Virus record (IMG/VR): IMGVR_UViG_3300046804_002011
Location: 1 to 31,638 of that record
Reading direction: 5' to 3' (one strand)
From: a virus
Length of the DNA stretch: 31,638 nt
Positions 1 to 31,638 of this stretch are shown here, one piece after another (position 1 is the stretch's first letter; every line of letters begins with the position of its first letter). A model generated the notes under the pieces. It saw nothing but the letters and a program-made list of their open reading frames with translations. It made no database searches and was not told where the DNA came from. A program made the translations under genes and the position numbers.

Positions 1-3000
1 CATATGGATATACCTGAATTGTATATAATGCACTTGCGGATACATATGGATAATCGAAACGATTAAATGTTCCAAAAGAACTACTAGCAGAACCTGTTAC
101 TAATGAACCGGTTCTTATATTCCAAACATTACCTGTTCTTGTTTCTATTGAATTTATTTTCCAAGTTCCAGGTGCTTGTGATGCGGTATATAATAAAAAG
201 TCATCACCTTCTTTTACAATAATTGATGTATTTGCATTTGTATATGATGGTACATATCCAACTTCATCTGCTGGTATTGCTACTGATGTTGGTGAGATTA
301 CAATTTGTATTGGTGGAGGTCCATCTAATACTTTTGTATATTGTTGTACTACACTTGCTGTATAAATTGATGATGTATAATATGGATGTATAATCAATGG
401 ATATGTTATACTACCACTTAAATTTATAAATCCACTTGATTGACTTACTATTAATGATTCGGTATAAGCATTATCAAAATAAACCAAACCACCAGTTATA
501 TTAGATGAGTATATTGAAGCAGTTGCTATATGGAATGTACCAGATTGAGATATACTACCGGTAAATGAAAGATATCTAGAACCTTGCTTTAATCTTATTT
601 GAGTTATAGTAGGTTTATAGTCATTAACAATACCTTTAGAATTTGCTGCTAAAGTTACATTAGCTGGCGTTATCTCAAACACAATACTTTCATCTCCAGG
701 TTTACCTTCTGGAACAATAGTAAATGTTTTATCAACACTTACTGATGCTGAAGTCCAAGGTTCAGTATAAGTAAATGTTAATGTTAAGTTTTTAGTTTGT
801 AATAAAGGTGATGAAACAAATGAAGATGTTGTTCTTGATGGTATTGTTAATTTATTATCATCAACTGCAGTTACCGTTATTGTCGGATGACAACTTTGTG
901 TTGTATAATACATCCAATATTCAGGAACAAAATCTTTATTTATAGACATTGATGGGAATATCTTAAATGAAGATGTTACAAATTCATTACCACCGGCAGT
1001 TCCTCTTATACTAAATGATGCAGTTGCAAAACCAAAACCGGGTCTAAATAATGTTTCCGTTCTTGGATTAATTGTGTATGAATCCGCATTGTAAGTTATA
1101 ACACCACTATCCAATCCATCTTGCAAATCTTCTAATATAATTGATGCTAAAACTGAACCGGATGTATTGTATGCCCAATCCGATGCAGCAGATTGTGAAG
1201 ATATTAAATAAATTGTTCTTCTAAAATCAATAGAATCTCTTGTAAATGTTGCATTATAATTTATTTCACCACTACCTAAAGAACCTGTTGTTAATCCTTT
1301 TACATATTTGCTAGATGATGCGTATGCTAAGTTTACAAATTTTTCACGAAATCCAGTTGCAGCTGAACCTGTTACTAAAATGTGTAATTGTTTATCCGGC
1401 CATCCCTTTTCTGGTTTTGTTAAACTACTTAATTCAATATCATTAACACCATCAATACGAATTGCTTGAATTTCTAAAGATGCGGTACTACTATTTCTAA
1501 TTTGTGTTCCTCTATAAGGTCTAATTAAATGATTCACACCACCAAATCCATCTAATACTCTACTGAATATCACTGTATCAGTATATCCTTCAACTTCACC
1601 TGTAATTTTAATTAATTGTACAGTTTTATCAGTTCTAGAACCAGTAAAATGTTGTACTGTCATAGTTGGTGCATCGGATGTAATTCCATCCAACAAACCA
1701 GGATATCCACCACCATTTGTTATAGATGCGGTATATTGATATCCAAACAATTCATTACCATCGAAATCAAATGATTGTGAAGTATATGTTACTGAACCTG
1801 TAAGTAAATTTTTTGTTACCGTAAATCCAACCACAGTTGGCGGAACTGGACTTGAACCAGAATCAAATTGAAATTGTAATGAACGTGGTGTAAATACTAA
1901 ACCTTTTTGAATTCTTTGTAAATTACCACCATTAAATGTTTTTGTTGCTTCAACTAAAACAGGAATGTAATTGTTGTTTATATCATAAAACTCAAAACGA
2001 TATAAGAATGTTTCTTCTGGTAAAGTTCTTGGAACACTTTGTATAAAAGTAATTTCATCTGGTGAAAATGCTGTTTCTTGTGATGCTCTTAAAGTAACAT
2101 CGGATATATACCATCCATTTCCTTTTACTTCAAAATATAATTTTGCATTATCAATTTGTTCTGCGCTAAAATTTGCAGTTAATTCGTTTTTTTGTAAAAG
2201 AGAACTATCAGATGTTATTGTTGAAATATTTTGTTCAATTTGAATAGTTTTTGGAGAACCACCAATTGTAGTTTGTTTTGAACCACTTATAAAAGCTTTT
2301 ATGTAATTACCAGCTAATACTTGACCGGAGCCAACTCTTAAATTAAAACCAAGAGTATATTCAATTCCTTCTGAAATATCTAATGATTTAGATGTATGAA
2401 AATAATTTACATTTGTACTATCTAATTTTACCGAATCGTATAAATAATTTTGATTAAATGTTGTAGTTAAATTATTAGATGATGTCATCCAATAATTTTT
2501 ATAATTTGTTGTATCAAATATTCCGTAATATTCTTGATTTTTAGTATATGATTCTAAATCAATTAAAAGTTCATTTGATTCTAATTTTATTTCTTGTATA
2601 AATTGATAATCAGCTAAATCGGATTGTGATTTTCTAAATATTTTTACTCTAGCACAATCACCAACAAATGTAGTTAAATCAGATAAAGTAATTTTTGCAA
2701 AAGAACCAGTTAATGCAGTTTTTAAATTATTTACCCCTTCAATAAAATTAAATGATGCTGTATATCCTTCGTTTTCAAAATTTGCAACCAATCCATTTAT
2801 AGTGTATGGATTTTTAACTAATAATTCTTTATTATTAATTACACTATCTGCTAAAGTTGTATATCCTAAAGATGGTACTTCAATATTTGTACCAACAACA
2901 GAACCTGTCCAGTTTGTTGAATCATTAATTGATAAAAGATATGTTGTTGGTGCAGTATAATTAGTAATAGATTGCCCTGCTCTTGGAGCTTGTGCAATAC

Positions 3001-3562
3001 CACTTAAAGAACCGGTTTGTGTGATTATTGTTGTTACATTATTGAATATAGGTTTTACTATTTCATCAATATTAACAACAGGTCTTCTATAAAATCTTAC
3101 TTTATCTTCATTGGAAAGTAATCTATTTATTTGGAAAGTTTTTTCCCATTTTACATTATAAACACCTTTCCACTCATCTGGTATATCTCTTACAACTCCA
3201 CCATCATCTACATAAGTTTTTAATTCACCCAATACCGTAACTTTTGCAGTACCAATAGGTGTATCTTCATAAACATAAACAGCAACTAATTTTGAAGTAC
3301 CTTCATAGTATTCAGGCACACCATTACCAGGTTCATAGTAAACAGGGTCACCATTTACATCTAAAATTTGTACTTTAACTTCTGTAGTTTCCTTTAGATG
3401 CTCAGAACCTTCAATTAAAAATCCATTTTTACCACCAGTAAATGTATCTTTAAATTCTGTAATTTTAAAGTACTGTGAGTTTGGTGCTGTATCAACTATG
3501 TATGTTCCAAATGATGTTAAGTTTTGTGTTAAAACTTCTCCATATTTTTTGATTACTGCCAT
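1..3562 (-). CDS. Adhesin / tail-fibre-like protein, 5' part (runs off left edge)
   Basis: An open frame starts at the ATG at 3560-3562 (MAVIKKYGEVLTQNL) and stays open to base 1, giving about 1187 residues with the C-terminus missing. The N-terminal ~170 residues look like an attachment region (motifs GGKNGFLIEGSEHLKE, VYYEPGNGVPEYYEGTSK, LSNEDKVRFYRRP). The middle is Ser/Thr/Gly-rich beta sequence with many TGS tripeptides. From about residue 950 there are two related domains, each starting with a variant of (E)ITP-x-V-x-(L/I)-(A/P)-A and continuing with an (R/V)-x-(Q/E)-G-x-x-(F/Y)-L segment; the first follows a PEGKPG linker. This architecture is typical of phage tail fibres or adhesins, so host receptor binding is the likely role. 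That is inferred, since the receptor-binding tip is outside the window. An ATATTTAT box lies 21 bases upstream of the ATG. Confidence 0.8.
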   Translation of the reverse strand, partial: MAVIKKYGEVLTQNLTSFGTYIVDTAPNSQYFKITEFKDTFTGGKNGFLIEGSEHLKETTEVKVQILDVNGDPVYYEPGNGVPEYYEGTSKLVAVYVYEDTPIGTAKVTVLGELKTYVDDGGVVRDIPDEWKGVYNVKWEKTFQINRLLSNEDKVRFYRRPVVNIDEIVKPIFNNVTTIITQTGSLSGIAQAPRAGQSITNYTAPTTYLLSINDSTNWTGSVVGTNIEVPSLGYTTLADSVINNKELLVKNPYTINGLVANFENEGYTASFNFIEGVNNLKTALTGSFAKITLSDLTTFVGDCARVKIFRKSQSDLADYQFIQEIKLESNELLIDLESYTKNQEYYGIFDTTNYKNYWMTSSNNLTTTFNQNYLYDSVKLDSTNVNYFHTSKSLDISEGIEYTLGFNLRVGSGQVLAGNYIKAFISGSKQTTIGGSPKTIQIEQNISTITSDSSLLQKNELTANFSAEQIDNAKLYFEVKGNGWYISDVTLRASQETAFSPDEITFIQSVPRTLPEETFLYRFEFYDINNNYIPVLVEATKTFNGGNLQRIQKGLVFTPRSLQFQFDSGSSPVPPTVVGFTVTKNLLTGSVTYTSQSFDFDGNELFGYQYTASITNGGGYPGLLDGITSDAPTMTVQHFTGSRTDKTVQLIKITGEVEGYTDTVIFSRVLDGFGGVNHLIRPYRGTQIRNSSTASLEIQAIRIDGVNDIELSSLTKPEKGWPDKQLHILVTGSAATGFREKFVNLAYASSSKYVKGLTTGSLGSGEINYNATFTRDSIDFRRTIYLISSQSAASDWAYNTSGSVLASIILEDLQDGLDSGVITYNADSYTINPRTETLFRPGFGFATASFSIRGTAGGNEFVTSSFKIFPSMSINKDFVPEYWMYYTTQSCHPTITVTAVDDNKLTIPSRTTSSFVSSPLLQTKNLTLTFTYTEPWTSASVSVDKTFTIVPEGKPGDESIVFEITPANVTLAANSKGIVNDYKPTITQIRLKQGSRYLSFTGSISQSGTFHIATASIYSSNITGGLVYFDNAYTESLIVSQSSGFINLSGSITYPLIIHPYYTSSIYTASVVQQYTKVLDGPPPIQIVISPTSVAIPADEVGYVPSYTNANTSIIVKEGDDFLLYTASQAPGTWKINSIETRTGNVWNIRTGSLVTGSASSSFGTFNRFDYPYVSASALYTIQVYPY

Positions 3563-3583
3563 TTATTTTCGTTATTATATAAA

Positions 3584-3591
3584 ATAAATAT
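3584..3591 (-). promoter_or_regulatory. Putative phage late promoter box (ATATTTAT)
   Basis: The coding strand reads AATATTTATTTTATA here, 21 bases before the adhesin ATG at 3562. The octamer is shared by seven gaps in this window at a near-constant distance. It lies in the divergent gap between the adhesin and the plus-strand ribbon-helix-helix gene. Confidence 0.5.
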
Positions 3592-3650
3592 TGGGATAAT
3601 TTTTTATCTCCATAATTATATATAGAATTCTAAAGAAAAATAAAGAAGTA

Positions 3651-3827
3651 ATGAAAAAATACGCAATGATTCAAATTGATGCCGAAATACATCAAATTTT
3701 GAAGGAGTTTTGTAAAGAGAAAGGATACAAAATAAATGGGTTGGTAGAAACCCTTATAAAAGAAAAGGTAGAAGCTTCAAAGAAACCTCTACCTAAAAAT
3801 ATATTACCAGTAAATTCTAAAAGTTAA
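3651..3827 (+). CDS. Small ribbon-helix-helix (Arc/MetJ-type) DNA-binding protein, candidate
   Basis: A 58-residue frame from the ATG at 3651 to the TAA at 3825-3827. The protein begins MKKYAMIQIDAEIHQILKEF and continues CKEKGYKINGLVETLIKEKV. This gives a short beta strand (YAMIQID), a helix (AEIHQILKEFCKEKG), a turn and a second helix (KINGLVETLIKEKVEA), which is the ribbon-helix-helix pattern, followed by a basic Pro/Lys tail. Such proteins usually bind DNA as dimers and act as repressors or antitoxins. It is the only convincing plus-strand gene in the window. It is divergent from the adhesin and its last 11 bases overlap the convergent end of the gp47/46 gene. The leader is A-rich (taaagaagta before ATG) with no strong ribosome site. 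No toxin partner is visible, so a phage regulator is more likely than an antitoxin. Function is inferred from fold only. Confidence 0.65.
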   Translation: MKKYAMIQIDAEIHQILKEFCKEKGYKINGLVETLIKEKVEASKKPLPKNILPVNSKS

Positions 3828-6800
3828 TTTTAGAAAATCCGTTTTCTTTTTTAATTTCAATCAATCCATCTACAATATCTCTCATTTGTTCTAAGTGAGA
3901 AATAACCCAAATGAAATCAAATTGAGTTTTAAGATATTGCATCATCATAAATAAGGATGATAGGTTATCCGCATCTAATGTACCAAACCCTTCATCTATT
4001 ACTAAGAAGTTAGGTCTAGGAAGTCCGCAAATGTTAATTAGAGCCACTCTAATCGCTAATCCACTAATGAACTTCTCCATACCACTACACATCTCTAAAG
4101 CCCACTCTTGGTCTTCGTAAACGATTTTAGCGTTAATGTTCTTCCCATCAGTATCCATTGAAAGAGAGAAATCTACAACCTGCGCTAAGATATTGTTTAC
4201 TTCGTTCTCAATAACAGGCATTGCTTTGGAAATCAATTCGTATGGAACACCATCTTTCTTAACCGCATCTAAATAGTAAGTGTATAAGGTATTCTTATGT
4301 TCTAATTCTTTAACCTCATCCATCTTATCTTTAGTTGTTTTAATAAAAGATTCAATAGAACCAATAGTTCCAGTTACTGAAAGAATTTGTTTATTTGTAT
4401 CTTTTATTTTCTTTTCAATTTCTTTCTTTTCATCTTCCAACCCTTTGATTTGTTCGTTCAATTCACCATTCTTTTTAATTGTGGCTTCATTATCAAAGTA
4501 ACGTTTCTTATCAGCCTTTACACCTTCTAATTGAGTTTGTAAAAGTTGTGATTGTGTTTCCAATCCATTTAATTCAGCTTCTGCCTTTTCCTTAACCACC
4601 ACACCTCTAGTGTATTTGTTTCTTAATTCAACTAATTTAGCCCAAACATCTTCTACTTCCGAAAATGGTTCGGTTGCTTTGATTAAAGCTTGATGTGCAA
4701 TATTAAGAGTTTCTAATTGAGATTCTTGTGTTTTAACAACTTCTTTAGTTTGAATAGCATCCTTTACGAATACATTGTTCATACAAAACTGACAATTAGG
4801 GTCATACTCATGTTGCTCTAAATGTTTTAGTTTTTCTAAATTAGATTCATATTGAGATTCTAACTTATCTATTTGTTGTTGAACTTCTACAATTTTACCC
4901 TTAGCCAAATCCCACTCCTTCTTAGCTTCATCTATTGGTATTCCGTTTACTTCTGCATGTTCGTTAATAGATTGAGAAACCTCTCCTAATAACCCTATAT
5001 ATTCGTTTATTTTAGCTATTTTAGTTTCCTTATCACTTTCATTGGTTTGGATTTTGCGTTCAATAGTGCTCTCCGCATTCTCTAATGCAACCAAATCCAA
5101 CTTACTATCTATTGGGGTGATGGATTTACTCAATTCCGTAATTTGATTTTGAATCGCATCCTTACTTTCATTCTGCTCCCTTTGGGTTTTGTTAAGTTCT
5201 TTCAGAGTTTCCTTTTGGGACTTCAAGTCGGTTTCTTTTTGGGCTAATTCAGTCGTAAAATCCGTCCTTTTGAAATTTCTGATTAGTGCAGCCACTTCCT
5301 TAATTTCTTCACTAGCCGTTTCATACAGCTTATCAAATATATCCAAGCCCATAAACTGAGCCAACAAGTCCTTTCTCTCCGATTGTGATTTATCAATGAA
5401 TAGAGCATTGTTACCTTGTAGTGATAGGGCAGTCATAACGAAATCCTCATATCTCCCTACATATCCCTCAATGATTTGGTTGGTATCCCTTCTCTCCGTT
5501 CCGTTTAGGGATTCTCTTTCCGTTCCATTGGTTCTCCAAAATTCCACATCTACCTTTACGTTTCTTCCCTTATTAATAGTTCGTGCTTCTCTACGGATTG
5601 AGTATGGAATACCTTCTACTTCAAAATCCAATTGGCAGTGGAAATCACTCTTTCTATTGTTCATAATGTTAGCTGCCTTAAAGGCTCTACTACATCTATC
5701 GAACAGGCAGAAAGAGATTGCATCAAATAGGGATGATTTACCTGCTGCGTTTGGTGCGAATAAGCCCATTAGTCCATTTACTTTGTCAAAATGGATTACA
5801 TTGTCTTCACCGTAACTGAACATATTGGAGAATTCAAATCTTACCGGCTTCCATTGTACGTTTCTTGTCAGCTCATCCAATACTATTCTACTATTAATAT
5901 CTTTGTTTAGTGATTGTACTCCTGCTACATCTTCCGCAGTTGCGAATGGCATCATCCTTTGAATGTAGTCAGATATAAGTGAGTTTTGATAATTTACATC
6001 CGTAATATCTTCTAGCTCTAATTGATTATCTCTATCACCAGTTTTTTTCTTTTGGAAACTATCTGTCCTTATGGTTGTAAAATCATCTACACCATATTTT
6101 ATTTTTATTTCGGTGATTGCTCTTTTTGTATCAACCGCATCGGTATCGGAGAATCTTACCCTAAGCCTTGGATGAACAGGTAAATCAGTAACGTCAGGAA
6201 CAACTCCTGCGATAATATCCATGGTATAATAACCATAATCGTTTTTAATATCAACTTCTTCATATGTTAATGTATCTAAATCCCAAACTAAAAAACCATG
6301 CTTATCTAAGGTTTCTCCAAAGTTTTGTTGTACCAATGAACCAGCGTACACACACTTACATCCTTTAGGTGAAATCAATTCTTGTCTTTTATGTATATCA
6401 CCCAAAAGTGCCAAATGGAAACCATCAAATAAATCGGTTGTGAAATGTCTACTACTTACAACATATCCCACATCGGTTTGTGAATGGTCAACAGGTCCGT
6501 GAAATAGTGCAACTTTTAATCGGGCTGATTGTAAACTAAAATCATCAGCCATTATCCAATTATCTTTGTTATCAAAAATACTGAATACTGAAAATGCTAC
6601 ATCATCTACCCAATGTACCGAAGTATCTTTTAGATATGTAAAGTTAGGTAGGTTAAGAGCTTCTACAATTGGTGAAAGAACATCCAATCGGTCTTGGTTG
6701 TTCATATTACAATCGTGATTACCAGCAATAAGAATTGTTGGACATGTATTTGAACATTCGGTAAATAACCAACTAATCTCTTTCACTAATTCAGGTGACA

Positions 6801-6972
6801 TTTCTAATTTAGCATGTGCAATATCACCTGCCAAATAAATGATTGAATCTTCAGTTCCTCTTTTACGGATTTCTTCAAACATTTTTTCAAATACTTGCCT
6901 AAACTCTTTGTGTCTCTTTACATTACGGATATGTATATCCGCAATATGATAAATTCTTTTTAATTTACTCAT
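3817..6972 (-). CDS. 47/46: Fused recombination nuclease: SbcD/gp47 phosphoesterase plus SbcC/gp46 (Rad50-like) ATPase
   Basis: A 1051-residue protein that joins what T4 encodes as gp47 and gp46. The N-terminal half is a calcineurin-like metallophosphoesterase with DIH (12-14), GD (49-50), GNHD (84-87), FHG (157-159) and GDIH (191-194), the Mre11/SbcD metal ligands. From about residue 375 an SMC/Rad50-type ATPase begins: Walker A APNAAGKS (406-413), a Q-loop segment near LSLQGNN (517-522), a long coiled coil with a CQFC zinc hook (727-730), then signature CSGMEK (962-967), Walker B FLVIDEG (989-995), the D-loop LD and SH of the H-loop (1025-1026). The signature has Met where SGGE/SGGQ has the second Gly. 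By family the complex processes DNA ends for recombination-dependent replication. Its ATG overlaps the primase TGA by four bases, so the two are translationally coupled. Confidence 0.95.
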   Translation of the reverse strand: MSKLKRIYHIADIHIRNVKRHKEFRQVFEKMFEEIRKRGTEDSIIYLAGDIAHAKLEMSPELVKEISWLFTECSNTCPTILIAGNHDCNMNNQDRLDVLSPIVEALNLPNFTYLKDTSVHWVDDVAFSVFSIFDNKDNWIMADDFSLQSARLKVALFHGPVDHSQTDVGYVVSSRHFTTDLFDGFHLALLGDIHKRQELISPKGCKCVYAGSLVQQNFGETLDKHGFLVWDLDTLTYEEVDIKNDYGYYTMDIIAGVVPDVTDLPVHPRLRVRFSDTDAVDTKRAITEIKIKYGVDDFTTIRTDSFQKKKTGDRDNQLELEDITDVNYQNSLISDYIQRMMPFATAEDVAGVQSLNKDINSRIVLDELTRNVQWKPVRFEFSNMFSYGEDNVIHFDKVNGLMGLFAPNAAGKSSLFDAISFCLFDRCSRAFKAANIMNNRKSDFHCQLDFEVEGIPYSIRREARTINKGRNVKVDVEFWRTNGTERESLNGTERRDTNQIIEGYVGRYEDFVMTALSLQGNNALFIDKSQSERKDLLAQFMGLDIFDKLYETASEEIKEVAALIRNFKRTDFTTELAQKETDLKSQKETLKELNKTQREQNESKDAIQNQITELSKSITPIDSKLDLVALENAESTIERKIQTNESDKETKIAKINEYIGLLGEVSQSINEHAEVNGIPIDEAKKEWDLAKGKIVEVQQQIDKLESQYESNLEKLKHLEQHEYDPNCQFCMNNVFVKDAIQTKEVVKTQESQLETLNIAHQALIKATEPFSEVEDVWAKLVELRNKYTRGVVVKEKAEAELNGLETQSQLLQTQLEGVKADKKRYFDNEATIKKNGELNEQIKGLEDEKKEIEKKIKDTNKQILSVTGTIGSIESFIKTTKDKMDEVKELEHKNTLYTYYLDAVKKDGVPYELISKAMPVIENEVNNILAQVVDFSLSMDTDGKNINAKIVYEDQEWALEMCSGMEKFISGLAIRVALINICGLPRPNFLVIDEGFGTLDADNLSSLFMMMQYLKTQFDFIWVISHLEQMRDIVDGLIEIKKENGFSKINF

Positions 6973-7904
6973 ATGTTATTTAACTTTGCCATCACCAAAT
7001 CATCCCATCCAGTTTCTTTGGCATCTTTTAATATTTCATTTACTTTTTTAAAACCCATTTCACCTGCATCTTTATCAGTTGGTATAATGTTCTTTACACT
7101 TATACCATTCTTAATAAACCATTCAGTATGTTTAGTGGAATCTTCTACGGCATCAGAATCTAACATAATTGCTACATCCTTAACACCCTTTTCCATAATT
7201 TTATTTTTGAGTTTGCTAAGTAAGAATTTACCTAACAATGGAATTACATTTCTTTTAACTGAGAAAGAATCAAATACACCTTCAACCAAAATAATAGGTT
7301 CGTTCCAATTAATCATATTCTCAAATACAATTACATCTCTGCTAATTGGTGGATTCTTATACTTCATCCTCTCATCTTCATAAAAAGAACGAGCTACAAA
7401 ATAATTCAAGTCACCATTATCATCGTAAGAAGGAATGATAACTCTCCCACCATAAAGTCCATCTTCACAATATCCGATGTTATACTTTACAATATCCGCT
7501 TGAGTTATACCTCTTTTGGTAAGATAGTGAATGGCTTGGTTATACAAAGGATTAATACCTTTTGGTTTGAAATATAATTGTTTAAATTCTTTAGGTAAAT
7601 GTAACTTAGCTACAAATTCCTCTTTTGGGTCATATTCAGGCTCATCACCATATACATCTTTTACAACCGCCACATCCCTCAAATCCACATTGAGTTTGCG
7701 AAGAAGGGATTGAATACTTCTACCCTTAGAATCACATACCCAACAATGCCATCTTTGAGTATCTAAGTTAATTTGTAACTTCTTTTTATGGTGATTACAA
7801 AATGGACAATGGTGTGCCTGTTCATTTCCCTTTAAGGATGAACCAACTCCCAATGCCGAGTCTAATATAGTGATTATTTTTAATTTGTTCTTACCAGATA
7901 GCAT
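6969..7904 (-). CDS. DnaG-type DNA primase
   Basis: 311 residues with a zinc ribbon (C33-PFC36 and C54-WVC57), then the DnaG-like block IGYCEDGLYGGRVIIPSY (143-160), then a TOPRIM domain with VEG (E208, G209), LDSD (D249, D251) and an acidic segment TDKDAGE (277-282). It should synthesise RNA primers for lagging-strand replication with a phage helicase that lies outside the window. At 311 residues it is short for a bacterial DnaG: the zinc and TOPRIM cores are present but the C-terminal helicase-interaction domain is not. In T4 the equivalent role belongs to gp61. It leads a two-gene unit with the gp47/46 fusion and has its own host-like promoter at 7923-7954, unlike the structural genes. Confidence 0.92.
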   Translation of the reverse strand: MLSGKNKLKIITILDSALGVGSSLKGNEQAHHCPFCNHHKKKLQINLDTQRWHCWVCDSKGRSIQSLLRKLNVDLRDVAVVKDVYGDEPEYDPKEEFVAKLHLPKEFKQLYFKPKGINPLYNQAIHYLTKRGITQADIVKYNIGYCEDGLYGGRVIIPSYDDNGDLNYFVARSFYEDERMKYKNPPISRDVIVFENMINWNEPIILVEGVFDSFSVKRNVIPLLGKFLLSKLKNKIMEKGVKDVAIMLDSDAVEDSTKHTEWFIKNGISVKNIIPTDKDAGEMGFKKVNEILKDAKETGWDDLVMAKLNNI

Positions 7905-7922
7905 ATTTTGTGTTATACCCTA

Positions 7923-7954
7923 CAAATATACAACTTTTTTAGGATATAACCAAA
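7923..7954 (-). promoter_or_regulatory. Host-like (Bacteroidota) promoter TTTG-N20-TATATTTG before the primase
   Basis: In the coding direction TTTG (7954-7951) is followed after 20 bases by TATATTTG (7930-7923), which is 18 bases before the primase ATG. This fits the Bacteroidota housekeeping consensus TTTG, 17-23 bases, TAnnTTTG. The core ATATTTGT differs from the proposed late box ATATTTAT by one base. In AT-rich DNA a chance match is possible, but its position in the only large gap of the replication unit supports it. Confidence 0.5.
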
Positions 7955-7958
7955 TATT

Positions 7959-8162
7959 TTAACCCCAATTTGAGTTTTTAACATCTGTAAGAAAATCTGC
8001 CAAAAATTGTAATTTATTAGCAACTTGTTCTCTTGGAGTATTGTTTAAAACCATACCTTTAAGGTCTATAAGGGATGCAGCTGCAATAGAATGTGCATCA
8101 TCTTTTGAATTTAAGTATGCATCTGAAATGCCGTACTTTTTACAAATTTCATCTAAAGTCAT
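7959..8162 (-). CDS. Small helical protein, unknown function
   Basis: 67 residues, starting MTLDEICKKYGISDAYLNSK. The sequence looks all-helical (SIAAASLIDLKGMVL, ANKLQFLADFLTDVK), acidic overall, with no signal peptide or cysteine cluster. The N-terminal EICKKYGISDAYLNSK resembles a short helix-turn-helix-like segment, but not strongly enough to call. It is the last gene of the unit that starts at 8795. I do not recognise the family. Confidence 0.65.
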   Translation of the reverse strand: MTLDEICKKYGISDAYLNSKDDAHSIAAASLIDLKGMVLNNTPREQVANKLQFLADFLTDVKNSNWG

Positions 8163-8174
8163 AACGTGTGTTTA

Positions 8175-8582
8175 TTAATATATATCCTTTCGGAAGAATT
8201 TTCCCATTAAATTTTCATTAATAGATTGCGGGTCCATCAAAACATCTAGTTTGAATTGCCACCAAACTTCCCAATATGTAAGTGATTTTTTACTAAAGCA
8301 GAATTGGATGATTTCTCTTTCAAAATCTTCCCCTCTACCTTCTTTTACTTCGTTCTTAATCCATTCGTTTGATGAATAGTATTTCTCCCAATCAGAAGCC
8401 TTACGAACTACTCTTTTACGAACTTTCCCTTTTAGGGGTTTTAATCGGCGGGTTGAAGTGAGTGATTTTTTACCAATATAGAATTTACCAGTTGGAGTGT
8501 GTACAATCTTATAGACAAACCCAACCGCACCCTCTGGTGTATTTTCTTCCGTAACAATATTTCCCTTAAATTTCCAAGACAT
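8175..8582 (-). CDS. GIY-YIG nuclease-like protein (SegE-like)
   Basis: 135 residues with the GIY-YIG core as GFVYKI (about 21-26) and FYIGKK (34-39), then an Arg-rich stretch with STRR and KRVVRK, DWEKYY, and the downstream acidic residue in SLTYWEVWWQF (the usual catalytic Glu). This resembles the free-standing putative endonucleases called SegE-like in T4-type phages. The family cuts DNA, as homing-type endonucleases or in host or competitor DNA damage. Here it sits alone, with no intron next to it, between tail genes and replication genes. It starts four bases after the 69-residue gene ends. The active-site assignment is from pattern only. Confidence 0.75.
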   Translation of the reverse strand: MSWKFKGNIVTEENTPEGAVGFVYKIVHTPTGKFYIGKKSLTSTRRLKPLKGKVRKRVVRKASDWEKYYSSNEWIKNEVKEGRGEDFEREIIQFCFSKKSLTYWEVWWQFKLDVLMDPQSINENLMGKFFRKDIY

Positions 8583-8585
8583 TAA

Positions 8586-8795
8586 TTACTTTTTAAAAGT
8601 ATCGGAGTATTTTCTATTTTTCAATACCCCACCTCTTGCTTTGAATAATTTCTTTTCATCTTTAGATAAATCCTTAGATGGTTTCATTTCACCTCTAGGA
8701 TTATCAGTTCCGATAGGAGTTGTATCTACACCTTTAACATTAGCAGCTCCAGTTTTTGGTGGAGTTTTTGCAAATATATCTAAAATTGTTGGCAT
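8586..8795 (-). CDS. Small basic protein, unknown function
   Basis: 69 residues starting MPTILDIFAKTPPKTGAANV. It is low in hydrophobics, rich in Lys, Gly, Pro and Thr, with a basic C-terminus (KKLFKARGG, LKNRKYSDTFKK), and probably partly disordered. It has its own late-type box 20 bases upstream and leads the three-gene unit 8795-7959, so it is probably made late with structural proteins. I do not recognise the family. Confidence 0.65.
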   Translation of the reverse strand: MPTILDIFAKTPPKTGAANVKGVDTTPIGTDNPRGEMKPSKDLSKDEKKLFKARGGVLKNRKYSDTFKK

Positions 8796-8815
8796 TTTTA
8801 ATTATTTTTCTTTAT

Positions 8816-8823
8816 ATAAATAT
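8816..8823 (-). promoter_or_regulatory. Putative phage late promoter box (ATATTTAT)
   Basis: The coding strand reads TTATATTTATATAAAG, 20 bases before the ATG at 8795. The spacing and flanks match the boxes at 9699 and 23238. It lies in the short gap before the 69-residue gene. Confidence 0.55.
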
Positions 8824-8827
8824 AACC

Positions 8828-9679
8828 TTACGTGTCCAAACGAACAATAAAATTTATTGGATAATCTGGTAAAGATTTCATTGGTTGTGGTAACTTTGCA
8901 ACTGCAACCATATTTAAATCGTTATCATATAATCCAATTGTTGTTATATAAGGTGCCAAATAAGAACCAGTTGGGTCTATTGAAGAACTAAATTCAAAAT
9001 CAGCAAAACCTGCTGTAACCGTTGGGTCTATTGAAGAAGTTATAGAATGCAATTTTATTTTACCAGATTTTTTATCAGAACTCCAATCTATGGCTGTTGG
9101 ATTAGTTGATGTGTTAAATTCGTTTTCTAAAACAGTTAGAAAAATTTCATTTTCATAAATGGTTTTAGTTGAACGATAATTTAAAGTAAATGAATTTAAT
9201 ACAGAGCCACTGTTTATATTTTTTGTTAAAACAATTATACCCCTGTCATAAAATACATTTCCTCTTATTTCATTATTGTAAACTAAATTAGAATACCCAT
9301 CATCTACAAAAGTTTCGCTTCCACTTATAAATTGTACAGAACCAACCTTAATACCTTCACCATACTTAGATTGTGGAACTGCTAAAACTGCCAATTCACT
9401 TTCCAAAACTCTTTCATTAGTTGAAGCATAAGATTGTCTTCTACCAACTTCGGTTAATATTGAAGCTGTTGATGGATTATTATAAAATTGAGCTTTTATA
9501 GAACGAAAAAATGCTGCTTTGGAAATACCATATGATTTTTCTTCAATTTCTTCATCATAGTTTCCAAAACTACCACTTTTACCAAATATTGGCTGAATAT
9601 CATTTTCATCTAAAGTCCATTCTTTATAAACTTTAAATTGTCTTGTAGTGATATCCGATTTTGGGATTTCTTTTAGCAT
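8828..9679 (-). CDS. Virion structural protein, paralogue of the 403-residue protein
   Basis: 283 residues starting MLKEIPKSDITTRQFKVYKE. The C-terminus shares a clear block with the 403-residue neighbour: YITTIGLYDNDLNMVAVAK then QPMKS, against FITTVGLYNDANEMIAVAK then QPIVKS. A middle strand is also shared (FYDRGIIVLT against FYPDKGIIIL). The two therefore have a common beta-rich domain and probably arose by duplication. The GLYND-x-N-E/x-(M/L)-(I/V)-AVAK block is one I associate with virion proteins of T4-like marine phages, but I cannot name its place in the particle. It is a single-gene unit: the terminator at 9716-9745 precedes it and a late-type box lies 19 bases before the ATG. Confidence 0.75.
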   Translation of the reverse strand: MLKEIPKSDITTRQFKVYKEWTLDENDIQPIFGKSGSFGNYDEEIEEKSYGISKAAFFRSIKAQFYNNPSTASILTEVGRRQSYASTNERVLESELAVLAVPQSKYGEGIKVGSVQFISGSETFVDDGYSNLVYNNEIRGNVFYDRGIIVLTKNINSGSVLNSFTLNYRSTKTIYENEIFLTVLENEFNTSTNPTAIDWSSDKKSGKIKLHSITSSIDPTVTAGFADFEFSSSIDPTGSYLAPYITTIGLYDNDLNMVAVAKLPQPMKSLPDYPINFIVRLDT

Positions 9680-9698
9680 TTATTATTTTGGGTTTTAT

Positions 9699-9706
9699 AT
9701 AAATAT
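9699..9706 (-). promoter_or_regulatory. Putative phage late promoter box (ATATTTAT)
   Basis: The coding strand reads AATATTTATATAAAAC, 19 bases before the ATG at 9679. It sits directly after the intrinsic terminator of the upstream unit, exactly where a fresh promoter would be needed. Confidence 0.6.
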
Positions 9707-9715
9707 TTCCTAAAT

Positions 9716-9745
9716 GAAAAACCCCCTTTAAATCGGGGGTTTTCA
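9716..9745 (-). terminator. Rho-independent terminator after the 403-residue structural gene
   Basis: Perfect 9-base-pair stem AAAACCCCC (9718-9726) with GGGGGTTTT (9735-9743) around an 8-base loop; the coding strand continues into a run of five T. The five G-C pairs stand out in this AT-rich DNA. It is the only strong hairpin of this kind I saw in the window. Confidence 0.85.
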
Positions 9746-9764
9746 TATTTTTAGATTATAAAAA

Positions 9765-10976
9765 TTAGAATGATAATTTTACTTTAATCAATACTTCTTT
9801 ATCAAAAGATTTTACAATTGGTTGAGAAGTTTTAGCTACTGCTATCATTTCATTTGCATCATTGTAAAGACCTACAGTTGTAATGAACGTTTGTGGGTCA
9901 GTTTCGAATGTTGTTTCTTGGAATGTACCATCAGTATTTACATATGTTGGGTTGTTAGAGTAGTTAAACTCTCTATTTGTTGCTCTTACAAAGAAATGTT
10001 GAGTTGATACATCTTCAGTTCTTCTTGCTTCAAAGTCCTTACCATGCTTAATTGCGTAGTATAATCTCTTATGATTATATTGCTCAGTTGCGGTTGATGT
10101 TGCTGGTGTTAAAGTTCCAATAGTTTGGAAAGCTTCATTGAAAACATTACCAACAGTAGTTCCAATTGCTGCAGGATTTAGGATGATTATTCCTTTATCA
10201 GGATAAAATAATCCATATCCCAATCCGTTTGATGCGGTTGTTGATACTACAGTTGCATCGTTTTGAGTTCCTAAATTTAAAGAACCAGATACAACTTTGA
10301 ATACTCTACCAGCTTTACCTAAAGTATCTCCAAACTTCTTACCACTATCATCAATAAAAGTAAATAATCCATTAGAGCCAGAAACTTTAAGTGACCAGTT
10401 TCCTGCATCCATTTCTTCTCTGAATCTTGCTCTAGCAATATTAATTACATAAATATCGTTTGCATTAGTTGCTACACCACTTGCATTTTCAAATTGAAAT
10501 TTAGCGGTTGGGTCATCTAACAACATTGTACGATACTGAGCGTAAGTAGCTTTAGTTGCTAATAATGAATTATCATCAGTTGCTAAATCTACTGAACCAC
10601 TTCCATCAACATGTCCATATGCTACTGCATATTGTACTTCTGCCGAAGAATCACTTGCAGGATTTGCGTTATAAACATTATAATAATATTGTCCGCTTGT
10701 TGCGGTTGCTTGAGTTGATGATGTATAAAATGCTGTTAAAGAACCAGAATCGTTAGTCCACAATCCAGTAGTTACAACTTCAACTTTTGCATTTACTTTA
10801 TCAAAATCTCCAAATCTTTTGTATATTCCTGTTGTAACGCCAGAACCAACTGCGATTTGTTGTCCAGCAGGTAAAACAGAGTTTAATAAAGATACAATTG
10901 TATTTGTATCAATTGTTCCCTGATTTGCCAATGCTGCCAGTTGGGCGGTTACATTAGGGTCATTTATTAGTGCCAT
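9765..10976 (-). CDS. Virion structural protein (403 residues)
   Basis: 403 residues starting MALINDPNVTAQLAALANQG, Ala/Thr/Ser/Gly-rich, with no cysteine cluster and no membrane segment. Its C-terminal block FITTVGLYNDANEMIAVAK...KVKLSF is shared with the 283-residue neighbour, as is FYPDKGIIIL. The composition is more even and less AT-biased in the third position than the tail proteins nearby, and a strong terminator follows the gene; both suggest high expression. Together with the 207-residue gene 14 bases upstream it forms one transcription unit. A major tail or head-surface component is possible, but capsid, sheath or tube motifs are not recognisable, so I leave it as structural. Confidence 0.75.
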   Translation of the reverse strand: MALINDPNVTAQLAALANQGTIDTNTIVSLLNSVLPAGQQIAVGSGVTTGIYKRFGDFDKVNAKVEVVTTGLWTNDSGSLTAFYTSSTQATATSGQYYYNVYNANPASDSSAEVQYAVAYGHVDGSGSVDLATDDNSLLATKATYAQYRTMLLDDPTAKFQFENASGVATNANDIYVINIARARFREEMDAGNWSLKVSGSNGLFTFIDDSGKKFGDTLGKAGRVFKVVSGSLNLGTQNDATVVSTTASNGLGYGLFYPDKGIIILNPAAIGTTVGNVFNEAFQTIGTLTPATSTATEQYNHKRLYYAIKHGKDFEARRTEDVSTQHFFVRATNREFNYSNNPTYVNTDGTFQETTFETDPQTFITTVGLYNDANEMIAVAKTSQPIVKSFDKEVLIKVKLSF

Positions 10977-10990
10977 ATTCTATTTTAATT

Positions 10991-11614
10991 TTAAGCTTGA
11001 TAAGTTACGGTTACTGGTATAGTTTGTGAACCACCTGTTTCGTTACCATACACAGTTATTGTAGTTGATACATCATAAGTTAATGATGGATTTGGAGTAA
11101 ACTTGAACTCTAAACCAGTTACTACTTGTGCAGTTGTTGAAACTTCTTCACCTAAGAATACAGGAACAGTACCAGTTGCTGTTGCTCCTCTTGTCACAGT
11201 TAAAGTACCTGCTGATTGGTCAGCCAATACCATAGTGTATCCAGCTGCTGCGTTTCCAGCAGGAGATGTAGTTGGCAACATAGAAACTCCACCTTCTAAT
11301 TGAGTAACTCCAATTGATGGAATACCAAGTTTTACTAAAGGAATTTGTGTTGTTCCTTTTGGTAAAGTTACTAATTTATATCTTAGTACTTGAGTTTCAT
11401 CCGGAGTTGCTTCAGTTACAGGAATTGCTCTAATTGCTGAATCATAATAAGCCGAACCCTTTGGGTGTGCAGGCTCATAAAGTGTGTAATCAATTTCATC
11501 ATCTCCCAAAGCGAATTTGGTGATGTTCAAAGATTGACCGGATGCTAATTTTTGTCTACCTTTTTTAGTAAGGATAGCATCAACGGTAATTTCGGTATTA
11601 TCTAAATATGCCAT
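10991..11614 (-). CDS. Virion structural protein, T4-like phage family (207 residues)
   Basis: 207 residues. The N-terminal half (MAYLDNTEITVDAILTKKGR, then ITKFALGDDEIDYTLYEP, AHPKGSAYYDSAI) is a pattern I have met in structural proteins of T4-like marine phages. The C-terminal half (about 110-207) is Thr/Val/Gly-rich beta sequence (MVLADQSAGTLTVTRG, VYGNETGGSQTIPVTVTYQA) and looks like an immunoglobulin-like domain, common on phage surfaces. It heads the two-gene unit with the 403-residue protein. The late-type box is 31 bases upstream, further than elsewhere. Exact location in the virion is unknown. Confidence 0.75.
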   Translation of the reverse strand: MAYLDNTEITVDAILTKKGRQKLASGQSLNITKFALGDDEIDYTLYEPAHPKGSAYYDSAIRAIPVTEATPDETQVLRYKLVTLPKGTTQIPLVKLGIPSIGVTQLEGGVSMLPTTSPAGNAAAGYTMVLADQSAGTLTVTRGATATGTVPVFLGEEVSTTAQVVTGLEFKFTPNPSLTYDVSTTITVYGNETGGSQTIPVTVTYQA

Positions 11615-11645
11615 TTGATATTGTTTTTAATGCTTTATTTCTAAA

Positions 11646-11653
11646 ATAAATAT
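11646..11653 (-). promoter_or_regulatory. Putative phage late promoter box (ATATTTAT), long spacing
   Basis: The coding strand reads TTATATTTATTTTAG, 31 bases before the ATG at 11614, about 10 bases further than the other boxes. The downstream flank TTTTA matches the adhesin box at 3584. Confidence 0.45.
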
Positions 11654-11674
11654 AACCATTTGTTATTTTCAATT

Positions 11675-14600
11675 TTAATCCACTTCCAAAATTGGTTCAC
11701 CACTACCTCTACCAGTCTTAGCCACTCTAAGAATGTTAGGATTAGTTGTAAATGTTTCTACTGGGTCTAAACCATCAGGTGTGGTTGCTGCTGTTTGTTG
11801 AGAACCTTTCCAGAATGAACGTAACATACCCTCACCTAAATTATTCGTATAACGATAGTGAGATGGTAAGTATCCATTTAAAGGTGTTACTGAAATGGTA
11901 TTATTACCAACTGCTAAACTTCCACTAAATGGCATCAACGAAACTCTATATTTGTTATATGCAACATTTACATCTTCATATTTTACTTGCTCACCAGCAA
12001 CTGCTCCATTTGTTGGATAACCAGCAGTTTGAGTTGAAACTTTTTTAGTATATTGTTCTTTTACTAAATAAATATTTTGTCTACTTTGTGTATAGTTTCC
12101 AAATATATCATACTTTTTATAAATACCAACACCACCCTTTCCGTATAATCCAAATCCTAAATTTGATATAGAATCTTTTTCCATACCAATAGCCTCAAAA
12201 GTAAATGCATCAGCCTCACCAGTTAATGTAGCTCCAGTTGGTACTGATATTTCTACATCATAAAATGGTGCTTCTGCTTCTAATATTGTTTGGTCTTCTA
12301 CATTTATAGTAGTATTATATGTTGGATATGTACCATCTAAAATTGTACTATTATCAACATTTATAATAGTCTCATAATTATTTAAATCACCAACTAATGT
12401 TGTTATTGTTTCAGCATTTAGTTCTCCATTATAAACATCATAAGAAGATTGTATAGTTACATCATCAAAGGTATTTATTGATGTTTCAAAATTATTTTTT
12501 TCTGCTATTGGTTTATCCCACTTTGTTTTACTTCTCTCTAAATAATGTGGTTCAATAAGTAAACCTTTAGATACCTTTGCTCTAGCAGGTGCTAAATCAG
12601 CCAATACATCAAATAGAGATTTATTTATATATCTTACTAATTGAATATATTCGTTTACATTTCTATCCAATCTTTCAAAATAATATTCTCTTAAATTTTC
12701 CAATTCTTTATATGAATATCTATATTCATCCGATGGGTCACCAATGTAATTATCAATATTAAAATCACCAAAGGCTTTAACAATATCCATATTCAACTCC
12801 TTAATTGGAGAGAAGAATAAACCTAAACGTGATGAATCTATTGGAGCTCTATCAAATGATTTTTTAGTTGCTCTAACTTTATAAGAAAGATTTCCAATAA
12901 GTTCTTGTTCTTCAAATCTAATTTTATTTGAATAATTAAATCCTAAAGATGGAACAGTAGCTGTTACAGTTCTTTCGTATGGGGTGTATTGATATGGATA
13001 TGATGATGCCGAATACATATTACTAGCACTAGCATAAGATTCTCCATATGTTTCGTTAATAGCTACATTTTTAATATATGGGTCTGCGGTTCTATCTTTT
13101 GGATATTCAAAATCTAAACGGAATAAAAGGTCTTCAGTAGAAGCGGTGTATGAATTACCAGCTATTGAATCAGGGTGTAAAACGTGATTGTTAAATTTAG
13201 TTCTTTGTAAAGGAACTCTCCATAAACGGAATTCATCAACATTTCCTACAAATCCATTACCACCAATTTGTAATGAAGAACCACTTATCCATTGAGAATC
13301 TTCAGTAAAGATAGACATACTAACTGAAGTTATAATTCTATTTCCATTTGATGTACCTAACCAAACTTCATAAAGAGAACTATTACCACCATAATCAGTT
13401 CTATTAACACATACATTAGAATAATATTCTGTAGATATTGGGAATTCTAAACTTCCCGTAAATAAATCAGGTCCATAAACATATTCAACTGTTGTTACAA
13501 AATACGGATACCCTGCACCACTTCCACTTAAAATGTAAGGAGAATCGCCCAAATCACCACCAAAGTTTAATTCTAATTTACCAAATGAACCAGTTGTTTG
13601 TACTAAATCCAAAGTCCATTGGCTTGATGAAATTAAAGTATATTGTGTATTTGGTAAAGTTGATGGCTTAAAGTTAAATTCTATTGAAGAAGGTACGTTT
13701 CCATTTACTTCTTTCCAAGGAATTTTTATGCTTGAACTTTGTGTTAAGTAAATTGCCGCTGTTCTATCTTCGAAACTAAAATCTCTAGAACCACCAATAG
13801 TTGGATCTTGAGGTCCACCAAATTCCATAATAGTTAAAAGAGATTGTGGCACACCATAACAAGCCATTATAGCTTTCATAGCTCTAGCAGTACCTTTGTG
13901 TTTTAACAAATATGGTAAGTTATTTATAATTCTTCTCCAAACTTGATTGTTAGCTTCTTCTAAAGGCATTGAAAATGCAGTATTACCATCTCTCTTTAAT
14001 CCAAAAGCATATTCCCAAATAAATTGTGAATCGTAAGCTCTTTTAGCATCCCATCCCATTGATTTTAATAAATGCCATATTAAATCATCAGGAACACCCA
14101 AATCAGTTTTTTCTTCAACTACTCTTACTCTATTTAAAGCGTTTATGTATGACCAAATAATATCAAAATGTTGTCCAATCATATCTAAGAACAACAAAAA
14201 CTGAGAATTGTCCACATCCGAATAAATAAATTCTGGAATGTTATTTATCAGATAATTTGCATTATATTTGTCATAGTATTCAGCTTCTTGTACTAAATTT
14301 TCATACCAAGCTGTTACTTCTGCACTATTTGATAATTTTAATATGTAAACTGGGACTCCATTTGGTAAAACTAAAATTTCTTTTGGATATGCTAAAGAAT
14401 CTAAAGATGAGTACATCCATTTTTCAAATCCATCTAAGTTTCTCAATAAAAGATTTAATTCATTTAAAACTCTTTTTGCTTCATTAGCTTCTGGAACTGC
14501 GTTAAAATATTGAATTTCATACTGAATATCAAATGCACCATCTTCGGTTACGAATTGGTATCCATCTATTGTTAAATAAGATTCATGTGAACCAGTTGCT

Positions 14601-16849
14601 TCAGTAAGAATTGTACCAACTGGGAATGATGGTGGTGTTATTAAAGTTTCGTACCTTACTTTTAAAGTTTCAATTAATTTAGCTTTATAAAAGAAATTTT
14701 TAGCTCTTTCTGCAGCAGAACCAAAATGTGAAAAGTTTTCAAATGTATATACCGAACCACTTTGGTATTGTATATTTAATTTATTTGTATCTATTCCACT
14801 TTTCTCTAAAAATCTATTTGCGATTGCATCCGAAGTTAAAGAACCACTAGCTACTAAATCTTCAAAAATTGTATATCCAATACCATTATCAGGTTCTAAA
14901 CTAAAATTTGGTCCTTTAAGTGGTGGACACAAATCAGATTCCACACCAGTAATTGTTATAGTTTCAAGAATTGGATTTGATTGTATTTTTGAAATCCATA
15001 CTTGCTGATTTGGTTGTATTGCGGTTGTTACAGGTTCATATAATTTTAAAATTAAAGATTCTCTATCACCAACCCAAGTTGTTATAATTTTATTATCACC
15101 ACCGCCTAAATGAAGAAGATGTGTTAAATATTTTGAATTTTCTTCAGCAAATACAGAAGAATCTAGTTGATTTATAAATCCTTCTACTAATCTATTAATT
15201 GCAACATTTCTTGGTAATACTTTTTTGCTTTTTTCAAAATTAATTGTTATTAATTCATCTTTACCAGAAATTACTTCTTGTCCACTTGTGTTATATGGAG
15301 TTAATATAAGACTTAATTGAACAATATCTTTTGATGTATCAATATTTGTTGAAGCTGCTAATTCTAATAACTTTTTAAAATTAAATGTTATCGAACCTGC
15401 TGCTTGTGCTTTTGTAGACGTTGTTAAACCCAATGGTTTAATTAAAACATAATCAGTATTTACCGATTGCCATGCAATATCAAAATCTACATCAAATCCT
15501 ACAAAATCTTTTCCTTTAATATTTTGTGGAAAAACTATATTTCTTATATCAGGAGTACCAACATAAACTTTGTTTACAACATTTATTTTACATTCTATTG
15601 GTTCACTATCACCATCTGCATTAGATGCAACTATTATAACTCTATAAACACCAATCGAAGTAAAATATTTTTCAGGTATTAAAACTACTGCTGCATTTCC
15701 TCTTACAGTTTCCCAAGGATTTCCAAATTCAATTGTTTGGTTATTTAATAAAACTCTTAATGAAGAAACATCACCAATTTTTGTCAATCCTATTGCAACA
15801 CCAGATTTTGTATTAATATTATATTCTGCCAAATCATTTACATTTACAAATGCAATTGATGGTGGTGCTAAGGTTATTGGTGTAATGTTATTAGTATTAA
15901 TTTCAATACCAATACCTTCTGTTAATACAAATTCAGTGGTTACACTTTCTAATGAATTTTGAGCTTCAATATTGTTTTTATTTTCACCCGTAACAATTAT
16001 TGAACTAATTCTAAAATTTTCTAAATTAGAAGATGCTATTTTTATTTTTGTACCTGAAGGATATTTAAAATCATTTATACCTCTATTTAATTCTACTCTA
16101 TCCGTATTATTTACAATCAATATAGAAGATACATTATCTCCATTTAAGCTTACACTTACAGGAAATAAATTTTCTTTTGGTAATTCTTCATCCGATGGAA
16201 TATCTTTTGGATTTTTAATTTGTAGATTAGAAAATAATAATTCTCTTACTTGATTATTGACATCATAATCATAAGGTGTTTGGATATTATTTTCGTATTT
16301 TGTTATTCTAAGTGTATAAGCTGGTTCTCCTACATAAACAGGATCCATTAATCTCTTAGCTGTTATATCTGAGTTAAATGTTGGTACACCAAATCTATCA
16401 AATTGATTATATGTATTATCAATTGGTGTTAAATTTCTTATAAAAGAATCGTCTTGATAATATTTTGGAGTAAATAAAACTTCAATTAAATATTTTTCAT
16501 TTGTTGTATAACCCTCTTTTTGAATAGTAATTGTATATCCACCATTTTTAATAACATCATCTACACTTATACTTAATCTATCAGGAGTTAATTTAAATGT
16601 ATTTTCTCCATTTAAATAAATTGATGCGTTATCCACATTTGATGCAACTCTAAAAAAATAAGTTGGTGCATAATTTGCAGTACCAACCAAATCTTGAGAT
16701 TTATCAATTTTGATAGGAGCATTGGTGGATGGGTTTTTTATAAAAACATCACCATCAGAATTTATACCACCTTCCAATGGTGTTAAAAATTCTAGCTTCT
16801 GAGAATCCGATTTTGGTTCTAAACTATCTTCTATATCTATTAATCTCAT
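11675..16849 (-). CDS. Giant baseplate/tail protein with tail-protein-I-like and LamG-like regions
   Basis: 1724 residues starting MRLIDIEDSLEPKSDSQKLE. The first ~870 residues are beta-rich with several Ig-like strands. Around 880-1015 is a helical region (MIGQHFDIIWSYINAL, LLKSMGWDAKRAYDS, NNLPYLLKHKGTARAMKAIM, then ACYGVPQSLLTIMEFGG), which resembles the tail-protein-I/gp7-type element of contractile baseplates. About 1025-1255 looks like a LamG/concanavalin-like fold (SSIKIPWKEV ... GNGFVGNVDEFRLWRVPL). About 1490-1545 holds three short beta repeats. The C-terminus is Gly/Tyr-rich (GFGLYGKGGVGIYKKYDIFG). A role in the baseplate wedge, linking baseplate to fibres, fits its position after gp25 and gp6. 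It starts nine bases after the 439-residue gene ends. The I-like assignment is by pattern and gene order, not by search. Confidence 0.7.
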   Translation of the reverse strand: MRLIDIEDSLEPKSDSQKLEFLTPLEGGINSDGDVFIKNPSTNAPIKIDKSQDLVGTANYAPTYFFRVASNVDNASIYLNGENTFKLTPDRLSISVDDVIKNGGYTITIQKEGYTTNEKYLIEVLFTPKYYQDDSFIRNLTPIDNTYNQFDRFGVPTFNSDITAKRLMDPVYVGEPAYTLRITKYENNIQTPYDYDVNNQVRELLFSNLQIKNPKDIPSDEELPKENLFPVSVSLNGDNVSSILIVNNTDRVELNRGINDFKYPSGTKIKIASSNLENFRISSIIVTGENKNNIEAQNSLESVTTEFVLTEGIGIEINTNNITPITLAPPSIAFVNVNDLAEYNINTKSGVAIGLTKIGDVSSLRVLLNNQTIEFGNPWETVRGNAAVVLIPEKYFTSIGVYRVIIVASNADGDSEPIECKINVVNKVYVGTPDIRNIVFPQNIKGKDFVGFDVDFDIAWQSVNTDYVLIKPLGLTTSTKAQAAGSITFNFKKLLELAASTNIDTSKDIVQLSLILTPYNTSGQEVISGKDELITINFEKSKKVLPRNVAINRLVEGFINQLDSSVFAEENSKYLTHLLHLGGGDNKIITTWVGDRESLILKLYEPVTTAIQPNQQVWISKIQSNPILETITITGVESDLCPPLKGPNFSLEPDNGIGYTIFEDLVASGSLTSDAIANRFLEKSGIDTNKLNIQYQSGSVYTFENFSHFGSAAERAKNFFYKAKLIETLKVRYETLITPPSFPVGTILTEATGSHESYLTIDGYQFVTEDGAFDIQYEIQYFNAVPEANEAKRVLNELNLLLRNLDGFEKWMYSSLDSLAYPKEILVLPNGVPVYILKLSNSAEVTAWYENLVQEAEYYDKYNANYLINNIPEFIYSDVDNSQFLLFLDMIGQHFDIIWSYINALNRVRVVEEKTDLGVPDDLIWHLLKSMGWDAKRAYDSQFIWEYAFGLKRDGNTAFSMPLEEANNQVWRRIINNLPYLLKHKGTARAMKAIMACYGVPQSLLTIMEFGGPQDPTIGGSRDFSFEDRTAAIYLTQSSSIKIPWKEVNGNVPSSIEFNFKPSTLPNTQYTLISSSQWTLDLVQTTGSFGKLELNFGGDLGDSPYILSGSGAGYPYFVTTVEYVYGPDLFTGSLEFPISTEYYSNVCVNRTDYGGNSSLYEVWLGTSNGNRIITSVSMSIFTEDSQWISGSSLQIGGNGFVGNVDEFRLWRVPLQRTKFNNHVLHPDSIAGNSYTASTEDLLFRLDFEYPKDRTADPYIKNVAINETYGESYASASNMYSASSYPYQYTPYERTVTATVPSLGFNYSNKIRFEEQELIGNLSYKVRATKKSFDRAPIDSSRLGLFFSPIKELNMDIVKAFGDFNIDNYIGDPSDEYRYSYKELENLREYYFERLDRNVNEYIQLVRYINKSLFDVLADLAPARAKVSKGLLIEPHYLERSKTKWDKPIAEKNNFETSINTFDDVTIQSSYDVYNGELNAETITTLVGDLNNYETIINVDNSTILDGTYPTYNTTINVEDQTILEAEAPFYDVEISVPTGATLTGEADAFTFEAIGMEKDSISNLGFGLYGKGGVGIYKKYDIFGNYTQSRQNIYLVKEQYTKKVSTQTAGYPTNGAVAGEQVKYEDVNVAYNKYRVSLMPFSGSLAVGNNTISVTPLNGYLPSHYRYTNNLGEGMLRSFWKGSQQTAATTPDGLDPVETFTTNPNILRVAKTGRGSGEPILEVD
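12217..12382 (-). repeat. Three short beta repeats inside the giant tail protein (approximate bounds)
   Basis: Three consecutive units of about 19-20 residues: NNYETIINVDNSTILDGTYP, TYNTTINVEDQTILEAEAP and FYDVEISVPTGATLTGEA. The shared pattern is Y-x-x-x-I-x-V-x-x-x-(T/A)-(I/L). Regular short beta units like these often build beta-prism or beta-helix stems in trimeric fibres. Confidence 0.55.
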
Positions 16850-16858
16850 TTGTTTTTA

Positions 16859-18178
16859 TTATTCAAAATTTTCATTTCTTACGTTATCCAAATTTTCAAA
16901 AAATCCACCTAAATCAATTCCTAAATTATTTCTATCATTAACAACAACTCTACCACGATTTCCACCACCACCGCCACCAAAACTAATACCACCTATTGGA
17001 TTTGTTTTTATCACCACAGGTTCTTCTTTAACAACAATTTCTTCTCTTAGTGGTGGTAAATCAAATATAGGTAATTCATCTATTGGTGTTTTTATAATTG
17101 GTGGCGGTTGGTCACCAATTATTGGTAATTGTTTTTTAATTAATTCTTTAAGTTTTATTGAAGAATCTTTTTCTATTGGTTTTGTAACTATACCAATTTT
17201 TTTAGTTACTTTAACATCACCACTTGGTATTTCAATATCACTTGTTTTACTTTGTATAATTTCTGAAATAGGGTCTACACTTTGTTCTACTTTATTATCA
17301 AAGGAACTTTTTGTTACTATATCAGGCGATGCTAAATATTTATCAAACAAAGAAACTAAGATACCCTCAATTGATGATTTGATTTTAGCTTCTGTGATTG
17401 TAATTGGTGGTTTGGTTTTTTTGGGTTTACCATAATTAACATCATTTATATTTGATATTCTATTGGTAAATTCATATATAGAAGCTTCTATAAATCTTTT
17501 ATGAATATCCGTTACAAATACATCAAAACTTTGTATTTTATATTCATTAACCAAAACATCAAAAAATTCATTTCCATATTTAGTTTTTAAAAAAGAACTT
17601 ATCAAAGATGGATTAATTTTTTCTATATATTGAAATGCTTGATAAATGTAGTCTTCTCTGAATTTTTTATTTTCCACAAATATACCAAATCTTTCTTCTA
17701 AATTTTTTATTAACTCAGGTGGTTGGTTTTTTCTTAATGGAAAAAGTCTAATCTCTGTTCTTGATGGAGATATTTCTGAAATCCATAATTTATCCAATTC
17801 TTTTTCACTACCAACTCTTTTGTTTATCAAAGTAATTTGTGTTTTATATACACCACTGTTATATCCTGCTTCTCTTAATAATCTCTCCGCATCAATAAAA
17901 TATTCTTTTGGTAAATTATACTTTTGAAATACAGTTCCATCTGGAACTAAAAAATAATCACTAATGTTTTCTGTAGATAGTGGTATATATCTTACTATCT
18001 CACCATTTCCTTGTGGAAGTTGATTATTAGTATCATCATAAACAATAAACTCAATAGCATCATTTTCACTAAAACCAAAAAATGAACGCAAATCTCCAGT
18101 CTCAAAGATTGCTCTATCTTTTTGCTCTATAAAATAGCCTTTGTTTTCTATTAATTGTTTTACAGATTTTAATGCCAT
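16859..18178 (-). CDS. Tail/baseplate accessory protein with Gly-rich tail, unknown function
   Basis: 439 residues starting MALKSVKQLIENKGYFIEQK. The N-terminal ~150 residues hold a beta domain with FIVYDDTNNQLPQGNGEIV and ISEISPSRTEIRLFPL, a combination I associate with fibre or baseplate proteins of T4-like phages. A helical middle follows (about 155-290: ERFGIFVENKKFREDYIYQA), then a Pro/Lys/Ile-rich linker with repeated PI-x-E-x-P and a run GGISFGGGGGGNRG near 385-398. The last ~25 residues are acidic and Asn-rich. It lies between a coiled-coil protein and the giant tail protein in the baseplate operon, so an attachment or fibre-linking role is plausible. No enzyme motif is visible. Confidence 0.7.
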   Translation of the reverse strand: MALKSVKQLIENKGYFIEQKDRAIFETGDLRSFFGFSENDAIEFIVYDDTNNQLPQGNGEIVRYIPLSTENISDYFLVPDGTVFQKYNLPKEYFIDAERLLREAGYNSGVYKTQITLINKRVGSEKELDKLWISEISPSRTEIRLFPLRKNQPPELIKNLEERFGIFVENKKFREDYIYQAFQYIEKINPSLISSFLKTKYGNEFFDVLVNEYKIQSFDVFVTDIHKRFIEASIYEFTNRISNINDVNYGKPKKTKPPITITEAKIKSSIEGILVSLFDKYLASPDIVTKSSFDNKVEQSVDPISEIIQSKTSDIEIPSGDVKVTKKIGIVTKPIEKDSSIKLKELIKKQLPIIGDQPPPIIKTPIDELPIFDLPPLREEIVVKEEPVVIKTNPIGGISFGGGGGGNRGRVVVNDRNNLGIDLGGFFENLDNVRNENFE

Positions 18179-18189
18179 TTTTTTATTTT

Positions 18190-19200
18190 TTAACTACTAC
18201 CTCTAAACTTCTTTAAATATATAGAAAGTGAAACCTCTGAACTTGAGCCTGCACTTGATTTTAATTTTAACGAACTTCTATATTCTCTGTCTCCAGCCGT
18301 TCCAATTACACCTTTTGGTTTTTGGTCTCTAATCCAACCAATGTTTTCAACCAATTTAACATTCTTAGTTTCACCAGCTTTCAATGTAACCGAACCAGGT
18401 ACATTGATAATTGGGTCTCCAGAAATAGTAAATGATATTGTTGTATCTTTGTCAGTTGTAAAGTTTGTAAGTTCCAATGTAGGGCCATTTAGCCATTCTT
18501 CTGTTGCTTTGTTAGCTCTTGCTCTATATGCAATATCTCCCAAATCTTTTTCTTTTACTTCAATAATTTTTGCAGCAAAATCTTCACCAACTTTTGCACC
18601 TTCAGCAAGTTTACCTTGCTTACCATATAATTGCTCCCTCAATGCTCCCAATTCTTGCTCTAATGCTTGATTTCTAGCAAATAAAGAAACCCTTTGTATT
18701 GATTCAGCAGTTGCTTTTTGAATTGCATTTTGTAAATCAGTTAATGAACTTGCTACTTTAGAATTTGCTTGTAAAGATTGATTATCGGCATTTGCAACTA
18801 ATAATTCCTTACCATCTATTTCAACTCTTAAACTTTGAGAAACTATTTCTAATTCAGTTACTTTTGCTCTTAAATCTAATATAATATCAGTTTGTTCAGC
18901 TATTGTTATATCTCTCAATCTTATATCCTCTAAAGCTGCATCGTAAATTACTTTAAGAACCATTTCCGGTCTTTCTGGTTCTTCTATTGGTAATAATTCA
19001 AATATTACCGTATCTATTGATTTTATTAATTCTTCTTCGTTATATTTTGGCTTAGTTAATTTTCCAAACAAAACTCCATCTGTTGGTACATCTGCTCTAA
19101 AATCATATAAACCAGAATTTGTTTTTTGCGGCAAAGCAAGAGACCCGCTAATTTCTATAGCGTTTACCAAATTTTCATTTTTTAATCCTGTCATTGCCAT
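18190..19200 (-). CDS. Coiled-coil plus Ig-like-domain tail protein, unknown function
   Basis: 336 residues starting MAMTGLKNENLVNAIEISGS. Residues ~85-215 form a long heptad-rich helix (TIAEQTDIILDLRAKVTELE, LQNAIQKATAESIQRVSLFA, LEQELGALREQLYGKQGKLA), followed by a C-terminal beta domain from about 235 (LELTNFTTDKDTTISFTISG, PGSVTLKAGETKNVKLVENI), which looks like an Ig/fibronectin-type fold. A trimeric coiled-coil stalk carrying a beta head is the simplest reading, as in whisker or fibre-attachment proteins. It is separated from its neighbours by about 10 bases in the gp25-gp6 operon. No family recognised. Confidence 0.7.
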   Translation of the reverse strand: MAMTGLKNENLVNAIEISGSLALPQKTNSGLYDFRADVPTDGVLFGKLTKPKYNEEELIKSIDTVIFELLPIEEPERPEMVLKVIYDAALEDIRLRDITIAEQTDIILDLRAKVTELEIVSQSLRVEIDGKELLVANADNQSLQANSKVASSLTDLQNAIQKATAESIQRVSLFARNQALEQELGALREQLYGKQGKLAEGAKVGEDFAAKIIEVKEKDLGDIAYRARANKATEEWLNGPTLELTNFTTDKDTTISFTISGDPIINVPGSVTLKAGETKNVKLVENIGWIRDQKPKGVIGTAGDREYRSSLKLKSSAGSSSEVSLSIYLKKFRGSS

Positions 19201-19207
19201 TTTATTC

Positions 19208-20275
19208 TTATTTTACAACACTAAAAGTTATTTCATCATCAAAGTATTGAACACTTCCATTTAAAATAACTTTAAATTCAATTTTATATACTCTATCCGA
19301 TTCCCAATTTGATAAATTTAAATTAATAAAATTACTTGTTGAATCGCAACTTATTTTTGAATAATCACTGAATGGTATTATAATATCATTTGATGCAAAA
19401 TCTTTTATTTGATAATATGATGTTTGCGGTAAATATTTTGTTGTGTTGTAAGAAAAAGAATTTGAAAAACTTTTTAATGGATATAACTCTCTAGCAAAAA
19501 TTTTTAATTTTGGAGTTGTTCCTACTTTGTATTCTTTTTTAAGATTAGTAATTCCTATTTTAATATCATCGTTAGAAATTGCTGTTAATGTTCCTGTTGA
19601 AAAGTTTTGGTCATTCCAACCAATTCTTATTTTAGGTTGATATATTGTATTTGTTTCTTTAGAAAAAAACTTTAATTGTCCATAATCTTTAGTATCATTT
19701 TCAAAAGTATCGGAATATTTTAAAATCATACCATCATTTGGTCTAGAACCACTCATCCAAGATTGAAGTAAAGATTTTACATTCATTTCTATATCCGCTG
19801 TTTTATAACTAAATGATTGAGATGCTGAATTTGCTATCCACCAAGTACCACCTGTACCATTATTTGGATTAGCATCACTACCATCCGCTAAAGTATTATC
19901 TAACCAATCTAATTTAGTATCACCTTCTCTATAATTCCAAGTTACCCCTTGCGTTGAAATATTATCAAATCTAGTACCAGTACCCATTTCCCAACTTCTT
20001 GAAACAGCATTTGCATAAATTGTATATTCTAATGGAATTTCTTCACTCTTTGTTTCTTTTAATATTAAAGTTGCTTCAGACATGGAGATTGATGTATCAA
20101 CCAAAGATGATGATAAAAATCCTACTTCAAATTTTAAAAGTGCTCTAGAAATATCTTTTATATTTCCATAGTAAACTTTACTTATCTCTAATATCTCATC
20201 CAAACCAGTATTTTGATTTGGTTGTTGAAGATAAACCGATGCATCTTTTGATGCTGTTAAAAAATAGTATGCCAT
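19208..20275 (-). CDS. Beta-rich tail protein with DNRLRE/carbohydrate-binding-like N-terminal domain
   Basis: 355 residues. Residues ~1-200 follow the pattern of disaggregatase-related/CBM-like beta-sandwich domains: TASKDASVYLQQPNQNTGLD, SRALLKFEV, ATLILKETKSEEIPLEYTIY, VSRSWEMGTGTRFDN, GVTWNYREGD, then the conserved late block DIEMNVKSLLQSWMSG. Such domains bind polysaccharide or act as structural sandwiches. The C-terminal ~130 residues are another beta domain (KIGITNLKKEYKVGTTPKLKI). The ATG shares one base with the gp6 stop (TAATG), so it is translationally coupled to gp6 and is probably assembled with the baseplate. Sugar binding is inferred from the fold pattern only. Confidence 0.65.
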   Translation of the reverse strand: MAYYFLTASKDASVYLQQPNQNTGLDEILEISKVYYGNIKDISRALLKFEVGFLSSSLVDTSISMSEATLILKETKSEEIPLEYTIYANAVSRSWEMGTGTRFDNISTQGVTWNYREGDTKLDWLDNTLADGSDANPNNGTGGTWWIANSASQSFSYKTADIEMNVKSLLQSWMSGSRPNDGMILKYSDTFENDTKDYGQLKFFSKETNTIYQPKIRIGWNDQNFSTGTLTAISNDDIKIGITNLKKEYKVGTTPKLKIFARELYPLKSFSNSFSYNTTKYLPQTSYYQIKDFASNDIIIPFSDYSKISCDSTSNFINLNLSNWESDRVYKIEFKVILNGSVQYFDDEITFSVVK

Positions 20276-22311
20276 TATCTTGCTCTTCCTTTAATATCTG
20301 AATCCGGGAATTTAACCTCGAAAACCGATGGGTCTAATGATGGGTAAATAATTTTTGATTTAGTTGCTGCATCAATATTGTAAGAATTTACCGAATATCT
20401 TCCGCCACATTTATTTGTAACTACAACAGATGGTACTGATTGAACTCCTTCAACATTTGCTATTATTAGTTCAACTTCACTCAAATTAATTGTTTGATTA
20501 AAACTCCAATTATCTATATTAAAAAAATCTTTCAATTCTGTAATACATTTTGCTACTACTTCATTTTTATTGTAATTTTGATAGCAAATTATTTCAAAAT
20601 CAATACCAATATTAATTATAAAACCATCATTGAAATTTACACCATCAGTTAAAATTCTATATTCATTTAAATATGTTTTAAGATTTTCTTTTACACCTCT
20701 GTTTAAACTTATTAAATGATTATTTCTATCATATCCTAATAAATAAAGATTAATTGCAAACGGATTGTTTTTTTCATTTTCATTTGAAGTTTTTCCAATT
20801 AAAAAATTTTGTATTTCGGTTTTTACCGTTGCTGCTGTTGGTTCTTCGCTATCAGGCTTATTAACAAAACTCATTACCAAATCAGTAAATTGTTGAAGTG
20901 AATTCGGCGATGCTAAAATTGATGATGGGGAATTATTATCTAAAGTACCATCAGCAACTGCGTATGCTTTTGCAACTCCACCAAATTTAGATGGCATTGA
21001 TAATACTCTTATTTGATAATCCTTTGCCGTAACAGCTCTATTTTGAGAACCAAAGTTTCCTAATGCGTTTTGTCTAATTTCTTCAATAGTTTCACCACCT
21101 CTACCACCAATAGCTGGTGTTTCGTTGTCAACTGCTATTGAATTTTTTGTAGTTTGTAAAATTCTTACTTCTGCACTAGTAAATTGTGATAAATCTTCTT
21201 CATACTCAACTCCATCAATTTGAATTAATTCTCCTTGTGCTACATTTGATTCAACACCACCACCTTTAAAATACTTAACAGTTATAGTTGTATTTGATGG
21301 TGATGTACCATAAGTTTTTGTTTTTAAAAAGTTTGTTGGGTCAAATGATTCTTCTAGTCTATTAATTGAATTTGGTAATCCCAATCCAACATTTTTAAGA
21401 TTTGGTATTAATAATTCATCCGATGCAGTTGGGTCTCCTGCTCCAAATTGTAAAGTTGTTGTACTATCTGAATTTATTTTTGTAACAAATCTTCTAGAAG
21501 TTTTAATTGTTTTTAAAATATAAGGTACAGTTGATTTGAATTGATACAAATCAGAATCGTTTGCTTCTGTATTTGGTTCTTCAACAAAAACCATCTCTTG
21601 TGCTAAGTAAGGAACTTCATACCATTTATTTCCATCAGAATCTCTAACATCATAAATTTCAATAATATCAGTATCTCCTAATTTAATTGATTCAAAAGCT
21701 TTATAATTTCCAAAAGTAAAAGTTTGAATTACTTCCGTTGCTGATATTACATCTACATATTTTTTAAATAAATAAAATGTTGGTTCTCCTGTTGTCACAT
21801 CTCTTTGATATACAGAAGTTTCTCTATCAGTTTCATCGCTAAAATCTACAATATCTGTTGTTCTAAACAAAACTCCTGTTTTTGAAGATTTTACTCTCAT
21901 TCCTGCTTTTATTTTTAAAGCATATTTTGTATCAGGCTTATTATCTGCGCTTGTTCCTATTGATGGAACTAATTGATAAACAGAAAGTTTTGCTACTGCT
22001 GGTGCTGTTACTTTTGGTTTATACCCTAAAAACTGAGCTAATGATAATACATTTTTTTTATCTTCTGCATATGGTAACATTGATTCTTTAAGAGTATCAT
22101 CCACATAGTAAGATAAAACATCACCAATATAAGAAGCCATCTCAATAAACATCATACCAGGAGATGTTTCATTGAAATCATTATAAGTTTTAGGAAAATA
22201 GTTTTTTGCAAAATCTATTAAACTATCTCTAAAAGATGCAAAATCTTTATTAAGATATTTTATATCCTTTCCTTTATTTTTAAAATTTTTATTTGTAGTT
22301 TTTAAGGCCAT
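20275..22311 (-). CDS. gp6: Baseplate wedge protein gp6 (baseplate J family)
   Basis: 678 residues, close in length to T4 gp6. The N-terminus has the family pattern (KYLNKDFASFRDSLIDFAKN, NETSPGMMFIEMASYIGDVL, SYYVDDTLKESMLPYAEDKK, LAQFLGYKPK). The middle has the J-like block GGRGGETIEEIRQNALGNFG, AVTAKDYQIRVLSMPSKFGG, and the C-terminal part is typical of J proteins (NIGIDFEIICYQNYNKNEVV, INLSEVELIIANVEGVQSVP). In contractile tails gp6 forms the inner baseplate ring with gp25 and gp53-like proteins. It follows gp25 by seven bases, the same W-J order as in other myoviruses. High confidence from sequence and context. Confidence 0.93.
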   Translation of the reverse strand: MALKTTNKNFKNKGKDIKYLNKDFASFRDSLIDFAKNYFPKTYNDFNETSPGMMFIEMASYIGDVLSYYVDDTLKESMLPYAEDKKNVLSLAQFLGYKPKVTAPAVAKLSVYQLVPSIGTSADNKPDTKYALKIKAGMRVKSSKTGVLFRTTDIVDFSDETDRETSVYQRDVTTGEPTFYLFKKYVDVISATEVIQTFTFGNYKAFESIKLGDTDIIEIYDVRDSDGNKWYEVPYLAQEMVFVEEPNTEANDSDLYQFKSTVPYILKTIKTSRRFVTKINSDSTTTLQFGAGDPTASDELLIPNLKNVGLGLPNSINRLEESFDPTNFLKTKTYGTSPSNTTITVKYFKGGGVESNVAQGELIQIDGVEYEEDLSQFTSAEVRILQTTKNSIAVDNETPAIGGRGGETIEEIRQNALGNFGSQNRAVTAKDYQIRVLSMPSKFGGVAKAYAVADGTLDNNSPSSILASPNSLQQFTDLVMSFVNKPDSEEPTAATVKTEIQNFLIGKTSNENEKNNPFAINLYLLGYDRNNHLISLNRGVKENLKTYLNEYRILTDGVNFNDGFIINIGIDFEIICYQNYNKNEVVAKCITELKDFFNIDNWSFNQTINLSEVELIIANVEGVQSVPSVVVTNKCGGRYSVNSYNIDAATKSKIIYPSLDPSVFEVKFPDSDIKGRAR

Positions 22312-22318
22312 CTTTTAA

Positions 22319-22744
22319 TTATTGAACTGTAAATGTTAATGCTTCTAGTTTTGGATTTTCTCCAACTCTAAATTTAATAGAAACATCTACTTGATTTCTA
22401 TCTTTTAAATCATTAGATTGTTTTATATCTATTGTATCAATTGTAACAAAAGGAAGCCACATAGATAATGATTCAGAAATTCTTTGTTCAATTCTATCAG
22501 GCAAATCTTCGGTATTTTGTTCAAAAAGTAATTCTTGCAATCCACTTCCTAAATTTGGTTGCATTACTCTTTCATATTTCTTTGTAAGAAGTAAACTCTT
22601 AATATTTGTTTTTACTTGTTCTGCGGTAGTAAATGATTGATTAAATGCAGTATTACCAATTTGTAATGGTAAGGTTATACCTATTGCATAATCATTATAC
22701 TCTTTAGTATCAATTACTCTCTTTTGACCAAGTATTACAGGCAT
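22319..22744 (-). CDS. gp25: Baseplate wedge protein gp25 (GPW/gp25 family)
   Basis: 141 residues, typical family length. It has the hallmark block KNIKSLLLTKKYERVMQPNL then GSGLQELLFEQ (about 46-75), followed by RIEQRISESLSMWLPFVTID and a C-terminal strand VDVSIKFRVGENPKLEALTF. gp25 initiates sheath polymerisation at the baseplate wedge and is conserved in T4, P2 (W) and type VI secretion. Despite the older name it has no lysozyme activity expected here. Its ATG shares one base with the stop of the 157-residue gene. Confidence 0.95.
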   Translation of the reverse strand: MPVILGQKRVIDTKEYNDYAIGITLPLQIGNTAFNQSFTTAEQVKTNIKSLLLTKKYERVMQPNLGSGLQELLFEQNTEDLPDRIEQRISESLSMWLPFVTIDTIDIKQSNDLKDRNQVDVSIKFRVGENPKLEALTFTVQ

Positions 22745-23217
22745 TACTTCTTAAATCTTTTAACAAGCTCTGAATAATCTCTATTCAATGCTTTATCTAA
22801 TTCAGCTACACCAGTTTGAACTCCCAATCCAGTTTTTTGAGGTCCGCTGGTGAAATCTCCGTAACCCATTTTTTCAGCAATTGCTGTTCTACCTATAATA
22901 GAACCCATATCACCTTGTCCAAAATTCATAGTTCTAAAACCACCATCGCTTCCAACGGCTGCTTTAGTTTCATTAAGAATTTGATTAATCATTGGATTTT
23001 TGCTATATTCTTTTTTTGATTCTACAATAGTATTATCATCACCTAAAATAGCTTTAGCCATACTCAACCCTTCAGATTTAGGTTTTACAACCTTTCCCTC
23101 AGCCATCATTTTTTTCATTTCGGCTTTAACTCCCTCTTTAATTAGAGCTGGTAGTTGTTGTTTAACTTCCTCTTGAACTAAGATTTGAATAGCTTTTAAA
23201 AGTTTATCAGTATTCAT
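22744..23217 (-). CDS. Small helical/disordered protein at the head of the gp25-gp6 unit, unknown
   Basis: 157 residues starting MNTDKLLKAIQILVQEEVKQ. The N-terminal ~40 residues are an amphipathic, charged helix (VQEEVKQQLPALIKEGVKAE). The middle is Gly/Met/Lys-rich and probably disordered (MNFGQGDMGSIIGRTAIAEK), and the C-terminus is a short basic helix (LDKALNRDYSELVKRFKK). It is the first gene after the late-type box at 23238 and is coupled to gp25. The layout suggests a baseplate assembly or tail-completion factor, but I recognise no family. Confidence 0.65.
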   Translation of the reverse strand: MNTDKLLKAIQILVQEEVKQQLPALIKEGVKAEMKKMMAEGKVVKPKSEGLSMAKAILGDDNTIVESKKEYSKNPMINQILNETKAAVGSDGGFRTMNFGQGDMGSIIGRTAIAEKMGYGDFTSGPQKTGLGVQTGVAELDKALNRDYSELVKRFKK

Positions 23218-23237
23218 ATTTCTTTATTGTTATGTTT

Positions 23238-23245
23238 ATAAATAT
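23238..23245 (-). promoter_or_regulatory. Putative phage late promoter box (ATATTTAT)
   Basis: The coding strand reads AAATATTTATAAACAT, 20 bases before the ATG at 23217. The flank TATAAACAT is close to TATAGACAT and TATACACAT at the boxes near 27868 and 31445. It would drive the gp25-gp6 baseplate operon. Confidence 0.6.
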
Positions 23246-23269
23246 TTAAATGGATTATTTTTGGGTTTA

Positions 23270-24253
23270 TTATACCTTATCTGTATAAAATCCCCAATAT
23301 TCCCAATGCCACATCTCATCAACACCATTACCATCTGCCAATCTATATGGATTATACCATCCATATTTAGGCGCATTATTGGATAGCCATCTATATAAAG
23401 ATGATGTTTCTCTACCTTGTTTATTAACACTAGGTACACCACTACCACCAACTGCTCTATACAATTCACCAAAATCTAATGCCAATCCCCAACCATGTGG
23501 AGATTTACCAGCTTTAGCTATTGTAGAACCACTACCCAAAGAACTTTGATGTGATACACTTCTATAAGCAGATGTTATTGTCCATCCAATACCAGCAGCT
23601 TTTGCAGCTGCTTTAAGTTTAAAATATTGGTTTGCTGCTTCTGGATGTAGTAAATACCAACCGCCCGTACCTTTGTATGTATATTCTGCCCTACCACCCT
23701 TTTCAACACCAATCATAGTATCTGATGGTAAAGTTCCATTTTCGTATTTACCTTTCCAATCAGGTGGTGCTGAAACTCCAATAGCTCCAACTTGAGCAAA
23801 TATTTTAGCTGGCGGGCCACTTTCTATCTTTTTTAAATTTTCAGTTGAAGGTTGTTTTTCTTCTGGTTTAAAATCGGTAGGTGGTTCACCTTGTATCGGA
23901 GTGGGTGCTGATCTTGGTGCGTAATCAAAATTTGTTGTAGCTTGTTCGGCTGGTTTTGCTTCTATTTTTTTATCACTATCTACCTTACCATTATTTTTTT
24001 CATGCTCATCCACACCCTTTCCTTCTGATTCTGGTGAATCATCCGATGGTGGTATTTGTGGCGATGGTGTTGATGGTGTTACTGTATAACCAGACCAAAT
24101 AACCACACCTGGTCCAGGAGTTGGTACAGGTACAGTTGGATATAATGATATTGTTGAAGCTACTCCCGAAACCGTAGTTAAATGTTGGGTTGCATATTGA
24201 ATAAAATCATCAATTATTAAAGAAGTATTTTTGGTAGGGTCTATTATTGACAT
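23270..24253 (-). CDS. Tail-associated M15-type peptidoglycan peptidase (VanY/D-Ala-D-Ala carboxypeptidase-like)
   Basis: 327 residues. The first ~145 are Pro/Glu/Lys-rich and probably an extended linker. The C-terminal domain (about 185-327) has the LAS/M15 signature: SAYRSVSHQ (228-236), S251-P-H253-GWGLAL-D260, and E313-M-W-H316-W-E-Y-W. H253, D260 and H316 are the expected zinc ligands and E313 the likely general base, so it looks catalytically intact. The family cleaves peptide stems of the cell wall. There is no signal peptide, and it lies among tail-tip genes after a gp5-like spike, so the best reading is a virion enzyme that opens the wall during DNA entry rather than a lysis endolysin. 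Lysis use cannot be excluded. Confidence 0.85.
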   Translation of the reverse strand: MSIIDPTKNTSLIIDDFIQYATQHLTTVSGVASTISLYPTVPVPTPGPGVVIWSGYTVTPSTPSPQIPPSDDSPESEGKGVDEHEKNNGKVDSDKKIEAKPAEQATTNFDYAPRSAPTPIQGEPPTDFKPEEKQPSTENLKKIESGPPAKIFAQVGAIGVSAPPDWKGKYENGTLPSDTMIGVEKGGRAEYTYKGTGGWYLLHPEAANQYFKLKAAAKAAGIGWTITSAYRSVSHQSSLGSGSTIAKAGKSPHGWGLALDFGELYRAVGGSGVPSVNKQGRETSSLYRWLSNNAPKYGWYNPYRLADGNGVDEMWHWEYWGFYTDKV

Positions 24254-24263
24254 AACTTAAATA

Positions 24264-25529
24264 TTATTCATATATTGAAACGTGCATTGGGTCAAAACTT
24301 TTTAACCAAGTCATTCCCTCATTTTGAAAAACTTTAGCTACTTCCAAAAATCCCAAATCAAAATCATTAAAATCTCTAGTTTTATCTTTTCCCTTATATA
24401 TACCATCAGAACCAAATTTAGTCCCTATCGGATATATTTCAGCATTCATATCAATTGCCAATCCCCAGCTGTGGTTTGATAGTCTTACACCATTTGTTAC
24501 ATTTCTTATTGCTAACCCACCTGAACAAGTTTTTATAAATTTATTTAATCCTTTCGCTTTTATTTTTTTAAAAGCAGGTTCTGCAATTATTTTTAATTGC
24601 TTATGAACTAAAATAGAAGCTTCTCCATTTGCTAAAGGAACTGTGAGGGTTGTACAATTTTTTCGTATATATTCCTCATTTTGTACCCACCAAACTCTTA
24701 CTCCCTTTCCTTTAGTTTCTTGTAAATATTGGTTTATTTCATCAGATGTTGTCAATTGTTTCTTTTTATACCAACTTTCTGTTTTTGTAGTTTTAATATC
24801 CACCACAAAATTTCCATATTCTCCCTTTGCCGGCCATAATCCATTTCCAACTTTATCAAACAATTTTTTATCACCCTTAACCGGGTCAATTTTTGGTTTT
24901 GGTTTTTCATCTTGCTCATCTTTTTCAACATCAGATGTATCGGATGTAGTATCTTGTCCCAAATCTCTTTTATATTCTATAACATCTTGTTGTATTTGTG
25001 TTGGTGTTGGAAGTCTATCATCGTAAACAACTATTGTTGTTTTAAATAAATCATCATATGTTTTTTTAGATTCTTTATACTTTTCAAAATCTTTTTTGAT
25101 AGTGTTATCAAGATCTTTATTTGGTGGTGCTGGTGCAACTTGTTGTGGTGGAGTCCATTGTCCTACATTTGTTACTACATTTGATAAAGTGCTTATGTTT
25201 GCCGTTGAACCCGGTGCAGGTATTATTGGTGGTGGTAATTCATTTAGTGTTGCACCTGTCCAATAGGCTTGAACTGCTTTTCCTAATTCACCAACTAAAT
25301 CGTATGGTTGTTTTGATGATTGTCCTTTTAATAAAGCTGCATAAAAAAGTTCTTCCATTAATTCTGTATTTCCTTTTTTAACTTTTACAAAATTAACGGT
25401 ATCGTATCCTCTTTTTATTGCCGCATCATATTCTTTTGTCCATAATTTGGCAACACTCCTTAAATCAGGTAAAGAGTTTGGATTGTTAGAATATTTTAAT
25501 ATATTTGCCTTAAATACAGCCCAAGACAT
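24264..25529 (-). CDS. Second M15-type peptidase-like tail protein
   Basis: 421 residues. The N-terminal ~90 residues are helical (MSWAVFKANILKYSNNPNSL, LWTKEYDAAIKRGYDTV), then there is a charged Pro/Asp/Lys linker (about 95-225). The C-terminal domain has S351-N-H353-SWGLAI-D360-MN and D413-P-M-H416, matching SxHxxGxAxD and the final His of M15 enzymes, with Asp at the usual acidic position. GGLAIRNVTNGVRL precedes them where the Arg-containing block of the family lies. Its catalytic half is not a close copy of the 327-residue protein, so the two are diverged relatives of different subtypes. It starts three bases after the glycine-zipper gene ends and probably acts with it at the tail tip. 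Confidence 0.78.
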   Translation of the reverse strand: MSWAVFKANILKYSNNPNSLPDLRSVAKLWTKEYDAAIKRGYDTVNFVKVKKGNTELMEELFYAALLKGQSSKQPYDLVGELGKAVQAYWTGATLNELPPPIIPAPGSTANISTLSNVVTNVGQWTPPQQVAPAPPNKDLDNTIKKDFEKYKESKKTYDDLFKTTIVVYDDRLPTPTQIQQDVIEYKRDLGQDTTSDTSDVEKDEQDEKPKPKIDPVKGDKKLFDKVGNGLWPAKGEYGNFVVDIKTTKTESWYKKKQLTTSDEINQYLQETKGKGVRVWWVQNEEYIRKNCTTLTVPLANGEASILVHKQLKIIAEPAFKKIKAKGLNKFIKTCSGGLAIRNVTNGVRLSNHSWGLAIDMNAEIYPIGTKFGSDGIYKGKDKTRDFNDFDLGFLEVAKVFQNEGMTWLKSFDPMHVSIYE

Positions 25530-25532
25530 ATT

Positions 25533-26210
25533 TTATATTTTTGGTATATTAGATGTTATATTAGATACTGCATTTTGTGCAGCTGATTGAATTCCAGATA
25601 CTTTATTTTGTGCAGATGATACTGCTGAACTGATTCCAGAATTTAAACTATTTAATTTCGATGTATCTAATGTAGGAACGTTTGGTACTTTTGGTACTTC
25701 TGGAATTTTTCCTGTAAGTTCTTTTATTTTTCCTAATTTATCTTTTTTAGAAAATACTTTTGGTTTTTTTTGTTTTTTAGGTTTAAACTTTGGTACTTTT
25801 GGTAATTTTGGTAATTTAAATCCTTTAATAGCTCCAATTATTCCTTTAGCTGCCCCAATTGCTCCAGTAACTGCACCAACCGCTCCAGCAACCGCACCAA
25901 TAGCACCACCAACAGCTGCTTGAGCTCCAGCTATTGCAGCTTGTGCTTGACCGGCTAATGCACCAGCCTGTCCAATCAAAGCACCAGCCTGACCAGCTAG
26001 AGCGCCGGCTTGAGATAAAGCATTAGCAGTATTTGTTGCATTTTGATTTTGCGTAGCAGATTGACCTGTTGCTTGTTGAGCGGATGCTTGTGATGTTTGC
26101 GTGTTTTTTGGCAAACCGGTTTTTGGGTCTATACTATAATTTATATCACTTTGATTTGATGAATTTTTTTCTCCCTCTAATATATTTTGTCTAATTGTAG
26201 TTATTGGCAT
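25533..26210 (-). CDS. Ala/Gly-rich glycine-zipper protein next to the spike, unknown function
   Basis: 225 residues in clear zones: Asn/Gln/Ser-rich (about 15-65); repeats of QAGALAG/QAGALIG (67-90); a hydrophobic run with Gly every four or so residues (about 100-130: GGAIGAVAGAVGAVTGAIGA, then AKGIIGAIKG), a glycine-zipper pattern seen in membrane-inserting peptides; a basic Pro/Lys stretch (131-152: KLPKLPKVPKFKPKKQKK); and a C-terminal amphipathic helix (SAQNKVSGIQSAAQNAVSNI). There is no signal peptide. It sits between the gp5-like spike and the peptidase genes, with one-base coupling to the spike. It may be released from the tail tip to cross or open a membrane. That is inference from composition and context; a structural linker is the alternative. 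Confidence 0.65.
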   Translation of the reverse strand: MPITTIRQNILEGEKNSSNQSDINYSIDPKTGLPKNTQTSQASAQQATGQSATQNQNATNTANALSQAGALAGQAGALIGQAGALAGQAQAAIAGAQAAVGGAIGAVAGAVGAVTGAIGAAKGIIGAIKGFKLPKLPKVPKFKPKKQKKPKVFSKKDKLGKIKELTGKIPEVPKVPNVPTLDTSKLNSLNSGISSAVSSAQNKVSGIQSAAQNAVSNITSNIPKI

Positions 26211-27451
26211 TATGATGTTTGATTTAATTTACTTAATATATTATTTAATTTAGATTTAATATTTCCAAATTGAGATAAATTAGTTGGACCTTCTGCTGTT
26301 GGACCGGATGGTGTTAGGTAAATTTGTTGAGTTATTGCATCTATTAATTCGCTTAATAAATCAACCAATTGCTGTCCTTTAACCAATGGTTCTAATTCAG
26401 TACTTCCCAAAAATATAGAACCTTGTCCAGTATAAAATACTACATCTTTATCATTTGTAACAAAATTAATATTATCACCAACTGTTACATCTATTCCTAA
26501 TTTATTATCTATTGACATTCCACCATCTGAAATAAATCCATAATTCTTTTTCGAAAAAAACATCATTTCTGCATTTTTTGCAGATAATATAATTCTACCA
26601 GAATTTAATAAAATTTGGTCACCAGTTAATTTTGTTGGATAATTTTGAAATGAAGCGGGTTTTGTTTCAAAATCAGTCGAACCTTTATCAGATAGAGTAC
26701 CAGGTGTAAATGGTAATTCAAATTGGTCTGATGTCAATGATATAATGCTACCATCTCTATTAAAATCTTCTTCTACAGTTTGATTTTCAGGAAACTTATC
26801 AGTTCTTTGATATAAACTTTCATTATTTCTTATTATTAAAGTTGGTGAAAATTTTTTTTGTGGGTTATTATATCCAGAAAGTCTTATAGTATTTCCAAAC
26901 CTGCCTTCAATAACTAAATCACCTTCATATAATTTTAAATTATGAATACCTCTTTGAGTTTCATAATATTCACCAAATCCATCGGTTTTTGAATCATTTG
27001 ATTGATTTGTATTTGATATACCAGTTGTTGATACATTATTATAATCTTGAGAAGAACCTTTTTGATTTGAATCTTTTGCAAATTCATCTTTTATTGCTGT
27101 TGCAAATGCTGTTACAGACGGATTAAATGTTGGTGTAATTCTTCTATAATAGAATACTCCATTTTGTAATTTTAAAATTTCTACTATTTCATTTTTAATA
27201 GGTAGATTTTTAAAACTCTTATCAAATGGATATGCTATTGGTAATTCTTTATCATTAGATACGGAAGTTTCTCTTGTTCTAAATCTAATACATCCAGAAA
27301 AAACTGAAAACTGATTTTGTTCTTTGGCATATGTATTATTTTCATCTAATATAACATCATAAACAAATCCTATTTTTGATTCAAATGAGGATGCAATATT
27401 ATTAGATAATCCGTTTGCTGTATTAACTCTACCAGATGATAAACCTGCCAT
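26210..27451 (-). CDS. gp5: gp5-like baseplate hub / central spike protein
   Basis: 413 residues. Residues ~25-110 fit the OB-fold of gp5/VgrG-type spikes (FVYDVILDENNTYAKEQNQF, LPIKNEIVEILKLQNGVFYY). The block NLKLYEGDLVIEGRFGNTIR (171-190), with PTLIIRNNES and SIISLTSDQFELPF after it, resembles gp5-like structural proteins of T4-like marine phages. The rest has short beta segments (LTGDQILLNSGRIILSAKNA, IDVTVGDNINFVTNDKDVVF) suggesting a needle-like beta prism, then a C-terminal helix. Unlike T4 gp5 there is no lysozyme domain; peptidase activity is carried by the two downstream M15 proteins instead. Gene order (spike, then peptidases, then gp25 and gp6) supports this role. Confidence 0.75.
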   Translation of the reverse strand: MAGLSSGRVNTANGLSNNIASSFESKIGFVYDVILDENNTYAKEQNQFSVFSGCIRFRTRETSVSNDKELPIAYPFDKSFKNLPIKNEIVEILKLQNGVFYYRRITPTFNPSVTAFATAIKDEFAKDSNQKGSSQDYNNVSTTGISNTNQSNDSKTDGFGEYYETQRGIHNLKLYEGDLVIEGRFGNTIRLSGYNNPQKKFSPTLIIRNNESLYQRTDKFPENQTVEEDFNRDGSIISLTSDQFELPFTPGTLSDKGSTDFETKPASFQNYPTKLTGDQILLNSGRIILSAKNAEMMFFSKKNYGFISDGGMSIDNKLGIDVTVGDNINFVTNDKDVVFYTGQGSIFLGSTELEPLVKGQQLVDLLSELIDAITQQIYLTPSGPTAEGPTNLSQFGNIKSKLNNILSKLNQTS

Positions 27452-27452
27452 A

Positions 27453-27845
27453 TTATTTTACTGCTTTTTTAAGTTCTTCTAATTCAAATTCTAAATCATC
27501 TACTCTTTCTACTTCTTGTTTTGTTTCTTCTAATTCTTTAAGTAATTGATTCTTTTCAAACTCCGTAAGGAAACCATCCTGTCCCTCTGATTTCTTTTCT
27601 GATGCTATAATTTTTTGTGCGATAGTTGCTAATTTTACCAATTGGTCATCGTTCTTTACTGAACTATCTATTAAAGATGATAGCACCGGTCCTACTGTTG
27701 CAACATCACCCGCATGTTTTACCATTTTCTTCAATTCTTCAATTAAAGAACTTATTTTTTGTTTTTTACTTAATTGGTTGTTATAAATGTCCTCAAATAG
27801 AGAACTTAGATTTTTTCCTTTAAATAACTCGAAATCTGTTGACAT
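27453..27845 (-). CDS. Small coiled-coil protein before the spike gene, unknown function
   Basis: 130 residues, almost all helical: STDFELFKGKNLSSLFEDIY, QKISSLIEELKKMVKHAGDV, DQLVKLATIAQKIIASEKKS, and a heptad-like C-terminus LLKELEETKQEVERVDDLEF. There are no cysteines and no membrane segment. It is the first gene of the spike/peptidase unit, with a late-type box 22 bases upstream of its ATG and only one base between it and the spike gene. A chaperone or tail-assembly role is possible. I do not recognise the family with confidence. Confidence 0.7.
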   Translation of the reverse strand: MSTDFELFKGKNLSSLFEDIYNNQLSKKQKISSLIEELKKMVKHAGDVATVGPVLSSLIDSSVKNDDQLVKLATIAQKIIASEKKSEGQDGFLTEFEKNQLLKELEETKQEVERVDDLEFELEELKKAVK

Positions 27846-27867
27846 ACTTTATTGTTTTTGTATGTCT

Positions 27868-27875
27868 ATAAATAT
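27868..27875 (-). promoter_or_regulatory. Putative phage late promoter box (ATATTTAT)
   Basis: The coding strand reads ACATATTTATAGACAT, 22 bases before the ATG at 27845. It lies in a 45-base gap that otherwise holds nothing recognisable. Confidence 0.55.
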
Positions 27876-27890
27876 GTATATTAATGAAAG

Positions 27891-28709
27891 TTAGGATTCA
27901 AGCTTTCTAACCTGTATTTTTATCTTCGGTTGATAATCTTTTGGTAGTTCATTTCTAACCCCTTCGAATGATTCTACTTTATCCGCAAAATACTCAATTT
28001 CTAATATTCTATCGGTAAGATTCATTATAGTTTGAGAAGATGTAAACATATCTTTAGCCTGTCTTCTCATATTCAATTGTGATTCTTTTGGGAAGAACTC
28101 CTTTCTCATAGCCTGTGCTATTTGTGTCCAATCCGTTACCTTTTCAACAGTCTTTTCAGCACTTATCTTTCTCATTTTAGATGAAAGATATTTTTCGCCA
28201 TGTGTATATCCAGCATCAGTAAATACATGTCCATGATTTGTTCTAACTACCGGATGTTCAGTATTGTGAAGTTTTACATCAGGTTTGTGTTTAGATGTTG
28301 CTTCTACACTAATCATATGTTTTGGTGAAGATATAAATGTATGTCCTTTTAAAGAAAGATTTGATTTACTCTTATATGTTAAACAAGCAACCAATGCTTT
28401 TTTAAGAGTTGGCTGTTTAATAATATTTCTCATCTTATCACCATCAGGTCCAGGTTTACCAACTTTTTTAACTAACTTTTTTTCAGCTTCATCATGTCCA
28501 ACTAAAAGAGCCGCATTTACAACACCAATACCATTAGCATTCATACCTTCGCTCCAATCGGTAATCATATCATGTAGATATGCTACTTCAATACCATCTA
28601 TAATAGTATGAACCACTTCTAGTTTTGGTTTGTAAGCTCTATCTCTATTTTTAGCTAAGATAAACTTATCTCCAACTTCTTTGGATACAATAATACATTC
28701 GTTTATCAT
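27891..28709 (-). CDS. Ntn-hydrolase-like enzyme (choloylglycine hydrolase / acyl-transferase type)
   Basis: 272 residues starting MINECIIVSKEVGDKFILAK. The pattern is that of cysteine N-terminal-nucleophile amide hydrolases: Cys near the N-terminus (Cys5), N21-R22-D23 at the end of the second strand, EGMNANGIGVVN (54-65), which matches the G(M/L)N-x-x-G-(L/I)-x-V block, and VVRTNHGH further on, like the TNH block of the acyl-transferase branch. The family cleaves linear C-N amide bonds after the residues before Cys are removed. Here those residues are M-I-N-E, which ends in I-x-E, a T4-type prohead-protease site. It is the last gene of the 31423-27891 operon and overlaps the gene before it by four bases (ATGA). 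The substrate is unknown. Confidence 0.65.
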   Translation of the reverse strand: MINECIIVSKEVGDKFILAKNRDRAYKPKLEVVHTIIDGIEVAYLHDMITDWSEGMNANGIGVVNAALLVGHDEAEKKLVKKVGKPGPDGDKMRNIIKQPTLKKALVACLTYKSKSNLSLKGHTFISSPKHMISVEATSKHKPDVKLHNTEHPVVRTNHGHVFTDAGYTHGEKYLSSKMRKISAEKTVEKVTDWTQIAQAMRKEFFPKESQLNMRRQAKDMFTSSQTIMNLTDRILEIEYFADKVESFEGVRNELPKDYQPKIKIQVRKLES

Positions 28710-29284
28710 ATGGTTGGTAATCCTTGTTGTTGTGCAAATTTATTTATAAACTTTTTTGTAGTACCATCATTTAATACATCAGCCCATTCCTTAACCGCAT
28801 CCCTAGTTATATTATTTTTCCATTGTTTGTAACTTATTGTTAGTCCGTTTTTTAATGGAATATCTTTACTATTTTCATTTTTGTCTGGATGTATTTCTTT
28901 GAATGTTTTTTCTAATTCGTCTTGTGCTATTTTGGAACTTAACCATTTACTAACCAAAGATTTTTCATATTGAAATTTATCCCAAAGTAAATTTGTTTTT
29001 TTCATAGATTTATTGGTATCTTTTAATTTTTCTACTTCTACATCAAACTCTTTTATTTTTTTATCATTTTTAAGTGTAAAGTAAACATATTTATTAAAAT
29101 TAGTATTGTTACCAATTCTATCTAACCATTTTATATGTGGTTCTTGTGTATAATTTTTATATTCGGATTTATTTCTGATACCTCTTATGACATTACTAAT
29201 TACAAATATAGCCAGATTTACAAATAGCCATGTTACAGCTTCTTGTACAAAATTTTCTTTGATTAATGATTTTAACTTTATCAT
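28706..29284 (-). CDS. Putative capsid-targeted protein with a membrane-like segment
   Basis: 192 residues from the ATG at 29282-29284. A longer reading from 29371 would overlap the upstream gene by 86 bases; this start is one base after that gene's stop and restores the shared N-terminal peptide MIKLKSLIKE. A hydrophobic segment follows (about 15-36: AVTWLFVNLAIFVISNVIRG), then a charged helical domain (LKDTNKSMKKTNLLWDKFQY, DELEKTFKEIHPDKNENSKD) and a C-terminal DAVKEWADVLNDGTTKKFIN. If the first ten residues are cut after Glu10, the mature protein would begin close to the hydrophobic segment. The function is unknown; packaging in the head is inferred from the peptide, and membrane association from the hydrophobic run. 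Confidence 0.7.
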   Translation of the reverse strand: MIKLKSLIKENFVQEAVTWLFVNLAIFVISNVIRGIRNKSEYKNYTQEPHIKWLDRIGNNTNFNKYVYFTLKNDKKIKEFDVEVEKLKDTNKSMKKTNLLWDKFQYEKSLVSKWLSSKIAQDELEKTFKEIHPDKNENSKDIPLKNGLTISYKQWKNNITRDAVKEWADVLNDGTTKKFINKFAQQQGLPTI

Positions 29285-29285
29285 A

Positions 29286-29933
29286 TTATTTACAGGTTTT
29301 CCAACCACCACCTTTTGATTTGTAATTTTTTGCAGCCCATCCATTTGCATAAGCTGATGGATATACATCAAACTTACTTTTTGCTGCTGCTTTAGATGCT
29401 GACCACTTTTCTGGGTCAGTTGGACAATTCTTTTCTAAAAATAATTCAAGTGCTTCTTCTACCAATTCATTCTTTTTTCTACCCTGACAATGTGCTTTTT
29501 GAGAAAATCCCTTTGGGTTATTACAATCAATAGAACGTTTATACTTCTGACTCCATTTTTCTTCTATGTTCTCAGATGTTTTTGCTTTTTTAATAGCTTG
29601 AGATTGTTTAAAGTTATTCATAGTTTGAGTAATAACTTTAATTTGGTTTTTTTGTAATTTAACTGTATCTGAATTTTTGTCTTCTGCTTTTGCTATTTTA
29701 TCTTTTATCTTTTGAATTCTTTCTTTGTATTTAGAAATTCTTTCATTTGGTGTTACATGATGATGTTCTTTTACATCATCTTTTTTTGGTTTTTCTTTTT
29801 TAAAAGGATTAGGATTTTCTTTACTACCTCTAAAATCCCAAGCAAATTCATGCTTTTCAGGATTTACTTTTTTGACATCGTACTTCTTACCTGTTTCTTT
29901 ATTTTTTACTAATATGTCAATTAATTTTATCAT
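29286..29933 (-). CDS. Putative capsid-targeted Lys-rich, Cys-containing protein
   Basis: 215 residues starting MIKLIDILVKNKETGKKYDV. The N-terminus follows the shared cassette peptide but has Lys instead of Glu at position 10, so cleavage there is doubtful. The middle is a very Lys-rich coiled coil (ISKYKERIQKIKDKIAKAED). After that come two small modules: KYKRSIDCNNPKGFSQKAHC with QGRKK, and CPTDPEKWSASKAAAKSKFD then VYPSAYANGWAAKNYKSKGG. Both recur in small proteins of T4-like phages, and the second resembles a module I also associate with large algal viruses. Four Cys might bind metal or stabilise the modules. Basic character would suit DNA contact in the head. The stop and the next start are one base apart. 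Confidence 0.7.
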   Translation of the reverse strand: MIKLIDILVKNKETGKKYDVKKVNPEKHEFAWDFRGSKENPNPFKKEKPKKDDVKEHHHVTPNERISKYKERIQKIKDKIAKAEDKNSDTVKLQKNQIKVITQTMNNFKQSQAIKKAKTSENIEEKWSQKYKRSIDCNNPKGFSQKAHCQGRKKNELVEEALELFLEKNCPTDPEKWSASKAAAKSKFDVYPSAYANGWAAKNYKSKGGGWKTCK

Positions 29934-30118
29934 TTCTCTTTTTTAGGTATTCTAAAAGTTACTGCCTTTTTTCCATTTATCGTTGGCATTCCATATTCAT
30001 CTTTTCCTATGGATTTTACAACAACTTTTTTGTTTTTAAATTTACCCATTAAGATTGTATCGCCAACCTTAATATCAAGTTTAATTTCTTCATTCAATAT
30101 TTTTGATAACCTAATCAT
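29930..30118 (-). CDS. Putative capsid-targeted small beta-barrel protein
   Basis: 62 residues: MIRLSKILNEEIKLDIKVGD, then a compact beta domain (ILMGKFKNKKVVVKSIGKDE, YGMPTINGKKAVTFRIPKKE) that looks SH3/KOW-like. L8-N9-E10 fits a prohead-protease site, which would leave a mature protein of about 52 residues consisting of the barrel. The barrel sequence is one I have seen in small proteins of T4-like phages, with no known function. The ATG is coupled to the previous stop and its TGA overlaps the next ATG (ATGA). Confidence 0.7.
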   Translation of the reverse strand: MIRLSKILNEEIKLDIKVGDTILMGKFKNKKVVVKSIGKDEYGMPTINGKKAVTFRIPKKEK

Positions 30119-30432
30119 TACGCACCTGTTTTTACAAATGTTGGTTTTTGACCTTTTGATTGTTCACCACCTTTTTTAGCATCACCTGCTTTTGATTGAG
30201 CTGCTCTTTTTCTCTTTACAAATGCTGCTCTACCATCAGGTCCTAACTTATCTGCTTTTTCTTTTGATAAACATGCTGCGTATGCTGAACCTTCTTTACT
30301 ATCCCCACACTTACCTACTTTCTCTCCCTTTGTATTATATCTATCCCAACCCCCACCAGTAGTAGAACCAGTCTTACCTTTACCAAACCATTTACGAAGG
30401 TCTTCTGCTAATATATCTTTTAGAAGTATCAC
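30118..30432 (-). CDS. Putative capsid-targeted small basic protein, GTG start
   Basis: 104 residues with a GTG start at 30430-30432, chosen because it yields the conserved N-terminal peptide MILLKDILAE and overlaps the previous stop as TAGTG. L8-A9-E10 is a potential cleavage site. The rest is WFGKGKTG, GGGWDRYNTKGEKVGKCGDS, then SAYAACLSKEKADKLGPDGR and a basic tail VKRKRAAQSKAGDAKKGGEQ. The WDRYN-x-x-GEK-x-GKCG...CLS...RKR arrangement is a module widespread in phage and algal-virus small proteins, with no function known to me. The strong positive charge is consistent with DNA binding inside the capsid. Function inferred from composition only. Confidence 0.72.
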   Translation of the reverse strand: MILLKDILAEDLRKWFGKGKTGSTTGGGWDRYNTKGEKVGKCGDSKEGSAYAACLSKEKADKLGPDGRAAFVKRKRAAQSKAGDAKKGGEQSKGQKPTFVKTGA

Positions 30433-30773
30433 TATCCAATATAGCAGTTTAGTTCAAATTCATTTTGACCACCAAACATACTTCTTGTTTTAGAACCATC
30501 TAAGTTTCTTTTGAAAGTTCCCATATTATACACTTGAATGTGTAATTGCTTTCTTTGTGGTTTTCCACCTTTTGTTAAACTAATAGAAAATCTATTTGTT
30601 TTACCTTCGGATGGTTTTTTTGGCCCCATTCCTATTTCTCTTGCAATTTCTTCATCATCCATTTGATATCCAGACTTTTTAGCCCAGTCTAATGCTGAGT
30701 TAATAGCCGATGTATATGTTTTATGATATATCGGAAATTTTGCTTCTGTTAATAATGCTTTTAAACTTATCAT
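30432..30773 (-). CDS. Putative capsid-targeted 113-residue protein
   Basis: 113 residues starting MISLKALLTEAKFPIYHKTY. L8-T9-E10 is a candidate prohead-protease site. After it comes an alpha/beta domain (SAINSALDWAKKSGYQMDDE, EIAREIGMGPKKPSEGKTNR, then FSISLTKGGKPQRKQLHIQV and FELNCYIG). The GKTNR-x-S-(I/V)-x-LTK-x-GKPQRK block is one I recall from small proteins of T4-like phages. It is the second gene of the operon, coupled to the membrane-anchored protein upstream and to the GTG-start gene downstream. The molecular function is unknown. Confidence 0.72.
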   Translation of the reverse strand: MISLKALLTEAKFPIYHKTYTSAINSALDWAKKSGYQMDDEEIAREIGMGPKKPSEGKTNRFSISLTKGGKPQRKQLHIQVYNMGTFKRNLDGSKTRSMFGGQNEFELNCYIG

Positions 30774-31423
30774 TATTTCTTTACTTTAATTTTCCAATAT
30801 GTACCAAATCCAACATAAGGTGAGAATGAACCATTTGTACCATCAGTAGTTCTATTGTTTACACCAATATTGAAGTTGTAAAGTTTGTCCTTTTTAGTTT
30901 TTAATACTAAACCAGCTCCAACTGACGAAACATAATCAGTTTTGTTAAATCCTGCATTCAAACCATAGAATACTTGCATTTTAGCAGGTTCTTTAACAAT
31001 AAGAGTTTCTTTGATTTCTCTTTGTTTAATCTTAGCATCCCAAGTTCTACCTAAAATTCTATTCTTAGTAATAGTATCGGTTAATGCAATAGTTCCCAAT
31101 CCTTCATCTAATTTTAAAGTATCTTTGTAAACTACTTTTGCTAAGTAATCCTTTAATAAAGCTGCTGTATCAACATTTACTAATTGGATTGTAGTATCGT
31201 GCTCAATTACTTCATGCACAATATCTTTTCCTTTTTTAGTTACCACTTTAGTTTTTTCAACTTCTACAGTATCTATTGTGTGTTTTATAACTTCGTATTT
31301 TTTACCATCAATTCTGATAGTTCTACCACCCGGCATAACTCCACCTGGGTTAAACCACTGTAATAAACAATATATGATTAATGCAGCGATTGCGATGTTT
31401 TTGAAATTCAACAATTTTTTCAT
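30773..31423 (-). CDS. Membrane-anchored protein with periplasmic beta-rich domain, unknown
   Basis: 216 residues. MKKLLNFKNIAIAALIIYCL with LQWF is a single N-terminal membrane anchor (about 9-24) after a basic start, so the rest should be periplasmic. Residues ~36-150 are Lys/Thr/Val-rich beta sequence (DGKKYEVIKHTIDTVEVEKT). The C-terminal ~65 residues (VFYGLNAGFNKTDYVSSVGA, KLYNFNIGVNNRT, FSPYVGFGTYWKIKVKK) alternate like outer-membrane beta strands. An inner-membrane anchor with an outer-membrane-like end would suit a spanin or another envelope-remodelling role, but no spanin family is recognised. It is the first gene after the box at 31445 and leads the operon. Confidence 0.7.
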   Translation of the reverse strand: MKKLLNFKNIAIAALIIYCLLQWFNPGGVMPGGRTIRIDGKKYEVIKHTIDTVEVEKTKVVTKKGKDIVHEVIEHDTTIQLVNVDTAALLKDYLAKVVYKDTLKLDEGLGTIALTDTITKNRILGRTWDAKIKQREIKETLIVKEPAKMQVFYGLNAGFNKTDYVSSVGAGLVLKTKKDKLYNFNIGVNNRTTDGTNGSFSPYVGFGTYWKIKVKK

Positions 31424-31444
31424 AAGATATTAGTTTTTATGTGT

Positions 31445-31452
31445 ATAAATAT
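31445..31452 (-). promoter_or_regulatory. Putative phage late promoter box (ATATTTAT)
   Basis: The coding strand reads TAATATTTATACACAT, 21 bases before the ATG at 31423. Its first base is the last base of the TAA of the upstream gene, so it is packed right after that gene. Confidence 0.6.
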
Positions 31453-31638
31453 TAAAATGCCAATTTTGAACCAATTTGGAAATTATGTAACATACTAAAT
31501 TGTGGAGAAATTGCAATTACAGCTTTATAGGATGCTCCTAAAGCAAATCTTCTACTTATTTTATAATCATACCCAGAACCTAATATAAAGCCAGGGGAAC
31601 GATTTACCATAGTATTTCCAGTCATAGTGTTTAGACTA
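31452..31638 (-). CDS. Outer-membrane beta-protein-like C-terminus (partial, runs off right edge)
   Basis: An open frame from the right edge to the TAA at 31452-31454 encodes the last 61 residues, ending MLHNFQIGSKLAF. The sequence alternates polar and hydrophobic residues with Gly turns (GFILGSGYDYKISRRFALGA, SYKAVIAISPQFS) and ends in Phe, like the last strands of an outer-membrane beta-barrel. The frame has no stop back to the edge, so the start is outside the window; an internal Met could also be a start, but the frame is open before it. With the membrane-anchored protein next to it, it may form an envelope-associated pair. Confidence 0.6.
   Translation of the reverse strand, partial: SLNTMTGNTMVNRSPGFILGSGYDYKISRRFALGASYKAVIAISPQFSMLHNFQIGSKLAF

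Follow-up and report, generated by a model that had tools for sequence, protein, structure and literature searches.

In the T4 internal protein IPIII, the N-terminal capsid-targeting peptide (CTS) uses residues 4 and 7 for targeting and residues 8 and 10 for processing, as set out in the relevant part of PMC9026906, and for the giant phage SPN3US the available part of PMC10052503 describes a gp21-like protease that cuts at A-x-E. The locus described here lies in a 31.6-kb fragment of a bacterial virus (IMG/VR record IMGVR_UViG_3300046804_002011), and "the window" in the following means this whole stretch of 31,638 nt. We consider it very likely that a cassette of five genes, together with an adjoining gene for an Ntn hydrolase, encodes cargo of the head interior that is tagged, is cut by an S77 (gp21-type) prohead protease with activation of the enzyme, and probably enters the next host with the DNA. 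From the tag, the sites, the exchange of modules at these sites, the fold and the position of a cysteine, all of which are evident in sequence or model, we infer import, cleavage, activation and injection.

Tagged cassette and head protease

Five successive ORFs, lying nearly end to end, occupy positions 28706-30773 of the minus strand with tail genes as their surroundings, and their products A-E share the N-terminus MIxLxx(L/I)(L/I), just as the preliminary description had reported. Protein A (192 aa, 28706-29284; CTS MIKLKSLIKE, 29255-29284) is basic, with a hydrophobic segment near the N-terminus. Protein B (215 aa, 29286-29933) is a polyprotein that starts with MIKLIDILVK, i.e. with the CTS-like MIKLIDIL and without Glu at position 10 (29904-29933). 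Protein C (62 aa, 29930-30118; CTS MIRLSKILNE, 30089-30118) is a small basic domain, protein D (104 aa, 30118-30432; CTS MILLKDILAE, 30403-30432) is basic with two cysteines and a GTG start, and protein E (113 aa, 30432-30773; CTS MISLKALLTE, 30744-30773) has an alpha/beta domain. Residues 4 and 7 are hydrophobic in 5/5 tags, and Leu/Ile at 8 with Glu at 10 is indeed found in four of the five, namely A, C, D and E. Hydrophobic residues at all three positions 4, 7 and 8 characterize A-E only (5/26 gene starts in the window, with no match among the remaining 21). Across the pooled loci, 106 of 2627 first ATGs (counting ORFs of 100 aa or more) carry the full tag pattern, compared with 14 of 11907 internal ATGs; this ratio is inflated, as part of these loci had been fetched with protein D. 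If starts matched only as often as internal ATGs do, finding four full matches among 26 would have a probability of about 3e-8 (binomial calculated by hand).

The CTS site is the sole hydrophobic-x-E in each of the proteins C, D and E; protein A contains five such triplets. Protein A has homologues with a nearly identical tag in two related loci (L222, L238) and gave no match to phage records at E 0.01, and a zinc-ribbon module gave none at E 0.001. An alternative TTG start would make protein A 29 aa longer. Protein D is related to a cyanophage protein annotated DUF6321. The AF2 model of protein E (pLDDT 81.9; below 50 for residues 1-9, i.e. the tag is disordered in the model) had no fold match in the PDB with E <0.001. 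Among viral proteins its best match (E 0.09), to a portion of a phage protein of 1134 aa that bears the name Acb1, is too weak to be of use. The Rfam scan gave nothing at gathering score, and for the window proteins the Pfam and PHROG scans named no anti-defence family and, up to E 0.1, no IPI, IPII or IPIII family.

The preliminary description proposed a search for further tagged starts. Three or more canonical tags occur in 63 loci (overlapping contigs counted), in 24 distinct orders, some of which are truncated versions of others, and a single locus (L165) has as many as seven tagged genes. Stretches with D-type proteins number at least 578 in IMG/VR. The 46 single-linkage tag families are no clean count, as they include false tags, from low-complexity ORFs, from ORFs on the reverse strand and from a Met within a tail protein, as well as a cluster of 102 members tied by shared modules; the 54 families for loci fetched without D are no clean count either.

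The gp21-like protease, for which a search of the full genome had also been proposed, is not encoded in the window, as the window is a fragment, and is present in 14/28 larger related records, i.e. in 3/8 tail-gene relatives, which are the three longest, and in 11/20 D-type records. The gp23 gene was absent in 9/9 D-type records without S77 and present in 3/3 S77 records, the check being confined to these twelve. Seven distinct capsid proteins, all of full length, keep a hydrophobic-x-E followed by Ala (LDE, VSE, VTE, VVE) in their N-terminal region. Capsid targeting and gp21-type cleavage of the cassette proteins, as originally suggested, are thus well supported on sequence grounds by the S77 gene of relatives, the capsid sites, and the Ntn leaders and module joints described below. 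A literature search found no virion proteomics of any close relative; in the available part of the MA9V-1 paper there is an SDS gel and no mass spectrometry. Most likely, the tag sends the cassette proteins into the head, and the head protease probably trims the tagged proteins and switches on the Ntn enzyme.

Could the tagged proteins instead be parts of the prohead core or scaffold that undergo cleavage and exit the head without being delivered to the next host? T4 gp67 and gp68 are core parts with this fate, and a core role would predict the same tag and the same sites. In one related record (G003), a tagged protein whose initial part is acidic (14444-14881) is encoded about 4 kb from the S77 gene (9908-10348), and in Flavobacterium phage immuto an acidic core-like protein adjoins its protease. 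The window cassette, however, sits among tail genes and encodes basic proteins (pI 9.4-10.1 and 62-272 aa for all six window proteins, including the Ntn hydrolase), its content varies between relatives, whereas less variation would be expected of a core part, and the tagged proteins of relatives include enzyme-like ones (DHH, lysozyme, cytidylyltransferase, AAT/C45). We regard a core or scaffold role as unlikely and the delivery of head cargo as the preferred reading.

The Ntn hydrolase and its leader

The five genes of the preliminary description are all tagged, but the set was drawn too narrowly, as the adjoining gene at 27891-28709 (minus strand) belongs to it as well. It encodes a C45-like Ntn hydrolase precursor of 272 aa, in which the leader MINE (28698-28709, minus strand) is followed by Cys5, and homologue comparison predicts a prohead-protease site I-N-E directly before this Cys. 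In the AF2 model (pLDDT 86.3), the protein has the Ntn fold with an N-terminal catalytic Cys placed as in C45 enzymes: the top Foldseek match is 2x1c_A (E 8.3e-8), and the VIA comparison with NAAA (6dy2_B) gave Z 19.4 and 3.3 A over 200 residues. Cys5 is the first aligned residue in most VIA rows and pairs with residue 2 of BSH, 1 of PVA and 126 of human NAAA, and entry titles of matched structures name C126A, Cys2Ala and Cys1Ser. It also pairs with residue 103 of IAT and residue 143 of acid ceramidase, which we take to be the nucleophiles of these enzymes. Cys5 is present in 18/18 relatives, and 13/18 match NF040521 (C45_proenzyme) at E up to 1. The window protein scores only 20.6 bits against this model (cut-off 85), which speaks against the assignment. 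The Ntn profile retrieved only flavodoxin rows from PDB sequences (E 0.29 or worse).

Among 131 distinct homologues, whose leaders are very different in sequence (95 distinct contexts of the last eight residues), hydrophobic-x-E stands directly before the nucleophilic Cys in 128, and the remaining three start Met-Cys. P1 is Glu in 128/128 and P3 is Leu in 74, Ile in 46, Val in 6, Phe in 1 and Met in 1. Single linkage at 70% identity gave 20 clusters, 17 with hydrophobic-x-E and three with Met-Cys. For this set, matches with <200 aa after the Cys were dropped (e.g. L217, cut by the contig end), and one match without the Cys (L283) starts past the site; another upstream tally (0/18) was not used because it is out of register, its profile starting two to four residues downstream of the site. 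Bacterial homologues were sought for the leader comparison, and none of 27 stretches from a profile search of genome contigs was a relative.

The enzyme might also bare its Cys by autoproteolysis, in which case the leader would be no substrate of the head protease. Ordinary C45 enzymes do so, as NCBIfam (NF040521) calls the family autoproteolytic, and the nearest fold match has precursor and mature structures (2x1c, 2x1d). The alignment of the window protein with this model, however, starts only at model position 101 (protein 13-234 on profile 101-311), so that with four residues before the Cys the long C45-type pro-region is missing. Moreover, Glu at P1 and a hydrophobic P3 are found whatever the leader, with Met-Cys as the only other start, a CTS-like stretch lies upstream of the site in several leaders, and in L395, L396 and L397, for example, the enzyme forms the end of a longer polypeptide. 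Self-processing is quite improbable on this evidence, and we favor cleavage by the head protease, which would probably uncover the catalytic Cys and thereby make head assembly the event that switches the enzyme on. Such activation in the head would not extend to the whole family, because the three homologues that start Met-Cys need no head protease.

Module joints in polyproteins

That the domains behind the tags are unrelated holds for A-E as they stand, but not beyond the window, as the cassette modules are reshuffled and mixed in relatives within single polyproteins of up to 1506 aa. The preliminary description missed that protein B is itself a polyprotein, with modules (HHHVTPNERISK.., KWSQKYKRSIDC.. 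and ..AYANGWAAK) joined at predicted cleavage sites. The stretches that begin after VKE56 and IEE125 correspond to modules standing behind an N-terminal CTS in relatives: the predicted site between VKE56 and HHH (29766-29774, minus strand) begins a module that also occurs as MIRLTNILLE followed by HRHQTPNERISK (77%), and the site between IEE125 and KWS (29559-29567, minus strand) begins one that also occurs as MIKLTDIINE followed by KWSQKYKR (100% over the aligned stretch).

For the joints in general, modules behind canonical ATG/GTG tags served as queries, with alignment from module residue 1, no gaps in the first ten residues and at least 20 residues upstream. This gave 108 sites in 72 distinct contexts, with 46 more sites left out as their upstream is itself tag-like, and the count supersedes an earlier table (161/356) that included misaligned and false-tag queries. 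[LIVMF]xE stands exactly at the module start in 61/72 embedded contexts, against a background rate of 2.0% of triplets. When the position was shifted, there were 9 at -4, 2 at -3, none at -2, -1, +1, +2 and +4, and 7 at +3, all of them Ntn rows whose alignment starts three residues too soon. These seven account for most of the 11/72 non-fitting joints; the others are one misaligned row and three real exceptions (INKE twice, IYKE), and two further exceptions are DWS joints with RNE or ANE in the earlier table (L205, L212). The module of protein C is embedded after LSE, ISE and INE, and once after the non-fitting INKE, that of protein E after IKE, VTE, VSE, ITE and INE. The (L/I)-x-E rule of the preliminary description needs widening: a hydrophobic-x-E is found at the sites, and P3 may be V, M or F besides L/I.

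Chance as an explanation is rejected on the ATG rates and the shifted control. Hydrophobic-x-E triplets also occur inside folded domains, and the N-terminal region of the capsid proteins has more than one of them, so that a lone triplet proves nothing. It is highly improbable that the motif reflects a mere linker or helix-cap preference at joints of polyproteins that are packed uncut, in the way described for the multidomain virion RNA polymerase of N4 in part of PMC5512222, as the motif sits at the exact boundary with none one or two residues to either side, is found again in the N-terminal tag and ahead of the nucleophilic Cys, there often without a preceding domain, and has the P3-x-P1 form of the gp21 cleavage rule (as given in PMC9026906). 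An uncleaved signal such as a membrane- or tail-binding helix, suggested by the amphipathic look of the peptide, the hydrophobic segment after the tag in A and the adjoining tail genes, has just as slim a chance, since it leaves Glu10, the internal-joint motif and the Ntn leaders unexplained and the tag matches the T4 CTS at positions 4, 7, 8 and 10.

Proposed mechanism and comparison with known systems

In the head-cargo model, the N-terminal peptide would take the precursors into the prohead core, like that of the T4 internal proteins, and the S77 protease would cut after hydrophobic-x-E, i.e. after residue 10 in A, C, D and E, and at the internal joints of B and of the longer polyproteins of relatives, which would yield separate small basic modules. 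The cut between I-N-E and Cys would strip the Ntn leader and bare the N-terminal Cys, so that activity would arise only in the prohead. The freed proteins would stay in the head beside the DNA and probably go into the next host with it. That this cargo serves take-over or counter-defence can only be guessed from the analogous T4 proteins Alt and IPI. We lean towards a broader reading, in which head assembly is both an activation switch and a polyprotein-processing factory, with the Ntn enzyme off in the producing cell and on in the next, and in which, at this same inclination, wider T4-like phages string effector modules under one head tag.

The tag and the hydrophobic-x-E joints provide a rule, readable from sequence, for likely head cargo, which reaches many hypothetical proteins in a widely sampled phage group, including cyanophage T4-GC_119, and makes the long-open question of what phages bring in with their DNA testable. 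If true, the uncovering of a nucleophile by a capsid protease is a form of zymogen control, for which our literature search found no precedent, and the exchangeable modules provide a natural set of parts with which phage heads could deliver proteins.

Several long cyanophage proteins, namely T4-GC_119 proteins (S-BM3, S-SM2_109), SfCH8_72, and those of S-SRM01 and S-CAM9 (gp114), have modules in common with the window (D-like, KYKxSIxC, AYANGWAAK and CWxGY-type), with hydrophobic-x-E between many of them. Unlike in the window, there are one or two long proteins, annotated hypothetical or DUF6321; S-SM2 and Sf-CH8 encode them between gp16 and gp17, and in S-BM3 and S-SRM01 their genes follow that of the small terminase. 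Among isolates, joints of the same kind are seen in proteins of cyanophages and of Methylophilales phage Melnitz. Isolates with such genes include Synechococcus phage S-SM2 (SSM2_108 and 109), Melnitz (gene 20) and Flavobacterium phage immuto, whose genes 41 and 177 start MIKLIDLLTE and MISIYNILKE. Virions of S-SM1 contain cyanophage T4-GC190, according to part of PMC3037559; a link of this protein to the giant cytidylyltransferase was dropped, as none of five tblastn records was from a Synechococcus or Prochlorococcus phage, the sole phage of cyanobacteria being Microcystis phage Mel-JY01.

With C45 acyl-CoA:isopenicillin N acyltransferase, NAAA and acid ceramidase, the Ntn hydrolase shares the fold and the N-terminal Cys at an equivalent place, but instead of a long pro-region it has a leader of four to a few tens of residues that ends in hydrophobic-x-E. 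The polyvalent proteins, as far as PMC5512222 covers them, are likewise multidomain with mosaic domain order (here in relatives up to 1506 aa and, in the window, in B only), and many are predicted to be packed and delivered, but their processing is ascribed to internal metallopeptidase domains rather than to prohead-protease sites at joints, and no ten-residue head tag is seen in that part of the paper. In case of the ejection proteins of SPN3US-type giant phages, many are packed with the DNA and some are cut after a short E-ending motif; this motif is A-x-E, all identified cuts save the protease's own remove N-terminal propeptides, and the part of PMC10052503 at hand contains no module joints of the cassette kind. 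The T4 internal proteins IPI-IPIII and Alt share the ten-residue N-terminal tag with key residues 4, 7, 8 and 10 (PMC9026906, in part), the small basic nature, the variable cargo and the S77 protease, which is found here in relatives. In contrast to T4, the cargo modules are linked in polyproteins whose joints carry a site, the active residue of an Ntn hydrolase is predicted to be uncovered by the cut, P3 may also be V, M or F, and there are up to seven tagged genes per locus. The arrangement thus differs from the T4 internal-protein system by its polyproteins and its predicted enzyme activation, and is a new variant of it.

Tagged proteins of the cassette

Five consecutive minus-strand ORFs (28706-30773; proteins A to E) lie exactly where the preliminary description had placed five genes with a common ten-residue N-terminal tag, and hydrophobic residues at 4, 7 and 8 occur in just these five of the 26 gene starts in the window. 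The proposed glutamate at position 10 is present in four of them, but not in B. In C, D and E, the hydrophobic-x-E triplet ([LIVMF]xE, the predicted prohead-protease site) that ends at residue 10 is the only one in the whole protein. Including the product of the next gene (27891-28709, minus strand), all six cassette proteins have a pI of 9.4-10.1.

According to PMC9026906, the first ten residues of T4 IPIII are enough for packing, with residues 4 and 7 chiefly serving targeting and 8 and 10 processing, and gp21 cleaves after L/I-x-E. The window tags match these key positions, except for B at 10; as the same review states that Asp at 10 blocks processing yet still permits targeting, B can, by analogy, nevertheless be a head protein.

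Over all pooled loci, the tag pattern was found at 106 of 2627 first ATGs versus 14 of 11907 internal ATGs, the former rate being inflated because some loci were retrieved via protein D. Loci retrieved without D (the window, tail-gene loci, matches to the gp21-type prohead protease S77, and tiled relatives) contain 54 distinct tagged proteins, including some false tags. Canonical tags occur in 167 loci and three or more tags in 63, several of which overlap on one contig, and there are 24 distinct orders, some being truncated versions of others. Tagged proteins of relatives match DHH (under the Pfam cut-off), DUF2608, phage-lysozyme, LRR and cytidylyltransferase/GNAT families; among the window cassette and the tagged proteins of relatives analysed, there was no sign of a counter-defence role. 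The phage-lysozyme match (PF00959; L214:9125-9934) stands directly behind the head tag MIRLKPLLTE and is possibly head cargo.

Module joints in polyproteins

Relatives of D are often part of longer proteins whose modules are interchangeable, among them the D module itself, zinc-ribbon-like and C-like pieces, KWSQKYKxSIxC and a piece with AYANGWAAK. When modules that directly follow a canonical tag were sought inside other ORFs, 72 distinct contexts with non-tag upstream sequence were counted, and [LIVMF]xE stood exactly before the module in 61 of them (E at P1, the last residue before the cut, in 64/72), at a background of 2.0% of triplets. With shifted boundaries, the counts were 9 at -4, 2 at -3, 0 at -2, -1, +1 and +2, 7 at +3 and 0 at +4; Ntn hydrolase rows, whose site sits three residues further on, account for all 7 at +3. 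Against head cutting at this triplet, it can be argued that it also arises by chance within folded domains, and that a few joints do not fit; the exceptions comprise three real ones (INKE twice, IYKE) and one misaligned row. In B, hydrophobic-x-E is found at two module boundaries, VKE56 followed by HHHVTPNERISK and IEE125 followed by KWSQKYKRSIDC. The E module follows its own tag in the window, and ESIKE, ESVTE, KVVSE or STINE in polyproteins of relatives.

Isolates with the same modular build include cyanophages S-BM3 and S-SM2 with their T4-GC_119-type proteins (S-SM2_108 starts with MKTLKQFLKE), and similar genes exist in Sf-CH8, S-SRM01 and S-CAM9. In Methylophilales phage Melnitz, MDE precedes an E-type module. 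The cyanophage hypothetical proteins (L464, L465, L466, L467 and L468) are modular with hydrophobic-x-E joints and share a C-terminal module that ends in SLRAWNC (S-BM3, S-SM2, Sf-CH8, S-CAM9) or ARKRWNC (S-SRM01). Giant polyproteins of 945-1506 residues (L090:14097-18566, L104:4750-7584, L167:486-5003) begin with a cytidylyltransferase-like domain (PF01467) and all contain many hydrophobic-x-E triplets; GNAT is matched in one of them and DUF5661 in another, and the L167 protein shows a HExxH-like stretch by eye. In the related record G001, about 8 kb separate a giant cytidylyltransferase-type gene from that for S77.

The Ntn hydrolase and its leader

The 27891-28709 product starts with MINEC. 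Its predicted structure (pLDDT 86.3) has acyl-CoA:isopenicillin N acyltransferase as best Foldseek match (E 8.3e-8) and aligns with NAAA in VIA (Z 19.4, 200 residues, 3.3 A); judged by this model, it is an Ntn hydrolase. Cys5 is the first aligned residue in most VIA alignments. It falls on position 2 in bile salt hydrolases, 1 in penicillin V acylases and 126 in human NAAA, the nucleophiles according to the structure entry titles, and on 103 in isopenicillin N acyltransferase and 143 in acid ceramidase, likewise the nucleophiles. C45 enzymes have a long pro-region, which the window hydrolase lacks: against NCBIfam's C45 model, whose description calls the family autoproteolytic, it aligns from model position 101 onward only, with a score far under the family cut-off.

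Among 131 distinct mature homologues from all loci, hydrophobic-x-E directly precedes the Cys in 128 and Met in the other three. P1 is E in 128/128, P3 is L (74), I (46), V (6), F (1) or M (1), and P2 varies. The leaders are otherwise highly diverse (MINE, MKLSE, MSKPVTE, MDFLEKQNLVE, MKNLVRSILNE...LIKE), and at L395 341 residues of polyprotein lie ahead of the Cys. Single-linkage clustering at 70% identity gives 20 clusters, 17 with hydrophobic-x-E and three with Met-Cys. On the simplest reading of these sequences, the enzyme needs its Cys exposed, through either methionine aminopeptidase or the head protease. That three homologues do without a leader speaks against activation by the head protease throughout the family; these Met-Cys forms (L007, L040, L458) need no such protease and offer a naturally occurring comparison with the leader forms. 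An isolate carrying the gene is Chryseobacterium phage MA9V-1 (leader end FLNE|C), for which PMC10537231 lists a prohead core serine protease.

Head protease and proposed route of the cargo

The 31,638-base window, a fragment comprising the whole IMG/VR record, bears its long ORFs on the minus strand, and its gene content includes baseplate, primase and recombination-nuclease functions. The gp6-like baseplate protein shares 43.6% identity with its counterpart in Microcystis phage Mel-JY01 and 39.8% with the one in Flavobacterium phage immuto. A 1051-residue protein (3817-6972) with an SbcD-like N-terminus (phrog_100) and SbcC-like remainder (phrog_77) is by these matches a fused gp47/gp46-type nuclease. 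The 8175-8582 protein has phrog_447, named NAD synthetase, as top PHROG match, but homing endonuclease families match it as well, and the sequence at its start, GFVYKIVHTPTGKFYIGKKS, resembles GIY-YIG by eye; the name may be a carried-over error. Similar C-terminal stretches (by eye; HGWGLALDFGE and HSWGLAIDMNAE) in an adjoining gene pair (23270-25529) suggest that the tail region encodes two peptidases of M15 type.

A gp21-like protease (PF03420, S77) is absent from the window, but is encoded in related records, namely above cut-off in three of eight tail-gene relatives, the three longest, and, among 20 larger records with a D relative, in 11. The capsid gene gp23 is missing from all nine S77-less records of these 20, versus its presence in 3/3 S77-bearing records examined, and the nine therefore seem to be without the head region. 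Near residue 60, in the N-terminal region, LDE|A, VSE|A, VTE|A or VVE|A is kept in seven distinct full-length capsid proteins (eight rows, immuto twice), and we infer cleavage there, with further hydrophobic-x-E triplets nearby. As S77 occurs in relatives and the capsid N-terminus contains hydrophobic-x-E|A, this triplet is a plausible cutting rule in this phage group.

We propose that the tag would direct cargo into the head, where S77 would cut the imported precursors, thereby releasing modules and uncovering the hydrolase nucleophile, and that the freed cargo would be stored with the DNA and, by analogy, probably delivered. Import and cutting are proposed from T4 precedent together with the sequence rules, and the putative activation is suggested by the cut position. 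Alternatively, the tagged proteins may belong to the core and never enter a host cell. The reading of the cassette as head cargo is comparative, drawn from sequences and models.

The literature searched, which lacks most subscription papers and all preprints, yielded neither cargo polyproteins with prohead-protease joints nor an Ntn hydrolase switched on by cleavage of this kind, a weak sign of novelty. Whereas cargo with a capsid-targeting sequence and gp21 processing are classic, these polyproteins and this mode of hydrolase activation may tentatively be regarded as new.
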